DNA of 64,000 nt from Marinomonas lutimaris (GTDB lineage Bacteria; Pseudomonadota; Gammaproteobacteria; Pseudomonadales; Marinomonadaceae): positions 1 to 64,000 of the forward strand of contig NZ_JAHLLW010000013.1 of assembly GCF_019426345.1 (NCBI RefSeq), written 5' to 3'. Of this stretch, positions 1 to 64,000 are shown one piece after another (positions within the stretch are counted from its first letter, which is position 1; every line of letters begins with the position of its first letter). Both the position numbers and the translations under genes were made by a program. The notes beneath the pieces are model-generated. The model had not been told where the DNA came from. It ran no database searches and saw only the letters and a program-made list of their open reading frames with translations.

Positions 1-68
1 GTTGCGCGACTTTATGGAGTTTCAGGGTCAGTTAAAAACCCCTTTCCTAGCATCCGCAAAAACAATCC

Positions 69-266
69 ATGCCTTACGATAAAAGTCGTGTTGCTAAACG
101 CAACATAAACAAAGTAAATGAGACGTTTGGGCGAAAGCCCGATAAAGAGACCTTTTGGTTACTTTTATGGATCTGGCTAAAAGTTACCCGCTCAGCAGAG
201 CGGAAAAAAGGTTGGGAATACAAAGCGTTTGAATGGAACCCAAAGAAGAGAATAACCCCACCCTAG
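69..266 (+). CDS. Small basic hypothetical protein
   Basis: A 65-codon frame with an ATG start and no clear Shine-Dalgarno sequence. The product is basic and tryptophan-rich, with no signal peptide or motif I recognise. The last codons and the stop (264-266) lie inside the repeat-like palindromic element at 251-298, so the C-terminus (RITPP) is encoded by that element. This suggests either a gene that acquired a new end or a fortuitous frame. It converges on cydC. Weakly supported. Confidence 0.3.
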   Translation: MPYDKSRVAKRNINKVNETFGRKPDKETFWLLLWIWLKVTRSAERKKGWEYKAFEWNPKKRITPP

Positions 267-298
267 CCCTCCCCTTGGAAGACATAAGGGGAGGGAAA
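251..298. repeat. REP-like palindromic element
   Basis: A perfect 10-bp inverted repeat, CCCTCCCCTT (267-276) and AAGGGGAGGG (286-295), with a 9-base loop, preceded by ACCCCACCCTAG. C-rich leader plus hairpin is the look of dispersed REP-type elements in gammaproteobacteria. It sits between convergent genes. There is no T-run on either exit side, so it is not a typical intrinsic terminator, although it could stabilise the 3' end of the cydDC message. Only one copy is visible in this window, so the repeat status is inferred. Confidence 0.5.
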
Positions 299-303
299 AA
301 GAG

Positions 304-1971
304 CTATAGCTCGATGACTCTTGAGTTGTCGCCGAGGCGACTCCCAACATGACTGACGAGGATTAAGATGTTTGGTTTGTAGTCGTTCTCTAATGAATGA
401 CAAATGGTTCCTATGGTGGCTTTGTCTAGTCCATCAAAGGGTTCGTCTAGCAGTAGAACGGGAGATTGCCTTAACAGCAGGCGCGCCAACGCGAGGCGTT
501 TGCGTTGTCCGCCTGAAAGGTTACGCCCTTGGGAGCTGAGTAAGGTTTCCAAGCCATTTGGTAGATTGCGTGCCCATTCGGCTAGGGCGACGGCTTCTAA
601 TACAGACCAGAGTTCGTCGTCGGTTGATTCTGGGTTGCCAAGGCGTAAGTTCGCGCTAATGCTTTGCTGGAAGATATAGGGAGATTGTGGTAAGTAGCTT
701 AGCTGCGCTTGGTACGATTGGTTGCTGTATAGGTCGCATTTTTCATTGTTAATTAAGGCATCACCAGAGGACAAGCAGTCGCCTGCAATGGAGGCCAATA
801 AGGTAGATTTGCCTGAGCCGCTGGCGCCACGAAGCCATAGTGATTCGCCAGTTTGAACACAAAAATCAATTGCTTGATTGCCCATGCCACTTGAGGCATG
901 AAAGCCACGCCAATGTTTGAATGACATGCGATGAATCGCTTGTGTTTTGCTTTCTGGTTGGACTTTGGCATCTTGATGTAATTGATTCAAACGACGCAGG
1001 CCAACCTGAGACTGACCTTGTGCGACGAAGGATTGTACCAGTGGCAAAACCAGTTCATTCACTGCCAATAAAGATAAAACAAAACCCACGACCCAAGTTC
1101 CCTGCACGCCGTCTATTAAGGTCCAGCGTTGGGTTTCTAGGGTAAAGGCACTGAGTAGATAGAAGCTGCTGGCGATGAGCAAGATGGTCACACCATATGA
1201 CAACAAACGCCCAAGGCTCACAGCCTGCTGGATGCGAATTTCTGTTTTTCTTTGGCGTTCATCAAGTTGACCAAGTCGCTGTGCATAATCGTCCCAATGA
1301 CCGCGAATGGTCAAAGTAATCAGCGCTGAAAAAAAGCTGACATAGCGACTGCGACGATGTACGCCAAGTATTTGCCCAACATGTACGGCATGGCTGGCGA
1401 AGTGCCCGCAAATATAAGGCACCACCAAGACATGTAAAACTGCGGCAATCAATAACGGCCACAACAAAGCAGGCAAAATGAAATAGGCAAAAATTGCCAC
1501 GCCAACATAAGCTAATACAGCGTATACCCAAGGTAAAAATACCACCAGCGGCCAACGAATAATTTGGTCAAGGTCGCTGACTAGACGCTGTAGCAAGTCG
1601 CCTCGGCTTTGTTGATGAAGGTTCGCAGCATCTTTGGCGACTCGCTGATCCCACACCCAAAGGCGCAAAGTGCGTAGTAATCCCAACAGGTGATTATGAG
1701 CTGTGACTTGTTCGCCATAGCGCCCTGCGGTTCTGAGGATCGCAAGCCCTCGAGCAATGGCGCCGGGGGTGAGGTAATTAAAAACAGCGCCAACACCGAT
1801 GGCCGTTGCTAATCCCGCGGCAGAGATAAACCAGCCAGAAAGTCCCAATAGCCCAACACCCGCTAAGGTGGCAGCCACACCAGTCAACAGAGGAATAACA
1901 AAGCCCCAAGGATTGGCTAATAAAAGGCGCTTAAGCGATAGCTTCGCGGTTTTCTTTGCGTGACTGCTCAT
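304..1971 (-). CDS. cydC: CydC, ABC exporter subunit (ATP-binding/permease)
   Basis: Half of the heterodimeric CydDC inner-membrane ABC exporter, which moves cysteine/glutathione reductant to the periplasm and is needed for cytochrome bd assembly. The N-terminal ~320 residues hold about six hydrophobic segments. The C-terminal nucleotide-binding domain has Walker A GASGSGKST at 382-390, signature LSGGQ at 485-489 and Walker B with LLLDEP around 506-511. Length (555) is normal. Its start lies 41 bp inside the end of cydD, so the two are translationally coupled. It is the last gene of the cydABXDC cluster. CydC rather than CydD is assigned from position (second in cydDC) and the short N-terminus. 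Confidence 0.93.
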   Translation of the reverse strand: MSSHAKKTAKLSLKRLLLANPWGFVIPLLTGVAATLAGVGLLGLSGWFISAAGLATAIGVGAVFNYLTPGAIARGLAILRTAGRYGEQVTAHNHLLGLLRTLRLWVWDQRVAKDAANLHQQSRGDLLQRLVSDLDQIIRWPLVVFLPWVYAVLAYVGVAIFAYFILPALLWPLLIAAVLHVLVVPYICGHFASHAVHVGQILGVHRRSRYVSFFSALITLTIRGHWDDYAQRLGQLDERQRKTEIRIQQAVSLGRLLSYGVTILLIASSFYLLSAFTLETQRWTLIDGVQGTWVVGFVLSLLAVNELVLPLVQSFVAQGQSQVGLRRLNQLHQDAKVQPESKTQAIHRMSFKHWRGFHASSGMGNQAIDFCVQTGESLWLRGASGSGKSTLLASIAGDCLSSGDALINNEKCDLYSNQSYQAQLSYLPQSPYIFQQSISANLRLGNPESTDDELWSVLEAVALAEWARNLPNGLETLLSSQGRNLSGGQRKRLALARLLLRQSPVLLLDEPFDGLDKATIGTICHSLENDYKPNILILVSHVGSRLGDNSRVIEL

Positions 1972-3724
1972 GCAAACCTCCTTTGGTTAATGACCAATGT
2001 TTGTCGACCCATGCAATGGGATGAGTGTCATGGCTGACGATAAGTAAGGTTTTGCCTTGGGATGCGGTTTTGAGTGTGTCGAGTACCGCTTGCGCTGTGT
2101 CCTTGTCCAAGCCAGAACAAGGTTCATCAAGCAGCCACATATCGGCGTTTGATAATAAGGCTCGGGCAATAGAAAGACGCTGCATTTGTCCGCCAGACAA
2201 ACCTGCACCGAGTTCGGTTAATTTCGTATCTAAACCTGCTGGCAAGGCTTGAATAAAGTCATCACAATGACTTTCCACCAACGCGGCGTGTATTTCATTT
2301 TCACTTGGCAACCTAGTGCCCTCTTTGCCACCAAGACCCAAAAGTAAATTACGACGAATGCTGCCGTTTACCCATTCTGGTGTTTGTGGCAACCAAGCCA
2401 GTTTGGCTCGCCAAGAGGCTAAATCTAACTCACTAAACGGCAAGTTGTTCACGAGAAACATTCCTTCGTAGTTTTCTTCAAAACCCAGCAAAAGATGCAA
2501 GAGACTGGATTTTCCAACGCCCGATTCACCACTCAACCAGACACGTTCGCCTTTGTTAATTGTCGCAGTGATTGGCGCGAGTCGATAACGCCCTGCTTCA
2601 CACCAACTTAGGTTTTTAAACTGGATAGATGTCAGTTGATTAGTCGTTGCAGCGTTATTCGATTCGACAATACGACTCCCTTCCTGTTGTGAGGCAGCAG
2701 CGTGGGCTGGCGCGTCTAAAATTTCTAATAAATCGGTCGCGGCGGCTTCCGCTTTTTGCTTGGCGTGGTAATCGTTACCCAGCTGACGCAAGGGTAAATA
2801 AAATTCTGGTGCCAGCAATAAAAGGAACATGGCTTGCGTCAAGGTAACGGGAGACGACCCGACTTGCCATGGCAAGACTTCTAATAAGCCAAGCCCTAAA
2901 TACAAGGCAATCATGGCAATGGATAATGAGGCAAAAAGTTCTAACGTGGCAGTCGATAAAAACGCTAATACCAAAACCCCCATGGTTGTCTTTTGATATG
3001 AAGTAGCACTGTCGGACAAACGCTCGCGTGCTTCGCCAGTTCTGTTAAGGCGTTTTAATTCTGCTAGCCCTTGGCTTAAGTCCATAAATTGGTTGGACAA
3101 CATGGCCAAAACATTAAACTGTCGGCGGTTAGCTTGTGCGGCTTTGTGGCCGACAAAAATCATGAAGATGATAACCAATGGCGCGGTCATCATAAAAACA
3201 AAGAAGGCGATCCAAGAAATAGACACAACGGAAAGTAGGATCACACAAGGAATCAGGGTCACCATAAAAACTTGTGGTTTATAGCGACTAAAGAAATCGT
3301 CTAATGCGTCTACTTGTTCGTAAACACGAGTAGAAAGCGCCGCATCTTCTTCGATTCTTAAGCGCGCTGGCCCAAGATTCGTAAGATGCGACACCAATTT
3401 ACCACGCAAGCCGTAACGAATATCACGGCTTGCGCTAGTGCAAATACGTTCTCGACCAAAGTTAGCCAAGGCACGGATTAGTAGAGCAAATAAACCAACA
3501 ACTAAGAGAGTTAGTGAAAAGGATTGGTGCAACGCCATATCTGAAAAGACATTCGCGAACGCCCAAGCCTGCAACACTAAAGACACCGCAAACAAGACAC
3601 CGAAACTTTGAGCGATGCGGTATTTTGATGACTGCTGATTCGCCAACTGTCCCAAAAATACCGCTTCCGGTGTTTTAATTCGACCAGGTCGACGAGTCTT
3701 TTGTGCTCCCTTCTCTCTCGTCAT
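1931..3724 (-). CDS. cydD: CydD, ABC exporter subunit (ATP-binding/permease)
   Basis: Partner of CydC in the thiol exporter required for cytochrome bd maturation. The 597 residues comprise a short basic N-terminus, a transmembrane domain to about residue 320, and an ATPase domain with Walker A GESGVGKSS at 399-407, signature LSGGQ at 509-513 and Walker B with WLLDEP near 530-535. It follows cydX by only five bases and overlaps cydC by 41 bp. This places oxidase structural genes and assembly exporter in one likely transcript. E. coli keeps cydDC at a separate locus, but linkage is common in other proteobacteria. Confidence 0.93.
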   Translation of the reverse strand: MTREKGAQKTRRPGRIKTPEAVFLGQLANQQSSKYRIAQSFGVLFAVSLVLQAWAFANVFSDMALHQSFSLTLLVVGLFALLIRALANFGRERICTSASRDIRYGLRGKLVSHLTNLGPARLRIEEDAALSTRVYEQVDALDDFFSRYKPQVFMVTLIPCVILLSVVSISWIAFFVFMMTAPLVIIFMIFVGHKAAQANRRQFNVLAMLSNQFMDLSQGLAELKRLNRTGEARERLSDSATSYQKTTMGVLVLAFLSTATLELFASLSIAMIALYLGLGLLEVLPWQVGSSPVTLTQAMFLLLLAPEFYLPLRQLGNDYHAKQKAEAAATDLLEILDAPAHAAASQQEGSRIVESNNAATTNQLTSIQFKNLSWCEAGRYRLAPITATINKGERVWLSGESGVGKSSLLHLLLGFEENYEGMFLVNNLPFSELDLASWRAKLAWLPQTPEWVNGSIRRNLLLGLGGKEGTRLPSENEIHAALVESHCDDFIQALPAGLDTKLTELGAGLSGGQMQRLSIARALLSNADMWLLDEPCSGLDKDTAQAVLDTLKTASQGKTLLIVSHDTHPIAWVDKHWSLTKGGLHEQSRKENREAIA

Positions 3725-3729
3725 AAGGC

Positions 3730-3840
3730 TTACTTCTGCTCCTCTTCACCTTCGTAACCACTAAACTCTAACCAAACTGCATTGATAATACCGAATGAAC
3801 AGGCCAACAAAATGCCAAGAACCCAAGCGAAATACCACAT
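3730..3840 (-). CDS. cydX: CydX, small subunit of cytochrome bd oxidase
   Basis: A 36-residue protein beginning MWYFAWVLGILLACSFGIIN and ending in an acidic tail (EGEEEQK). This is the pattern of CydX: one transmembrane helix starting MWYFAW, then a short hydrophilic C-terminus. CydX packs against CydA and stabilises the haem groups of cytochrome bd. It lies 63 bases downstream of cydB and 5 bases upstream of cydD. A GAGG lies nine bases before the ATG. Such short genes are often missed by automatic annotation, but sequence and position agree well here. Confidence 0.88.
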   Translation of the reverse strand: MWYFAWVLGILLACSFGIINAVWLEFSGYEGEEEQK

Positions 3841-3864
3841 ATTTTGTTCCTCTATTTATTGCTA

Positions 3865-3891
3865 AAGATAGAGCTCTGCGAGCTCTATCTT
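3865..3891 (-). other. Intercistronic hairpin between cydB and cydX
   Basis: A perfect 12-bp stem, AAGATAGAGCTC (3865-3876) with GAGCTCTATCTT (3880-3891), and a 3-base loop. It lies 13 bases past the cydB stop. No T-run follows on the minus strand, so it more likely acts as an mRNA stability or processing element, or a partial attenuator separating cydAB from cydX-DC, than as a full terminator. Confidence 0.6.
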
Positions 3892-3903
3892 CTTTGCTAA
3901 TGA

Positions 3904-5040
3904 CTAGTAAAGTGAATGATTGTTTTCTTCGATGTGTTTCTTCGTTAAACGACCATACATCACAAAATAGTTCCACAATGTATAAGCAAGAACGATTGGT
4001 ACAAAGATACAAGCCACAACAAACATGATCATCATGGTTTTCTCACTTGACGTCGCATCCCACATAGTCAAACTCATGCTTGGATAGCTTGAAGATGGCA
4101 TCAAGAATGGGAACATTGACCCACCCGCGGTAACGATAATTCCAGCAATACCTAGTGATGAACTTAAGAAAGACAATGCGCCTTTTCTCATTACACCAGC
4201 CAGTGCAGCAAACAACATACCCGCAATACCAATGATAGGAGCCAACATAAGCGCAGGCACTTTTTCATAGTTTGCTAACCATGCGCCAGGCTGTACTTCA
4301 GCAGTTTTCATTAATGGTGTCATGACTTTATTGCCATCAATAGCGCTTGTTAATACATAGCCATCAATACCATAAGCCAACCAAACACCTGCTAAAATGA
4401 ACAACACAGCGGCTAATGCACCAGTGATCGCAGTAATACGGCTGGCTTTTTCAAGCAATGCATCGTCTGTTTTCATCTGTAACCAAGCACCGCCTTGAGT
4501 CATTATCATTAGCAAACTAACTAGACCACAAAGAATCGCAAACGGGTTTAGTAGAGCAAAGAAAGAACCGGTATAAGTCACACGCAAGTATTGATCAAAC
4601 TCAAATGGAACACCTTGCAACAAGTTACCAAACGCCACACCGAAAATAATAGGTGGAACGGCAGAACCAAAGGTAATCCCCCAGTCCCAGCTAGTACGCC
4701 ATTTTGTGTTTTCTAGCTTAGAACGGTAATCAAAGCCGATTGGACGGAAGAATAACGCCGCCAACACCAACATCATCGCAAAGTAAAAACCAGAGAATGA
4801 CGTTGCATACACTACAGGCCAAGCAGCAAATAACGCACCACCGGCTGTGATAAACCAAACTTGGTTGCCATCCCAGTGAGGGGCAATGGAGTTGATCATA
4901 ATACGACGTTCTGAGTCGGTTCCACCAATCACTTTCAGCAAACTACCGACACCCATGTCAAAACCGTCGGTGACAGAGAAGCCAATTAGTAAAACCCCCA
5001 TCAACACCCACCAAATGACTTTTAATAATTCGTAATCCAT
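3904..5040 (-). CDS. cydB: Cytochrome bd ubiquinol oxidase subunit II (CydB)
   Basis: Structural partner of CydA in the high-affinity quinol oxidase of the inner membrane, which reduces O2 to water under low oxygen. The 378-residue protein matches the E. coli family from its first residues (MDYELLKVIWWVLMGVLL), with GFSVTDGFDMGVG and the NSIAPHWDGNQVWFI segment near residues 50-65. It is hydrophobic throughout with about eight to nine helices. A strong GGAGGTG precedes the ATG, and only one base separates it from the cydA stop. Confidence 0.97.
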   Translation of the reverse strand: MDYELLKVIWWVLMGVLLIGFSVTDGFDMGVGSLLKVIGGTDSERRIMINSIAPHWDGNQVWFITAGGALFAAWPVVYATSFSGFYFAMMLVLAALFFRPIGFDYRSKLENTKWRTSWDWGITFGSAVPPIIFGVAFGNLLQGVPFEFDQYLRVTYTGSFFALLNPFAILCGLVSLLMIMTQGGAWLQMKTDDALLEKASRITAITGALAAVLFILAGVWLAYGIDGYVLTSAIDGNKVMTPLMKTAEVQPGAWLANYEKVPALMLAPIIGIAGMLFAALAGVMRKGALSFLSSSLGIAGIIVTAGGSMFPFLMPSSSYPSMSLTMWDATSSEKTMMIMFVVACIFVPIVLAYTLWNYFVMYGRLTKKHIEENNHSLY

Positions 5041-5041
5041 C

Positions 5042-6616
5042 TTACACCTCCTGTTTTAACTGAGACGTTTCTTGTTCAAGTGCATAACGACCAGTATGTA
5101 AACTAGAAGGCCCTTGCTTAGCAAAACGAATCATCAAGTACATCTCGGCAATCAAGAACGAGGTATACAATACGGCAAAACCAGCAATCGTAATCCAAAT
5201 CTCAGTAGCCGTTAAACTGGATACCGCAACGTGAACAGGTAAAATTTCACCAATCGCCCATGGCTGACGACCATATTCTGCGACAAACCAACCTGCCTCA
5301 TTCGCAATCCAAGGCAGAGGTAAACACAACACAATGAGTTTAAGGAATAATGGATTGTTACCAATGCGACGACGTGCGTTTTGGTAGAAAGCCGCAGCGA
5401 AAACAACCAACATCACGAAGCCACAACCCACCATAATACGGAAGGCGAAGAACAATGGCGCGACTTGAGGAATTGAATACTCTACCGCTTGATCGATCTC
5501 TTCAGAGGTCACCTTGTTAATGTCTTCGTTAAATGCGGTTACTAGCAAACCGTAACCAAGATCGTCTTTCACTTTCTCGAAGTTTTCTTTTACCAGCGGA
5601 TCCGTTGAACCACTACGTAGCTTCTCAAGCAACTGATTTGCATAAATACCATTGATAATACGTTGGCGGTTATGCTCTTTCAGTTCTTTGATGCCCTCTA
5701 CTTCTTTGTCGAGGGAGCGCGTCGCGATCAAGCCCATTAAACCTGGGATTTTTATCGCATACTCGGTCTCTTGAAGCTCTTGATTCGGGAAGCCGATCAA
5801 GGTGAAGTCGGCAGGCGCAGGCTGTGTTTCCCACTCAGCCTCAACCGCAGCCAATTTCACTTTTTGCACTTCGCCTAGCTCGTAACCTGACTCGTCACCT
5901 AGAAGGATAACGCTCAAGATAGATGCCAAACCAAACGCAGAAGCAATCGCAAAAGAACGGCGAGCAAAAGCAAGGTCACGACCTTTCAATAAGTAGTAGC
6001 TTGAAATAACAAGAACGAATATCGCACCCGTTGTGTAACCTGCTGATACAGTGTGAACAAATTTCACCTGCGCAACTGGGTTAAACAATAAAGCTCCGAA
6101 ATCAACCAATTCCATTCTCATTGTTTCGTAGTTGAACTCTGACCCTACAGGGTTCTGCATCCAACCGTTTGCAATTAAGATCCACAAAGCCGACAAGTTA
6201 GAACCTAGCGCCACGCCCCAAGTCACTACCAAGTGCTTCACTTTGCTTAGGCGATCCCAACCAAAGAAGAACAAACCAACCAAGGTTGATTCAAGGAAGA
6301 AAGCCATCAAGCCTTCGATGGCCAAAGGTGCACCAAAAATATCGCCAACGTAATGCGAGTAATAAGACCAGTTAGTCCCAAACTGGAACTCCATCGTCAA
6401 ACCTGTTGTTACGCCTAGCGCAAAGTTAATACCAAACAATTTACCCCAGAACTTAACCATGTCTTTGTAGACTTGCTTACCTGTAATCACATAGACGGAC
6501 TCCATGATTGCCAGTAAGAAAGACATCCCTAGTGTTAAAGGGACAAACAAATAGTGGTATAGAGCAGTGAAAGCAAACTGAAATCGCGATAATTCCACTA
6601 CAGCTTCGTTAATCAT
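5042..6616 (-). CDS. cydA: Cytochrome bd ubiquinol oxidase subunit I (CydA)
   Basis: Haem-bearing, quinol-oxidising subunit of cytochrome bd. The 524 residues align by eye almost end to end with E. coli CydA (522), including the long form of the periplasmic Q-loop (GDESGYELG near 240 to about 380). Expected haem ligands are present: His21 (b595/d), His188 and Met395 (b558). [11 protein letters not shown] is intact near the C-terminus. First gene of the cydA-B-X-D-C cluster, downstream of an FNR/ANR-like site. The ATG has only a weak ribosome-binding site (GGGTTGAAG). Confidence 0.98.
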
Positions 6617-6740
6617 ATAACTTCAACCCATTCATTTGATTGAGAAAAAAGACGATCGTAGACACTTATTTCATTGAGTGTTCTTGTTATCCAACGTCCA
6701 CCGAAGCCTCAAAAATTTATAAGGCTTACTATAAGGCTGG

Positions 6741-6782
6741 ATTATGAGTGTAGTTGCGATCCAAAACATTGCGTTAGATCAA
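6741..6782 (-). promoter_or_regulatory. FNR/ANR-type box and -10 of the cydA promoter
   Basis: TTGCGTTAGATCAA (6769-6782) matches the FNR consensus TTGAT-N4-ATCAA at 8 of 10 positions. On the minus strand CATAAT (6746-6741) is a 5/6 match to a -10 box. If the -10 occupies -12 to -7, the start is near 6734 and the box is centred exactly at -41.5, the class II activator position. This leaves a leader of about 118 bases before the cydA ATG. The remainder of the 314-base gap (6617-6930) shows no other clear signal. Confidence 0.6.
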
Positions 6783-6930
6783 GATAAAGAGAGTGAAAGA
6801 AATAAGTAGTAAAAAAGATTGTTTGAAGAGGTAATTAAAGGGTTCTAAAACATGAAGATAAAAATCAAAGATGACCATGGAGACTGTGACGCCTTTCGTT
6901 CAGCCCCCATGATTGCTATCTCTTGGGCTA

Positions 6931-8733
6931 TTATTTCAAGACTGTTTCTAAATATACCTTAGCATCGTCTTGTCCCATATACTTTGCCAAAATAGATAGA
7001 GGCACATTTTTTAGATTCACTACTATTAATCCATCCAATGAATTATGAAACGCTGGATCGACGTTAAAACACACTAACTTGCCGTTCATTTTTAAGTACT
7101 GACGAATCAATACGGGCAGTCCTTTGCCCTGCTCCATTCTAGACAAGACTTTAGAAAGTAGCGTGACACTCGCCAATGATGACAACAAATTAGGTTGCCA
7201 GAATACCGAGCCACTGTTTCGCAGCGGAGTTGAAGGCATCACCAAACTGGCTTTCTCTTCATCGTAATAATGGATCGACAAGGTCGCAGCGATTAACTGG
7301 CGAGCCGTATGACTGTAATCGTTACTGATGCTCACAGGACCAAATAAATGCGTATATTTGGGGTTTCGATAAGCAAAGGTCGCAATGCCTTTCCAAAGCA
7401 AAAGCAGTGAATTTAAGTTCTTTTGATACTTAGCAGCCACGACTGATCGTCCCATTTCAATGCTGTGATCTAGGCTATCAATAAAAGCTTGGTCATAGTT
7501 AAACAAACTGCGTGAGTACAAACCTTTTAAACCATGCACTTCAATAAGCTTATCCACTAGCCCCATTCGATAGGCCCCAACAACTTCTTTATTGCCATGA
7601 TGCCAAACAAAAAGCTGATGGTAATAAAGGTCGTATTCATCAAGGTCACAGGCCAAACCACTGCCTTCCCCGACAGAACGAAAGTTTTCTTCGCGGATAC
7701 GACCAATTTCTTGTATCAGTAAGGGAATCGATTGCGTTGGTGCGCAATAAACACGGAACTCACCTTGTTGTAACAACAGCATCTCGTCTGGCAGACTGGC
7801 AATTTCTTCGTCTAGGAGACTTAGATCAATCGGCGCGATAATAGGTAAATCGGCACTGTCATGTTGAACAACCAATTCATGAGCATATTGAGGGCTCATT
7901 AAGTAAGTGTTTAAGCGTAAATAGTTGACAAGGCCTTGGTTACTCTCAAACTGGCTGACTTCTGAAAACGGTATCGCGCTGCCAATAGAAATATCAATGA
8001 CCGACGCTTTTTTATTTAACAGCTCGCGCCCCAACATGGCAGTGCGCAACAAAGGATGAATACGACCCGCTTGATAAAATAGCTCGCTGTTTTTGCCATT
8101 GATAAAAATAGGCACCGTAGTCGCCTCACTGCGCTTTAAGAAATTAGCAACTGACTGACTCCATTCGATGTCTGCCAATATCTGCTTTTCTTTCGACTTT
8201 TCTGCAGACTGATCCTTAGATTTTTTCAGATAAGTCGATACTTCCCCAGCAGGAAACACAATCAGCACGCCGCCATCAGCCAAATGCCGATGAGCATCGC
8301 GAATGGCTTTACCATTGGTGCGTTGTGCCGATTTGCCACCAAACACATCGACACCAATAAATAAGTCACTGATTTCTGGTAAACGCTTGAGCAATTCATT
8401 AGCCAGTACTTTCACATCACTACGCACTTGCCCAACCAAATCCGCCAAGACCACACCTTCAATCGCACCAAGAGGATGGTTAGCGACGATCACCACAGGA
8501 CCTTTTTGGTGAATATTCTCAAGTTTCCCTCTGGCAATTGAATAATCAATATCCAACGCTTCGAGGGTATAACGCATAAATTCAAAACTGGTCTGGCTGC
8601 TTGGCCTTTGTTGATACAAACGATCTAATTTAGCGAGTCCTGTCGCCCATTCAATAACAGATTCCCCTACACCAAATGGCGTGACTCTTTTTAAGCGAAA
8701 CGGACTTGGCACACGAACAGGACTGGCTAACAT
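6931..8733 (-). CDS. olsF: OlsF-type bifunctional acyltransferase (ornithine lipid synthesis)
   Basis: A 600-residue fusion. Residues ~75-280 form a PlsC/lysophospholipid-acyltransferase domain with the NHPLGAIEG motif (His86). Residues ~325-580 form an OlsB/haemolysin-like GNAT-type N-acyltransferase domain (GEFRVY, YRMG, EMGRSVV). This order is that of OlsF, where the C-terminal half N-acylates ornithine and the N-terminal half adds the second acyl chain, giving phosphate-free ornithine lipids in the membrane. It is last in a seven-gene unit and starts 2 bases after doxX. The alternative is a related acyltransferase with another amino-acid acceptor. Confidence 0.72.
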   Translation of the reverse strand: MLASPVRVPSPFRLKRVTPFGVGESVIEWATGLAKLDRLYQQRPSSQTSFEFMRYTLEALDIDYSIARGKLENIHQKGPVVIVANHPLGAIEGVVLADLVGQVRSDVKVLANELLKRLPEISDLFIGVDVFGGKSAQRTNGKAIRDAHRHLADGGVLIVFPAGEVSTYLKKSKDQSAEKSKEKQILADIEWSQSVANFLKRSEATTVPIFINGKNSELFYQAGRIHPLLRTAMLGRELLNKKASVIDISIGSAIPFSEVSQFESNQGLVNYLRLNTYLMSPQYAHELVVQHDSADLPIIAPIDLSLLDEEIASLPDEMLLLQQGEFRVYCAPTQSIPLLIQEIGRIREENFRSVGEGSGLACDLDEYDLYYHQLFVWHHGNKEVVGAYRMGLVDKLIEVHGLKGLYSRSLFNYDQAFIDSLDHSIEMGRSVVAAKYQKNLNSLLLLWKGIATFAYRNPKYTHLFGPVSISNDYSHTARQLIAATLSIHYYDEEKASLVMPSTPLRNSGSVFWQPNLLSSLASVTLLSKVLSRMEQGKGLPVLIRQYLKMNGKLVCFNVDPAFHNSLDGLIVVNLKNVPLSILAKYMGQDDAKVYLETVLK

Positions 8734-8735
8734 AA

Positions 8736-9188
8736 TCAGACTCCCTTATTCACAAGTTTGTTTAGAATGCCTTGCGGATTTTTTAGATCCCGAAACGATA
8801 AAAAGGCTGCACATAACCAAACCAAACACGCCATAGTAAACAGCAAACCACCGTCGTTACCGACGACTTCACCAACTTCGTTAAACTCAGGCATGACCAC
8901 ACCCAGTGGTGTAAACAGGTGAAAAATAATCGCACCACTCATAATGCCCATGGCCATCAAAGAACCAAGACCATGCCAACGGGTAAAGAGCAAAATGGAG
9001 GCAATCAGTTCGGCCACACCAATAATATAACCACCATAATTCCCGAAAAATTCCAAACCAGACCAAGCGCCCAACACGCCAAAGATATAGTCGGTTTCGT
9101 AAGAACCTGTGAATTTAAAAAACAACGACTGCACAAATACAAAGGCGATAAATACCGTTGGCACATATTTCACGAATTGCTTATTCAT
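8736..9188 (-). CDS. DoxX-like four-helix membrane protein
   Basis: A 150-residue inner-membrane protein with four hydrophobic segments, beginning near residues 8, 50, 75 and 115. The GxAELIASILLFTRW segment is typical of DoxX/DoxD-like proteins. Family members have been tied to quinone- or thiol-linked redox systems, but the function of this one is unknown. It lies 25 bases after the YHS gene and 2 bases before olsF, so it is almost certainly co-transcribed with both. No signal peptide beyond the first helix. Confidence 0.75.
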   Translation of the reverse strand: MNKQFVKYVPTVFIAFVFVQSLFFKFTGSYETDYIFGVLGAWSGLEFFGNYGGYIIGVAELIASILLFTRWHGLGSLMAMGIMSGAIIFHLFTPLGVVMPEFNEVGEVVGNDGGLLFTMACLVWLCAAFLSFRDLKNPQGILNKLVNKGV

Positions 9189-9213
9189 CTTTATTAACCT
9201 TATTTTTTTAATG

Positions 9214-9657
9214 TTATTTTTTGCGAATCAGTGCTGGCCAATTGGCATCCGCTTGTTTGATATGTAAAGCAGGATCTTGATCCCACTCGCGTTTAATGTT
9301 GTCGTCATAATTTAAGTAAAGCTTGCCATCGACCACCGCCCAATCTTTCGGATCAGCAGAGGCAAAGTCGTTCTTGGCAGACACCGCCCAAGCACAATAT
9401 CCACCATATTGAGGAGCGTATTTTTCGGGCTGGGCTTTGAACATATCAAGATGTTCTTGCGAGGCAAAATACCAATCTGCGCCTTTATATTCGGTCACAT
9501 ACTTGGCGCTACCTTCGACCGGTTTTTGGTCAGTAAAATAAGCAACCGTGTCATAACCACTGAGGGCTTTATTACTAAAATAACTGGTGTAAATTTCATC
9601 TTGCGCAAGCGCCAGACTGCTCATAAACAAGGCTAAAAACATCACTAAGCGTGTCAT
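9214..9657 (-). CDS. Exported YHS-domain protein
   Basis: I place the start at 9657, where AGGAG stands at proper distance and the product begins with a signal peptide (MTRLVMFLALFMSSLALAQ). A longer frame reaches 9723 but would spoil the signal sequence. The mature protein carries a YHS-type metal-binding domain: GYDTVAYF, then KGADWYFASQEHLDMF and YGGYCAWAVS. Related proteins are often named YHS (seleno)protein because some carry selenocysteine at the YGGYC position; here it is cysteine. Likely periplasmic. Tightly linked to NRDE (19 bases) and DoxX (25 bases) genes. Confidence 0.83.
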   Translation of the reverse strand: MTRLVMFLALFMSSLALAQDEIYTSYFSNKALSGYDTVAYFTDQKPVEGSAKYVTEYKGADWYFASQEHLDMFKAQPEKYAPQYGGYCAWAVSAKNDFASADPKDWAVVDGKLYLNYDDNIKREWDQDPALHIKQADANWPALIRKK

Positions 9658-9676
9658 ATCAACTCCTAATATTTGA

Positions 9677-10447
9677 TTAAAGGGAAATACCAAAAAGGGG
9701 AACCATTTCTTGAAAACGATCATTTTGAAAGCGATTGTCTTGAAAATGATAGGTCTGTGCTGCCAAGGCTTGCGGCGTTAAATGCGAGCAAGGCGATCCG
9801 GCCACATAGCTCATTTGAAGATTATCTTTTGCGGCCTGAATGCGAGTGAAACTCACGGTCTGTGCATCTTCTCTGTGCATACAAACCGACAAGTGAGGAT
9901 GTTCTGGATAATGCTGAGAATGGAATACCAGCAAATCATCCGAAGTCTTGATTGACAGTTCGTCATATATGGATTGTCGATAAGCGACCGCGCTTTCTAA
10001 TGCCACCGCAGACGAAAAATGCGGTGATATGGCATAAGTAACAGAGACCTTTTCGCCATCCCATTGAAACTCTCGGACCTTGTCATGGCCCAGTTCAAAG
10101 GCTAACAAGGTAAAAGGCGCGAATTGTTGAAGGTCCAGCTGAGCAAACTGCCATTCAACTTGGGCTACAGTCGCTTCACTGGATAAACGCTTTAATAATT
10201 GCCCACGGCTTGTCAGCTCGCCTGATGGTGTTTTACCTTGATAATTATTTAGCAAACACAAGGACAAACCCTGCTCGTTTAAGCTGATCCAGCTACCTTT
10301 GCCGACTGGATCAATCGGCATCAACACCTGAGTCCCCTGCTCTATAAAGGACTGAGGCGACAAAGCTGGCGCACGTGTTTTTTGCTCGTCGCGATTGAAA
10401 TACAATTGATAACCTGACTCATCAATCCACCAAGAAACCGAACACAT
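9677..10447 (-). CDS. NRDE-family protein (TANGO2-like)
   Basis: A 256-residue cytoplasmic protein starting MCSVSWWIDESGYQLYFNRDE, which contains the N-terminal Cys2 and NRDE signature of the family that includes eukaryotic TANGO2. TANGO2/HRG-9 proteins have been implicated in haem trafficking, and the N-terminal Cys resembles an Ntn-hydrolase nucleophile. The bacterial function is not established. GAGGT precedes the ATG. It starts 2 bases after the DinB-like gene, indicating translational coupling. Confidence 0.83.
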   Translation of the reverse strand: MCSVSWWIDESGYQLYFNRDEQKTRAPALSPQSFIEQGTQVLMPIDPVGKGSWISLNEQGLSLCLLNNYQGKTPSGELTSRGQLLKRLSSEATVAQVEWQFAQLDLQQFAPFTLLAFELGHDKVREFQWDGEKVSVTYAISPHFSSAVALESAVAYRQSIYDELSIKTSDDLLVFHSQHYPEHPHLSVCMHREDAQTVSFTRIQAAKDNLQMSYVAGSPCSHLTPQALAAQTYHFQDNRFQNDRFQEMVPLFGISL

Positions 10448-10449
10448 AA

Positions 10450-11004
10450 TTATTGACCTCGCAAAAAAGTAGCTGTGGCTGGCGCAATACCAAAGTCATC
10501 ATCCATTGGCTTATTCATTAAATTTGCTGCGACTTTTACCATGGCAAAATGATGATTGGCGTGCAGGGCTGCAAAGGTAATCTCTCGCTCTAAGGTCGAC
10601 GACATAAGGCAGGCTTGGGTATGCGAGACAGAAACTTCCGTCAAAACATTCACGCTTTTCTTGAGCTTTTTTTCCGATAATCCTGTTAGCCAGTTTGTCA
10701 GCTCGTCGATTTCAGCCAAAGCAACAGAGCGTGATGCTTCCACCGCGTGACCACGACGACGTTGGTTGTAATCAATCACAATACCCGCTCGATATATGGC
10801 ATTAAAAACATCCAACCAATGACGAAAATGCTCTCCGATAGAACTGTTAATATAAGGTTTCATCGATGCTTGATAGCCTTCGTCATCTAGCATCTGCAAA
10901 CAGCGAGAAGCCTGAGAGAAAGCCTCAAGACAGCCTTGTACCGTTGGAGCATAAGTCGATGGCTGCAGCGTGCTCACTTCTCTCTTTTTTAATACTGATT
11001 GCAT
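10450..11004 (-). CDS. DinB-like four-helix protein
   Basis: Start chosen at the ATG at 11004, behind GGAAGGAA; the frame extends five codons upstream only through a TTG. The 184-residue product has the DinB/YfiT layout: SSIGEHFRHWLDVF near residue 55 supplies the first histidine, and ALHANHHFAMVKV near residue 150 supplies the paired histidines, a plausible metal triad. Family members include metal-dependent thiol transferases and many proteins of unknown role. Coupled to the NRDE gene, so a shared thiol or metal function is possible but unproven. Confidence 0.72.
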   Translation of the reverse strand: MQSVLKKREVSTLQPSTYAPTVQGCLEAFSQASRCLQMLDDEGYQASMKPYINSSIGEHFRHWLDVFNAIYRAGIVIDYNQRRRGHAVEASRSVALAEIDELTNWLTGLSEKKLKKSVNVLTEVSVSHTQACLMSSTLEREITFAALHANHHFAMVKVAANLMNKPMDDDFGIAPATATFLRGQ

Positions 11005-11063
11005 ATTCTTTCCTTCCAAAAAACGGTTCTTAACTAAAATTTTTAACTCACTTAAAGCTTGGT

Positions 11064-12197
11064 TTAATCAGTGCTGGGATAATGCTGAATCAGAGCTTTT
11101 TCTTCTCGCCACGCTTTCAATAAAGCTCGAAGGGTCGGCGATTTAAAACCGCGCTTTTTCTGCAAAGCACCAATCTCGAATAAGATTCGGTACTGTTTTA
11201 GAAGGGTGCTAAAAATCTCGGATAACTTGGTATTTCGGTCCCAAATATGGGTCGCTTCACTACTGGCTCCATTCATTTCCAAAATGGAAAAATTCTCGCC
11301 TGCCATAAAGGATTCGATATCTGCAAACTTGATGTCTAAGCGGCCGTAGTAGTAGCCACCAACGTCTTTTAAGATCTCATCCAATTTGTACGTTAACGCT
11401 TGCGTGATGTATTGATTTCCATTGCGAAAAATCGAACCGCGACTGTGACTGCCAGCAAACGCAAGAGGATATTCTTCGCCTTCTGCGGGCACCCAATCCA
11501 GTTTTTGTATGTGACGCGGGAAGTACAAGTGGGTTAACTGACCCGAACGCGGACAACGCTCAATAAGCTGTCTCAAACTATGCGTGCCGTCACCAACCAC
11601 ACTTGGCGTGTATTTCAAGGTAATGGAAATAATCTCGCCCAGCTCTTGCCCTGGATAACGCACGTAAAACACACCAGCTTCCGCTTGATATGGTGCTTTA
11701 CGCTGAAGTAGGAATCTCGCAGATAGAGGGAAGCCTTGGATGTAATCATGAAGTTGCGCTTTGGATTTCAGTAATTTAACCCCAACTCCGCGACAGCCTA
11801 GATCTGGCTTAGCAACAATCGGAAATGACAACTGAGCAGCGTCCATGGCTTGCAGTGCCTCTTGCAACTGAATAGAAACCGTCTCTTGGCTTTTCGTCAG
11901 CGTAATAAAAGGTTCAATCCATTGTTTTGCAACTGGGCCAGCCAAATTCAGAATATCGGTTTTAGACTCCCCTACCATGCCGCTAAGCTTGATGCTTGGA
12001 TTGGCGATTAATGGTAAGCAAACATCCCCGTGACGCAAACCAAGTAACACACTCTGCGCCACAACAGGCGCATAAAAGAACCAGCTCGGCATGAATTCAT
12101 AAGGCGAAATGCTCGCCTCTTTTTCTACATGGAGCAGCGGCATTCCTGCATTAATTTTATTCGGTGCAATGAACTGCCCCTCTACCATGGCACTCAT
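11064..12197 (-). CDS. ATP-grasp family ligase
   Basis: A 377-residue protein with ATP-grasp features: a lysine-glycine loop (FPIVAKPDLGCRGVGV near 125-140), GDGTHSLRQLIE near 205, and the Mg-binding end RLDIKFAD with FSILEMNGASSEATHIWD near 285-320. Members join a carboxylate to an amine, thiol or hydroxyl group through an acyl phosphate. The substrate cannot be read from sequence; D-Ala-D-Ala-ligase-like and RimK-like enzymes are the nearest groups. Its ATG overlaps the DedA stop (ATGA, 12194-12197). The DinB gene begins 59 bases downstream, the largest gap in this unit. Confidence 0.78.
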   Translation of the reverse strand: MSAMVEGQFIAPNKINAGMPLLHVEKEASISPYEFMPSWFFYAPVVAQSVLLGLRHGDVCLPLIANPSIKLSGMVGESKTDILNLAGPVAKQWIEPFITLTKSQETVSIQLQEALQAMDAAQLSFPIVAKPDLGCRGVGVKLLKSKAQLHDYIQGFPLSARFLLQRKAPYQAEAGVFYVRYPGQELGEIISITLKYTPSVVGDGTHSLRQLIERCPRSGQLTHLYFPRHIQKLDWVPAEGEEYPLAFAGSHSRGSIFRNGNQYITQALTYKLDEILKDVGGYYYGRLDIKFADIESFMAGENFSILEMNGASSEATHIWDRNTKLSEIFSTLLKQYRILFEIGALQKKRGFKSPTLRALLKAWREEKALIQHYPSTD

Positions 12198-12820
12198 GAC
12201 ATACCTCGCGTAAACGATTTATTAAGAAAACGATTCATTAAAAACAACAGGGCAAAAGCAAGAGGAATAAGCACCCACTTCAGCTCTGAAACCTGCATAA
12301 AAACACTGCTACCTAACTGATAAATAAGCGTGAACACCACCAGCGTCCAAATAGACGTGGCGAGCAGAACGGCGCTAAAAAAGACGGGTAACGGGATGAC
12401 AAGAAAACCACTCAAGGTAAAACCAATGGTTCTTAAACCGGGAATAAAACGAATCAAAAAGAGGTTCAAAAAAGCACGCTGAGTCAGTTTTTGTCTCACG
12501 ACTTTAAAAGAGGAATTGGTTAAGGCTCGATAGCGTAGCCATCTTACTTTTCGAGAAAATCGCCCCAAAACGTACAGCCCCAAATCCCCCGTCGCGATAC
12601 CAATAAAAATAGACATTAAAGCCAGTGATGAAGGTAAATCGCCGTGAGCAGACAAAGTCGCGGCCGTCGCGATAGCGAGGTCTTCAAGTAAATAAGACAA
12701 AAGCACAATGCCAACACACAACAAAGTCAGCGACGTTGTTCCCGATGTTAGCCATGCTTGTAATTCTGCAATCAAGGTAAACCACCTACCCATGTCATCT
12801 AAAAACTTGGAAAGCTCCAA
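12194..12820 (-). CDS. DedA/SNARE-associated (VTT) family membrane protein
   Basis: A 208-residue inner-membrane protein with the VTT-domain motif FLIRFIPGLRTIGFTLSGF around residues 120-138 and about four to five helices. DedA proteins include undecaprenyl-phosphate and phospholipid flippases that keep membrane lipids recycling. First gene of the olsF-containing unit, with a 4-base overlap into the ATP-grasp gene. The start is uncertain: TTG at 12820 or ATG at 12793, neither with a strong ribosome-binding site. Confidence 0.83.
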   Translation of the reverse strand: MELSKFLDDMGRWFTLIAELQAWLTSGTTSLTLLCVGIVLLSYLLEDLAIATAATLSAHGDLPSSLALMSIFIGIATGDLGLYVLGRFSRKVRWLRYRALTNSSFKVVRQKLTQRAFLNLFLIRFIPGLRTIGFTLSGFLVIPLPVFFSAVLLATSIWTLVVFTLIYQLGSSVFMQVSELKWVLIPLAFALLFLMNRFLNKSFTRGMS

Positions 12821-12958
12821 GCACCATTATTTTGTTTCTGGAGGTTAGACGTGGGCAGTAATAAGTTTCTTACAGCACTAGTTAAAAAAAATTAAAATAA
12901 AGAAATGGAGTTAGTTAGAAGGGATCAAAAAGGAAAAGTACAATAAACGAGCAGGGAT

Positions 12959-13162
12959 TTAACGATACAGAGAGTCGTGTTTCTGTTTGCGCATTGAGCA
13001 GTTAGCCAAAATATCCAGCTTTTGACTCTGAGTTGATTTTTGCCAGTCCATAATTTCGGTTATGGTTCGATAACAGCCCACACAAACATCGTCACCATCA
13101 AGACAGCAATGCCGAATGCAGGGACTTTCTATTGTTTGATCGGTTTGATTATTCACTGACAT
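12959..13162 (-). CDS. DUF1289 protein
   Basis: A 67-residue protein with the DUF1289 signature SPCIRHCCLDGDDVCVGCYR followed by T-E-I-x-x-W. Four cysteines are spaced as a probable metal-binding site. The family is widespread and small, without an established function. Separated from the DedA operon by about 140 bases and 30 bases downstream of arfB on the same strand, so it is probably expressed with arfB. Confidence 0.85.
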   Translation of the reverse strand: MSVNNQTDQTIESPCIRHCCLDGDDVCVGCYRTITEIMDWQKSTQSQKLDILANCSMRKQKHDSLYR

Positions 13163-13192
13163 GTTTAAGCCTATATTTATCTGAAACCAATT

Positions 13193-13606
13193 TTAATCCC
13201 AATTACTACGACGCAAACTTTTAATTTGGCCTTTTTGCTTTTTCTGATCAATGCGTTTTTTCTGCGAAGAACGTGTTGGTTTGGTCGGTCTACGCGCTTT
13301 TTGCACACGTACCGCTTCAAGAATCAGCTCTTTAAGTCTTGCCAGTGCATCTTCTCGGTTTAACTCTTGAGTACGATGTTGCTGAGCTTTAAGCACAATA
13401 TCACCGTCTTTGGTAAGACGAGAATCACTTAATGCGAGTAAGCGTTCTTTATAAAATTCAGGCAAGGAAGAGTTGGCAACATTAAACCTAAGATGAATAG
13501 CAGAAGAGACTTTATTCACGTTTTGACCGCCAGCGCCTTGCGCTCGGATAGCGGTGAGTTCAATTTCGTGGTCTGGGATCGCCACGGCGAGAGTAATTTG
13601 CAGCAT
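13193..13606 (-). CDS. arfB: ArfB (YaeJ), peptidyl-tRNA hydrolase for ribosome rescue
   Basis: Releases nascent chains from ribosomes stalled without a stop codon. The 137 residues contain the GGQ motif at 26-28 within [25 protein letters not shown] sequence, then a release-factor-like fold. The basic C-terminal tail ([19 protein letters not shown]) is the helix that enters the empty mRNA channel. Length fits the family (about 140) and is far shorter than RF1/RF2. Divergent from the HIS6-like gene across a 139-base gap that should hold both promoters. Confidence 0.93.
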
Positions 13607-13745
13607 GATGATTGCTTTATGTATCTTTCTATTTAATGGGCGACGATTATAACAGGCTTAAGAAGTGTTTGCTTTGGTGCATCGTTTCTAAGTACATTAT
13701 CGGTTACAATCGCCGTCTTGTTTTCAACCTAATAGGAGTTTTTTT

Positions 13746-14507
13746 GTGACCCAGTTCCGTCCTTGTATCGATCTACACCAAGGCAAGGTTAAACAAATTG
13801 TTGGTGGCAGTCTGAATGACAAAGGCGCCACAGAGAACTTTATCAGTGAATACAATGCAGAGCATTATGCCAATATGTACCGTGAACACGGTCTTGTTGG
13901 AGGTCATGTTATTGCTTTAGGTAAAGGCAACCAAGAGGAAGCGTTAAGTGCTCTGCGTGCTTATCCTGATGGTTTACAATTTGGCGGCGGCGTCAACAAT
14001 AACAATGCAGCAAGCTATTTAACGGCTGGCGCATCTCACGTTATTGTCACTTCTTATTTATTTGAAAATGGTGAGTTTTCTTGGGACCGCTTAGATAAAA
14101 TCAAACGCGAAACAGGAACCGATCGTTTAGTATTGGACTTAAGCTGTCGCCGTACCAAAGACGGTTGGTACATTGCCACCGATCGCTGGCAAACCATTAC
14201 TTCAACACAAGTGAACCAAGAAAATCTAATTGAATTGGCTAACCATTGTGATGAATTTCTTATTCATGCTGCAGACGTTGAAGGCTTACAAGCCGGTATT
14301 GACGAAGAATTGGTTCAATTACTCGGTCAAGGTTGTCCTGTTGCCGTTACCTATGCGGGTGGTGCTCGCTCTCTAGCTGACCTTAAACGTGTCCATGAAT
14401 TGTCTAATGGCATGGTAGATTTAACTATTGGCAGTGCATTGGATATTTTTGGTGGCCAAGGCGTAACTTTAGATGAATGTATCTTATGGAACCAATCTCA
14501 AAAATAA
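13746..14507 (+). CDS. hisA: Eukaryotic-type (HIS6-like) ProFAR isomerase
   Basis: Predicted to isomerise 5'-ProFAR to PRFAR, the fourth step of histidine synthesis, on a TIM barrel. The sequence follows yeast His6 rather than bacterial HisA: CIDLHQGKVKQIVGG at the first strand (catalytic Asp9), LQFGGGVN, HVIVTSYLF, LVLDLSCRRTKDGW, FLIHAADVEGLQAGID and VDLTIGSALDIFGG. Length 253. GTG start with TAGGAG eight bases before. It stands alone between arfB and a lipoprotein gene, with no other his gene in the window, and is followed by a hairpin. It may be an extra or replacement enzyme acquired separately from the his operon. Confidence 0.85.
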   Translation: MTQFRPCIDLHQGKVKQIVGGSLNDKGATENFISEYNAEHYANMYREHGLVGGHVIALGKGNQEEALSALRAYPDGLQFGGGVNNNNAASYLTAGASHVIVTSYLFENGEFSWDRLDKIKRETGTDRLVLDLSCRRTKDGWYIATDRWQTITSTQVNQENLIELANHCDEFLIHAADVEGLQAGIDEELVQLLGQGCPVAVTYAGGARSLADLKRVHELSNGMVDLTIGSALDIFGGQGVTLDECILWNQSQK

Positions 14508-14513
14508 TCTAAC

Positions 14514-14544
14514 GTTAGAGACAAGCCTTTGACTTGTCTCTAAC
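14514..14544 (+). terminator. Hairpin after the HIS6-like gene
   Basis: A perfect 12-bp stem GTTAGAGACAAG (14514-14525) with CTTGTCTCTAAC (14533-14544), 7-base loop, starting 7 bases past the stop. The following run is only weakly T-rich (ATCTTCC), so termination may be partial. Confidence 0.6.
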
Positions 14545-14706
14545 ATCTTCCGTTGTGAGTTAACGCCTAAAATTTCAACAAAGAGTCTACTTACACATTC
14601 TTTAATGAAATACTCCCGCTAGTTGTGGCCACTTCAGCTCGACATACAATCCGTCATACCGCATACTTGGTGACTTATTTTTCGCTTCTAGTCTCAGGAT
14701 TATTAA

Positions 14707-15495
14707 ATGCCTACATTTCGTTCTGGCCTTTTACTTGCAGTACTTTTACTTAGTGCTTGCTCGATGCCAATTTTACAAGATCCCCAACAAACCAAAACAG
14801 AGAAGCCTATTACTCAAAACAAGGCAACCACAGAGCAAACTAAGACACCAAAAGACTCTGTTGATGAAATCGTTAATACTGTCGTCAAAAATGATTCAGC
14901 TAATAAAACTGACGCTGTCGATAAAACAGATGATCGTAATTTAGCCGAACAACTTGAGACACAAAAGAAACTCGCTAATGCCAACTTTACTGAGCTTCAA
15001 AACCGCGTTGGTAATGCACCTGAGCTACCACGAATTTTAGCCACGAAGCAGTTAAGCGCAAAAGAAATCGACTCTGCTATTCAACAATTACGTTCATACA
15101 TAAGTAAAACAAATAGCGCTCTTGCGTCGCTAAATGCACGCGTTGATGACAGAGAAAAGATGGCAATAAGCGGCGATTTGATTCAAATATTCTTATCAGA
15201 CACAACAGTGACTCATAACACTACAACATTTAAAGCCCAACCGCTGGTTGGTCAGTGGGTTCGTGGTGAAAGTCGAGTCATTCGCTTAAAAGATAATATT
15301 TTGTTTGAAAATCCGAAATCAGAAGATTTGCATATTACGTTTTCGGAATCATACCAACTTGTTGTGAATGGCGAAGTTATCTCAACGGTTAATCCAAATA
15401 AAGAGAAAAACAACGCCAGCTTTAATGTCTCAACATACAGCACAAAAGGTACAATTGTTGGTAAATTAGATTATCGAGTGGTTAACAATAAATAA
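14707..15495 (+). CDS. Putative outer-membrane lipoprotein, unknown function
   Basis: A 262-residue protein with a lipoprotein signal peptide ending in lipobox LLSAC (Cys18). Ser19 does not signal inner-membrane retention. A low-complexity K/T/D/N-rich linker (residues ~25-80) is followed by a helical stretch (about 80-145) and a probable beta-rich C-terminal domain. I do not recognise the family. AGGA precedes the ATG. It is bounded by its own hairpin terminator and by the upstream hairpin, so it looks monocistronic. Confidence 0.7.
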   Translation: MPTFRSGLLLAVLLLSACSMPILQDPQQTKTEKPITQNKATTEQTKTPKDSVDEIVNTVVKNDSANKTDAVDKTDDRNLAEQLETQKKLANANFTELQNRVGNAPELPRILATKQLSAKEIDSAIQQLRSYISKTNSALASLNARVDDREKMAISGDLIQIFLSDTTVTHNTTTFKAQPLVGQWVRGESRVIRLKDNILFENPKSEDLHITFSESYQLVVNGEVISTVNPNKEKNNASFNVSTYSTKGTIVGKLDYRVVNNK

Positions 15496-15509
15496 TCTAG
15501 TTATTCTTA

Positions 15510-15551
15510 ATAAACAAAAAAAGAGCTAATATTAGCTCTTTTTTTGTTTAT
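15510..15551. terminator. 42-bp perfect palindrome, bidirectional terminator
   Basis: Bases 15510-15530 are the exact reverse complement of 15531-15551. The core AAAAAAAGAGCTAAT/ATTAGCTCTTTTTTT gives a GC-centred stem with a T-run on both strands. It serves the lipoprotein gene on the plus strand and the hypothetical gene on the minus strand, whose TAA (15550-15548) lies inside it. Confidence 0.8.
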
Positions 15552-16021
15552 GCACTCATTAGCTTAGCCGCTTTTCGGCGTTTCTGTGCATTATCTAATA
15601 CCACCTGAATGCAGGCTAAATAATCCACAACCATATTAGCAAACAGCTTGTCATCTAACTTTCTAACTAATTTACCAATACGTTTTATCACTTGCCAATT
15701 AACCGACATAACACGACTTGGAGCATGCCTATCCGCCGCATTAAGGGCAGATAAATAAGCGGTTGCGACATAACCTGGCTCAGGATTCATCGTCCCTGTA
15801 TCTTCAGGCAAGGTCCCCACGCTATGCAGCAGTCTCTCTGCAAGGCGCCGATACAAAGACGACACCTTTTTAAATACATGTCTATCCAAAGTATTACCTA
15901 CTCGCCCACATAATGCTGAATTGGCAAAAAATCCGTCAAAACACATCGAAAGCATGTCACACAAAATGCGAGTGTCCGCATTAGGGTAAGGCATCTTTTC
16001 TGAGTAATGGCCATCAAGCAT
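15548..16021 (-). CDS. Conserved-looking hypothetical protein, 157 residues
   Basis: Convincing as a gene: an AAAGGAGA Shine-Dalgarno five bases from the ATG and a terminator at its end. The soluble product is basic at its C-terminus (QKRRKAAKLMSA) and mostly helical in appearance, with no signal peptide or membrane segment. I recognise no family. It diverges from the enhancer-binding regulator at 16175, so it may be regulated with or by it, but nothing in the sequence proves that. Confidence 0.65.
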   Translation of the reverse strand: MLDGHYSEKMPYPNADTRILCDMLSMCFDGFFANSALCGRVGNTLDRHVFKKVSSLYRRLAERLLHSVGTLPEDTGTMNPEPGYVATAYLSALNAADRHAPSRVMSVNWQVIKRIGKLVRKLDDKLFANMVVDYLACIQVVLDNAQKRRKAAKLMSA

Positions 16022-16174
16022 TTTTATCTCCTTTCAAAAAAGGGTGAGCTTTGTGCAAATAAGGATGATTAAAGCCGTGTTTACTGAAAATTTACCAGTA
16101 TTAACTATCACCGGATTCAACCCTATGATTTTATTGCCACATAAATTCTTTAAGATTTTTTAAGGGTAATGACA

Positions 16175-17524
16175 ATGTCTTCACCAAAGCTATTCATGCA
16201 TATTCAAGATCCATTATTAGCTTCAAACCTGCTGTCTTTAAATGGCGTTAGACAATATGAGTTAAACATTAGCCATCAAGATGAGAATTGGCTAGATCAA
16301 CTGTCTATTGCTAAATGCGATGTTGCTCTTATCGAAGTCAATTCATTACACGATGTTGCCTTAAAAGAACTTATTAACAGCCCTGTTTTATATCAAACAG
16401 AATTTTTATTCTTCAGCAAAGGCAAACCTGATCCAATATTAGATCGCCTAATGCATAAAGGAGCTGGATTTCACTATCGAGCGCCTTATAACTTAAAACT
16501 GATTGAGTCTTCGTTAGAAGAAGTTTTTTGTGAACTAAACCGCTCTCACGAAGACATATCTACCCAAACCAGCTATTTAGATCAATTTGGGTTATTAGTT
16601 GGTTCATCAGCTGCCATGCATTCGCTTTACCGCACCATTCGAAAAGTGGCGGCAACCAAAGCCAATGCTTTCATCATGGGTGAAAGCGGCACAGGTAAAG
16701 AACTTATTGCCAATACCCTACATGTATTTAGCCAACGAGCTGAAGGCCCATTTGTCGCAATTAACTGTGGCGCACTTAGCCCTGAACTGATCGACAGCGA
16801 ATTATTCGGTCATGTTAAAGGCGCATTTACCGGAGCACATAAAGATCATCAAGGCGTTTTCGAACAAGCCGAAGGTGGCACACTCTTTTTAGATGAAGTC
16901 ACCGAAATGCCTTATGAGCATCAGGTAAAACTTTTAAGAGTGCTCGAGAGCGGTGAATACAAACCCGTCGGCGCTCAACAAGTAAAAATGGCTAACGTAC
17001 GAATTGTTGCAGCAACTAACCGTACTCTAAGCGATGCAATCCGTGATGAAGTCTTCCGCGAAGATCTTTATTTTCGCTTAGCTCAATTCCCTATCATGGT
17101 TCCCAAATTAAGAGACCGTGAAGGTGATGCATGTGGCCTTGCCCAACATTTTTTGGCTTACCGCAACGCACAAGATGGTCAGCACAAACAATTTTCAACA
17201 CAAAGCCTAGAAAAAATTAATAACTACATCTGGCCTGGTAATGTACGCGAGTTAAAACATGCTATAGAGCGAGCTTATATTTTGGCTGACCACACCATCC
17301 ATCCTGAACATCTCATTACCAATGACCTTGGCGACCAAACTAAAGCGGATAAAACGTCAGGTATTCCTATGGGTATGCGCCTAGATGACATAGAAAAAAT
17401 CGCCATACTAAAAACACTGAAAAACAATGATGGCAACAAAACAGATACAGCCAATCAACTTGGTATCAGTATAAAAACGCTATATAACAAACTCGATAAA
17501 TACGAACATACCGATTTTTTATAA
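16175..17524 (+). CDS. NtrC-type sigma-54 enhancer-binding regulator with degenerate receiver
   Basis: Three domains: a receiver-like N-terminus (1-120), an AAA+ sigma-54 activation domain (~140-370) with Walker A GESGTGKE at 169-176, GAFTGA at 216-221 and Walker B GGTLFLDE at 234-241, and a Fis-type HTH (NKTDTANQLGISIKTLYNKL) at the end. The receiver has Glu54 (VALIEVNS) where a phosphorylatable Asp is expected and lacks the usual acidic pair, so phosphorylation is unlikely. Two ATGs compete (16169, 16175); AAGGG is only two bases before the first, so I chose the second. No histidine kinase gene is adjacent. FleQ- and VpsR-type regulators share such receivers. Confidence 0.9.
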   Translation: MSSPKLFMHIQDPLLASNLLSLNGVRQYELNISHQDENWLDQLSIAKCDVALIEVNSLHDVALKELINSPVLYQTEFLFFSKGKPDPILDRLMHKGAGFHYRAPYNLKLIESSLEEVFCELNRSHEDISTQTSYLDQFGLLVGSSAAMHSLYRTIRKVAATKANAFIMGESGTGKELIANTLHVFSQRAEGPFVAINCGALSPELIDSELFGHVKGAFTGAHKDHQGVFEQAEGGTLFLDEVTEMPYEHQVKLLRVLESGEYKPVGAQQVKMANVRIVAATNRTLSDAIRDEVFREDLYFRLAQFPIMVPKLRDREGDACGLAQHFLAYRNAQDGQHKQFSTQSLEKINNYIWPGNVRELKHAIERAYILADHTIHPEHLITNDLGDQTKADKTSGIPMGMRLDDIEKIAILKTLKNNDGNKTDTANQLGISIKTLYNKLDKYEHTDFL

Positions 17525-17534
17525 CAGAACGTTA

Positions 17535-17565
17535 GAAAAAAGGCCGATTAACTCGGCCTTTTTTC
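17535..17565. terminator. Bidirectional intrinsic terminator
   Basis: A 13-bp perfect stem GAAAAAAGGCCGA (17535-17547) with TCGGCCTTTTTTC (17553-17565) and loop TTAAC. T-runs occur on both strands. It serves the regulator gene ending at 17524 and the convergent lipoprotein gene ending at 17574. Confidence 0.87.
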
Positions 17566-17573
17566 TATTCATT

Positions 17574-17879
17574 TTAGCAATCAGTATCTTTGGCGTTCAT
17601 GCCTTCTTTCGCTTCTTCACACTTGTCTTCAATAGCGTTACCAGTATCTGTCATTGTCTCATCAATTGAGTTGCCAGCGTTGTTTAGCGCTTCACCAGCA
17701 TTATCAATCGTTTGATCTACAGCAGCACCAGCGTCATCCATGGTTTGCTCAACGGCATCACCGGCATTGGACATAGCATCTTCTGCTTTACTGTCATCTG
17801 AGCTCTGGTCACATGCAGCCAATGTACCAGCAGTAACAAGAATCAAAGCGGTATTTAGTAGAGTACGTTTAATATTCAT
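17574..17879 (-). CDS. Small repeat-containing lipoprotein
   Basis: Start at 17879, five codons inside the longest frame, because GGAGG then stands nine bases upstream. The 101-residue product has a lipoprotein signal with lipobox TLAAC (Cys23). The mature part is acidic and built from about four imperfect ~14-residue repeats of the type D-A-G-x-A-x-D-Q-T-I-D-N-A-G, predicting an amphipathic helix or coiled coil. It ends with a cysteine-containing tail (DKCEE...DTDC). It resembles small entericidin- or Lpp-like envelope proteins only in style. Function unknown. Confidence 0.75.
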   Translation of the reverse strand: MNIKRTLLNTALILVTAGTLAACDQSSDDSKAEDAMSNAGDAVEQTMDDAGAAVDQTIDNAGEALNNAGNSIDETMTDTGNAIEDKCEEAKEGMNAKDTDC

Positions 17880-18358
17880 AATGGTAACCTCCATTTAGTT
17901 TTCAAAAGTTTGGGAGCAATAATTGCGGTCTACGCCAGCTTCCAAGTAATCAATTCAACAACCTGAACAAAAGAACTGAAGTTCATGTCGTTGATTTCAC
18001 ATCTAGAGTATTGCGAAGCCCGTGCCAACTTTCAAAAAATACATCAAGTATTTGATATTAAAAGATTTTATTATAAATATGAAAATGAAATACAACTCAT
18101 ACCAAGTGGTCAACAAGTAGTTTTTACAAAATTACTCGGTAACTGTTTCCGTCGAGTAATTGTAAAGACGCAAAAAATGTGGCTCATAAGCCACCAATCT
18201 GATGAAATGAAGGAGCAACGCCACGAAACAAGCAGCCCCACAAAATAAACAGCTATTTTCATGGAATACACAAAAAGACTCTTGAATGTTTGTATCTCTG
18301 CCATAGAATTGGCCAAAACCTTTGCTTTACTAGATAAGCGACCATTAAGGACATGTTA
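17880..18358. other. 479-base intergenic region with two adjacent hairpins
   Basis: Between the divergent lipoprotein gene and aguA. A 14-bp bulged stem runs from TTTAC-AA-AATTACTCG (18123-18138) to CGAGTAATT-GTAAA (18153-18166), followed at 18179-18194 by GTGGCT-cata-AGCCAC. Upstream there is TTGATA at 18053 and an A/T-rich possible -10 (TAAATA, ~18075). The pair could be a structured aguA leader, a small RNA or a DNA-binding site. An 87-codon frame across it is not convincing. Confidence 0.4.
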
Positions 18359-19468
18359 ATGAACACCACGCTGTACACCTCACCACGACTAGATGGTTTT
18401 CGTATGCCTGCGGAACACGAACCGCAAGAGCAAGTTTGGATGGCTTGGCCAACCCGCGAAGACAACTGGCGAGAAAAAGGCAAACATGCTCAAGTCGAGT
18501 TTGTTGCTGTTGCTACAGCGATTGCGCAATCAACCGATGTCACCTTTATTGTCGATGCAAAGCACTATGAACAAGCTCGCCTCGCTTTGCCTAATCAAAT
18601 TCGAGTCATTGAAATTCCGTCTGATGATTGCTGGATGCGTGATATAGGTGCGACCTACGTTGTAAACGATCAAGGCGAACGTCGAGCTAATAGTTGGCAG
18701 TTTAATGCTTGGGGCGGAGAACTAGACGGCCTATATGATTCTTGGGAACAAGATAATGCCGTTGCCGAACAAATGGCCGCTGTCACAGGTGACTATGTTT
18801 ACCATGCCCCCTTGATTCTTGAAGGCGGCTCTATTCATGTAGACGGCGAAGGCACCTTATATACAACGGAAGAATGTTTGCTGCACCCAAGCCGTAATCC
18901 CCATCTCAGCAAAGAAGACATCGAAGACCTATTAAAGGTGTACTTAAATGTTGAAAAAATCATTTGGCTAAAAGATGGGCTTTATAACGATGAAACCAAT
19001 GGTCATGTCGATAACATCATGCATGTTGTCCGCCCTGGTGTTGTCGCATTAACAGACTGCGACGACCCAAGCGATCCGCAATACGCTATCAGTAAAGCGG
19101 CACTAAAAGTATTAAGCCAAACCGTCGATGCAAAAGGTCGAACACTAGAGATAGTTAAGCTCCCATTGCCTGGGCCGCTTTTTGTATCAGAAGACGAAGC
19201 AAAAAATTTAGTAGAAAGCGATTATATGAATCGCCAAGTAGGAGAACGTCTTGCAGCCTCTTACGCCAACTTTTTAATAACGAATCACAGCATTGTTTTT
19301 CCTACCTTCGGAGTGAAAACCGACGAGCAAGCAAAGGAAATTCTACAACTCGCCTTTCCTGACCATAATATAATAGGTATTTACGCTAGAAATATATTAT
19401 TAGGCGGAGGGAACATTCACTGCATTACTCAACAGGTTCCTAAAAAGGACTCTATAAAAACCGTTTAA
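18359..19468 (+). CDS. aguA: Agmatine deiminase
   Basis: Hydrolyses agmatine to N-carbamoylputrescine and ammonia, a step of the arginine-decarboxylase route to putrescine. The 369-residue protein shows the porphyromonas-type deiminase signatures: PAEHEPQEQVWMAWP at the N-terminus, DDCWMRDIGAT, LEGGSIHVDGEGT, NETNGHVDN-like DETNGHVDN, and catalytic Cys355 in GGGNIHCITQQ. I start at the second ATG (18359), seven bases after AAGGA; the ATG at 18353 is too close to it. The partner amidase AguB is not adjacent. A small stem (19463-19479) overlaps the stop. Confidence 0.95.
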   Translation: MNTTLYTSPRLDGFRMPAEHEPQEQVWMAWPTREDNWREKGKHAQVEFVAVATAIAQSTDVTFIVDAKHYEQARLALPNQIRVIEIPSDDCWMRDIGATYVVNDQGERRANSWQFNAWGGELDGLYDSWEQDNAVAEQMAAVTGDYVYHAPLILEGGSIHVDGEGTLYTTEECLLHPSRNPHLSKEDIEDLLKVYLNVEKIIWLKDGLYNDETNGHVDNIMHVVRPGVVALTDCDDPSDPQYAISKAALKVLSQTVDAKGRTLEIVKLPLPGPLFVSEDEAKNLVESDYMNRQVGERLAASYANFLITNHSIVFPTFGVKTDEQAKEILQLAFPDHNIIGIYARNILLGGGNIHCITQQVPKKDSIKTV

Positions 19469-19763
19469 GTCGCTTAAACTTCTCGGTAATAGATTGCGGC
19501 ATTGGTTATAGATGTTATACGTATATTCAATATAAATACCAATATGATAAACCTTTTTTATGACGGCGATATTTCTGTTTGTAGCGCTCACACACTGTGC
19601 TAATCTGACAAAGTAACGCCTTGTATAAAAGGTTTATAACGCATTGGTGTTTTGTCTATTTTTTTGGCTAGAACATACACAAAATTTTGCTTATGTTCGG
19701 TTGTACTAATTGAAGCGCTTTGCTTCTTATTCACGATGGCGTATTTCGCTTGGGGTAATATTA

Positions 19764-20741
19764 ATGGATTCCACGTTTACTTTATTGGACTTAGGCTGGC
19801 AGGCTTACTTTCAACAACAGTTATCATTGGATGATTTAGAATCTAACCGTATTGCACGTATCTGCTCTCAACAAGGTAGCAATTACGAGCTTGTCAGTGA
19901 GTTCGGCTTCTTTAACTTAGAAAGTGATTCAGATATGCCAAGTATGGCTGTCGGTGACTGGGTTGTTACCGATACTGAACACAATTTTTTACGCCTTTTA
20001 GAGCCAAGCTCTGTATTTGAAAACATTGCTTCAAATATAGACACTGTGTTTCTAATTTGCGCATTAAATCAAGACTTCAATCTAGCACTGATTAAACGCT
20101 ATTTAGAACTTACCCATGAAGCTCAAGCTGATGCGGTTGTCATTCTTACTAAAGCCGACACCTGCGAAGACGCTGCAGAAAAACGTGCCCAAGTAGAAAA
20201 GCTTGATCCATTGCTCATCGTAGAAACTGTTAATGCTTTGGATGCTGACAGCCTACGCTGCCTATCGCCTTTGCTTAAGAAAGGCAAAACTATTGCTTTA
20301 TTAGGCGCGGTTGGCTCTGGTAAATCCGCATTGATCAACACCTTGATGCAGACCACAGCGGAAGGCAAAGCCCAAAGAAACATTGGCGATTCTGGTGTAT
20401 TAAAAATCATGCCATCAGGCGCAATCTTATTAGATACAGCTGGCATGCGTGAATTACAACTGGCTGAATTTGATAGCAGCGCTATTGCCAATTTTGCCGA
20501 CATCATCGCCTTGGAAAAAGAGTGCCGATTTAGCGACTGCCATCACCAAGGTGAGCCTGGTTGTGCGATCAAAGGTGCCGTTAAAGCAAACCGCTTAGAT
20601 GAGCAACGCGTGGCTGATTTTATGTTACTTCGTAATGAAGATAACGATGACGATCAATTCACGAGATCCAAACCACAAGAGAAGTTTTATCGTAGCGCAC
20701 AATCTGATATCCGCGCACGAAAACACAGCTCTGCCGAGTAA
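19764..20741 (+). CDS. rsgA: Ribosome small subunit-dependent GTPase A (RsgA/YjeQ)
   Basis: Circularly permuted GTPase that checks late 30S assembly. In order: an OB-like N-terminal region with VGDWVV, then G4 LTKAD, G1 GAVGSGKS, G3 DTAGMRE, and a C-terminal zinc knuckle of the C-x5-CHH-x5-C type (CRFSDCHHQGEPGC). Length is 325 from the ATG at 19764, which follows GGGGT; the frame extends 18 codons upstream without matching the family. The 295-base region upstream shows no clear feature beyond A/T-rich promoter-like sequence. Many relatives have a second rsgA copy next to orn, so this may be a paralogue. Confidence 0.92.
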   Translation: MDSTFTLLDLGWQAYFQQQLSLDDLESNRIARICSQQGSNYELVSEFGFFNLESDSDMPSMAVGDWVVTDTEHNFLRLLEPSSVFENIASNIDTVFLICALNQDFNLALIKRYLELTHEAQADAVVILTKADTCEDAAEKRAQVEKLDPLLIVETVNALDADSLRCLSPLLKKGKTIALLGAVGSGKSALINTLMQTTAEGKAQRNIGDSGVLKIMPSGAILLDTAGMRELQLAEFDSSAIANFADIIALEKECRFSDCHHQGEPGCAIKGAVKANRLDEQRVADFMLLRNEDNDDDQFTRSKPQEKFYRSAQSDIRARKHSSAE

Positions 20742-20779
20742 TATTTGATATTTAGCACAATTTCAAATTAGCAAAACAG

Positions 20780-20813
20780 AAAGCGGATTATTAAATATAG
20801 TCTGCTTTTTTTG
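20780..20813 (+). terminator. Probable terminator of rsgA
   Basis: AAAGCGGA (20780-20787) pairs with TCTGCTTT (20801-20808) with one G-U pair, a 13-base A/T loop and a run of seven Ts ending in TTTG. Confidence 0.55.
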
Positions 20814-20941
20814 TGCAGAAAAAAACCTCCAAAATAAATAAGAGCAACCTCCGCTCTTTACAGCAAGCCGATGAGTGTTTATAACAACTCCCTCTATTCG
20901 TTTTCACTCCACTCTAACAGAGGCAGCTTTTCTGAATCACC

Positions 20942-21469
20942 ATGTCTAATACTTTACTGATTTATTCAACAACAGACGGTCACACAAAAAAGATAAGCCT
21001 AAAAATGCAAGCTGTAATCGAAAGCCAAGGCCATACCGTCACTCTTTTACCAGTAGAAGAGGCAACGGCAGAAACCTTAGCCAATCATGACAAGGTGGTC
21101 ATTGGTGCCAGCATACGCTATGGCAAACATCAAAAAGTCGTTATCGACTTTATTGAGCAGCATAAAACTCAGCTTAATAGCAAACCGAGTGCTTTTTACA
21201 CTGTTAACCTTGTTGCTCGTAAACCCGAAAAGTGCCAACCAGACACAAACCCGTACATCATTAAACTTTTAGCCCAACTCGATTGGAAACCAAGTTTAGA
21301 AGGGGTTTTTGCTGGTAAATTAAATTATCCACAGTACGGTTTCATCGACCGAAACATGATCCGCTTTATTATGTGGATGACCAAAGGACCGACCGACCCA
21401 AAGACTAATATGGAGTTTACCGATTGGAACAGTGTCGACAAATTCGCTCAATCCATCAGTGATATGTAA
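20942..21469 (+). CDS. hemG: Menaquinone-dependent protoporphyrinogen IX dehydrogenase (HemG)
   Basis: FMN flavodoxin-like enzyme that oxidises protoporphyrinogen IX to protoporphyrin IX in haem synthesis, passing electrons to respiratory quinones. The 175 residues start with the flavodoxin FMN loop LLIYSTTDGHTKKI. They end with the HemG-specific motif LNYPQYGFIDRNMIRFIMWM followed by TKGPTDPKTNMEFTDW. Length matches E. coli HemG (181). Monocistronic in appearance, with A/T-rich flanks. Confidence 0.93.
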   Translation: MSNTLLIYSTTDGHTKKISLKMQAVIESQGHTVTLLPVEEATAETLANHDKVVIGASIRYGKHQKVVIDFIEQHKTQLNSKPSAFYTVNLVARKPEKCQPDTNPYIIKLLAQLDWKPSLEGVFAGKLNYPQYGFIDRNMIRFIMWMTKGPTDPKTNMEFTDWNSVDKFAQSISDM

Positions 21470-21563
21470 TAAAACGGCCGTTAATAATCTATAGTAAAAC
21501 GACGCAATCTAAACATTAAAACCATTCGCTATTCTATTGAGTTATTAGAAAAGGAAAAATGAA

Positions 21564-23432
21564 ATGACTGACACGCTGTTGCTAACCTTTATTTTTTTGG
21601 TTGCGGGGGTCATTTCTGTTCCTATTGCGTCGCGGCTCGGACTCGGCTCTGTATTGGGTTATTTGTTAGCAGGGATTGTCATTAGTCCTCTGCTGACATT
21701 ATTAGCAGTAGACATTGTTTCTATTCAGCACTTTGCCGAACTCGGTGTTGTTATGATGCTATTCCTTGTTGGGCTAGAGCTAAATCCTAAAAAGCTTTGG
21801 GCGTTAAAGTCCAAATTATTAGGCTTAGGTGGCGGACAAGTTGCATTAACAGCCCTATTTATTATGGGATTGGGGATGCTATTGGACCAAGAATGGCGCA
21901 CCAGCTTAGCCATAGGTTTAGTACTCGCCCTCTCTTCTACCGCTATTGTTATTCAAACGCTAACTGAAAAAGGCCTAATGAAATCAGATGGCGGACAATC
22001 CTCTTTCGCCGTACTGCTCGCTCAAGATATTGTCGTTATCCCAATGCTGGCTTTTATTCCTCTGCTTGCCACACCGGAGCTCATCGAATCTTTAAGTCAT
22101 GCAGCAGAGATATCACAGGGCGGGAGCCATTCCGTCTCTTTAGTTGATGGTTTAGAGGCATGGCAAACCGCTTTGATTACCATCGGTGCCATTGGTGTTG
22201 TGATTTTAAGCGGTCGCTTTTTGGTTACGCCTATTTTTCGTTTTATCGCTGTCACTCAATTAAGAGAGCTATTTATTGCTGCAGCTCTGATGTTCGTCAT
22301 CGGCACAACGCTACTCATGTCTTTAGTTGGACTATCTCCCGCACTTGGGACATTTCTAGCTGGTGTAGTATTGGCTAACTCACCTTATCGACATGAATTA
22401 GAAAGTGACATTGCTCCTTTTAAAGGTTTACTACTTGGGCTCTTCTTCATGACCGTCGGCGCGGGCATAAACTTCACTCTACTGTTTAGCCACTTCCTTT
22501 CTATCCTTGGCTTAACCATCGGATTAATTCTACTGAAAGCCACCACGCTTTTCATATTAGGACGAATTTTCAGTATTCGCGGATCAAACAAATGGTTGTT
22601 TGCACTGGGTCTTGCTCAAGCGGGTGAATTTGGTTTTGTCTTATTGTCTTTTACCGTCAGCAACGCGGTGATTTCTCAGGAAGTTGCTGACATCCTGCTG
22701 CTTGTCGTGGCCTTGTCTATGTTACTCACGCCAATGCTATTCATTATCTATGATCGTGTAATCGCACCTCGTTATGCCACAGACAAAACAGCGGGAACAC
22801 ACGATGATCTTCCCGATGACAACAAAATCATTATTGCCGGCTCAGGACGAATGGGAAGTACAATAGACAATCTTTTACGTTTAGCTGGTTATCATTCCAC
22901 AGTAATTGATTTCAGTGTAAAAAGACTAAGAGCGCTACAGAACTTTGGGGTTAAAAATTACTTTGGTGATGCAACTCGTCCAGACTTACTACAAGCCGCA
23001 GGCATAGATGAAGCATCGCTGCTGATTATTACTATTGATAATCCAGAACAAATCACCAAACTGGTCAAATATGCCAAAGAGCACTACCCTAACCTACACA
23101 TTATCGCGAGAGCCTTTGACAATAATCACGTTTACGACTTATGGGCTTCGGGATGTCGAGATATCATTCGAGAAAACTACGACAGTAGCTTGCGTATGGG
23201 ACGATCTGCATTTGAGGCGCTGGGCATCTCTCATCATAAAGCAGAGCAGATGATCGACGTGTTTAATCAACACGATAAAGTATCTATGGTGGAAGTCGCT
23301 GATGCCCATCAGATCGGCGTTCCCTCTCATGAAAACAAAGTATTTATCGCGCGTCTTAAAAAATATCTGGAAGAGAAAAACCCACAACTCCAAAAAGCAA
23401 TGCAAGATATTCAAGCACAAGCAGACGACTAA
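21564..23432 (+). CDS. Kef-type (CPA2) cation/proton antiporter with TrkA-N domain
   Basis: Inner-membrane monovalent cation:H+ antiporter of the CPA2 family. Residues 1-390 contain about 12 helices with LGLGSVLGYLLAGIVI, FLVGLELNPKKLW and ALSSTAIVIQTL, all typical of KefB/KefC. The cytosolic part from about 415 has a nucleotide-binding RCK fold, IIIAGSGRMGSTIDNLL, then a C-terminal tail. Glutathione gating as in KefB/C cannot be judged from sequence. No kefF/kefG ancillary flavoprotein is adjacent, although the flavodoxin-like HemG lies just upstream. Good ribosome-binding site (AAAGGAAAA). Confidence 0.88.
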   Translation: MTDTLLLTFIFLVAGVISVPIASRLGLGSVLGYLLAGIVISPLLTLLAVDIVSIQHFAELGVVMMLFLVGLELNPKKLWALKSKLLGLGGGQVALTALFIMGLGMLLDQEWRTSLAIGLVLALSSTAIVIQTLTEKGLMKSDGGQSSFAVLLAQDIVVIPMLAFIPLLATPELIESLSHAAEISQGGSHSVSLVDGLEAWQTALITIGAIGVVILSGRFLVTPIFRFIAVTQLRELFIAAALMFVIGTTLLMSLVGLSPALGTFLAGVVLANSPYRHELESDIAPFKGLLLGLFFMTVGAGINFTLLFSHFLSILGLTIGLILLKATTLFILGRIFSIRGSNKWLFALGLAQAGEFGFVLLSFTVSNAVISQEVADILLLVVALSMLLTPMLFIIYDRVIAPRYATDKTAGTHDDLPDDNKIIIAGSGRMGSTIDNLLRLAGYHSTVIDFSVKRLRALQNFGVKNYFGDATRPDLLQAAGIDEASLLIITIDNPEQITKLVKYAKEHYPNLHIIARAFDNNHVYDLWASGCRDIIRENYDSSLRMGRSAFEALGISHHKAEQMIDVFNQHDKVSMVEVADAHQIGVPSHENKVFIARLKKYLEEKNPQLQKAMQDIQAQADD

Positions 23433-23455
23433 ACTACTATTTCCCTTTTTAACAG

Positions 23456-23824
23456 TCAGTGCAGCGTCACACTACTTTGCAGCTTAGCGAGTCGTTCATT
23501 CCATTTTCCGTTATGGGAACGCTCGCAGGCTTCTTCACTATCAAAACTCACTTGCTGACGAAGCTTATTGAGCCTGATGCTAACGGCATTTAACTCACTG
23601 CTAATAAGCTGATAAAAGTACTCGTCTTGCTTAGCGTCAATGGCTTTAGACAAGGCCTCATCGGTTTCGAAAACACAAACGATCTTTAGTGAATTAGGAA
23701 ATGCATTGTAATTGACCAAATGCGTTAGCCAGACAAAACCTTCCACAGAATCCAGTGCTGTTTCACACACATTTGTTAATGCTTCACGAAGGGCATTGTC
23801 AATTTTCTTATCGGATTTCTTCAT
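23456..23824 (-). CDS. Conserved hypothetical protein
   Basis: A 122-residue soluble protein starting MKKSDKKIDNALREALTNVC, followed by GFVWLTHLVNYNAFPNSLKIVCVF. I recall a family in Pseudomonas and relatives with this sequence style, sometimes loosely called Fis-like, but no HTH is evident. Function unknown. Converges on the Kef-type gene with a 23-base gap and no obvious terminator. Confidence 0.7.
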   Translation of the reverse strand: MKKSDKKIDNALREALTNVCETALDSVEGFVWLTHLVNYNAFPNSLKIVCVFETDEALSKAIDAKQDEYFYQLISSELNAVSIRLNKLRQQVSFDSEEACERSHNGKWNERLAKLQSSVTLH

Positions 23825-23999
23825 AAAAACACATTACTGATTTAAGAAGCCGAAAGTGTAACCTGTCGCACAACCTCAACCAAGCTGATCGACCAGATTC
23901 CCTATCATGCATTTCTTCTAAAAAATAACCTGCTATAATTTCAAAACACTGTTTCAATATAAAGCTTCTACATAAAACGCCGCATCATCGGAGATAACC

Positions 24000-25220
24000 T
24001 TGTACAAAACATTTCGCTCGTTGAGCAACCCACAATATCGACTTTGGGCAATGGGAGCTTTTGTCTCAAATATAGGCACATGGCTGCAACGCACTGCACA
24101 AGATTGGATTGTGATTGCAGAGCTGTCTAACGGAAACGCCACAGCAGTGGGCATTGTTGTCGCTCTGCAGTTTGCTCCACAATTTATTTTCTTACCTATC
24201 ATTGGCTGGGCTGCAGATTACTTCGACCGCCGCAAACTACTTATCGTCACACAAAGCTTGCGCGGTTTGCTCGCGCTAGTTCAAGCCATCATGGTTCTAA
24301 ATGGCCACCTTGAGCTGTGGCACATGTATATTTTCGCTTTTTTACTCGGCTGCTTTACCGCATTCGACACTCCAGCGAGGCATGCATTCGTAGCCGATTT
24401 AGTCGCTGATAAAGATCTGGCTAACGCGGTTTCTTTGAATTCAATTTCATTTAATAGCGCTCGGATGATTGGTCCTGCTATCGCAGGATTTTTAATTCTA
24501 TTAATGGGGGCTGGCTGGGTGTTTGCGCTAAATGCCTTGTCCTTTATTCCAATTATCGCCATCACTTATATGATAAAGGCCAAACCAGTAAATTTGCTCC
24601 CAAGCGTCGAAAGTGATTCTAGCAAATCTAGTAAAGCCACCTTATTTGATGGATTTTATTATATTCGCCAACGTCCAGACATGATCATTGCCATCACCAT
24701 GTTTTTTTTCTTCGCTATGTTTGGGCTAAACTTCACTGTCTATCTGACGTCAATGACAGTGCATGTGTTTACTGGTAACTCTCAGCAATTTGGTATTTTA
24801 ATGTCTATTATGGCAGTAGGTTCTATTGTCGGCGCCATGATTACCGCTAACCGAGAAAGCCCTAATATTCGTTTTATATCCTTTTCAGCTATCGGCTTTG
24901 GGGTAATTGCCTTGATAGCCTCGGTCATTCCTAATTTTTGGTTATTTGCCGCCTCACTCTGTTTAATAGGCATGACTACTCAACTTTTTACCACATCCGT
25001 ACATAGCCTAATTCAACTATGCGCTCAAAAATACATACGCGGTCGAGTCATTGCTATTTTGTTGGCAACCTCTGTAGGAGGTTCGGCTATTGGTGGGCCT
25101 TTGGTCGGTTGGACTGCCGACTTGCTCGGTGCTCGTTGGGCTATCGCCTGTGGAGGCATTATTGCTTTGCTAACCGCTGCGCTTGGCTTACGCTATCTAC
25201 ATCGACAAGGTGATAAATAA
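24000..25220 (+). CDS. MFS transporter (EntS/MFS_3-like exporter)
   Basis: A 406-residue, 12-helix major-facilitator protein. It has the MFS_3-type motifs: N-terminal FRSLSNPQYRLWAMGAFVSN, SNIGTWLQRTAQDW, GWAADYFDRRKLL (motif A) after helix 2, TAFDTPARHAFVADLV near 120-135 and GRVIAIL late. Members export siderophores, drugs or other small molecules; the substrate here is unknown. The start is a TTG at 24000, seven bases after GGAG, and gives the correct N-terminus; no in-frame ATG is better placed. Confidence 0.87.
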   Translation: MYKTFRSLSNPQYRLWAMGAFVSNIGTWLQRTAQDWIVIAELSNGNATAVGIVVALQFAPQFIFLPIIGWAADYFDRRKLLIVTQSLRGLLALVQAIMVLNGHLELWHMYIFAFLLGCFTAFDTPARHAFVADLVADKDLANAVSLNSISFNSARMIGPAIAGFLILLMGAGWVFALNALSFIPIIAITYMIKAKPVNLLPSVESDSSKSSKATLFDGFYYIRQRPDMIIAITMFFFFAMFGLNFTVYLTSMTVHVFTGNSQQFGILMSIMAVGSIVGAMITANRESPNIRFISFSAIGFGVIALIASVIPNFWLFAASLCLIGMTTQLFTTSVHSLIQLCAQKYIRGRVIAILLATSVGGSAIGGPLVGWTADLLGARWAIACGGIIALLTAALGLRYLHRQGDK

Positions 25221-25380
25221 GTTTTTTTAAGATTAAGCAAAGCTCTCAACTATTAAGCTGCACCCTGATGCATTACACTATTTACTCACGATAACATTCG
25301 ACCCAAACATTCAATATAAAGCAGGAAACTCAAATCGACGCCCTGCTTTTGATTTAAGACATCCAGTAAGGAACCCTGCT

Positions 25381-26319
25381 GTGAAAAAAGTATTTATTGA
25401 TGGCGAAACAGGCACGACAGGCCTTCAAGTAAAAGACCGTCTAGTTAACCACCCACACATTGAAATCATCAGTATCGACCAAGATAAAAAACGCGACGTA
25501 GAAGAAAAGCGTCGTCTGATGAAAGAAGCCGATGTAACAGTACTTTGCCTACCCGATGATGCGGCAAAAGACAGCGTTATTTTGGCAAAAGAAGAAGGTT
25601 GTCGTATTTTGGACGCTAGCTCTGTTCACCGAGTTGCGGAAGGTTGGGTATACGGGTTGCCTGAACTAGATGTCACGCAACGCGATAGAATCAAAGATGC
25701 TCAGTTCGTTTCTAACCCTGGTTGTTACCCAACAGGAGCGATCTTGTTGTTGAAACCATTGATTGAAGCTGGATTACTTTCCGCGTCTTATGACTATTCC
25801 ATCAATGCCGTATCTGGTTACAGTGGTGGCGGTAACGCGTTAATTGACCGTTATGAAAGCACCAACAATGCGCCGATATTCGGTGCCTACGGTTTGTCTT
25901 TCAACCATAAACACCTAGCCGAAATGAAAAAATGGTCAGGTTTGGATAACGCACCGATTTTCGTTCCTAGTGTGGGTAACTTCCGCCAAGGCATGTTGAC
26001 CTTCTTGCCAATTCAACTAAAAGGTGAGACTACCATGGAGCAGTTACAAGCTAAATTGGCTGAAGTATATGCCAACGACACGTTCGTAACGGTAAATGGT
26101 TTTAATGTAGTGGCTGATAACGCTGCCCCATTCTTGACACCACACGGCCTTGAAGACACCAACCAAATCGAGTTATCGGTTCTAAGTGAACCAGGTAACA
26201 AGTCTGGCATTCTTGTCGCTAAACTGGATAACCTTGGCAAAGGTGCATCTGGCGCAGCCGTACAAAACCTAAACATCATGTTAGGTTTTGACGAAGCAAC
26301 TGCCGTGAATCTTCGCTAA
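25381..26319 (+). CDS. argC: N-acetyl-gamma-glutamyl-phosphate reductase, type 2
   Basis: NADPH-dependent reduction of N-acetylglutamyl phosphate in arginine synthesis. At 312 residues it is of the short (type 2) class. It starts with a GxTGxxG-type dinucleotide loop (FIDGETGTTGLQV), has the active-site Cys in FVSNPGCYPTGAILLL (~residue 117) and INAVSGYSGGG. GTG start behind AAGGA. No other arg gene is adjacent. A long hairpin follows. Confidence 0.93.
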   Translation: MKKVFIDGETGTTGLQVKDRLVNHPHIEIISIDQDKKRDVEEKRRLMKEADVTVLCLPDDAAKDSVILAKEEGCRILDASSVHRVAEGWVYGLPELDVTQRDRIKDAQFVSNPGCYPTGAILLLKPLIEAGLLSASYDYSINAVSGYSGGGNALIDRYESTNNAPIFGAYGLSFNHKHLAEMKKWSGLDNAPIFVPSVGNFRQGMLTFLPIQLKGETTMEQLQAKLAEVYANDTFVTVNGFNVVADNAAPFLTPHGLEDTNQIELSVLSEPGNKSGILVAKLDNLGKGASGAAVQNLNIMLGFDEATAVNLR

Positions 26320-26326
26320 TAAAAAA

Positions 26327-26369
26327 CTGGCCTTCTTTGACACCTAAATTTAGGTATAAAGAAGGCCAG
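26327..26369. terminator. Long hairpin after argC
   Basis: CTGGCCTTCTTT (26327-26338) pairs perfectly with AAAGAAGGCCAG (26358-26369), and the loop carries a further ACCTAAATTTAGGT palindrome. The run of six Ts lies on the minus-strand exit (complement of 26321-26326), so it is a better terminator for antisense transcription than for argC. Confidence 0.6.
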
Positions 26370-26392
26370 ATTTCCTCCATTAGGGTTCTCTA

Positions 26393-27829
26393 ATGAGCAA
26401 TCAAAGTCATTCACAAAATATATCGTCACCAACAGAAAAAAATCCACAGCAAACTCTAAGCAAACCACACTGGCCGCTTTATCTGATATTAGTGATGACA
26501 TTTGCCATTGGGGTGGTTTCCTATCAATTTCTAACTCTCTCCCAATCACTGACTGCTGGACTACTGTTCATTTGTATCGCCTTTTGGGCGACGTCTTTGG
26601 TACCAGCTTATTGGCCTGCTTTGGGATTATTTGCTTTTGCGACGGCAACCCAACTTGCTCCAACACAAGTCATATTCGCTGGATTTCAGTCATCGACATT
26701 TTGGTTATTGTTCAGTGGTATGGTGTTTGGGGCAGCAATTAATCACACGGGGATAAATTCACGTGCAACACGCTTGTTGATGCTGATTCTTGGTAATAGC
26801 TACCAAGGTACGATTATTAAGATTGCGTTGTTTGCGATGGGATTGGCCTTTTTGATTCCTTCTGGTGTAAGTCGTATCGTTCTTATTATTCCAATCATCG
26901 CCTCTCTCGCCGATCATTTTGGCTACGATCAAGACTCCAATGGTCGAAAGGGTATGTTATTGACTGCGGCATTTGGAACCTTTTTACCAGCCTTCTCTAT
27001 CTTGCCTGCGAACGCGCCCAATATGCTACTTTCAGGTATGACTGAAGCCTTATACAACGCGCCCTTTTCTTATGGCGAGTATCTACTTTTGCACTTCCCT
27101 ATCTTGGGACTTGGAAAGTTAATCATGACTGTTGGCGTTATTCTGTGGCTTTTTCCAGATAAAGCACCAAGCCAAGCCATACAAGCGACCATTGAAAAGT
27201 CAGCCATGACGAAAATAGAAATACGGCTGCTAATTGTGCTTTGCGCTTGTTTTGCTTTCTGGTTCACAGATTCACTGCATCATATTTCTGCTGGTTGGGT
27301 TGGACTTATTGCTGCGCTAGTTTGCCTATGGCCAAGCCTTGGATTAATGGCAAAAAACAGCATTGATAAAGACATTCAGTACGGTACGCTATTATTTGCG
27401 GCGGGGATTATTGGCTTAAGTGCGATCATTGCCTATTCTGGTCTGGGTACTATCTTGGTGAATTATTTAACCGAGGTCATTCCTTTCACCCAAAATTCAG
27501 CTTTACTGAATTTGAGCTTGCTAACCTTTATTTCCACTTGCGTGGCTGTGGTAACCAATCTAGCTGGCGTCCCTGCCATTATGACGCCAATGGCGGAGCA
27601 TCTTGCTGACATTACCGGTTTATCTAATAACGCAGTGTTAATGACCCAAGTATTGGCATTTTCAAACGTCTTACTGCCTTATCAAGCGCCACCTCTGATA
27701 ACTGCAATTGCGCTTGGCAATTTATCCATCAGCGCTGTCACTAAGGTTTGTCTGGCGACCTTTGCGCTGACGAGTTTGATATTGCTGCCACTAAACTTCC
27801 TCTGGTGGCATATTCTCGGTATGTTTTAA
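26393..27829 (+). CDS. SLC13/DASS-type anion transporter
   Basis: A 478-residue polytopic membrane protein with a 25-residue hydrophilic N-terminus and about 11-12 helices. Family traits include the two-fold repeated organisation with GVSRIVLIIPIIASLAD and LPANAPNMLLSGMTEALYN in the first half and TNLAGVPAIMTPMAEHLAD in the second. These resemble the SNT-type sodium/substrate motifs of divalent anion:Na+ symporters. Substrate (dicarboxylate, sulfate or other) is not determinable. It follows argC by about 70 bases, across the hairpin, with a weak ribosome-binding site. Confidence 0.8.
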   Translation: MSNQSHSQNISSPTEKNPQQTLSKPHWPLYLILVMTFAIGVVSYQFLTLSQSLTAGLLFICIAFWATSLVPAYWPALGLFAFATATQLAPTQVIFAGFQSSTFWLLFSGMVFGAAINHTGINSRATRLLMLILGNSYQGTIIKIALFAMGLAFLIPSGVSRIVLIIPIIASLADHFGYDQDSNGRKGMLLTAAFGTFLPAFSILPANAPNMLLSGMTEALYNAPFSYGEYLLLHFPILGLGKLIMTVGVILWLFPDKAPSQAIQATIEKSAMTKIEIRLLIVLCACFAFWFTDSLHHISAGWVGLIAALVCLWPSLGLMAKNSIDKDIQYGTLLFAAGIIGLSAIIAYSGLGTILVNYLTEVIPFTQNSALLNLSLLTFISTCVAVVTNLAGVPAIMTPMAEHLADITGLSNNAVLMTQVLAFSNVLLPYQAPPLITAIALGNLSISAVTKVCLATFALTSLILLPLNFLWWHILGMF

Positions 27830-27977
27830 GCAAATTGTTAGCTTCCACACAAAGTGATTTGACAGAAGAGCCCCATTTTAAAGAACACTTCTGTTATTTG
27901 AGAACAGCTTTTTCAACGAAAATATCGTATTATCCCCGCTATTAGCCATTGACCCAGTATTCTAATTATTGATTCCT

Positions 27978-29594
27978 ATGATACGACTTTCCAATATCCA
28001 ACTTCCTCTTGATCACGACGCTAACGCAATAGAAAGCGCGATTTTATCCATGCTTGAAATTCCAGCAGAGAAACTCGTTAGCTTTAACGTTTTTCGTCGC
28101 GGATACGATGCGCGTAAGAAAACTAATATCATATTGATTTACACCTTGGATGTTGAAACGACGTGTAACGATGTTTTGCTTAGCCAATTTGCGGATCACC
28201 AGCAAGTCAAAGTCACACCTGACTTAGATTATCATCCCGTTGCACAAGCACCAGTAACCTTGACTGAACGCCCTATCGTTATTGGTTTTGGTCCATGCGG
28301 CTTATTAGCCGCCTTGGTTTTAGCGCAAATGGGTTACAAGCCAATCGTGTTGGAGCGCGGTAAAGAAGTACGTGAACGTACCAAAGATACCTTTGGTTTC
28401 TGGCGTAAGAAGATTCTGAACACTGAGTCTAACGTACAGTTTGGTGAAGGCGGGGCGGGAACCTTTTCTGACGGCAAACTCTATAGCCAAGTGAAAGACC
28501 CTAAACAATACAGCCGAAAAGTCCTTAATGAATTTGTTGCTGCAGGCGCACCGGACGAAATCCTTTACGTCAGCAAACCTCACATTGGTACCTTTAAGCT
28601 GGTTGCCATGGTCGAAAAAATGCGCGCACAGATTATTGAATTAGGTGGTGAGATTCGTTTCAGCTGTCGTGTTGATAATTTACATATCGAAGACGGCCAA
28701 GTCACTGGCGTTACCCTTGCTGATGGCGAACAACTGCATTCTAAACACATCGCTATTGCTATTGGTCACAGCGCTCGTGACACCTTCGAAATGCTGCACA
28801 ACAAAGGCGTATACATCGAAGCCAAACCTTTCTCGGTTGGCTTTCGTATCGAACACGAGCAATCCTCTATCGATAAAGCCCGCTTTGGCCCAAATGCGGG
28901 TAACGAGATTTTGGGTGCGGCGGATTACAAACTGGTTCACCACTGTAAAAATGGTCGTTCCGTTTACAGCTTCTGTATGTGCCCTGGCGGCACCGTCGTT
29001 GCGGCTACATCGGAAGAAAATCGCGTAGTTACCAATGGTATGAGTCAATATTCTCGTAACGAACGTAACGCCAACAGCGCCATTGTTGTGGGTATTGATC
29101 CATCCGATTATCCAGGTGGACCGCTTGCGGGCATCGAATTCCAACGCAAGCTAGAAAGTCTTGCTTATGAGTTGGGAGGCAGCAACTACGATGCGCCAGC
29201 ACAAACCGTCGGCGCCTTTTTACGTAACGAAACACCAGAAAAACTCGGTACAGTGGAGCCTTCTTTCAAACCGGGTATTAAACTAACCAACCTAGCGGAT
29301 GCCTTGCCAGATTTTTGTATCGAAGCGATTCGAGAAGCGATTCCAGCATTCAATAAGAAAATCCGTGGTTTTGCCTTCGATGATGCTCTACTTACTGGCG
29401 TAGAAACGCGCACATCAGCGCCGATCAATATCAAACGCGATAATGACAGCCTAGAAAGTATCAACACAAAAGGCTTGTATCCAGCTGGAGAAGGCGCGGG
29501 GTATGCTGGTGGCATTATGTCGGCAGCTATTGATGGCATTAAAATCGCCGAAGCCATGGCATTGAGCATCAATGCGAAAGCAGCATCTAAATAA
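27978..29594 (+). CDS. FAD-dependent dehydrogenase, COG2509 family
   Basis: A 538-residue flavoprotein. After an ~95-residue N-terminal domain comes the FAD Rossmann motif IGFGPCGLLAALVLAQMGYK with ERG at the end of strand 2. Family blocks GEGGAGTFSDGKLYSQVKD and KPHIGTFKLV follow, and the C-terminal FAD loop is GLYPAGEGAGYAGGIMSAA. This is the uncharacterised NAD(P)/FAD dehydrogenase family common in proteobacteria; the substrate is unknown. I start at the ATG (27978) rather than the TTG three codons earlier. It is followed by a strong terminator. Confidence 0.87.
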   Translation: MIRLSNIQLPLDHDANAIESAILSMLEIPAEKLVSFNVFRRGYDARKKTNIILIYTLDVETTCNDVLLSQFADHQQVKVTPDLDYHPVAQAPVTLTERPIVIGFGPCGLLAALVLAQMGYKPIVLERGKEVRERTKDTFGFWRKKILNTESNVQFGEGGAGTFSDGKLYSQVKDPKQYSRKVLNEFVAAGAPDEILYVSKPHIGTFKLVAMVEKMRAQIIELGGEIRFSCRVDNLHIEDGQVTGVTLADGEQLHSKHIAIAIGHSARDTFEMLHNKGVYIEAKPFSVGFRIEHEQSSIDKARFGPNAGNEILGAADYKLVHHCKNGRSVYSFCMCPGGTVVAATSEENRVVTNGMSQYSRNERNANSAIVVGIDPSDYPGGPLAGIEFQRKLESLAYELGGSNYDAPAQTVGAFLRNETPEKLGTVEPSFKPGIKLTNLADALPDFCIEAIREAIPAFNKKIRGFAFDDALLTGVETRTSAPINIKRDNDSLESINTKGLYPAGEGAGYAGGIMSAAIDGIKIAEAMALSINAKAASK

Positions 29595-29622
29595 GGCTTA
29601 ACAGAGCCACATTATTAAAACG

Positions 29623-29652
29623 AAAGGGTCGCCAACTAGGCGACCCTTTTTT
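29623..29652 (+). terminator. Intrinsic terminator of the COG2509 gene
   Basis: AAAGGGTCGCC (29623-29633), loop AACTA, GGCGACCCTTT (29639-29649) and three more Ts: a textbook GC stem plus T-run. Confidence 0.92.
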
Positions 29653-29776
29653 GTAAGGCTCAAATACATATTTGTATCATCTAAAGTCTATTATGCTCAT
29701 ACTTTACTTCCGTTATAGCTGATCATACTTATAGCTGCTACTGTAATGAGCAAACTATCAATTCGGGAGTTGTTTT

Positions 29777-30574
29777 ATGTGGCTAGAAGCATCCAGTACT
29801 CTTGAGTTCAATATTGAGACACCGTCACCTTTCGTACTGATGTTACGCCCTCGTAGCGGTATGCAGCAGTGGATTGCTCGGGAAGAATATGTCTTGTCAC
29901 CCAGTGTGCCAGCCGTGGAGTTTACCGATTCCTTTGGAAACTTATGCCAAAGATTAGTTGCTCCTGTCGGACATTTTTCGATTCGTATCTCAGTGGTAAT
30001 AGAAACCGCCAACGCTTCAGATACTGCACCTGGCGCGCCTTTTGTCGACATCCAGCAACTACCCGACGAAACCTTACCTTTTTTGCACCCGAGTCGTTAT
30101 TGCGACTCTGATCATTTTACCGAAATGGCCTCGTCCATCGTTACAGGCTTAACGCCCGGTTATGACCAATGCAGCGCTATCGTCGATTATATTCGTCAAA
30201 ACATTCAATACACACCTGGGGAAGGCGAACAGAACATAAGTGCATCAGAGCTAAACGGATTAGGGCGAGGCGTTTGTCGAGACATGGCACATTTGGGCAT
30301 TGCTTGCTGTCGAGCGCTCGCCATTCCTGCACGCATGGTGGTCGGTTATCTTGAAGGTTTGGAGCCGATGGATTTACATGCGTGGTTTGAAGCCTACGTT
30401 GGCAATCGTTGGTACACATTCGATCCAACGCAAGCGGATTTACAAGGTGGTCGTGTCGCTATCGCTTTTGGGCGAGACGCTGCTGATGTGGCGATCTACA
30501 CCCAGTTCGGGCCACCAGTAGAGCTGCTCAATCTCGATGTTAAGGTCCAAGAAACTCAAGGGCCAACGCGATAA
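29777..30574 (+). CDS. Transglutaminase-like cysteine protease-fold protein
   Basis: A 265-residue soluble protein. The N-terminal ~95 residues resemble the bacterial transglutaminase N-domain, and the core holds the catalytic triad: Cys in [29 protein letters not shown] (around residue 165), His in [10 protein letters not shown], Asp in FDPTQ. Bacterial members act as peptidases or amidases more often than as cross-linkers, and some accompany circularly permuted ATP-grasp/alpha-E ligases, which are not present here. GGGAG precedes the ATG. Confidence 0.85.
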
Positions 30575-30612
30575 AGCAGCATTTTTATGAAGCAAAACGA
30601 TTAATGAAGCTA

Positions 30613-31293
30613 TTAGACAATATCAAATTGAATAATAGCTTCATTCCGATTGATGACTCGATTCACACCTAAAGACTCAGCGGCTGGCACTAACCCATTT
30701 AAGGTTCCGGTAATAAAAAAGTAATCTTTATTGCCGTAGCCTCGTTGAATACATTGAAGTATCCCTTTCTTCACCACGTCTTTCTTTGCCTCTACAAGCT
30801 GATCTAGTTCAGCCGTAAATGTGTAATCTTGATTGCCACCTTCGAAAAGTAGCTCACCTGCGACAGGCTTTTGAGAAACAAAAACACCGTAGTTGAAATA
30901 GAAGTCACACGCAGAGTGATTGGTAGGATGAATAGCAGGACGAATCAATTCTACAGCCGCGAAAGGCATTAACTCAGCGACCAATTCATTTACATCATCC
31001 GTTGAGCTTGGCACAGTCAATTGAAAACACACTTCCAACTCGGTTCCACGAAATGCTTGATGGAGAATAGTTTCGCCAAGGTTGTTAAATACTTGAAAAT
31101 CAAAAATAGGAGCAAGAATAATCACGCCCTCTTTATCGACAATTTTCCAACCAGCGATAACACCACCTTTTCCAATGATCTCAGAGATCAATGCGTCTTG
31201 TGCTACACAAATAGAGTCAAAAGTCTCTGTTAAAGATAATGACGCCTCATGTTTAAACCCTTTTATTATCTGAGAATATTCTTCGAAAACCAT
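30613..31293 (-). CDS. 2-keto-4-pentenoate hydratase/FAH-like protein (tentative)
   Basis: A 226-residue soluble protein. Short blocks recall the MhpD/FAH hydratase superfamily: AGWKIVD near 46, GTELEVCFQLT near 84 (the acidic metal-site region), FAAVELIRPAI near 110, and a C-terminal GTLNGLVPA...NEAIIQFD. The match is weak and the usual E-x-E arrangement is imperfect. It diverges from the LysR gene by 184 bases, so it is a likely target of that regulator and may belong to the catabolic module that follows. Confidence 0.55.
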   Translation of the reverse strand: MVFEEYSQIIKGFKHEASLSLTETFDSICVAQDALISEIIGKGGVIAGWKIVDKEGVIILAPIFDFQVFNNLGETILHQAFRGTELEVCFQLTVPSSTDDVNELVAELMPFAAVELIRPAIHPTNHSACDFYFNYGVFVSQKPVAGELLFEGGNQDYTFTAELDQLVEAKKDVVKKGILQCIQRGYGNKDYFFITGTLNGLVPAAESLGVNRVINRNEAIIQFDIV

Positions 31294-31477
31294 ATCGTGA
31301 AAGCCCTTTGTGAAAATTAATAGAGGTGAAAAAAGTGTTTAATCGTAGCCGAATGACACTAAAGATGTCGCTATAGTATGAGAAAAAAACGAGATGGGAT
31401 ATGATCTTTGCGCGTTTAATGGTGTATACAAAATAGAATCGACTTCCAAAAACAATAAAGTATGGATGTAATCATAA

Positions 31478-32365
31478 ATGCGAATTGACCCAACTTCCCT
31501 GCGCTTATTCGTCTGCGTCATTGAGCAAGGCTCGATAGCACGTGCTGCCGAATTGAATTTTATTGCCGCTTCAGCCGTATCAAAACGCATCAAGGAATTA
31601 GAGCAATTGCTTCATACCCCATTAATGATGCGCACCAATCGAGGAGTAGTTGCTACACCTGCAGGCCAAGCGTTGTTACAGATGTCCCGCGGCGTGCTGC
31701 ATCAACTGGATGATATTTATAACCAAATGAATGAGTTCTCACACGGTGTTCGAGGGCAAGTTCGAATGGTGGCCAATATTTCTGCTATCAGTCAATTTCT
31801 CCCTAAACAACTGCGCTCTTTTTTGAACCAAAACCCTTTGGTGCAAATTCATTTAGAAGAGAAAATCAGTAGTGAAATCATTCGTGCTGTTGCTGAAAAT
31901 GCTGCAGACATTGGTATTGTCACCATCGCTTCAAGAGAATACCCAGACCTTTCCATCTATCCTTATAAAACAGACCGTCTTGTGGTCATCACTCCGGTTG
32001 GGCACCCCCTTGGACAATACAAAGAGGTCAAGTTTGTAGACACTTTAGGGCATGACTATGTCGGTTTACATACAGGAAGTGCCATCAACAACCAAATGAT
32101 TAATGCCTCTACCAATGCCAATTTACCACTAAATATGCGTATTCAAGTCACCAGCTATGAAGCACTTTGCAGCATGGTGGAATCAGGACTTGGTATAGGA
32201 CTTATGCCTATCGACATTGCTCGCCCCTATATAAAAGCTTCACGAATAGAGGCTTTGCCATTATTAGACGGCTGGGCACACCGAGAGCTTAAGATCTGTG
32301 TTCGCAGTTCGGATCAACTACTCGACGCTGCTCACCATTTATTAACCCATTTACGTACAACTTAA
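31478..32365 (+). CDS. LysR-type transcriptional regulator
   Basis: A 295-residue LTTR with the N-terminal winged HTH (SLRLFVCVIEQGSIARAAELN, then SAVSKRIKELEQLLHTPL) and a C-terminal co-inducer domain (VRGQVRMVANISAI onwards). It sits between the divergent hydratase-like gene and the CoA-transferase/lyase/TRAP genes, so it is the natural regulator of both sides; the ligand is probably the transported acid or a product. A short TGTATACA palindrome lies at 31423-31430 in the shared promoter region, but it may be chance. Confidence 0.93.
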   Translation: MRIDPTSLRLFVCVIEQGSIARAAELNFIAASAVSKRIKELEQLLHTPLMMRTNRGVVATPAGQALLQMSRGVLHQLDDIYNQMNEFSHGVRGQVRMVANISAISQFLPKQLRSFLNQNPLVQIHLEEKISSEIIRAVAENAADIGIVTIASREYPDLSIYPYKTDRLVVITPVGHPLGQYKEVKFVDTLGHDYVGLHTGSAINNQMINASTNANLPLNMRIQVTSYEALCSMVESGLGIGLMPIDIARPYIKASRIEALPLLDGWAHRELKICVRSSDQLLDAAHHLLTHLRTT

Positions 32366-32401
32366 TGTCTATCAATCTTGCCATATCCTAAAGAGATGGC
32401 A

Positions 32402-32422
32402 GCCTAACATTTAGGCGCTTTT
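32402..32422 (+). terminator. Possible weak terminator after LysR
   Basis: GCCTAA (32402-32407), loop CAT, TTAGGC (32411-32416), then GCTTTTCTC. The stem is short, so it is at most a partial stop separating the regulator from the catabolic operon. Confidence 0.4.
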
Positions 32423-32486
32423 CTCTTGTTCTAGTTTAAAAGATGATAATTACAACAATTACAAAAAATAATTAAGGGAAACGAGA

Positions 32487-33722
32487 ATGAGCCAACGCGA
32501 CTCGTCATCTAACACAAATTCTAACAATGAAACCGAATTACCTTTAAAGGGCGTACGTGTTTTAGAACTAGGATCTCTCATCGCCGGCCCCTATGCTGGC
32601 AGCATTTTTGCTCAATTCGGCGCAGAAGTAATTAAGGTTGAACCTCCCGGAAGCGGTGATCCATTGCGCAAATGGCGCAAAATGTACAAAGACACCTCTC
32701 TTTGGTGGTACTCACAAAGCCGCAATAAAAAGTCTATTACGCTAGATCTTAAATCAGCGGATGCACAAGCCATCATCCACGACTTAGTTAAAGACGTCGA
32801 CATAGTCATCGAAAACTTCCGTCCTGGCACCTTAGAAAAATGGAATCTGGGATGGGAGCAATTATCTGCTGTCAAACCAGAACTCATCATGTTACGTGTT
32901 TCGGGTTATGGTCAGGATGGACCTTATTCTTCGCGTCCTGGGTTTGCTGCGATTGCAGAATCCATTGGTGGCTTACGTCACCTTGTTGGTTATCCCGATA
33001 GACCTCCAGTTCGAGTGGGTGTCAGCATTGGCGACACACTTGCATCACTTTACGGCGTAATCGGTGCCATGATGGCGATGCATCACTTAAAAGTAAATAA
33101 AGGCACTGGGCAGTTTATCGATGTAGCCTTATACGAATCTGTATTCGGTGTGATGGAAAGCTTGATCCCTGAATACGGTATGTTCGGTTTTATACGAGAA
33201 CGTACTGGCGCTAGTATGCCGGGCATTGCACCATCTGGTTCTTATATGAGCAAAGACGAACGCTACATTGTTATTGCCGCTAACAGCGACAGTATTTTCA
33301 AGCGTTTAATGAATGCAATGGAACGACCAGATTTAGCAAACGATCCAGAGTTAGCGCAAAATGACGGTCGAGCTAAACGCTCCGACGAACTAGATGAAGC
33401 AATTCAAGCTTGGACATCTCAGCACTCTCTTAAAGATGCACTCGCCATTTTGGAAGAAGCCGCTGTGCCGTCTAGTGGTATTAATAATGCGGAAGATATT
33501 TTTAACGACCCACACTTTCATGCTCGAGAAATGATTGTTGAACACCCACTTTCTGGTGACGATAAAATATCACTTCCTGGCATAGTACCAAAATTAAGCC
33601 TAACACCTGGCAAAACTCAGTGGCTAGGGCCAAAACTGGGCGAGCACACTGACGAAATTTTGGGCTCAGTTGGAATCGATGAAGACAAGCTTGCCACGCT
33701 ACGTGCCAAGGGTGTGATTTAG
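32487..33722 (+). CDS. CaiB/BaiF-type (class III) CoA-transferase
   Basis: A 411-residue cytoplasmic enzyme predicted to transfer CoA from a donor thioester to a carboxylic acid. Class III marks: GVRVLELGSLIAGPYAGSIF and AQFGAEVIKVEPPGSGDPLR at the N-terminus, NFRPGTLEKWNLGW, and GQFIDVALYESVFGVMES, where Glu stands at the position commonly held by the catalytic Asp or Glu. Strong AAGGGAAACGAGA leader. It is 9 bases upstream of the lyase gene, which suggests its product thioester is the lyase substrate. Confidence 0.92.
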   Translation: MSQRDSSSNTNSNNETELPLKGVRVLELGSLIAGPYAGSIFAQFGAEVIKVEPPGSGDPLRKWRKMYKDTSLWWYSQSRNKKSITLDLKSADAQAIIHDLVKDVDIVIENFRPGTLEKWNLGWEQLSAVKPELIMLRVSGYGQDGPYSSRPGFAAIAESIGGLRHLVGYPDRPPVRVGVSIGDTLASLYGVIGAMMAMHHLKVNKGTGQFIDVALYESVFGVMESLIPEYGMFGFIRERTGASMPGIAPSGSYMSKDERYIVIAANSDSIFKRLMNAMERPDLANDPELAQNDGRAKRSDELDEAIQAWTSQHSLKDALAILEEAAVPSSGINNAEDIFNDPHFHAREMIVEHPLSGDDKISLPGIVPKLSLTPGKTQWLGPKLGEHTDEILGSVGIDEDKLATLRAKGVI

Positions 33723-33731
33723 GAGCCTATT

Positions 33732-34709
33732 ATGTTCATGCAGAATCTACCGACCAAGGTACGAATTAACGAAGTGGCGACTCGCGATGGTTTTCAAAGC
33801 GAAGCACTTTTTATTCCAACAAATAAGAAAATCGAAATCATAGATCGCTTATCTTTACTTGGTTTAAATAAAATCGAAGTCACCTCTTTTGTATCACCAA
33901 AGGCAATTCCTAATCTGCGTGATGCTGAAGAAGTCATGAATAGCATTACGCGTAATCCCAAGGTCACTTATGTAACCCTTGTCCCCAATGAAAAAGGTGC
34001 AGAGCGCGCACTGGCGACCAAGGCGGATGAAGTCAACCTGGTTATGTCGGTGAGTGAATCGCATAACCTTTCGAACATGCGCATGTCATGCGAGCAGTCA
34101 TTGGCGCAGTTCAAACGTATTTGCGAGTTAATGAAAGGTAGTAACACTCGAATTAATGCTTCATTAGCTACTTCTTTTGGCTGCCCTTTTGAAGGCATTA
34201 TCTCTCCTGAGCGTGTAATCAAAGTCATTCATCAATATATTGATACTGGCATTCAGAGTATTTCGATTGCTGACACAACAGGTATGGCATCACCAAGACA
34301 AGTCTATGAGCTATGTTCGCAAGTTCGCGATATTTTTCCAGCACTCGATGTCACGTTGCATTTACACAACACGCGCGGTATGGGATTAGCGAACGCACTT
34401 GCTGGTTTATCTGCGGGCATCACTCAACTAGATGCGTCATTGGGTGGAATTGGCGGTTGCCCTTACGCACCAGGAGCAACAGGCAACATTTGTACAGAAG
34501 ATCTTGTGCACATGCTGGAATCGAGCGGTTTAGACACAGGCGTACATCTTACTAATTTATTAGAAATAGCACGCGAACTACCAGAATTACTAGAACACGA
34601 TATATCAGGACAAATTGCCAAGGCAGGCTTACGAACTGAAACAAGGCCGTTATCACAAAGTGTTATTGACCTTAAAGCTCGTATTAAAAGCACTAAAATC
34701 ACAAGCTAG
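33732..34709 (+). CDS. HMG-CoA lyase-type enzyme
   Basis: A 325-residue HMGL-like TIM barrel that should cleave a 3-hydroxy-3-methyl acyl-CoA by retro-aldol reaction, classically HMG-CoA to acetoacetate and acetyl-CoA. Seen: the metal/substrate Arg-Asp in NEVATRDGFQSE at the first strand, LHLHNTRGMGLANALAG with the metal-site histidines, and the catalytic-Cys loop GGIGGCPYAPGATGNICTED near residues 235-255. The first motif has VAT instead of the usual VGP, so citramalyl-CoA or another homologue is possible. AGGAG six bases before the ATG overlaps the CoA-transferase end. Confidence 0.87.
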   Translation: MFMQNLPTKVRINEVATRDGFQSEALFIPTNKKIEIIDRLSLLGLNKIEVTSFVSPKAIPNLRDAEEVMNSITRNPKVTYVTLVPNEKGAERALATKADEVNLVMSVSESHNLSNMRMSCEQSLAQFKRICELMKGSNTRINASLATSFGCPFEGIISPERVIKVIHQYIDTGIQSISIADTTGMASPRQVYELCSQVRDIFPALDVTLHLHNTRGMGLANALAGLSAGITQLDASLGGIGGCPYAPGATGNICTEDLVHMLESSGLDTGVHLTNLLEIARELPELLEHDISGQIAKAGLRTETRPLSQSVIDLKARIKSTKITS

Positions 34710-34751
34710 CAGTATAAAAATAACGATTAATAATAAAAATAGGACATTATC

Positions 34752-35741
34752 ATGAATTATAAAGCTCTTCTAAAAACAGGTTTATTGGCCTCGACCTTAC
34801 TGGCTTCTTTGCCAACCTTGGCAGAAACCACATTAGGGATTTCTCTGCAATTACCTCTTAAACATCACCTTGGACAAAACCTTCTAGATTTCAAAAAAGA
34901 AGTAGAAGAAAAAAGCCATGGTGATATAAAGATAAAAATCTACCCTTCTGCTCAGCTTTTTAAAGACAGCGAAGTACATCAAGCAGTTAGCTCTGGTGCT
35001 ATTGAAATGGGTGTAATGAGCCTTTCTCAACTTGCTGGCACAATCCCTGCCGTAGACGTTTTTTATGTACCTTTCATGTTTCCTTCTCAAGACAAGGTAG
35101 AAGCGGCGACGCGTCCTGACAGCCCAGTTCGTAAATTACTCGATGACGCCATTCTAAAAACCGGTACGCGTGCATTATGGTGGCAAGCTTATGGTGGCGT
35201 AGCGTTGCTTTCTAAGAAAAAACCAATTGAACAGCCAGAAGACATGAAAGGCATGAAGGTTCGTGTTTTTGGTAAAACATTAGGTGAATTTGTTAAGGCA
35301 GTAGGCGGCGCACCAACATCGCTATCTGGCTCTGAACAATTCCTAGCCTACCAACGTGGCACAGTAGATGCTGGCATGACAGGCGTATCCGCAGTTGGCC
35401 CACGGAAGCTGTACCAAGTAATGGATTACCTTACCCTAACAAATCATGCTGACATTGAGTTCTTAACTGTTATTAATGAAAAAGTATGGGAATCTTTATC
35501 TGCTGATAATCAAAAAATTCTGTCTGATGCAGCTCGTAAAGTTGAAGTAGAGCTAAGAGATAAAATCAAAAAAATCGAGAGCGATGCTATCGTAGATGCT
35601 GAAAAACACATGAAGGTGATTCATCTTACTGATGACGACATCATCGCTTGGCGTAAAGCAACCAGCTCTGTTAAAGAATCTTTCTTAGATAATTCAGGTC
35701 CACTCGGTTTTAAAGTCATTCAGGCTGCCGAAAACCTTTAA
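34752..35741 (+). CDS. dctP: TRAP transporter solute-binding protein (DctP family)
   Basis: Periplasmic binding protein of a TRAP system. A 24-residue signal peptide (MNYKALLKTGLLAST...PTLA) precedes a mature domain with LGISLQLPLKHHLGQN, YPSAQLFKDSEVHQAVSSG and the DctP ligand-arginine block MKGMKVRVFGKTLGEFVKA, followed by RGTVDAGMTGVSAV. The conserved Arg suggests a carboxylate ligand. It is 42 bases after the lyase gene and is followed by a hairpin, so it may be made in excess over the permeases. Confidence 0.93.
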   Translation: MNYKALLKTGLLASTLLASLPTLAETTLGISLQLPLKHHLGQNLLDFKKEVEEKSHGDIKIKIYPSAQLFKDSEVHQAVSSGAIEMGVMSLSQLAGTIPAVDVFYVPFMFPSQDKVEAATRPDSPVRKLLDDAILKTGTRALWWQAYGGVALLSKKKPIEQPEDMKGMKVRVFGKTLGEFVKAVGGAPTSLSGSEQFLAYQRGTVDAGMTGVSAVGPRKLYQVMDYLTLTNHADIEFLTVINEKVWESLSADNQKILSDAARKVEVELRDKIKKIESDAIVDAEKHMKVIHLTDDDIIAWRKATSSVKESFLDNSGPLGFKVIQAAENL

Positions 35742-35753
35742 GCTTATAAAAAT

Positions 35754-35796
35754 ATATCGCGGATGAGCCCTTCATCCGCGATATTTCGTTGTTTTT
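35754..35796 (+). terminator. Intercistronic attenuator hairpin between dctP and dctQ
   Basis: ATATCGCGGATGA (35754-35766), loop GCCCT, TCATCCGCGATAT (35772-35784): a perfect 13-bp stem 12 bases past the dctP stop, then TTCGTTGTTTTTT. It should terminate part of the transcripts and stabilise dctP mRNA, consistent with the higher binding-protein dose usual in such systems. Confidence 0.65.
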
Positions 35797-35810
35797 TGGA
35801 GTATTGGCTT

Positions 35811-36374
35811 ATGTCCAACCATGAAGAAAAAAAGCAGGACTTGTCAGCTTGGCGAGCAGAACACCCCGCTCTTTGGGTTCGTATAAACTACCGAGTCATT
35901 CGATTATGCGGCCAGCTATCTGCAGCACTGTTTGTTTTCATCGCTGCAATTATCACTTATGAAGTCGTTGCCCGTTATATATTTACTGCACCTACTATAT
36001 GGTCAGAAGACATATCACTACTTTGTCAGATTTGGGCAACCTGTTTAGGCGCCAGTTGGGTATTGCAAAACAAAGCACTGATTCGCATCGATTTTCTAAC
36101 CAATATGCTGGGCGAAAAAGCAAAAAAACTGTCTGACTTCGTCGCACTATTATCGATCATCTTCTTCGCGGGATTTATTACCTTTTATGGTTATCAATTA
36201 TTAAAAGAATCCATTGAAATGGGCTCTGCATCAGCAAGTATGCTGGGGCTACCACTTTGGACAACAAAATCAGCCATCCCTATTGGATTTGGGTTACTAA
36301 CATTACAAGCCGTCATGGAAATACTTTTGATGTTCGCGGGTGATTATCAAGAACACGAAGAGGTTTCACTATAA
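35811..36374 (+). CDS. dctQ: TRAP transporter small permease (DctQ family)
   Basis: A 187-residue, four-helix inner-membrane subunit. I start at the ATG at 35811 behind GGAG; the longer frame (from 35763) would read through the hairpin. Helices lie near residues 35-55, 75-95, 115-135 and 155-175. The family motif EVVARYIFTAPTIWSEDISLL is present in the first half. It overlaps dctM by one base (TAATG), so the two membrane subunits are translationally coupled. Confidence 0.9.
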   Translation: MSNHEEKKQDLSAWRAEHPALWVRINYRVIRLCGQLSAALFVFIAAIITYEVVARYIFTAPTIWSEDISLLCQIWATCLGASWVLQNKALIRIDFLTNMLGEKAKKLSDFVALLSIIFFAGFITFYGYQLLKESIEMGSASASMLGLPLWTTKSAIPIGFGLLTLQAVMEILLMFAGDYQEHEEVSL

Positions 36375-37645
36375 TGACGATTATCTTGTTACTGGTTATC
36401 ATGGTCTTAGCGCTGCTAATCGGCGTGCCTGTTGCTTTTGCCTTAGGTGGGTTAGGTTTAGGGATGCTGTTATTAGCTGGCTTCTCTCCAATGATGGCAC
36501 CGCTAGCGCTGTACTCTTCTTTCGACAGCTTTATTTTATTATCTGTTCCACTGTTTTTATTGATGTCTAATATTTTGCTGCAAGGCGGCATAGGCAAAGA
36601 CTTATTTAGAGCCGTACAATCTTGGGTCGGCCATTGGCCTGGCGGTCTTGGCATTGCCACAATCGCTTCTTGTACTATCTTTTCGGCTATTTCTGGATCA
36701 TCTGTCGCTACAGCGGCAACCATAGGAAACGTAGCTATCAAAGAAATGACTGACCGAGGCTATAACAAACCATTCGTATACGGTTTGATCGCTGCGGGCG
36801 GTACCTTAGGTATCCTGATTCCGCCTTCTATTCCAATGATCGTATATGGCGTTATTACCGAAGAATCCATTGTCGATTTGTTTTTAGCAGGTATCGTGCC
36901 TGGTTTATTAATGGCAGGTAGTTTCATTGTTTACTGCTTTTTTTACGCACGTTTCAGTAAAGATTACACGCCAAGTGAAAAGGCGACTAGCGCTGAACGC
37001 AAAAGTGCCAGTTTACGAGCAATACCAACGCTGTTATTAGCTAGCATCATCATTGGCGGTATTTATACTGGCGTATTTACGCCGACTGAATCTGCTGGTA
37101 TCGGAGTTGCGGTTTCTTTGATTATTGTCATCATGATGGGAACCTTTAGCCTTGAAAAATTCAAAGCTGCAGCTATGAGTACAATGAAAAATACGGTAAC
37201 GATTTTTCTTATCATTGCTGGCGCTAAAGTCTTTGGTAAGGCTATTACTCTGTATCAAATTCCTCAAGATATTTCGATGTTAGTCAGTGAAAACATATCT
37301 GAAGTAGGTTTGTTTATTGCTGCAGTGTGTTTTGTCTTGCTAATTATGGGCTTCTTTCTTGAGTCTGTATCTATGCTATTGATCATGATGCCAGTGCTTT
37401 ATCCATCGCTTGGCATGCTAGGTATCGACCCAATTTGGTTCGCTATCATTTTTGTGATCATGATTGAGTGCGCATTGATTACACCGCCCGTTGGACTTAA
37501 CCTCTTCGTCATTCAATCGGTGTCTGGAGGGAAATCCGCGGAAGTCATTCAAGGTGTTTGGCCTTTTATACTCATAATGCTTGGCTGTTTGCTAGCTGTA
37601 TACTTTTTCCCTGCTATCGCTCTTTATATTCCCTTTCAGTTATAA
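36374..37645 (+). CDS. dctM: TRAP transporter large permease (DctM family)
   Basis: The 423-residue, roughly 12-helix transport subunit that couples uptake to the Na+ gradient. Family blocks seen: IGVPVAFALGGLGLGMLL, SVPLFLLMSNILLQGGIGKD, ISGSSVATAATIG, GTLGILIPPSIPMIVYGVITEESI and TPPVGLNLFVIQSVSG. It completes the P-Q-M set and is the last gene of the module, closed by a terminator. Confidence 0.95.
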   Translation: MTIILLLVIMVLALLIGVPVAFALGGLGLGMLLLAGFSPMMAPLALYSSFDSFILLSVPLFLLMSNILLQGGIGKDLFRAVQSWVGHWPGGLGIATIASCTIFSAISGSSVATAATIGNVAIKEMTDRGYNKPFVYGLIAAGGTLGILIPPSIPMIVYGVITEESIVDLFLAGIVPGLLMAGSFIVYCFFYARFSKDYTPSEKATSAERKSASLRAIPTLLLASIIIGGIYTGVFTPTESAGIGVAVSLIIVIMMGTFSLEKFKAAAMSTMKNTVTIFLIIAGAKVFGKAITLYQIPQDISMLVSENISEVGLFIAAVCFVLLIMGFFLESVSMLLIMMPVLYPSLGMLGIDPIWFAIIFVIMIECALITPPVGLNLFVIQSVSGGKSAEVIQGVWPFILIMLGCLLAVYFFPAIALYIPFQL

Positions 37646-37657
37646 GTTAACTCAAAT

Positions 37658-37697
37658 CACTATCCAGCTTTCACAGTACCGCTGGATAGTGTTTTCT
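37658..37697 (+). terminator. Terminator of the TRAP operon
   Basis: CACTATCCAGC (37658-37668) pairs with GCTGGATAGTG (37681-37691) across a 12-base loop, then TTTTCT. The remaining ~165 bases before the next gene are A/T-rich and carry its promoter. Confidence 0.75.
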
Positions 37698-37863
37698 ATA
37701 GAAAACGTAATATTTCATAACGACTCCCCCTTCATGCGAAACAATCTTTCTAACCTTTCTAGCTTTATTTAATAACTTCACAAATATCCGTCTTCGTTTT
37801 GTTTAAGTTCAATTAATCTGTATCATACACGCACCTTAACCATCCTATGAAAAGGAATTTCCA

Positions 37864-39216
37864 GTGAAAAAAATACTTGCCGTGCTCGTTTTCACGCTTG
37901 TTGCTGTTTGCTTAGTTGCCCCTAAATTTATTGCTCCTAAGCATCAAGAGAAAGTCGCGGAACTCGTCTCAAATATCAATAACGCGCCGGGCTATACAGC
38001 GAAGATTGTGTCTACTAATTCCGCTTGGTTCGGTTCTGAAAATAAAGTACTCGTTACTTTTGATACCACTCAAATCGATCCAATAATTCAAGGTGGAAGT
38101 CTTGAAGCCGAGCTTATTATTGACACCCACTACGGCCCTCTGCTGCTTTCAAGCCAAGGTTTATTTGGCCTATACAATACTGAAATTCGTTTTGCCGGCG
38201 ACCAACAACGTAATTTTATAAACTGGGATGAAGACCAGCCTTTATATGAGCTTTCTGTTCTGGGTGGTTTTACAGGTAACTTCAAAATAGCCGATAACAT
38301 TCCAGCTTTTAGTAACCCAGCTAACACATTTCAATTTAGTGGCTATAAAGGCCAAGGTGAAATGACAGATCAAGGATTTATCTATCAAGGTAGCTTAGAT
38401 CAAATGGATGTAGTGGATGGCTTCACTCCAGTTAAAGCGGAAGGGTTTACGCTATCTATTGAATTGAATGCAGACCTAGAAACTATCATGCAAGGTGGTT
38501 TTTATGACAGCACAACGGACTTAACTCTTGAAAAGCTTAATGTCGGTGCTGATACAGAACTATCCGGCCTAAATATTGAAATGGGCTCTAGTTTAGATAA
38601 AGAAACACAGTTAGGTAGCATTGAAGTTGGCTACCTTATTAAAGATGTCATGTCTGGAGAGTTCAAAGCGAGTGACCTTTCTTTAGTTACTGAGCTAGCA
38701 AATCTGAGCAATAAGTTCTTTATTGATTACAAAAATTTCTCTGACAAACTATTAGCAGAAACCAACTCGTCCGAGGCCGTCTATGATGTACTATTTACTT
38801 TCATGCAGGACAATATCGATGAGTTACTCGTAGCGAAACCTGAATTCAATATCACTGATTTTAGCGGCACCTTCCCTGAAGGCAGCTTCAATGCGACTCT
38901 AACGAGCAAACTGGCTGACATTAGTTCGCCAACCATTGATGAACTTTCTCAGCCCGAGTTCTGGTTATACAACGCTATCGTAGCCGCCAATATTGAAGCC
39001 GATGAGCCTCTGGTTAGACATTTAACAGAGCGATTCATTGCTAGTAAAATGCGTGCACCATTGAATGCCCCTGAAGTAAAACAACAAGCACTAATGATCA
39101 TCGACAGTTTTGTTCAACAAGGTTTGATTAAATTAGAAGATGACAAATATAAGAGCGAAATTACAATTGAAGATGGTCAAGGCAAGATTTACGATTCGGC
39201 ATTTCCTTTGATGTAA
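37864..39216 (+). CDS. DUF945/YdgA-family protein
   Basis: A 450-residue protein with an uncleaved or signal-type N-terminal hydrophobic segment (KKILAVLVFTLVAVCLVAP) and a long periplasmic part rich in beta structure, in the style of E. coli YdgA. It includes YTAKIVSTNSAWFGS near residue 45, a block like the family's repeated YdgA motif, and an alpha-helical C-terminal quarter. Function unknown. GTG start with GGAA nearby. Monocistronic, closed by a bidirectional terminator. Confidence 0.82.
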   Translation: MKKILAVLVFTLVAVCLVAPKFIAPKHQEKVAELVSNINNAPGYTAKIVSTNSAWFGSENKVLVTFDTTQIDPIIQGGSLEAELIIDTHYGPLLLSSQGLFGLYNTEIRFAGDQQRNFINWDEDQPLYELSVLGGFTGNFKIADNIPAFSNPANTFQFSGYKGQGEMTDQGFIYQGSLDQMDVVDGFTPVKAEGFTLSIELNADLETIMQGGFYDSTTDLTLEKLNVGADTELSGLNIEMGSSLDKETQLGSIEVGYLIKDVMSGEFKASDLSLVTELANLSNKFFIDYKNFSDKLLAETNSSEAVYDVLFTFMQDNIDELLVAKPEFNITDFSGTFPEGSFNATLTSKLADISSPTIDELSQPEFWLYNAIVAANIEADEPLVRHLTERFIASKMRAPLNAPEVKQQALMIIDSFVQQGLIKLEDDKYKSEITIEDGQGKIYDSAFPLM

Positions 39217-39247
39217 TGAAAATTTAAAAACATCAAAGCTACCAACT

Positions 39248-39298
39248 AAAAAGGCGCATCTTATGTTCTGGGTTACAGAAACAAGATGCGCCTTTTTT
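39248..39298. terminator. Bidirectional terminator between convergent genes
   Basis: AAAAAGGCGCATCTT (39248-39262) pairs with AAGATGCGCCTTTTT (39283-39297), 20-base loop, T-runs on both strands. It serves the DUF945 gene and the SPOR lipoprotein gene. Confidence 0.85.
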
Positions 39299-39328
39299 GT
39301 GTTAACGGAATACAATAACTAAAAAAGC

Positions 39329-40042
39329 TTAGTAACTAGTAAATGTCTCACCGTTATATTGAGTCAATAAACAGTCGGTACCTTTTGTCTTCAACATCTT
39401 ACAAAAATCAGAGCTAAAGGTTTTGTTAACAAATGGTCCTACTTTAAGCTGGTACATGGTACGACCATTGACTTGTTTTTGATTCACTAGCGGTTCTAAA
39501 CCATCAAACACAGTTGGGTTGGATTTTTGCAATACTTTCCATCCGCGAACCGCCTCATCACGATTGCCATAAGATGCTACTTGCACACCATACTCATCTC
39601 CAGTCACTGTCCTTTGTTTTGCTGCCATCACTGGCGCTACGACAACAGGAGGAGCCGCTTGATCCATTTCAAAGTTTTCTTCTGGATCAATTGTCATTGG
39701 ATCAGCATTACCTTGACTATCCATAGGTGCCTGCATCACAGCTGGCGCAACATTAACGGCAGCCATGGTTTCACTAGACGACATATTATTACCCGCCATG
39801 TTATTTGACATAGCAGCAGGTTTCGCCGGCATAGCTTTACCTTGCTTTAAGGCAGCAACTTCAGCTTCTAATTCGTCAATTCTATCTAATTTTGCCTGTA
39901 CCGTTTGCCATTGTTCATCATGATTGCGAACTTTATCCTGCAAATCGCCATAGGTCATAAAAGTGTTTTTATCGTCCAGAGATGAGCAAGCACCTAATGA
40001 TAATCCTGCCATCACTACAATCAGTTTTTTGGACATTTCCAT
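39329..40042 (-). CDS. SPOR-domain lipoprotein
   Basis: Start at 40042, nine bases after GGAG; the frame runs 11 codons further up but would bury the signal. The 237-residue product has lipobox LGAC (Cys19), a coiled-coil stretch (about 45-70: VQAKLDRIDELEAEVAALKQ), a long Ala/Pro/Met-rich linker, and a C-terminal SPOR domain (~150-230: YGVQVASYGNRDEAVRGW ... YQLKVGPF). SPOR domains bind denuded peptidoglycan at division sites, so an envelope or septal role is likely. The coiled coil resembles Lpp-like anchors. Confidence 0.85.
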   Translation of the reverse strand: MEMSKKLIVVMAGLSLGACSSLDDKNTFMTYGDLQDKVRNHDEQWQTVQAKLDRIDELEAEVAALKQGKAMPAKPAAMSNNMAGNNMSSSETMAAVNVAPAVMQAPMDSQGNADPMTIDPEENFEMDQAAPPVVVAPVMAAKQRTVTGDEYGVQVASYGNRDEAVRGWKVLQKSNPTVFDGLEPLVNQKQVNGRTMYQLKVGPFVNKTFSSDFCKMLKTKGTDCLLTQYNGETFTSY

Positions 40043-40109
40043 TATTCTATTCTCCGTGTACATCATTAGAACCAAACGCTTACTATCTGAACTTTATTAT
40101 CACAGTCTC

Positions 40110-40544
40110 TTATAGACTCAATAGTAAGTGCTGTCCCCACAAAATTAAGGCATAACGAGCCGCTTTGCCAATCAAAACCAAAGGTAAAAAATACCAAATA
40201 GGTGTACGCAACACACCCGATATTAAAGCAATCCCGTCGCCAACAACAGGCAGCCAGGTAAATAATAAACTCCAAACACCATATTTATTAAAAAAACGCT
40301 CGGCTTTCTCCCGTACTTCGGCTTTTACTGGAAACCACTTTTTGTGTTCGAACTGTACCAAATACAGTCCAAGTAACCAATTCGTCAACCCACCTAATGT
40401 ATTACCCAAACTAGCCCAAAGCCATAATAAAAACACCGACGACGCCCCATCATTGGCATAGTAGAGCAGCAAGCCTTCCGACCCTAAAGGCAAGATAGTG
40501 GCAGACAAAAAAGACACTAAAAAAACAAATAAATAATCCAACAC
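40110..40544 (-). CDS. YqaA-family (DedA-like) membrane protein
   Basis: A 144-residue inner-membrane protein with SATILPLGSEGLLLYY near the N-terminus, WASLGNTLGGLTNWLLG in the second segment, FTWLPVVGDGIALISGVLR and about four helices. This matches the YqaA group of the VTT/SNARE-associated superfamily. Function unknown, perhaps lipid transport. GTG start after AGAG. Same strand as the SPOR gene, 67 bases upstream of it. Confidence 0.83.
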   Translation of the reverse strand: MLDYLFVFLVSFLSATILPLGSEGLLLYYANDGASSVFLLWLWASLGNTLGGLTNWLLGLYLVQFEHKKWFPVKAEVREKAERFFNKYGVWSLLFTWLPVVGDGIALISGVLRTPIWYFLPLVLIGKAARYALILWGQHLLLSL

Positions 40545-40750
40545 TATTTCTCTATACCTATTTTTAGCAGGTAATTAAATACCTAAATGCAAAAACAATG
40601 ATCCAGCTCAATTTTACTCACTAGGCAATATATAGAAAAACAATTACCCTAGAAATTATGGCTATTTTTTTATATAAAGCAGACATCTTAATAGTGTATT
40701 GAGCACCTTCACTAGAGACTAAAACGTAAAACTAACCTAATGGAGGCGAC

Positions 40751-42367
40751 ATGCTGGATCGCATCAATGATATAAAAATTCGCTACAAGCTATGGGCTAT
40801 TATCGGACTCATGTCCATGGGGACCACAGCGCTTATTCTCGTTTCTCTTACGTCTTTATTTAATAGTCATGTGGATGCACGAAAAGATCGAACTCAAGAT
40901 ATTTTAGATATCGTAAACACCACGCTGTCACCTATCTACAAAAAACAAACATCTGGCGAACTTAGCGCAGATAAAGCAAAACAAGAAGCTATCACGCTTC
41001 TATCTGAGTTCAGTTACGGAGACCAACAAAGCTTATGGATAGTAAATAAAAATAGCCGAACCCTGCTCAATGCCCCAGCAAACTACAAAAGCAGCACTCT
41101 ACCGCCATCTCTAACCGATGAACTAAACAAAACGAAACAAGAGACATCAAAGAAGAATTATCAAACCATCGTATTTGAATATCAAGGAAACGACGGTACC
41201 GCTCACAAAATGATCGCCAGTGCGTCTACATTTACACCTTGGAACATAACTATTATTGCCACAGCATCTATGGATGAGGTGATTAACTTCTTCTTAAGAG
41301 CTTTGATAGATTACGCCATCGTTGTGGGCCTACTTACGGTATTAGTTGGTGGTACGGCTTTGTATATTATTCACTTGGTTACTAGCCGTGTGACTTCACT
41401 CTGTAAAACAATGACATCAGTTCAGCACTCTGGTGATCTTACGCAACGGGTTGAGTTTTCAGGACAGGACGAAATGGGCGAAATGGCTCGTGCTTTCAAT
41501 AGCATGATGAATGACTTTCAGTCCATCGTGCGAAATGTCAGTCACTCAAGTGAGACTTTAGATAGCATAGTTAGCCAAACGAATAATTCGACGACTAAAA
41601 CAGCACAAGGCGTCGCCAGACAACTATCTAACACAAGCAAAGCGACAGAGCTCATGCAAGATGTCATGAACTCAGTTGAAGACACGCTTGCCATTGCTGA
41701 GCAAGCCAATAACAAAACACAAGAACTTGGCCAGCATTCCAAACAAGGCCTTGGAGTCATGAGTAAAGCCAATCAAGATATCCAGCAACTATCCGTTGAA
41801 GTGGGCGATGCCGCCAAACAGATTCAACAATTACGCGAAGACGTTAGTCATATTAATGATCGACTAGGCATCATTGCAGAAGTCGCAGATCAAACTAACC
41901 TACTTGCGCTTAACGCCGCAATCGAAGCCGCTCGTGCTGGTGAACAAGGTCGAGGCTTTGCTGTTGTTGCAGACGAAGTTCGCCAACTTGCACAGCGCTC
42001 TCAACTCGCCGCAACGGAGATTGGTGGTTTGATCGATCAATTAACCCAGCAAACACTTACAACAGTTGAAGTAATGGAATCGGCTCGTAACACAGCCAAT
42101 CAAGGCGCAGAGCAGACCTCCCAAGCAGGTCAGGCATTTACTCAAATAGCCAATGGCGTTCTGTCCATTTCCAAATTAAATAGCAGTATTAGCCAGGCAG
42201 CAGATCGCCAACACGAATCGTCTCAGACCGTTCACCAAACGTTAGAGAGCATCGCAAATGTTTGTGAAGAAACCAAACACAACTCCACCGACATCCAAAC
42301 ATCAGTTAACAATTTACAAGAGTGCGCTAGCCAATTGCGTCAACTAGTCCATCAGTTCAGTACCTAA
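40751..42367 (+). CDS. Methyl-accepting chemotaxis protein with periplasmic Cache domain
   Basis: A 538-residue chemoreceptor. TM1 lies at about 14-34 and a periplasmic single-Cache domain at ~35-180 ([19 protein letters not shown] and [20 protein letters not shown] are sCache_2-like). TM2 is at ~185-210, then a HAMP domain (~210-262) and the cytoplasmic signalling helices with the hairpin tip [20 protein letters not shown] near 375-395. sCache_2 receptors often bind small carboxylates, but the ligand is not predictable here. GGAGG before the ATG. Confidence 0.93.
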
Positions 42368-42376
42368 AGACAAAAT

Positions 42377-42408
42377 GGTAGTAGTTGTACGCAAGTACTA
42401 CCCTTTTT
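42377..42408 (+). terminator. Terminator after the chemoreceptor gene
   Basis: GGTAGTA (42377-42383) pairs with TACTACC (42396-42402), with three further pairs (TTG/CAA) beyond a mismatch and loop TACG, followed by CTTTTTG. Confidence 0.6.
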
Positions 42409-42722
42409 GAGCTGCCCTTTTTGAATTATCCTGATGCATTTTTTATCTATAAAAATTCACATCCCTCTATTAACATCCATCTTAAATAGGGGCTAATTTA
42501 TATGGAGCCCAAGCGATACTTCACGCTCTCATTTTGTGCATAACTGTATGATTTTATGTAAAACACGACATTTTCAAAAATTAAGTGAAAAAGAAGCCTT
42601 TAACTGCTTGGTGAGTCACATTATGTTTGGGTATAGTGGTTTTAAACTTAATTCGCACTATAGTTTGTATAGTTTGAACTAAGTAACTGATCTTAACAGC
42701 AGCGTTTTATAAAGGATCGAAT
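42409..42722. other. Upstream region of the phosphorylase-kinase-like/glg operon
   Basis: 314 bases without a gene. It holds three copies of TATAGT (42632, 42659, 42668) in the last 100 bases, any of which could be a -10 hexamer, but none has a convincing -35 at 16-18 bases. Otherwise I see nothing. Confidence 0.35.
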
Positions 42723-45700
42723 ATGGCGTCTGATACGCAAGATAAGCTAGATTCTCTTTATCAACATATCCAAGCGGTTATCTTATCCCGCCAGCATCCC
42801 GTAACAGGGCTTTTCCCTGCTAGCACCAGTATTAATAATCACGGTAACTACACAGATGCTTGGGTGCGAGATAATGTTTATAGTATCCAAGCCGTATGGG
42901 CCTTACATCTAGCCTATAAGCGTGCTTCTAATCCGCAAAAGCGCGCTAATGAACTCGAGTTCGCCTGTATAAAAATGATGCGTGGCTTATTATTCGCCAT
43001 GATGCGTCAATCCCATAAAGTAGAATCCTTCAAGCATAGCCTAGACCCAAAAGACGCACTACACGCCAAATACGATACGAAAACCGGTTTAGAAGCGGTT
43101 GCCGATGATGCTTGGGGACATTTGCAAATTGATGCCACCAGCTTTTATTTATTGATGTTGGCACAAATGACCAAAGCTGGCAGCAAGCTGATCTTTTCTC
43201 GTGACGAATTCAACTTTATCCAAAACCTTATTTATTATATTTCTCGTACTTATCGCACGCCCGATTATGGCATTTGGGAGCGAGGCAATAAGGTAAATAA
43301 TGGCAAAGCCGAAATAAACGCCAGTTCCGTTGGCATGGCGAAAGCCGCTATGGAAGCCATGGATGGACTAAATTTATTTGGTGAAGAAGGTCCGGAATGG
43401 GCGGTAGTCCATTCCTTTGCAGACGCCGTTGCTCGCGCAGGTTCTGTATTGCAATCCTTGTTACCGAAAGAGTCTCGCTCAAAAGAAGTCGACAGCGCTA
43501 TTCTTAGTATCATTGGCTTCCCAGCCTTTGCGGTAAACGATGAAAAACTAACTCGCCGCACACGCAAAGAAATCATTAGCAAGTTGGGCGGCGAATACGG
43601 CTGTAAACGCTTTTTATTAGACGGTCACCAATCCGAGCTTGAAGACCAAAGCCGAATCTATTACGAGTACGATGAGTTAATTAATTTCGAGCACATTGAA
43701 TCCGAATGGCCGCTATTTTTTACTTATCTTTATATTGACCGCTTGTTTGCCCGAGATTGGGAAAGTGCTAACTTTTATCGCCATAAACTAGAGTCACTTA
43801 TGGTTGAAAAAGATGGTCAAATGCTACTGCCAGAACTTTATTATGTGCCGCAAGAAAACATCCTAGCGGAGAAAGAAAAACCAGGATCTCAAAAACGTGT
43901 TCCCAATGACAACCTCCCTTTGGTTTGGGCACAAAGTTTGTTCCTGGTCGGTAAAATGCTCGATGAAGAGCTAATCACCACAGATGATCTCGATCCACTT
44001 GGTTTACATCGTGTTCAGCACAGGCCAAACAAAGTCACCACGTCTATGGTTATCTTGGCGCAAAATGACAAGGTTAAACAAAAATTATTGAATGCTGGTT
44101 GTCTTTGCCAAACCCTAGAAGACATTGCGCCACTTAAAGCCATCAGTGCCGATCAGCTAGTTGAAACCTACCGTCATCTTGGTGCTTCCGAGACATTAGG
44201 GCTGACAGGTCGCCCTAATCGTGCATTGAACAGCTTGGCAACCTCTCAGGCATTTAGCATCAATGAAGAAAGCTACTTATGCTTGTCTTGGATTCAAAAC
44301 GAAGACAAAGACTACCGTAAGATTGACCCCTCCCTGTTCCAAGCTCATATACGTAACGAACTGAAAACCATTGCTGAACATTGGTATTATCAAGCTAATG
44401 CGGTTTTCAGCATTCTCATCGATGAAGCAATGAGTGAAATGAAAGGCAGTGACGAATTATTTGAATTTATTCGCTTACTGCAAAAACGTGAGCACGAAGA
44501 ATTCCGTGTAATTCCTCAATCAGCTAAGAATGCCTTTAAATCAGGAAATCGTCGCGCCATTATAATTAGCTCTCTTGATCATAAGCAGTTAGAAACCAAG
44601 CTGCCGCTTCATGATACGCCTTGGCCTTTAGCAGACAAACCAAAATCCTATGATGCTGCTAGCATTAAAACAGCTGAAACCGATACTCTGCTTGCTCGCT
44701 TAGTCGATAAGCCGAGTTTAGACGAAGCAGTCGATTGCTTAATGGAGCTCGGTGGTCGACGAGCACTGATGAGCACCATACCAAATTCAACACCTGCCAT
44801 TACCGCGTATAAAGTATTGAATAGCGTTTATCTTCAGGCGTTATTAGCGGAAAACTGGCGCCCTGCTCGGCAGCTGTATTCTCTGATTCTGAAACCTTCG
44901 ACGGATTTAGCAACCTACATTGCCGACATTACCGTTCGCCAGCGTTTATTAGTGATTGGTGAAACACCAGAAACAGAAGTCGATATCAGTTCGCCATTGC
45001 ACCAAGATGCTATTTTGGACATGCTGCGCAGTGTTTCTTCATCACCAATTGGTTTGGTCATTTGTCATGAATTAATTGCCATTGCAGGTACGCTAATTAA
45101 AGTCCATCCAGAGTTTTTCTCTGGGGTGCGTACTATTCGTATTCATAACTTAGCCATGCTTTGTGCTCGACAATTTGACCCAGAAGATGATGCGCCTGTT
45201 TTCGACACATTGTCTAAGGTCTCACCAAGTGAGCTTTACGAAGCCCTCACGCAAGCATTACAACAGAAGCACGATGAATTTGCTCATGTGGCCAATAACA
45301 TGCGCTACCACAATAGTAGTGATGCGCAAAGTAAGATGAAAGATGTCGACTGGTTTGACTGGCGTTCTGAGCAGGGTATGATCACTAAGCTACCAGAATC
45401 TATGTTGCTGCAGCTCTGGGGAAGTTTAAGTCATGCCAACACCATTGTATTTGGTGATTTACAAAGTAATACTGCGTTGGATTGCAAACGTGCGCTCAGC
45501 TCAATGACACCGGGTGAAGACACCTTTGCACTACTGATTGAAACCTTAACATCAGACATTCATCCTAGCTGGTATAAGAGTCTTATTTTCGAAGGCTTGT
45601 ATGCCTTCATACAGTTTTGCCAACAACATAAAAACTGCAAGTTTGAACAAGAAATCAACTTGCCGGTGTTAGTTTCCCAAGCGGCTTTGGATCACGCCAA

Positions 45701-45848
45701 GCAACATCAAGCAGAACACCCAGAAGACAGCTGGGCAGAAGCTGCATTGGATGAATTTGCACAAATAACACCTAATAAAGTAAACCAATATTTGCGTTGG
45801 GCAGTGAGCAAACTTCACAGTCATCAGCACCAACACTCATCGAGTTAA
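42723..45848 (+). CDS. Full-length homologue of phosphorylase kinase alpha/beta subunits (GH15-like)
   Basis: A 1041-residue cytoplasmic protein that follows animal PHKA/PHKB along its length. Residues ~15-420 form a GH15-like (alpha/alpha)6 domain: HPVTGLFPAS, DAWVRDNVYSIQAVWAL, DDAWGHLQIDATSFYLLMLA, DYGIWERGNK (Glu186) and LLPELYYVP (Glu371) at the two acidic positions of glucoamylases. The C-terminal third keeps the PHK-specific block with MTPGE at 928-932. No Ser/Thr kinase or signal peptide is present. It lies 26 bases upstream of glgB and shares an operon with glgX, which points to binding, trimming or sensing of glycogen. Eukaryotic-type phosphorylation of phosphorylase is not expected. 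AAAGGATC precedes the ATG. Confidence 0.88.
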   Translation: MASDTQDKLDSLYQHIQAVILSRQHPVTGLFPASTSINNHGNYTDAWVRDNVYSIQAVWALHLAYKRASNPQKRANELEFACIKMMRGLLFAMMRQSHKVESFKHSLDPKDALHAKYDTKTGLEAVADDAWGHLQIDATSFYLLMLAQMTKAGSKLIFSRDEFNFIQNLIYYISRTYRTPDYGIWERGNKVNNGKAEINASSVGMAKAAMEAMDGLNLFGEEGPEWAVVHSFADAVARAGSVLQSLLPKESRSKEVDSAILSIIGFPAFAVNDEKLTRRTRKEIISKLGGEYGCKRFLLDGHQSELEDQSRIYYEYDELINFEHIESEWPLFFTYLYIDRLFARDWESANFYRHKLESLMVEKDGQMLLPELYYVPQENILAEKEKPGSQKRVPNDNLPLVWAQSLFLVGKMLDEELITTDDLDPLGLHRVQHRPNKVTTSMVILAQNDKVKQKLLNAGCLCQTLEDIAPLKAISADQLVETYRHLGASETLGLTGRPNRALNSLATSQAFSINEESYLCLSWIQNEDKDYRKIDPSLFQAHIRNELKTIAEHWYYQANAVFSILIDEAMSEMKGSDELFEFIRLLQKREHEEFRVIPQSAKNAFKSGNRRAIIISSLDHKQLETKLPLHDTPWPLADKPKSYDAASIKTAETDTLLARLVDKPSLDEAVDCLMELGGRRALMSTIPNSTPAITAYKVLNSVYLQALLAENWRPARQLYSLILKPSTDLATYIADITVRQRLLVIGETPETEVDISSPLHQDAILDMLRSVSSSPIGLVICHELIAIAGTLIKVHPEFFSGVRTIRIHNLAMLCARQFDPEDDAPVFDTLSKVSPSELYEALTQALQQKHDEFAHVANNMRYHNSSDAQSKMKDVDWFDWRSEQGMITKLPESMLLQLWGSLSHANTIVFGDLQSNTALDCKRALSSMTPGEDTFALLIETLTSDIHPSWYKSLIFEGLYAFIQFCQQHKNCKFEQEINLPVLVSQAALDHAKQHQAEHPEDSWAEAALDEFAQITPNKVNQYLRWAVSKLHSHQHQHSSS

Positions 45849-45874
45849 CACGCTCACTCTTGCTGGAGAAGTGA

Positions 45875-48070
45875 ATGGATTTAATAAAAAACGCCCTAAT
45901 TGACGATGTGCTACAAGCACGTTGCTCAGACCCTTTTGGCTGTTTAGGACTACAAGCATCCCCTTCTAAAAAAGGTTTGTCGTTACTGGTTTGGCAACCT
46001 GAAGCGATATCTATTCGTGTATTAGCCATAGATTCAGACAAAGAGCTCGCCAAAATGAGCGAGACTGATGACAAAGGTTTGTTTTACGCAAAATGGCCAA
46101 AAGAAACTACGCGCTTTCATTATCGCCTTGAAATCACTTATAAAGACAAAAGCACTTATACCCTAGTCGACCCATATCAATTTCCTAATACGACCTTTGT
46201 CGATCCAGAGCATCATCAAGCGAATCAATACAAAAGCCAAGGGGCGATTCGTGCTGGAGCCAAGGTAAACGATAAACTGACCATTCAAGGCACACGCTTT
46301 GCTGTGTATGCGCCAGCAGCGCGATCTGTGTCTGTGGTTGGCGACTTTAATGCTTGGGATGGCCGCATTCACCCAATGTCGAGCAATGGCGATGGCATTT
46401 GGCGATTGTTTATTCCAGACGTTAATCACGGTGCCCGTTATAAGTTCGAGATTCGCGCAAAATCAGGTGAAATCCTTCCTCATCGCAGCGACCCATATGC
46501 ACAGCGTATTGAGCAATACCCGTCTTTTGCCAGCGTAACCTGCTTTGATAATAAGCACGCTTGGCAGGACGACGCTTGGGTTAAACGCCCTATCGAAGAT
46601 ATCTACGAAAAACCCATGAGCATTTATGAATTACACATTGGTTCATGGCGTCGTAAGGATGACAATCAACCGCTGACGTATCTTGAGATCAAAGACCAGC
46701 TGGTTCCTTATATTCAAGAAATGGGCTACACACACGTCGAATTATTGCCGATTACTGAATACCCATTCGATGGATCTTGGGGCTACCAGCCTGTCGGCTT
46801 GTATGCTGTAACATCTCGATTTGGTACACCAGAAGACTTCAAAGCCCTTGTTGATGCACTTCATCAAGCCAATATCGGCGTAATTATGGATTGGGTTCCA
46901 GCGCATTTCCCAGCCGACAGCCATGGTTTAGCGAACTTCGATGGTTCCAAACAATACGAATATCCAGACCCTAAAAAAGGCTGGCATCCAGAGTGGAATT
47001 CGTTGATCTACGATTTTGGCAAAGAACATGTGGTGAATTACCTAATCAGTAACGCGGTTTATTGGTTAGAAGAATTCCACATTGATGGTTTACGCGTTGA
47101 TGCCGTGGCCTCTATGTTGTATTTGGATTACTCCCGCGAAGACGGCGAATGGATTCCCAACAAGGACGGCGGCAATCATAACTACGAAGCCATAGATTTT
47201 TTACGTCGCTTAAACGAAACCGTGTACTTGAATCATCCTCGCTGTTTTACCGTAGCCGAAGAATCTACCGCCTTTCCTGGTGTGTCTAAGCCAACTTATA
47301 TGAATGGTTTGGGCTTTGGCTTCAAATGGAATATGGGCTGGATGAATGACTCACTGGCTTACATTAAAAAAGACCCAATTTATCGCCAGCACCATCAAGG
47401 CGAACTTAGCTTTAGTATGGTTTACGCCTTTGACGAGCAATTTGTTCTGCCGATTTCTCACGATGAAGTAGTACATGGCAAAGGCTCGATGATCACTAAA
47501 ATGCCCGGAGATGCTTGGCAGAAGTTTGCTAATTTACGCGCTTTTTCGGCTTACATGTATTTCCATCCTGGCAAGAAGCTCAACTTCATGGGTAACGAGT
47601 TTGCGCAAGGCCAAGAATGGAGTCATGAGCGCTCTTTGGATTGGCATTTGTTAAACACCGGTTTCCATAAAGCTCAGCAAACGCTATCAAAAGACCTAAA
47701 TCATCTTTATCAAAACGAAGCGAGTTTGCAGTTTGACCATTCTTATCTAGGCTTTGAATGGATCAGCTACGACGACAGCGCCAACAGTATTTTGGCCTTT
47801 GCCCGTAAAGCCAAAGACAGCGATGAACATGCGGTCGCGGTGATTAACTTTACGCCGACACCACATGGCAACTATCGTATTGGCGTGCCTAAATCAGGTC
47901 GTTATCAAGTCATCATGGATACGGATGAGGCAAGCTACACTGGCAGTGGCTTCGTCAAAAGCAAACAATACGATACACAGACGATTGTCAGTCATGGCCG
48001 TGACCAAAGTATTGAACTGCAAGTACCACCACTGGCTGGCATTTTATTAAAATGGTTAGGCGAGTCTTAA
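45875..48070 (+). CDS. glgB: 1,4-alpha-glucan branching enzyme
   Basis: GH13 enzyme that creates alpha-1,6 branches in glycogen. The 731 residues hold an N-terminal beta domain, a CBM48 domain (FAVYAPAARSVSVVGDFNAWDG near 145-166), then the catalytic barrel with the nucleophile in GLRVDAVASMLYLDYSR, the acid/base in TVAEESTAFPG and the HDEVVHGKGSM loop. Length matches E. coli GlgB (728). GGAGAAG stands just before the ATG. It is the middle gene between the phosphorylase-kinase-like gene and glgX, with no glgC, glgA or glgP nearby. Confidence 0.96.
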   Translation: MDLIKNALIDDVLQARCSDPFGCLGLQASPSKKGLSLLVWQPEAISIRVLAIDSDKELAKMSETDDKGLFYAKWPKETTRFHYRLEITYKDKSTYTLVDPYQFPNTTFVDPEHHQANQYKSQGAIRAGAKVNDKLTIQGTRFAVYAPAARSVSVVGDFNAWDGRIHPMSSNGDGIWRLFIPDVNHGARYKFEIRAKSGEILPHRSDPYAQRIEQYPSFASVTCFDNKHAWQDDAWVKRPIEDIYEKPMSIYELHIGSWRRKDDNQPLTYLEIKDQLVPYIQEMGYTHVELLPITEYPFDGSWGYQPVGLYAVTSRFGTPEDFKALVDALHQANIGVIMDWVPAHFPADSHGLANFDGSKQYEYPDPKKGWHPEWNSLIYDFGKEHVVNYLISNAVYWLEEFHIDGLRVDAVASMLYLDYSREDGEWIPNKDGGNHNYEAIDFLRRLNETVYLNHPRCFTVAEESTAFPGVSKPTYMNGLGFGFKWNMGWMNDSLAYIKKDPIYRQHHQGELSFSMVYAFDEQFVLPISHDEVVHGKGSMITKMPGDAWQKFANLRAFSAYMYFHPGKKLNFMGNEFAQGQEWSHERSLDWHLLNTGFHKAQQTLSKDLNHLYQNEASLQFDHSYLGFEWISYDDSANSILAFARKAKDSDEHAVAVINFTPTPHGNYRIGVPKSGRYQVIMDTDEASYTGSGFVKSKQYDTQTIVSHGRDQSIELQVPPLAGILLKWLGES

Positions 48071-48132
48071 TCGCTAGCACTAACAACATTTTGCAATAAC
48101 GACAGCAACATAAACAGCATCTAGAGGTATTA

Positions 48133-50175
48133 ATGAACCAAGCACACCAGATTTCCAATGGCTCTCTTTTTCCTCTAGGTGCTACAGTGACCGAAAATGG
48201 TGTCAATTTCGCAGTGGTTGCTGAAAACGCGACTCAGCTGTATTTGTGTTTATTTGATGACGAAGGCAATGAACAAGAACCGCTGCCCTTTATTAATAAA
48301 ACAAAGGGCATTTGGTACATGGAAGTACTTGGTTTAAAAGAAGGTCAGCATTATGGACTGCGAGCCAAAGGCGAATTCAAACCAGAACTTCAGCTCGTCT
48401 ACAATGAGCGAAAACTGCTTATTGACCCTTATGCGAAAGAGTTAAGCGCTAAACTGGTTTGGCACGAAGATCAAGCAGCAATAACAAAAGAAGGTAAAGC
48501 GCACCCAACCGATTCTGCCTATTGCGTCCCTAAATCTATTGTACGTACCATTAAGGTAAAATCAGATCGCCCTGCAAGAACGAAAATCACACCGTCAAGT
48601 CGTGCTTTATACGAGCTGCATGTTAAAGGCTTTAGCAAAAACCTATCGATTGAAAGCGAGCTTCAAGGCACTTATCTTGGTGTCATTTCGTCCGCTGGCA
48701 TCGAACATTTAAAAAGCCTTAATATCACTACGATTCAGTTAATGCCTTGCTTTAGCTTTATGACAGAGCGTCATTTACAGCAATTAGAACTCAATAATTA
48801 TTGGGGCTACAACCCCATTAGCTTTTTTGCCGTCGAACCTTCATATGCCATAAAAGACGCCATCGTTGAGTTTCAACAAATGATAGATGGATTGCGCCAA
48901 GCAGGTTTTGAGGTGATTTTAGACGTGGTGTATAACCACACAGCTGAAAGTGAATTAGATCAATCCAGCGTGTGTTATCGCGGCTTAGACAATGCGCGCT
49001 ACTATCGCCACCAAGATGGGCAGTATTTGAATTACACGGGGTGTGGTAACTGTATCGATACCTATAGCCCCACCAGCATTCGCCTTATCTGTGACAGTAT
49101 GCGTTATTGGGTAGAAGTCATGGGGGTCGATGGTTTCCGTTTTGACTTAGGTGTGGATCTTGGTCGCACCGATCATAACTTCGTAGCAAAAGCCCCCTTG
49201 TTACAGGCCATTCTTCAAGATCCTGTTTTAAGCGAAACGTGCCTTGTAATGGAACCTTGGGACATTGGTCCAAACGGTTATCAAGTCGGACAATTTCCCA
49301 GAGGCTTTCTGGAATGTAACGACCAATACCGAGACACGGTTCGTCGTTTCTGGCGTGGTGATGATGGCTTAGTGCCAGAGTTTGCGACACGTCTTATGGG
49401 ATCAAGAGACTACTTTCATAAAGGCCAAAAAAGCGCCTTAAACTCAGTGAATTACATCACCTACCACGATGGCTATACCATGAAGGATTTGGTGTCATAT
49501 CACCAACGCCATAACCTCGCCAACATGGAAGAAAACCGTGACGGCCATGGTGAAAATATTAGTCAAAACTTTGGCGCAGAAGGTGAAACAGACGACAAAG
49601 ATATTCAAGCAAAGCGCTTAAATCAGCAGCTTTGTTTTATGGCTACGCTGCTATTAAGCCAGGGCACGCCACACATTTTAGGTGGTGACGAACTGTCTCA
49701 TAGCCAGCAAGGTAACAACAACGCCTATTGCCAAGATAACGACATTACGTGGCAAACTTGGCAAGACATAGACACTGAAACAAGCCATGCGAGAAAAGCA
49801 ATTCAAGACACCATAGCAACACTCATGGCGTTACGAAAAACCTATCCTATTTTGGCAGAGATTCGCCTAGAAGATGATCCGCTTTATCAACATACGTCGT
49901 CGGATAAAATCCATTGGCTCAACGAACAAAGTGAAGCAATGACGATAGAAAACTGGGCCGATGACAGTCGACATTTCATTGCGTTAACGCTAACGCCAGC
50001 CGATCTTTCTAGCAGTTTTTGGATAGTATTCTATAGTGACGATGTGCCTCTTAGTATTCCGTTACCTACAGAAAACGACAAGATAGAAACGCTTTACCAA
50101 ACGCCTGGATTATCCATTACAGAAGACAGCACACTCCATTGCGCTTATCGTGGTGTATTTGTTGGTAAATTTTAA
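48133..50175 (+). CDS. glgX: Glycogen debranching enzyme GlgX (isoamylase-type)
   Basis: Hydrolyses alpha-1,6 linkages, usually of short branches left by glycogen phosphorylase. The 680-residue protein has an N-terminal CBM48-like domain (LGATVTENGVNFAVVAENA) and the GlgX/TreX catalytic motifs: DVVYNHTAE, GFRFDLGVDLGR (nucleophile Asp), VMEPWDIGPNGYQVGQFP (acid Glu), NYITYHDGYTMKDLVSY and HGGDE-like LGGDELSHSQQGNNNAYCQD. AGAGGT precedes the ATG, 62 bases after glgB. It ends 5 bases from the convergent ABC exporter gene without a visible terminator. Confidence 0.95.
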   Translation: MNQAHQISNGSLFPLGATVTENGVNFAVVAENATQLYLCLFDDEGNEQEPLPFINKTKGIWYMEVLGLKEGQHYGLRAKGEFKPELQLVYNERKLLIDPYAKELSAKLVWHEDQAAITKEGKAHPTDSAYCVPKSIVRTIKVKSDRPARTKITPSSRALYELHVKGFSKNLSIESELQGTYLGVISSAGIEHLKSLNITTIQLMPCFSFMTERHLQQLELNNYWGYNPISFFAVEPSYAIKDAIVEFQQMIDGLRQAGFEVILDVVYNHTAESELDQSSVCYRGLDNARYYRHQDGQYLNYTGCGNCIDTYSPTSIRLICDSMRYWVEVMGVDGFRFDLGVDLGRTDHNFVAKAPLLQAILQDPVLSETCLVMEPWDIGPNGYQVGQFPRGFLECNDQYRDTVRRFWRGDDGLVPEFATRLMGSRDYFHKGQKSALNSVNYITYHDGYTMKDLVSYHQRHNLANMEENRDGHGENISQNFGAEGETDDKDIQAKRLNQQLCFMATLLLSQGTPHILGGDELSHSQQGNNNAYCQDNDITWQTWQDIDTETSHARKAIQDTIATLMALRKTYPILAEIRLEDDPLYQHTSSDKIHWLNEQSEAMTIENWADDSRHFIALTLTPADLSSSFWIVFYSDDVPLSIPLPTENDKIETLYQTPGLSITEDSTLHCAYRGVFVGKF

Positions 50176-50180
50176 TCAGA

Positions 50181-51959
50181 TTAAACGTCATAATGTTGAT
50201 TAAACTGTAAGTCGGATAATCGTTTATACAAGGTACAGGTTTCAAGTAGTTCGCTATGCGAGCCTTGAGCGATAATTTCCCCTTGATCCATCACAATAAT
50301 TCGGTCTGCATTCAATACAGTTGCCAAGCGATGGGCAATCACTAAAGTGGTTCTGCCTTTCATCAAAGGTTCAAGCGCGGCTTGGACTTTGTTTTCGCTT
50401 TCTGCATCTAAGGCGCTGGTTGCTTCATCTAGCAACAAAATCGGTGCATCTTTTAATATCGCCCGAGCAATCGCCACTCGCTGCCTTTGACCACCAGACA
50501 AACGCACACCATCTTCGCCTAAGCGAGTCTCATAACCTTTGTCTAAACGAGTGATAAATTCATGAGCATTGGCTTGCTTTGCCGAATATTGGATAGACTC
50601 GTGGCTGGCATTGCGATTGGCGTACCCTAGGTTATCGTAAACGGTTTGGTCAAAAAGAACCGTCTCTTGGGGCACCAAAGCGAATCGCTGACGTAAATCG
50701 TCTAAGGAATAGGCTTTAATGTTCTCGCCTGCCAAGTAAATACTGCCTTGCTGAGGATCATAGAAGCGCAGAAGCAATTCAAATAAGGTCGACTTACCCG
50801 CGCCTGATGGTCCAACTAAAGCCAGCATTTCACCCTGCTTGATAGAAAAAGAAAGATTCTTCAACGCGGCATAATCTGGTCTTGTGAGATAACGGAACTC
50901 AACATTATCAAACTTAATGACTTCTTCACCCTGGCGAATGTCAGCCATACGCTGAAAAGGAAATTCGGAAGAGCCACTTACCACCTCGCTTTTTGCACTG
51001 AGCAATTCCATAATGCGCTCAGCTGCACCCGCAGCCCGTTGCAGCTCGCCCATGACCTCGGAAATGGCACCAACCGCGCCAGCGATAATAATGGAATAAA
51101 ACAAGAAGCTTGCGAGATCACCAGCACTGATCGCTCCAGAGATGACGTCTTTACCACCAAACCACAACATCACCCCAATGCCACTCATCGATAACAAAAT
51201 GACCATCAGAGTGAGCCAAGAGCGTTGTTGAATACGCTTTACACTCACATTGAAGGCTCGATCAACCGTGGCTGAAAAACGCTGAGCATCATGTTTTTCA
51301 TGAGTGAAAGCTTGTACCACTTTTATGTGACGCAATGCTTGTGATAAATAGCGCCCGACATTAGCCACTTCATCTTGGCTATCACGGGATAAACGTCTCA
51401 CTCGTCGGCCAAAATACACTACCGGAACAATCACAAAAGGTACGCAGGTCAGCAAAATAAGCGTTAATTTAAAATGCATCACCAGCAAGAATAAAATCCC
51501 ACCAATCAACATCAAACTACTGCGTAAGGCAATCGACAAAGAAGAGCCAATCACGCTTTGTAAAAGCGTGGTATCAGAGGTAATACGGGATTGAATTTCA
51601 CTTGGAGAGTTATCTTCAAAGAAGGAAGGCGACAAGGTTAATAAATGCGCGAACACCGCTTGACGAATATCCGCCACTACTCGCTCACCTATCCATGACA
51701 CCAAGTAAAAGCGACAAAAACTACCAATACCTAATAAAAATACCAAAGCAATGAAAATCATCAAGGCATGAGTCAAGCCAGCTTCCGATCCAGAAGCCAA
51801 GCCTTGATCAATAAGAAATTGTACGCCCTTACCTAAGCTCAACATGGTGCCAGCAGTGACCACTAAGGCGATCAATGCCAACACCATCTGGCGTCGATAT
51901 GGACGCAAAAAAGGCAGGAGTGTTTTTATTCCGCTATCAACTTTTTCCGACTTGCTCAT
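50181..51959 (-). CDS. ABC exporter, MsbA/multidrug half-transporter type
   Basis: A 592-residue type IV exporter that should act as a homodimer. Six helices fall within residues ~15-320. The ATPase domain has Walker A GPSGAGKST, Q-loop FALVPQETVLFD, signature LSGGQRQRVAIARA and Walker B ILLLDEATSALD, and it ends with the H-loop VIAHRLATV. It resembles the group often annotated as lipid A or multidrug exporters; the substrate is unknown. It is 107 bases downstream of the chemoreceptor gene on the same strand. Weak ribosome-binding site. Confidence 0.92.
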   Translation of the reverse strand: MSKSEKVDSGIKTLLPFLRPYRRQMVLALIALVVTAGTMLSLGKGVQFLIDQGLASGSEAGLTHALMIFIALVFLLGIGSFCRFYLVSWIGERVVADIRQAVFAHLLTLSPSFFEDNSPSEIQSRITSDTTLLQSVIGSSLSIALRSSLMLIGGILFLLVMHFKLTLILLTCVPFVIVPVVYFGRRVRRLSRDSQDEVANVGRYLSQALRHIKVVQAFTHEKHDAQRFSATVDRAFNVSVKRIQQRSWLTLMVILLSMSGIGVMLWFGGKDVISGAISAGDLASFLFYSIIIAGAVGAISEVMGELQRAAGAAERIMELLSAKSEVVSGSSEFPFQRMADIRQGEEVIKFDNVEFRYLTRPDYAALKNLSFSIKQGEMLALVGPSGAGKSTLFELLLRFYDPQQGSIYLAGENIKAYSLDDLRQRFALVPQETVLFDQTVYDNLGYANRNASHESIQYSAKQANAHEFITRLDKGYETRLGEDGVRLSGGQRQRVAIARAILKDAPILLLDEATSALDAESENKVQAALEPLMKGRTTLVIAHRLATVLNADRIIVMDQGEIIAQGSHSELLETCTLYKRLSDLQFNQHYDV

Positions 51960-52066
51960 CTGTCAAAACCACCACAAAGTAATAATGGCCGTCACTATAG
52001 CGTATCTGAGTTATCGCAACTGGGTAAATATCGAGTAGAGATGACTCATTGCTAAACACTTCTGAA

Positions 52067-53623
52067 TCAGGCGCCCGATTTGAACCCCATACGAAAACCG
52101 CCCCAATGCTTACCATTGACAAAAATAGGCACGGAAAGATCATGGAGAATCTCACCCGTATCCCGCTTGTAGGTTTGCAGTAAAAAGCTGTCGGTATGGG
52201 CGCCACATCGACTGCCCGTTGCATCGTTAAAAATGCGTTTGCTGCGATTATTCACCAAGTCTTTTTCATAATCGCCACTTAACGGCTGACTGAATTTCTT
52301 ATTATGAGTTGGAAAATAGCCATTTACATCGACCGCTCCAGCAAACATCACTTGCTCATATTTTTCTAGAACCGCTTCTTGAATGGCCGGAAAAGTACGA
52401 TCAGTAAAAGCATCGTAGGAAGTACTGTATTTCTGTGGATTGGTGTTATTGATAGGCTGATAGTCTCTAGAGAAAACGGCTTGCTGCGTCAAATTGCCCT
52501 TTTCAATTGCTTCTTCAAATAGATGCCCAATGGCTTGTGCAGAATTTTTCGCCACCATAAGTAATTCAGAAAAAAACAATGACCGATCAACCTTATCCAG
52601 CTCCCTAAAAACGATTTCAGCGCCATTACTTAAACCTGATGCCTCTTTTGACAGTTTATCGCTACGCTGGGAAATATCTTGTAATGAACTACTAATACGC
52701 GAAACAGAACCATTAATCTGGGTACTGGCTGCGCCCAACTCTTCTCCCGCACTTTCGACTTCAGACAAAACAGCAGAGGCATTTTGAACCTCTTGCGTTA
52801 AAGAAATAAAACGTTGCGTTTCTCCCAATAAGGTACTCGAAAGAGACTCAGTGAGACTTTTCAACGATGACATTTCATTGTTGGTTAGTTCACTATTACG
52901 ACGAACATCAGCTAAAAGGCTAGAAATTTGTTCTGAGGCATCGGCGCTTTTAGCAGCCAGCGCACGCACTTCATCCGCAACCACCGCAAAGCCTCGACCT
53001 TGTTCACCAGCGCGAGCTGCCTCAATGGCCGCATTGAGTGCCAATAGATTAGTTTGTTCAGAAACACCTTTAATAACCGCTGTAATGCTATCAATATCAT
53101 CGGCACTTTTGGTTAATAAGGCTAATTGCTCACTGGCGGTTTGTACCTTTCCCGTTAATTCATGGATCTGATCGGCACTTTGTGACAAGGCGACTTGAGC
53201 GGTACGACTCGATTCTGCCGTATCACTCATGGTCCGTGCTAGCTGACCTAAATTAGTCGACAACATCAATCCAGTACCTGACAATGTTTCTACCGCTTGG
53301 GAAATTTGCTCACTGTCATCACGGGTAAGATGTATGTCTTTACTTAGCGTATCAACAAAATGAGACACTTCTGCCGCCCCTATTGCCATCTTTGATGTGG
53401 CACGAGTCACGGTTTTACTCACTTCAGAATAGGTTTGATTATCTTTAGTATCAGAGTTTTGAGAAGTATTAGAGGGTGCTTTGCGAATCAGTTTTGGAAC
53501 AAGCAAAAAAGCACATAACAAAATACCAACGCCAACATAAGACACAGGAACTGAGCCCTGCACATAGCCAACGATAAAAAGTACGAGAAGCCCAAACACA
53601 CCAAATAGCTGGAAATACACCAT
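52067..53623 (-). CDS. Methyl-accepting chemotaxis protein with C-terminal sensor domain
   Basis: A 518-residue chemoreceptor of unusual order. Two closely spaced N-terminal hydrophobic segments (residues ~3-50) are followed directly by the signalling domain, with tip [21 protein letters not shown] near 195 and no HAMP evident. The C-terminal ~150 residues form a conserved domain ([57 protein letters not shown]). That C-terminal block is common in proteobacterial receptors and looks Cache/PAS-like, so sensing should be cytoplasmic. AAGGAAGGAAAAGG precedes the ATG. Confidence 0.9.
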
Positions 53624-54039
53624 CGCCTTTTCCTTCCTTTTAATTATTATTTTTTTCCAGTGTTAAGTTATGTAAGCCGAAGGTCAACACAAAACGAAGC
53701 GCATAAGACTAAAGTCGCACTGATAAATCCATCAATAGTTGCTATTGGCAAAACGATACCGCAAAAAACAACACTTTTTGTTTAGACATTATTCTTGATA
53801 TAAAAAAGTATTCATTTCTAGGTATGCATTTGGCTCCCCTAAAAATTGGATTATCAATGCACAAAAAATGACAATGTAAGATTAGATATCTCCAAAAATC
53901 ATTTTTTTGCACATAAAAAGCAGAAAAAATCTCCAACAATCCTACTACACTAGAAAACAAGCTCACAAAGCAAAATAAAAATAAAAATAAAACAAGCGTT
54001 GCGCACAATCTGCCAATGCTCATATTGAGGATAATCACC
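53624..54039. other. 416-base A/T-rich divergent promoter region
   Basis: Between the divergent chemoreceptor and dioxygenase genes. It contains a short A/T tract of AAAATA-type repeats (about 53972-53992). I see no convincing hairpin, small gene or recognised binding site. Confidence 0.4.
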
Positions 54040-54690
54040 ATGATCACCAATAAACTTAAAACAGACTCTTTCTATCTTGAGTTAGGACAACTAACACCAG
54101 ATAGTGTTAATCACCTCGCACCTTCTTTTGATCATTTACCAGCAAATCCCTATGCAGATGGCGAATTCCGTTTGCGCCGCTATTCCCGCTTTACTCTCGA
54201 GCAAGGACAGCTAAAGCGTTTACCTTCACAAGCGTTTGTTCAAGATGAAAGCATCAACCACTTCCAAGGGAATGTGGTACGTAGCTATGAAGAAATTGAT
54301 AACAACATAGTCATAGATCCTGCCTTCGTAGAATTATTTGAACACTTTCAGAAAATGGCCAGTGTGGTAGATGGCACACCAATCGAAGTGCATCAGTTAC
54401 GTATTTTTGCGGACCATAAAAGTGCTGAAGTGGCGCCAGAAGGCATTCATCAGGACGGCTTTGATCGTATCGGAATTTATGTCATGCAGCGCCATAACAT
54501 AGAAGGCGGCAATATCAATATTCATCTAGATAATAACAGCCCTGCCCTCATCAGCCACGATTTTGATAAAGGGGAATTCGTCGTCTTAAACGACCGTAAG
54601 TTTTTCCACAGCGCTCAGCCAATTAAGCCGATTGATGGTGATCAAGGTCATATGGACATTTTTGTCCTGACGGCGAACTTGATGCATTAG
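54040..54690 (+). CDS. 2OG-Fe(II) dioxygenase family protein (PF10014-like)
   Basis: A 216-residue soluble protein started at the ATG at 54040, nine bases after GAGG; the frame continues eight codons upstream. It shows an iron-binding H-x-D pair in EGIHQDGFDRIGIY (~residue 140) and the distal His in DRKFFHSAQPI (~190), the layout of the bacterial 2OG-Fe family that includes the amino-acid hydroxylases IDO and BsmA. The substrate may thus be a free amino acid. No partner gene is adjacent. A 19-base perfect palindrome (54688-54706) overlaps the stop codon. Confidence 0.83.
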   Translation: MITNKLKTDSFYLELGQLTPDSVNHLAPSFDHLPANPYADGEFRLRRYSRFTLEQGQLKRLPSQAFVQDESINHFQGNVVRSYEEIDNNIVIDPAFVELFEHFQKMASVVDGTPIEVHQLRIFADHKSAEVAPEGIHQDGFDRIGIYVMQRHNIEGGNINIHLDNNSPALISHDFDKGEFVVLNDRKFFHSAQPIKPIDGDQGHMDIFVLTANLMH

Positions 54691-54859
54691 ATTAGTCACT
54701 AATCTAGAATTTAACTTCCTTATTGATTACAACTTTTTATTGTTAAATCAATCTGAAAACACTAGGGCAGCTTTACTAGGCATGGTATAAAACGCGAATG
54801 TAACAATTTGTAATTTTATGGGTTCTTTTGTAAGAACTCATGCCGAGGAAAGCTAACCA

Positions 54860-56113
54860 GTGACAGACACATTTACGACGAATGCAAATAACGAAACAGT
54901 CGCAGAGGATATAAGTAAAAAGTCCGTATTGATCATTGAAGACATGAATGAAATGCGCCTAATGCTAAGATCTATGATGCTCTCATTAGGCTATACAAAC
55001 ATAGAAGTTGAAGCCTCAGGTCAAAGTGCCCTCAAACGTATAGCGGCGAAACGTTTTGATCTTATTCTTTCCGATTACAACCTTGGTGGTCGTATTAACG
55101 GCCAACAGGTTCTAGAAACCGCGCGAAAAAACAACATTCTCGCACCCTCTACTATTTTCATCATGATTACCGCAGATACAGGTTATGACAGCGTCGTCAG
55201 TGCAATAGAGCACCGACCTGATAGCTATATGGTAAAACCCTTTACTCCTTCGACATTACACCGCCGTTTACGCCGTATTAAACTGCAAAAAAGTATCTTT
55301 TCAGAAGTTGATGAATACCGAGAAAAAATGGATTTTGCGATGATGGAAAGCAAAGCCAAAGCTATCATGGCCAAACATCCCCAATACAGCAGTTTATGCC
55401 TAAAGGTTATTGGAGAGTCACTGCTATCAAGGCAAGAGTATAAAACAGCTAAAATTCATTATATGAGAGTGATCAAACACAATAAGGAGCTTTCTTGGGC
55501 CCACTTCGGCGTAGCGCAATGTGACTTAAGCTTGAAACAACCTCTATCTGCTGTGGCTAGCTTAGAAAAAGCCATCAGCATTAGTCGTCACTTTCTACCG
55601 GCTTATGATGACCTTGCTAGTGCATATGAAAAATTAGGCGACCACAAAGCGGCTCAAAAAACGATGATAGCCAGCTTAGAAATCACGCCTAGATCTCTAG
55701 CAAGAACAAAAAGACTTGGAAAAATAAGCGTTAGACTAAAAGATTGGAAAATAGCAGAGCAAGCTTATTCACGGGTCATTCGTTTAACCAAAGATACCCA
55801 ACACGAAAAAATAGAACACTATTATGATCATCTTAAATGTCTGATTGCGATACAAGAAGGTGAAGATCACCCACCACAAACAGCAGAAAAACTTAGACGC
55901 TCTTTAACAAGATTACGCATGTTAGGAAAAGACGATCCTATCGTTGTGTCAAACTCCTTTCGTGTAGAGGTTCAGCAACACCTTCATAGAGAACGTCGGG
56001 ATGACGCGATTAAATCTTGGAAACAGTGGAAGCAATTAATACTAGCAGGAAAAGCATCATCTATATCACGAGAACAAGAACTCACCTTAAAAAAACGATT
56101 AGGCTTATCTTAA
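54860..56113 (+). CDS. Response regulator with TPR-like output (copy 1)
   Basis: A 417-residue protein with an intact receiver (about 22-140: acidic E27/D28, phospho-acceptor Asp72 in LILSDYNLGG, Thr104 in IMITADT, Lys126 in MVKPF). A long helical region (150-340) reads as tetratricopeptide-type repeats (AKIHYMRVIKHNKELSWAHF, AVASLEKAISISRHFLPAYD, AEQAYSRVIRL), followed by a basic C-terminal segment. No DNA-binding, GGDEF or other catalytic output is seen, so signalling is probably by protein contact. GTG start after GAGGAAAG. It is paralogous to the next gene; no kinase is adjacent. Confidence 0.9.
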   Translation: MTDTFTTNANNETVAEDISKKSVLIIEDMNEMRLMLRSMMLSLGYTNIEVEASGQSALKRIAAKRFDLILSDYNLGGRINGQQVLETARKNNILAPSTIFIMITADTGYDSVVSAIEHRPDSYMVKPFTPSTLHRRLRRIKLQKSIFSEVDEYREKMDFAMMESKAKAIMAKHPQYSSLCLKVIGESLLSRQEYKTAKIHYMRVIKHNKELSWAHFGVAQCDLSLKQPLSAVASLEKAISISRHFLPAYDDLASAYEKLGDHKAAQKTMIASLEITPRSLARTKRLGKISVRLKDWKIAEQAYSRVIRLTKDTQHEKIEHYYDHLKCLIAIQEGEDHPPQTAEKLRRSLTRLRMLGKDDPIVVSNSFRVEVQQHLHRERRDDAIKSWKQWKQLILAGKASSISREQELTLKKRLGLS

Positions 56114-56120
56114 TAGCCAA

Positions 56121-56156
56121 TGAGTGTAAAAAAATGTTTGAGTTTTTTTACACTCA
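56121..56156 (+). terminator. Hairpin after response regulator copy 1
   Basis: TGAGTGTAAAAAAA (56121-56134) pairs perfectly with TTTTTTTACACTCA (56143-56156) around TGTTTGAG, 8 bases past the stop. The seven Ts form part of the stem. The following ~270 bases up to the second copy are very A/T-rich, consistent with a separate promoter, with no other feature seen. Confidence 0.65.
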
Positions 56157-56427
56157 ATCTATTCGGCACAAAACACAATCAATCACTACACCCTATTAAA
56201 AATACAATCATTCTCATTAAAGATGTGTATTTCATCATCAAGAAATAGACACACTTACATTCTGTAACAAATTTAAATTCCTCATATCTTATTGATAATT
56301 AATAGAAAAAATCATCATATTACAGATCTTAACTATTAATAACGATTACTATAAGTTTTTTAATTTTTCAAATGATATAAATAAAACACTAGATTTTTCG
56401 CAAGCTTATTAAAGTCAGGTAGTACCT

Positions 56428-57693
56428 TTGACAGATGTAATCGCCCTTGGCGTTGAAAACACAAACGATATCCATCAAGAACTTGTCGACATATCAAAAA
56501 AGCGTGTTTTGATCATCGAAGATATCGGTGAAATGCGACTGATGCTGAAATCTTTAATGACGTCGATGGGGTATTCCAATATAGATGTAGAACCCTCTGG
56601 ACAATCTGCTATCAAGCGAATTCTAGAAAGGCCTTATGATGTTGTACTATCCGATTATAACCTTGGAGGCAGCATAGACGGCCAGCAAATTTTAGAAACG
56701 TCCCGCAAGAACTACTCTCAAGACCATTCCACTATTTTTATCATGATTACTGCCGACACAGCATATGAAAGTGTTGTCAGCGTGCTGGAATATCAACCAG
56801 ATAGCTATCTTGTTAAACCCTTTCCGCCCGCTGCTTTTTTCCGGCGCTTTGAGCGAGTCCAAAAACAAAAGAAAACCTTTGAAGGGATTAACACGGCTAG
56901 AAAAGAAAATGATTTTGAAAAAATGGAAGCGCAAGCTAAAGCAGTCATGGTGCAATATCCTCATTTTGCTAGTCAATGTTTAAAAATCATTGGCGAATCA
57001 CTCTATGCTAGAGGTCGATACAAAGACGCCAAAAGCCACTACATGCTTATCATTCAAAAAAGCAAAAACCTAGCTTGGGCACATTACGGCATTGCATTAT
57101 GTGAACTCAAACTCGGCACAGTCGCTGCCGCCATAAAAAAACTAGAGCATACTATTGGCTTAAGTCGTCATTTTTTATCAGCATATGATTTACTTGCCGA
57201 CGCACACGAAGATTTAGGCAATCTAGAAGATGCTCAAGCAATCATGAGTAGTGTTTTAGAAGTCTCTCCACGCTCTACAGAACGCGCTCTTCGACTTGCT
57301 CAAATCAGTATGCAATTAAATGATTGGCCAACGGCCGAACAGGCTTACTCAAAAGTCATTCGACTGACTCGTGAAACAAGTCATGAAAAAGTCGAATACT
57401 ACTATGAGTATTTAAAATGCCTAACCAACATGATGACAAACAACTCAGATAATTCAAAGCTGGCTGATAAATTTAAGCGCACGCTTATCCGCCTACGAAC
57501 CTTTGGAAAAGCCAACCCTGCAGCGGTCTCTAACTCTTTCCGTATAGAGATTCAGCAATATCTAGCTCGAGACCATGTCGGAGAAGCCATTAAATCTTGG
57601 AAACAATGGAATCGTCTGATCCAATCAGGACAAGCAACGCCTCTTTCCGACGCTCAAAAACACACACTTAAAAAACGCCTCGGCTTGCTATAA
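56428..57693 (+). CDS. Response regulator with TPR-like output (copy 2)
   Basis: A 421-residue paralogue of the preceding protein with the same architecture: receiver with Asp76 (VVLSDYNLGG), Thr108 and Lys130, TPR-like helices (AKSHYMLIIQKSKNLAWAHYG, AIKKLEHTIGLSRHFLSAYD, AEQAYSKVIRLTRET) and a basic end (SDAQKHTLKKRLGLL). By eye more than half of the aligned residues match copy 1, so this is a tandem duplication with divergence. TTG start; AGG lies about ten bases upstream. The separate terminator and promoter region suggest independent expression. Confidence 0.9.
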   Translation: MTDVIALGVENTNDIHQELVDISKKRVLIIEDIGEMRLMLKSLMTSMGYSNIDVEPSGQSAIKRILERPYDVVLSDYNLGGSIDGQQILETSRKNYSQDHSTIFIMITADTAYESVVSVLEYQPDSYLVKPFPPAAFFRRFERVQKQKKTFEGINTARKENDFEKMEAQAKAVMVQYPHFASQCLKIIGESLYARGRYKDAKSHYMLIIQKSKNLAWAHYGIALCELKLGTVAAAIKKLEHTIGLSRHFLSAYDLLADAHEDLGNLEDAQAIMSSVLEVSPRSTERALRLAQISMQLNDWPTAEQAYSKVIRLTRETSHEKVEYYYEYLKCLTNMMTNNSDNSKLADKFKRTLIRLRTFGKANPAAVSNSFRIEIQQYLARDHVGEAIKSWKQWNRLIQSGQATPLSDAQKHTLKKRLGLL

Positions 57694-57784
57694 TCCCTTC
57701 ACACCGTTATGGTCATGCGCTAATTTTCAAATTGGCGTTAGAGCCACTGACACATTTTTATTCTTTAATATCAGAGCATCCATT

Positions 57785-58792
57785 ATGACGGCTACTCATT
57801 CTTTTTCGTCCCTTCTTCCAGATGCCATTTTAGACGCTGTAGAGTCCACAGGACTATGGAGTGACTCTCGAATTTATCCATTAAACAGCTACGAAAACAG
57901 GGTTTATCAGATTGGTATTGAAGATGCGTCTCCTCTCATTGCAAAGTTTTACCGTCCTGAACGCTGGAACGAAGCGCAGATTCGAGAAGAACACCAAACA
58001 TTATTAAAACTCAAAGCCGCAGGCGTTCCTGTTGTTGCCCCATTGGAATTTAATGGTGAGAGTTTGCTTCGTCATAACGACATGTATTTTTGCTTGTCTC
58101 CACGTCTAGTTGGGCAACACCCTGAAGCAGACAACCTTGATCAGCTTTATCAAATTGGCGAACTCATCGGTCAGCTTCACCAAACTCTATCAACAACTCC
58201 CTTTAAAGAGCGCATCAGTGTCTCTCCTTTATCACAAATGGATGATGCAGCTAATCAAATTTTAACGGGGCGTACTTTATTTGGGCATTCAGAACTAGCA
58301 GAAGAATTACAGTTGCCAGAAAAGCTCAAGCCTATTTATATTAGACAAATCGCTACGCTGCGAGCTATGTGCGAGAGCAGCATTAAGCGTTATTGGCCAA
58401 CTCAGTTGCGTCCAATTCATGGAGACAGCCACCGCAGTAACTTGATGTTGCACGACGACCAATTTCATTTATTAGATTTTGATGATTGCCAAAATGGCGT
58501 TGCCGTTCAAGATTTATGGTTACACATTACTCAAACAGAAAATCCAAGACAACAATTAAGCGAAATCATTGAAGGTTACGAAACCTATTTGCCTTTTGAA
58601 ACTCGTGAATTGGATTTAGTCGATGTTTTTAAATGTGTGCGTGTCATTAGTTACACTGCATGGCTACAAAGCCGTTGGCATGACCCTGCTTTTACCAAAG
58701 CTTTTGCTTGGTTTGGCAGTGAAGACTATTGGATAAATCACTTAAACGAACTAAAAAATTGCGAATTAGAATGGGGGCAAATTTCACGATGA
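57785..58792 (+). CDS. srkA: Stress response kinase A (SrkA/YihE)
   Basis: Ser/Thr protein kinase of the APH-like fold that in E. coli limits cell death after stress by counteracting MazF. The 335 residues include NSYENRVYQIGIED near 35-48 (nucleotide loop), IAKFYRPERWN with the ATP lysine, the catalytic loop IHGDSHRSNLML (~215) and the metal-binding LLDFDDCQNG. Length matches E. coli SrkA (328). Its stop overlaps the next start (ATGA at 58789-58792), so it is coupled to the RecQ-type helicase. Confidence 0.93.
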   Translation: MTATHSFSSLLPDAILDAVESTGLWSDSRIYPLNSYENRVYQIGIEDASPLIAKFYRPERWNEAQIREEHQTLLKLKAAGVPVVAPLEFNGESLLRHNDMYFCLSPRLVGQHPEADNLDQLYQIGELIGQLHQTLSTTPFKERISVSPLSQMDDAANQILTGRTLFGHSELAEELQLPEKLKPIYIRQIATLRAMCESSIKRYWPTQLRPIHGDSHRSNLMLHDDQFHLLDFDDCQNGVAVQDLWLHITQTENPRQQLSEIIEGYETYLPFETRELDLVDVFKCVRVISYTAWLQSRWHDPAFTKAFAWFGSEDYWINHLNELKNCELEWGQISR

Positions 58793-60753
58793 TACCTTCA
58801 AATACAGCACATCTAGAACACTCACTTCATTCTTTGTTCGGTTTCGACCAATTTCGTGAAGGACAACAGCAAACTATTGAACAGCTTCTGACCGGTCACT
58901 CTTCTCTTGCGGTTTTTCCAACGGGTTCAGGCAAATCCTTGTGTTACCAATTCGCTGCAACTCAACTGCCTAATTTGACACTAGTAATCTCGCCATTAAT
59001 TGCCTTAATGCACGATCAATTAGCTTTTTTAAAAGCAAAAGGCATTCCTGCGGCGTGTTTAGATTCCAGTCAAAGCAAAGATGAAAGCCAAGCTGTTATG
59101 TCTGGAGTACAGAGTGGCGCTATTAAAATTTTAATGATCTCGGTCGAACGCTTTAAAAACGAACGTTTTCGTCGCTTTATCAAGCGCGTTCCGATTTCTA
59201 TGTTAGTAGTCGACGAAGCTCATTGTATTTCAGAATGGGGTCATAACTTCCGTCCGGACTATCTAAAACTGCCCTCTTATCAACAAGAGTTGGCCATTCC
59301 ATTAGTCTTACTGTTAACTGCCACGGCGACACGCAGAGTGCAAAGAGACATGGCGCAAAAATTTGCCATATACCCTGAACATATAGTGCAAACTGGCTTT
59401 TACCGACACAACTTAGATATTGATCTTATCCCAATACAACGGCATGAAAAGCTAAACACTTTAAAAAATATCCTCAACGATACCCAAGGCGCGAGCATTG
59501 TATACGTGACTCAGCAGAAAACGGCCGAAGATGTCGCTCGCACTCTACAAGCCGATGGCTACTCAGCAGTCGCCTACCATGCAGGCTTGAATAGTGATAT
59601 TCGCAGCGCTATTCAAACCGACTTTATGAATAGTAAAACACGTATTATCGTTGCGACCATTGCGTTTGGCATGGGCATCGATAAATCGGATATTCGTTTA
59701 GTCGTGCATTTTGATTTACCCAAATCAATCGAAAACTACAGCCAAGAAATTGGCCGTGCGGGGCGAGATAACCAACCGAGCCGATGTGTAATGCTCGCCA
59801 GTTTGGAAGGTTTAAGCACCCTAGAAAACTTTGTTTATGGTGACACACCTGAGTCGCAAGACATCGACACTTTACTACGTTGCATTACCGAGCAAACAGT
59901 TGAATACGAATGGGAAACACAACTGTACGGATTGTCCAATCTAACCAACATTCGCTCTTTACCGCTCAAAACCTTATTGGTGCAGCTCGAATTATTCGGT
60001 GCGCTCACGCCAAAATACAGTTTTTACGCGGATATCAAAATTAAATGGGAAGGCGATAGAATCGCTTTTGCCAACCAAATCCCAACCGAGTGGCAATCTG
60101 CCTACCAAGCAATTCTAAAAGGCATTCAATACAAGAAAATCTGGGGCACACCTGATTTTGATAAGCTATTTAACGAAGCGGGCTTATCACGAGGCGACGT
60201 ATTGCAAGTCTTGGAATTTGCAGCGGATCACAATGTTCTGACGCTAGAAAGCAAAGGCCTGACTGAAGTGTATCAAGTCCATAGCGAGCATTTTCACCAT
60301 CAGACATTAGCAAACCAATTGCATCAATATGTGGAAGAAAAACAAAGTGCTGAAGTTGCACGAATCGCTACCATGATTCGTTTCTTTCAATTAGATCGCT
60401 GTTTGAATAATAATCTAGCTCGATATTTTGGTGATCAAAATTCACCAGAATATTGCGGCCATTGTTCGGTTTGTCGCGGAAAAATTCTCGTCTTTGCCCA
60501 GCCAACCGGAATAAACGATGATGTTGGGAAATGGAATAATTTAGCAAAGTATGCTCAAGAGTTCGCTCAACATGTTAGAAACAAAAGCCCAGGGACTCAA
60601 GTCACAGCGATATTGATTACGCGCTTCTTAACGGGTTTGACACAACCCATTTTCACCAAAGTAAAAGCCCGCCAACTTAGCGGGTTTGGTGTGTATGAAG
60701 AAATGCCGTATCAAGAGGTTTTAAATAACATAATAAAGCTTCTCGAGGCTTAG
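58789..60753 (+). CDS. RecQ-family ATP-dependent DNA helicase
   Basis: A 654-residue superfamily II helicase, started at 58789 where ATGA overlaps the srkA stop and GGGGG lies upstream. Helicase motifs in order: FREGQQQTIEQLL (motif 0), FPTGSGKS (I), VVDEAHCISEWG (II), LTATAT (III), ATIAFGMGIDKSDIR (V), QEIGRAGRD (VI). The RecQ zinc cysteines come late: Cys538, Cys556, Cys559 and Cys562. That leaves about 200 residues between helicase core and zinc site instead of the usual near-adjacency, and there is no HRDC domain. It is a RecQ-like variant rather than canonical recQ, likely acting in DNA repair. Confidence 0.88.
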   Translation: MIPSNTAHLEHSLHSLFGFDQFREGQQQTIEQLLTGHSSLAVFPTGSGKSLCYQFAATQLPNLTLVISPLIALMHDQLAFLKAKGIPAACLDSSQSKDESQAVMSGVQSGAIKILMISVERFKNERFRRFIKRVPISMLVVDEAHCISEWGHNFRPDYLKLPSYQQELAIPLVLLLTATATRRVQRDMAQKFAIYPEHIVQTGFYRHNLDIDLIPIQRHEKLNTLKNILNDTQGASIVYVTQQKTAEDVARTLQADGYSAVAYHAGLNSDIRSAIQTDFMNSKTRIIVATIAFGMGIDKSDIRLVVHFDLPKSIENYSQEIGRAGRDNQPSRCVMLASLEGLSTLENFVYGDTPESQDIDTLLRCITEQTVEYEWETQLYGLSNLTNIRSLPLKTLLVQLELFGALTPKYSFYADIKIKWEGDRIAFANQIPTEWQSAYQAILKGIQYKKIWGTPDFDKLFNEAGLSRGDVLQVLEFAADHNVLTLESKGLTEVYQVHSEHFHHQTLANQLHQYVEEKQSAEVARIATMIRFFQLDRCLNNNLARYFGDQNSPEYCGHCSVCRGKILVFAQPTGINDDVGKWNNLAKYAQEFAQHVRNKSPGTQVTAILITRFLTGLTQPIFTKVKARQLSGFGVYEEMPYQEVLNNIIKLLEA

Positions 60754-60889
60754 GAATAATCTGAAAATTCCTCTTTAAGTGCATCTTACACGGGTCGTAT
60801 GTGCACAGATTCGCTGTACAGCCCAAAACACAATAAGTAAAATACGGCCCAATAATCGATTAATTAATTAACACCAAGAGTCGTTAACA

Positions 60890-61921
60890 ATGAGATTTTC
60901 AAAACAGATAAAGTCTTTAGACAGAGAAATATTTCCTCTCAGAAAAAAGTATAGTTTTTTCAATCGACTTTACAATCATTTATCCGAAATAAACATAGAA
61001 CATAGTTTCCATAGTAAAAATTTCAAAGATACCGCAATAAAAAAAGCTCAACACTCTTTAGACTCTTTACTTGAGCCAACAAACACATCTAACGAATCTT
61101 CTGACATTCCTAAAATCATCTGGATTTTTTGGGACTCAGGTTTTGAAAATGCCCCTGAAGTGGTTAAGTTAAGTGTTGAGTCATGGCAAAAACTTAATCC
61201 TAATTATCAAGTCAATCTTTTAAATGATAGCAACTTAGAACAATTTCTAGGATTTGATTTTCATGCAATGCATCAATTGTCTTCAATTCGCTGCCTTCCT
61301 CCAACAAAAGCAGATCTATTAAGACTACATCTCTTAAGCAAACATGGCGGCGTATGGACAGATGCAACAACTTTTTGTTTAAAGCCACTAGATGAATGGC
61401 TGCCTGAAGCAACTAAAGAGTGTAATTTATTTACCTTTGTACATAGGATAAACCCTACTCGACCAATTGAAGCATGGTTTATAGCCTCGCCAAAAGGGTC
61501 AAAAATAATCAATGACACCTTAAAAGGTTTTGTTAACTATATTTTCGAAAAAAGGACAATAAGCCTATTCATTTCAGGAAAAGTACCTTTACTAGAAAAG
61601 GTTATAACGGGAGAAGAAAAAACAAGACCTCTTGAACCAGATGTCGCAAAAAGAGCCGAAAAATATGGATTTATGCCCTACTTTTCAATAGGTTATTTCT
61701 TTTATAATGCGCTAAAAAAACACCTTTCAGAAAAACAATTAAATACTTTCCTTAGAAAAGGTGATGGCTTAATGACGAATAAACATGCTTTAACAAAGGA
61801 TGATTATTCAATTTTCGAAGATTCAGTTGTATCAAAGCAAACGTATATTAGTAGCTATGTAAGCAGCGAAAAATTCAAAGAACGAAAAAATTTCTTAATG
61901 AAACGTATCAATGATATGTAG
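60890..61921 (+). CDS. Capsular polysaccharide synthesis-type glycosyltransferase
   Basis: A 343-residue enzyme of the Caps_synth/Gly_transf_sug type: IPKIIWIFWDSGFENAP near residue 73, CLPPTKADLLRLHLLSKHGG and the DXD-like WTDATTFCLKPL near 155-165 that would bind the metal-nucleotide-sugar. No other surface-polysaccharide gene is adjacent. Its coding sequence is visibly more A/T- and lysine-rich than its neighbours, which suggests acquisition by transfer. The acceptor and sugar are unknown. Confidence 0.85.
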   Translation: MRFSKQIKSLDREIFPLRKKYSFFNRLYNHLSEINIEHSFHSKNFKDTAIKKAQHSLDSLLEPTNTSNESSDIPKIIWIFWDSGFENAPEVVKLSVESWQKLNPNYQVNLLNDSNLEQFLGFDFHAMHQLSSIRCLPPTKADLLRLHLLSKHGGVWTDATTFCLKPLDEWLPEATKECNLFTFVHRINPTRPIEAWFIASPKGSKIINDTLKGFVNYIFEKRTISLFISGKVPLLEKVITGEEKTRPLEPDVAKRAEKYGFMPYFSIGYFFYNALKKHLSEKQLNTFLRKGDGLMTNKHALTKDDYSIFEDSVVSKQTYISSYVSSEKFKERKNFLMKRINDM

Positions 61922-61960
61922 CCTAGACATTTTTTAACTAATAAAAATATCTTCTACTTA

Positions 61961-62347
61961 TTAGGGTATAGCATCATTATCTAAATAAACACTGACTTCG
62001 ATAAGATTGTTATCAGGGTCATTAAAATAAACTGATTGGATAGGTCCTAGAGCGCCAGATTTCGTCACGGGACCTTCTAATATAGTCACTTTGCAAGCTT
62101 TCAGATGATCAATCACTTCGTCCATGCTCCAATTGGTGATCAAGCATAAATCGCCAGATCCTTCCATTGCATGATTGCGCAGCTCTTGCCCCAACAATTG
62201 AAGGTTAATCTTTTGCTGGCCAAAACGCATAGCTTTGCGCTCATCTGAAAAGGTAATGGCCTCCATTTTAAGCACGGTTTCATAAAAAGACACGGCTTTG
62301 TCTATGTTTGCCACGGTTAAAACAATGTGGTCAAAATGACTAATCAT
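61961..62347 (-). CDS. VOC/glyoxalase-family protein
   Basis: A 128-residue vicinal-oxygen-chelate protein: HFDHIVLTVANIDKAVSFYE at the start, then a second half with VYFNDPDNNLIEVSVY. The expected metal ligands (His5/His7 region, mid-protein residues, final Glu) are consistent with one betaalphabetabetabeta pair. Start at 62347 behind GGGAGG/AAGGAG rather than the upstream ATG at 62374. Substrate unknown; relatives include dioxygenases and resistance proteins. Confidence 0.85.
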   Translation of the reverse strand: MISHFDHIVLTVANIDKAVSFYETVLKMEAITFSDERKAMRFGQQKINLQLLGQELRNHAMEGSGDLCLITNWSMDEVIDHLKACKVTILEGPVTKSGALGPIQSVYFNDPDNNLIEVSVYLDNDAIP

Positions 62348-62450
62348 AGCTCCTTGCCTCCCAGTGCAAGCCATTACAAAATATATGCCATGCTACGAAT
62401 GATCGACGGGAAAAACAAGCTTATATTACTTCTTAAAAGCTAGTCTCTTT

Positions 62451-62771
62451 TCAAGAGGAATGGCTTAATGCCGCTAGGTCTATATCTCCTTCTATAAGGC
62501 TCAATTTTTGGCGGCGATTCAGTTTCTTCACCTGATATTCCAACACTAATGCATCGCTCTTAGAGCCCACTGCTTGATGCCAAACCAACTCCAGTGGCCC
62601 TTTTCCTCTTAAATAGCGAGCTGCTCGCTTACTAGTGCCAGAATGCTCTTTAAAGCGACGATCAACATCGGTACTAATGCCCGTATAAAGCGTATTCAAG
62701 CGAGTCTTTATGATATAAAGACTCCACTTGTTATCCTTAGAGGCACATTTTCCTTCTCGCTGTTCTGTCAC
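62451..62771 (-). CDS. GIY-YIG nuclease-domain protein (UPF0213 type)
   Basis: A 106-residue protein of the small stand-alone GIY-YIG group. LYIIKTRLNTLYTGIS corresponds to the GIY...YIG strand pair, followed by the catalytic Arg in DRRFKEHS and a later Glu in LEYQVKKL. It is the size of UPF0213/YhbQ proteins, which are suspected DNA nucleases. Start is GTG behind AAGGGG. It follows the LysE-family gene by 22 bases on the same strand. Confidence 0.87.
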   Translation of the reverse strand: MTEQREGKCASKDNKWSLYIIKTRLNTLYTGISTDVDRRFKEHSGTSKRAARYLRGKGPLELVWHQAVGSKSDALVLEYQVKKLNRRQKLSLIEGDIDLAALSHSS

Positions 62772-62793
62772 TTTATATCCCCTTTATCAGTCG

Positions 62794-63402
62794 TCAATTG
62801 CCGATAATCAGTAATAGTGTAGAGGCCGTAGCAATGCCCATAAAAAAGTTAAATAGTCGTTGCCGTTTTTGATCGGTTAACCAACGTCGAATACTTACGC
62901 CAGCCCATGCCCACACAGAAATAGCAGGAAATCCCATCGCAGCAAACAGCACTATCATCCAAAAACCAGACTGAACATATAAATCTCCAGCAATTGCGAA
63001 CGAGCTGACACAACCAATCGCCATCATCCAAGCTTTTGGATTAACGTACTGAAAAAGCAAAGCCTGCCACCAATTCATTGGTGAAGATAGCGCCTTTTTA
63101 GTTTCTAAATTTCCCACTGGCGCACTGCCAATTTTCCATGCTAACCAAAGTAAGTAGGCGCAACCAACCCATTTTAAAACGCTGTATAGAGGTGGATACC
63201 AGGTAAATAACGCACCAAGCCCCATTAAAGTAGACAGCAGCAGACTTGCGACACCAAGAACAATTCCTAGCATATGCGGCAAGGTTCGGCGGAAACCAAA
63301 TTGAGCACCTGACGCCAATAACATAATGTTATTCGGGCCAGGTGTCACGGAAGTCACAAAAGCAAACATGGCAAGCGCCAAGAAAAAAGATAAGTCTATC
63401 AT
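62794..63402 (-). CDS. LysE/RhtB-family amino-acid exporter
   Basis: A 202-residue inner-membrane protein with about six helices and the family N-terminal motif TPGPNNIMLLASGAQFGFRR (residues 21-40), then HMLGIVLGV. Exports amino acids or derivatives. Its ATG overlaps the DUF1127 stop (ATGA, 63399-63402). The regulator diverging upstream is a natural controller. Confidence 0.9.
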   Translation of the reverse strand: MIDLSFFLALAMFAFVTSVTPGPNNIMLLASGAQFGFRRTLPHMLGIVLGVASLLLSTLMGLGALFTWYPPLYSVLKWVGCAYLLWLAWKIGSAPVGNLETKKALSSPMNWWQALLFQYVNPKAWMMAIGCVSSFAIAGDLYVQSGFWMIVLFAAMGFPAISVWAWAGVSIRRWLTDQKRQRLFNFFMGIATASTLLLIIGN

Positions 63403-63605
63403 GACATCCGCCCTCCATTTTTGATCAACAACAGCACATCTCGCACAAGACCAACCATAGTTGCCCGTGATAATTCTGTCTGATAACGCTCTTTTGTCAT
63501 GCCAATATCCTTCATCTGCTGAGCAGTTAAAGACGCCAATTTTTTACGCGTTTGAAAACGCTCTACACTTTGTTGAATAGAAACAAATAAGCTGACGACT
63601 AACAT
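63399..63605 (-). CDS. DUF1127 small protein
   Basis: A 68-residue basic protein containing the DUF1127 (YjiS-like) core: RKKLASLTAQQMKDIGMTKERYQ. In other bacteria such small arginine-rich proteins affect RNA turnover or metabolism; here the role is unknown. Strong AAGGAG before the ATG. First gene of a coupled operon with the LysE-type exporter. Confidence 0.82.
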   Translation of the reverse strand: MLVVSLFVSIQQSVERFQTRKKLASLTAQQMKDIGMTKERYQTELSRATMVGLVRDVLLLIKNGGRMS

Positions 63606-63689
63606 GACTTTCTCCTTTTAAATCGCACCGATAGAGTTTTACAAGTGCTACGTGTATGAGTAACCACTTTAAAAGAAGACAGAAATACA

Positions 63690-63811
63690 ATACAGACTCA
63701 GAAAATCACTTTATCAAACATACAGATTACAGTTATTTTCGCCTGTATGGCAGAATAACTCAAAATCTGTATGGTAATAAGAGGTGGATTTGCGCTTTAT
63801 AATCAATACAG
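63690..63811. promoter_or_regulatory. Cluster of five ATACAG/CTGTAT boxes in a divergent promoter region
   Basis: ATACAG at 63690, 63720 and 63806 and its complement CTGTAT at 63743 and 63767. Several extend to ATACAGAT or CTGTATGG. They flank a perfect -10 TATAAT (63798-63803) for the plus-strand regulator gene that lacks a good -35. The layout suits an operator for the GntR/MocR-type protein at 63841 acting on itself and on the DUF1127-lysE operon. Confidence 0.55.
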
Positions 63812-63840
63812 ATACCAAGAAGGATTTTAAGGGGAGCAAG

Positions 63841-64000
63841 ATGACACTTTATCAAAAACTCGCTAATCGCTTACGCGAACACATACAGCATGACTTTTAT
63901 AAGTCAGGGGATAAATTACCCTCTGTGCGTCAATTAGCTCAAGAACATGGCGTCAGCATTTCCACTGTACAAGAAGCTTACAGACAACTTGAACAAGAAC
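63841..64000 (+). CDS. GntR-family regulator, N-terminus only (cut by window edge)
   Basis: The first 53 codons encode a GntR winged HTH: MTLYQKLANRLREHI, then SGDKLPSVRQLAQEHGVSISTVQEAYRQLEQE. The spacing fits MocR/PdxR-type proteins, which carry a PLP-aminotransferase-like domain after the HTH, but that part lies beyond base 64000. AAGGGGAG precedes the ATG. It diverges from the DUF1127-lysE operon across the ATACAG cluster, suggesting control of amino-acid export. Confidence 0.85.
   Translation, partial: MTLYQKLANRLREHIQHDFYKSGDKLPSVRQLAQEHGVSISTVQEAYRQLEQE

Follow-up and report, generated by a model that had tools for sequence, protein, structure and literature searches.

Phosphorylase kinase (PHK) had a central part in how regulation by phosphorylation was discovered. 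In most bacteria, glycogen breakdown is the role of glycogen phosphorylase and MalQ, and the classical GlgP-GlgX-MalQ-MalP route leads to glucose 1-phosphate. The two largest subunits of PHK contain a glucoamylase-like domain whose role is called unresolved in an excerpt of a published account; the alpha active site, with Glu185 and Glu371, is described there as apparently intact yet silent, and neither the alpha-gamma-delta complex nor the PHK holoenzyme displays glucoamylase activity (PMC10978961). The same excerpt describes a C-terminal farnesylation (CaaX) motif in the alpha and beta subunits of muscle PHK (PMC10978961).

GH15 glucoamylases that serve glycogen catabolism, in archaea and elsewhere, share with the route suggested below the hydrolytic conversion of alpha-glucan to glucose. 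For archaea, one account names a catabolic GH15 enzyme whose mutant has a glycogen phenotype; as far as its excerpt goes, it says nothing of PHK-like ones (PMC11046441). Bacterial homologues of PHK alpha and beta carry automatic labels, e.g. 'phosphorylase kinase', and an excerpt of a microbiome paper groups such a call with kinases when discussing apoptotic signalling (PMC12794691). In searches of the open PMC literature, no paper was found that describes what bacterial homologues of PHK alpha and beta do.

The phk-like locus of Marinomonas lutimaris and its homology to PHK

The window, i.e. the whole stretch of DNA that was analysed, comprises 64 kb (64,000 nucleotides) of Marinomonas lutimaris sequence. 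On its plus strand, the phk-like gene at 42723..45848, identified by its open reading frame, Pfam, phmmer and tree analyses, encodes 1041 amino acids from an ATG. It is followed on the same strand by glgB (45875..48070), which encodes a 1,4-alpha-glucan branching enzyme of 731 amino acids (NF003811, 943 bits), and by glgX (48133..50175), which encodes a glycogen debranching enzyme of 680 amino acids (TIGR02100, 745 bits); both NCBIfam matches are above cut-off. Gaps of 26 bases, from the phk-like stop codon to glgB, and 62 bases, from the glgB stop codon to glgX, separate the genes. By eye, each of the three is preceded by a Shine-Dalgarno-like stretch, that of the phk-like gene being AAAGGA at 42711..42716 (plus strand). 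Promoter and terminator scans gave numbers close to chance (16 vs 16.1 expected, and 11 vs 7.9 expected, sd 2.6, respectively) and were left out of account. As to a plasmid or phage origin of the gene, tblastn gave no match among 72,556 plasmid records, and one viral-contig scan gave no confirmed match.

The PHK-like protein displays the Pfam GH15 domain PF00723 (E 2.2e-68, residues 8-533) and the PHK C-terminal domain KPBB_C, PF19292 (E 8.7e-28, residues 826-1037, encoded at 45198..45833 on the plus strand), both above cut-off and in the domain order of PHK alpha and beta (KEGG K07190). A phmmer search of the PDB matches it to human PHKA1 at E 1e-157 and to human PHKB at E 7.2e-139, the latter in a single stretch spanning residues 6-993. 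A profile made from the last ~400 residues of 15 bacterial proteins matches PHKB (4.2e-58) and PHKA (2.7e-56) in the PDB, and since the next PDB match is only at 0.01, the C-terminal likeness is not due to chance. The initial annotation had proposed homology to PHK alpha and beta over the full length, C-terminal third included, and these searches bear it out. The sequence features it singled out, the DDAWGHLQIDATSFYLLMLA block, Glu186 (WER), Glu371 (LPELY) and MTPGE (residues 928-932 in the translation, 45504-45518 on the plus strand), are all present at the positions claimed.

Over residues 6-590, the identity of the PHK-like protein is 43% with human alpha and 38% with human beta; between the two human subunits it is 42%. 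The PHK-like protein lacks ~110 residues that human alpha has between 588 and 765, as well as a ~50-residue insertion within 964-1063. The bacterial gene differs from those of PHK alpha and beta in that every genome with it has one copy, judged by a single PF19292 match, and the bacterial proteins have no known gamma kinase partner. A CaaX-type C-terminus is absent from the last eight residues of all 26 bacterial homologues. In the PF19292 genome searches, the cyanobacterium Synechococcus elongatus was positive as a control.

An AlphaFold model of the protein, made with 23 relatives, has a mean pLDDT of 65 and a pTM of 0.42. The catalytic stretches 178-201 and 286-327 are under pLDDT 50, and about half of the ten-residue blocks in residues 1-435 are under 60. 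The model is too poor for assessing an (alpha/alpha)6 barrel or pocket geometry and was not used for that. A Foldseek search with this poor model gave eight matches below E 0.001 (304 up to E 10), all of them PHK chains, with TM-scores of ~0.3; a glucoamylase appears at rank 30 (E 0.47).

In a tree, the bacterial PHK-like proteins together with human alpha and beta split from GH15 with support of 100/100, and the protein is not placed inside ordinary GH15, the outcome that the initial annotation had named as refuting. The split persists when long rows are left out; its branch measures 4.42 changes per column as drawn at the midpoint root, and the tree tool warned of long branches meeting there. 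Eukaryotes are represented in the trees by human sequences, and cyanobacterial members are not part of them. In the first tree, human alpha and beta fall among the bacterial rows; a tree constrained to keep all 26 bacterial rows as one group is worse by a mere 1.07 log units (p-AU 0.457), and leaving out five long rows places the bacteria on one side with support of 42/0. These values do not tell inheritance of the gene by animals from its acquisition from bacteria, so that an ancestral role of the bacterial protein, as put forward in the initial annotation, is a possibility only.

Pocket residues shared with GH15

The GH15-like domain D1 (residues 1-435, 42723..44027, plus strand) was delimited by Pfam and alignment. 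Its motif Y...W.RD (Tyr43, Trp47, Arg49 and Asp50; 42849..42872, plus strand) aligns with the GH15 substrate pocket, and we take these four residues to be the counterparts of the subsite -1 residues Tyr48, Trp52, Arg54 and Asp55 of Aspergillus glucoamylase. The predicted general acid is Glu186 in GIWER (43278..43280, plus strand), and the predicted general base is Glu371 in LPELY (43833..43835, plus strand). All of these, and also Trp185 and Glu326, are identical in 26/26 bacterial homologues and in GH15; Asn397 (43911..43913, plus strand) is likewise common to both. The catalytic acid and base as well as the Y...W.RD and GIWE motifs are features that the PHK-like protein has in common with GH15, and the Glu pair pointed out in the initial annotation is intact in all of the bacterial homologues.

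Unlike GH15, the PHK-like protein carries ~600 additional C-terminal residues, and at the base GH15 has EE whereas PHK-like proteins have EL: Leu372 is found in 26/26 bacterial homologues where the bacterial GH15 rows used have the second Glu of the pair (25/25). Of these GH15 rows, 20 were in the correct frame before any filtering and have the motifs; the other five were added by requiring W.RD- and GIWE-type motifs, which makes 25/25 partly a matter of construction. With the D1 profile, no PDB GH15 chain was matched up to E 10.

Conservation is concentrated in D1. Among 132 columns that are invariant across the 26 bacterial homologues, 115 lie in the GH15 part, and identity of the PHK-like protein to 22 homologues from outside Marinomonas is 52-63% in that part vs 21-29% in residues 641-1041. 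GH15 has 87 near-invariant columns, and 24 of them are retained in no fewer than 25 of the 26 bacterial homologues. At these 24 positions, human alpha agrees with GH15 in 22, the losses being at Tyr43 (Gln in alpha) and Asn397 (Lys). Human beta keeps 16 and has lost eight; it has Asp in place of Tyr43, Lys in place of Glu371 and Gly in place of Asn397. Glu186 is invariant in all rows, i.e. the bacterial homologues, human alpha, human beta and GH15. In all, alpha differs at 13 D1 positions that are invariant in the bacterial homologues, and the two that it lost although GH15 keeps them are among these.

The Glu pair alone proves nothing about catalysis, because human alpha keeps both residues, as Glu185 and Glu371, and is inactive (PMC10978961, in excerpt). 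On another reading, therefore, the PHK-like protein has no catalytic role and serves as a glycogen-binding scaffold or regulator by which GlgB and GlgX are kept on the granule, much as a kinase is held by PHK alpha and beta in animals, both of which are non-enzymatic. The presence of the C-terminal scaffold half, and of glgB and glgX beside the gene in Marinomonas, would fit such a role. We regard it as unlikely, however: it is the C-terminal half that is less conserved and the GH15 pocket that is invariant, and the gene content and neighbourhoods described next also speak against it.

Glycogen genes and gene neighbours

The order phk-glgB-glgX is found in 27/27 Marinomonas loci, so linkage to glg genes is no peculiarity of this strain. 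The phk-like gene is present in 46 of 48 Marinomonas genomes, in one of them in pieces, and the two genomes without it, one of which is only 77% complete, also have no real glgA. M. lutimaris has GlgA, GlgB, GlgC, GlgX and glucokinase, with glgC and glgA together on contig 34 and glk, zwf and eda on contig 2; glucokinase is present in 47/48 Marinomonas genomes. MalQ (GH77) gave no match in any of the 48 genomes, M. lutimaris included, and phosphorylase (PF00343) gave none in 31, again with M. lutimaris among them. The classical route and the PHK-like protein, whose gene is linked to glgB and glgX, concern the same polymer, but M. lutimaris has no match to the phosphorylase and MalQ of that route. 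Were the protein a scaffold, M. lutimaris would have nothing exo-acting on long chains in the families searched, PF00343 and GH77. Other GH13 enzymes of this organism, which has seven PF00128 matches, could cut short glucans, a point against the reading as a glycogen-cutting enzyme that is favoured below.

Replacement of phosphorylase is not general, because phosphorylase coexists with the phk-like gene in 17 Marinomonas genomes and in five of eight other holders tested, one of them with only a weak match. In M. lutimaris and 28 other Marinomonas genomes, the phk-like gene is present with no phosphorylase match, and phosphorylase-kinase function was set aside for this organism. More broadly, we hold it very improbable that the protein controls phosphorylase the way PHK does in animals, with a bacterial kinase that has escaped notice as its partner. 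Kinase-like genes do lie near the phk-like gene in three loci (Pkinase+AAA_16 in L107, DUF4032/Kdo-kinase-like in L050 and L051), but these are only three of 22 other loci, noticed without a scan of every neighbour, and no kinase is present among the eight scanned neighbours of the operon in the window.

Outside Marinomonas, glucokinase is the commonest partner. It lies beside or in an operon with the phk-like gene in 11 of 22 loci: eight have the phk-like gene followed by glucokinase on the same strand, with an ATGA overlap in three (L088, L107 and L112), two further loci show the order glk-eda-phk, one of them with malQ, and in one a divergent glk adjoins the gene. Clusters with glgB/glgX were found in two of the 22, a ratio of 11 to 2 that again argues against a scaffold for GlgB and GlgX. 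In nine of the 22, the phk-like gene is linked neither to glucokinase nor to glycogen genes.

Linkage to glucokinase only, as in several holders, would fit any glucose-releasing enzyme, and the GH15 family includes activities other than that of glucoamylase, among them glucodextranase and trehalase. The protein might then be an active GH15 enzyme for another alpha-glucoside, such as imported maltodextrin, isomaltose or trehalose, the adjacency to glgB and glgX being secondary. The malQ partners in L050 and L054 and a weak NCBIfam match to the archaeal trehalase TreH1 (E 3.5e-8; 32.5 bits vs a cut-off of 820) are consistent with this. We nevertheless consider it quite unlikely, as presence of the phk-like gene in Marinomonas matches that of glgA, with the same two of 48 genomes, including the 77% complete one, lacking both.

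Possible function and relation to PHK

The most probable explanation, to which we give roughly a 70% chance, is that the PHK-like protein is an active, cytoplasmic, inverting exo-alpha-glucosidase of GH15 type that trims the cell's own glycogen in the place of phosphorylase and MalQ. The data show homology, residue conservation, gene linkage and which of the pathway genes searched are present or absent; activity, substrate, inverting mechanism, cytoplasmic location and oligomeric state we infer. The reading is strengthened by the lack of detectable phosphorylase or MalQ in M. lutimaris together with the frequent coupling to glucokinase elsewhere. The enzyme would shorten the outer chains of glycogen to free glucose, the predicted product in place of glucose 1-phosphate; GlgX would remove branch stubs, and glucokinase would phosphorylate the freed glucose, which may then enter the Entner-Doudoroff route. 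In M. lutimaris it would thus stand in for glycogen phosphorylase plus MalQ. The C-terminal half probably holds the oligomer and glycogen contacts.

Of the functions put forward in the initial annotation, trimming of alpha-glucan by a possibly active enzyme stands as the likeliest; for sensing of alpha-glucan by the PHK-like protein, no evidence was found.

More tentatively, a common history may be proposed. In bacteria, the PHK-like protein would do the job of phosphorylase and would often be made with glucokinase. In the animal line, the gene may then have been duplicated and both copies stripped of pocket residues (the tyrosine in alpha, the base and more in beta), leaving a dead enzyme that still gripped glycogen and took control of the phosphorolytic enzyme by which it had been replaced.

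The bacterial PHK-like proteins offer a tractable version of the PHK glucoamylase-like domain, one that is predicted to be alive, and they point out the two positions at which human alpha has lost what GH15 and the 26 bacterial homologues share. For Marinomonas, a hydrolytic glycogen route is suggested that consists of GlgX, the PHK-like enzyme and glucokinase. The bacterial enzyme may also reveal what the regulatory subunits of PHK did before they became regulators.

The phosphorylase kinase homologue and its relatives

The open reading frame at 42723-45848 (+) of the window encodes a protein of 1041 amino acids. The glgB gene starts 26 bases past its stop codon and glgX 62 bases past that of glgB; judged by eye, each of the three genes is preceded by a Shine-Dalgarno-like stretch. 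The window belongs to contig 5 of a 4.54 Mb Marinomonas genome (G000, the host); the closest named loci are from Marinomonas, with protein identity of up to 98%. Pfam places a GH15 domain at residues 8-533 and a phosphorylase b kinase C-terminal domain at residues 826-1037. When the single protein was compared with all PDB chains, human PHKA1 was matched at E 1e-157 and human PHKB at E 7.2e-139, the latter in one stretch covering residues 6-993; apart from phosphorylase kinase (PHK) chains, nothing matched at E 1 or better except a DNA primase (E 0.76). A C-terminal profile of 15 bacterial proteins matched PHKB (4.2e-58) and PHKA (2.7e-56), the next match being at 0.01. The initial annotation, a full-length PHK alpha/beta homologue directly before glgB and glgX, is confirmed by the open reading frame, the Pfam domains, the PDB matches and the C-terminal profile. 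By sequence and domain order, the protein is a real member of the family.

Of 48 Marinomonas genomes, 46 carry the PHK C-terminal domain (KPBB_C, PF19292), which in G011 is confined to a 498-amino-acid frame; across all relatives the count is 49/143. Samples of Pseudomonadota and Gammaproteobacteria yielded it in 8/398 and 14/369 genomes, respectively, with the host counted among the latter, and it is present in 2/200 genomes of the Campylobacterota, the phylum of a Sulfuricurvum MAG (locus L040). One of the 14 control genomes, Synechococcus elongatus, has a match. The holders outside Marinomonas number 22, and every locus was taken out and examined.

Identity of the protein across residues 6-590 is 43% with human alpha and 38% with human beta, compared with 42% between the two human subunits. 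The bacterial protein nearest to human alpha, considering the GH15 part alone, is that of L113 (59% identity). A tree was built from 25 ordinary GH15 proteins, the two human subunits and 26 bacterial PHK-like sequences. The GH15 rows are set apart from all others with support of 100/100, so the PHK-like protein falls outside ordinary GH15. The separating branch is long (length 4.42 as drawn with midpoint rooting), and the program flags a meeting of long branches at this split. Human alpha and beta pair as sisters (100/97). In the first tree the pair nests inside the bacteria, with the alternative not rejected (p-AU 0.457); when five long rows are omitted, the bacteria fall on one side with support of 42/0.

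Genome context

The order phk-glgB-glgX is found in 27/27 Marinomonas loci, and the linkage is thus not confined to one strain. Frames are broken up in two draft genomes (L016 and L037), with phk, glgB or glgX split into several frames, likely by assembly frameshifts.

In eight of the 22 loci outside Marinomonas, glucokinase (glk) follows next on the same strand: L040, L088, L107, L112, L113, L114, L116 and L117, of which L114, L116 and L117 represent one genus. The stop of phk and the start of glk overlap as ATGA in L088, L107 and L112 (the glk of L112 is cut by the contig end). In L116 and L117 the overlap is longer, in L114 it is one base provided that the start nearest the homology is taken, and L040 and L113 instead have gaps of 24 and 51 bases, respectively. 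With one glk among ~3,000 genes, chance adjacency is estimated at about one in a thousand per genome. The phk-like gene lies behind glk-eda in L050, where malQ is behind it in turn, and in L051; in L119 a divergent glk is next door. A glgB-glgX cluster adjoins it in L054 (with malQ) and L118 (divergent, with glgC), GlgB and GlgX of L118 both being above cut-off. Neither glk nor glgB-glgX is nearby in 9/22 loci (L052, L053, L055, L056, L108, L109, L110, L111 and L115, the last close to a contig end). By NCBIfam, glucokinase is above the TIGR00749 cut-off in L040, L050, L051, L088, L107, L113 and L119, slightly below it in L114, L116 and L117 (212-216 vs 225 bits) and a fragment in L112.

Other neighbors were observed. 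Upstream of the phk-like gene, at a distance of 355 bases, is a methyl-accepting chemotaxis protein gene (40751-42367; MCPsignal, HAMP, sCache_2); 25/27 Marinomonas loci retain it there, and it may be unrelated. Two tandem genes that each combine a response regulator with TPR (54860-56110 and 56428-57690) have similar starts and appear to be duplicates; between the flanking genes, L022 and L032 have a single such gene. In two genera the vicinity of the phk-like gene includes a gene for a DUF4032 protein, part of which weakly resembles Kdo/WaaP kinases (L050, 4183-5418; L051, 6527-7807); this protein could act in glucan metabolism as a kinase of small molecules or of proteins. In L107, a 1099-amino-acid protein with a Hanks-type kinase and an AAA_16 domain (13014-16310) is encoded divergently from the phk-glk pair.

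The active site and a putative glucoamylase

Glu186 and Glu371 had been proposed to occupy the positions of the glucoamylase acids. Alignment with GH15 upholds this: Tyr43, Trp47, Arg49, Asp50, Trp185, Glu186, Glu326 and Glu371 are identical in 26/26 bacterial PHK-like proteins. The counterparts of the pocket residues in Aspergillus glucoamylase we take to be Tyr48, Trp52, Arg54, Asp55, Glu179 and Glu400; Tyr48 touches the base. In GH15 the base is followed by a Glu, whereas all 26 bacterial proteins lack it and have Leu372 instead. The GH15 rows are the 25 best-scoring loci kept, not a random draw; 20 were in the correct frame unfiltered, with motifs present, and five were re-framed by demanding the motifs, so the 25/25 motif count is partly by construction.

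There are 87 near-invariant GH15 columns, 24 of which are conserved in 25 or all 26 of the bacterial proteins. Human alpha retains 22 of these 24, having lost Tyr43 (Gln) and Asn397 (Lys), although its partner of Tyr43 depends on the alignment because the alpha segment preceding the W.RD motif is several residues shorter. Human beta retains 16 and has lost the base as well (Lys). Within the GH15-like domain (residues 1-435), 114 columns are bacterially invariant; alpha retains 101 and beta 81. These losses matter because the active site of human alpha, with Glu185 and Glu371, reportedly looks intact, yet glucoamylase activity of the alpha-gamma-delta complex and holoenzyme was undetectable on maltose, isomaltose and glycogen (PMC10978961). 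The missing tyrosine may be one reason for this inactivity, and the bacterial proteins, having Tyr43, are predicted to be active.

The protein probably works like a GH15 glucoamylase. It would remove glucose from the non-reducing ends of glycogen by the inverting GH15 mechanism, in which Glu186 would serve as the acid and Glu371 as the base; GlgX would take off branch stubs, and glucokinase would trap the released glucose. This scheme is based on gene presence, residue conservation and operon coupling in other bacteria; we infer catalysis, substrate, inversion and any oligomer. A non-catalytic scaffold is improbable. Residues 1-435 are 52-63% identical to the 22 non-Marinomonas homologues and residues 641-1041 only 21-29%, and of 132 columns that do not vary among the 26 proteins, 115 lie within residues 1-435; a pocket that is kept while the scaffold half drifts would not be expected of a pure scaffold. 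An enzyme for another glucoside appears a shade less probable still.

Glycogen metabolism in Marinomonas

Phosphorylase (PF00343) is matched in 17/48 Marinomonas genomes and unmatched in 31, the host among them; MalQ (PF02446) is matched in none of the 48, whereas 8/14 controls have it. Full-score glgA is present in 45 of the 48 and split in one (G011). A real glgA is absent from G002 and G043, exactly the two genomes that lack the PHK-like gene, G043 being only 77% complete. Glucokinase is found in 47/48. In the host, glgC and glgA are adjacent (contig 34) and glucokinase is together with zwf and eda (contig 2). On these matches, the host is equipped to make and debranch glycogen and to use glucose, with neither standard chain-shortening enzyme. 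The pathway seems unusual genus-wide, with MalQ and phosphorylase so often unmatched despite glgA. Of eight other holders tested for phosphorylase, three are without and five have a match (one weak).

The host has seven PF00128 matches, two of which should be GlgB and GlgX; four others were examined. For two, the top NCBIfam model is NF051899 (BglA beta-galactosidase by name), just below cut-off, and these are presumably alpha-glucosidase-like; one is sucrose-phosphorylase-like, below cut-off, and one is unassigned. Such proteins could help with short glucans. A 640-amino-acid GH13 protein (G000 contig 1, 479126-479881; L091, 4281-6200) has no NCBIfam model above cut-off; its length makes it a possible amylosucrase, an enzyme that would let sucrose supply glucan synthesis.

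Searches of the open PMC literature turned up no treatment of the function of a bacterial PHK alpha/beta member. Over the 300,000 characters searched, a 2024 review of prokaryotic alpha-glucan enzymes mentions neither 'phosphorylase kinase', 'PHKA' nor 'Marinomonas' (PMC11046441). A microbiome paper lists K07190 'phosphorylase kinase beta' alongside kinases for Ralstonia (PMC12794691), a label that could stem from GH15/PHK-like bacterial proteins and be misleading. The PHK-like protein is of high interest: through it, the long-standing problem of a silent glucoamylase domain in phosphorylase kinase can be put to a direct test.
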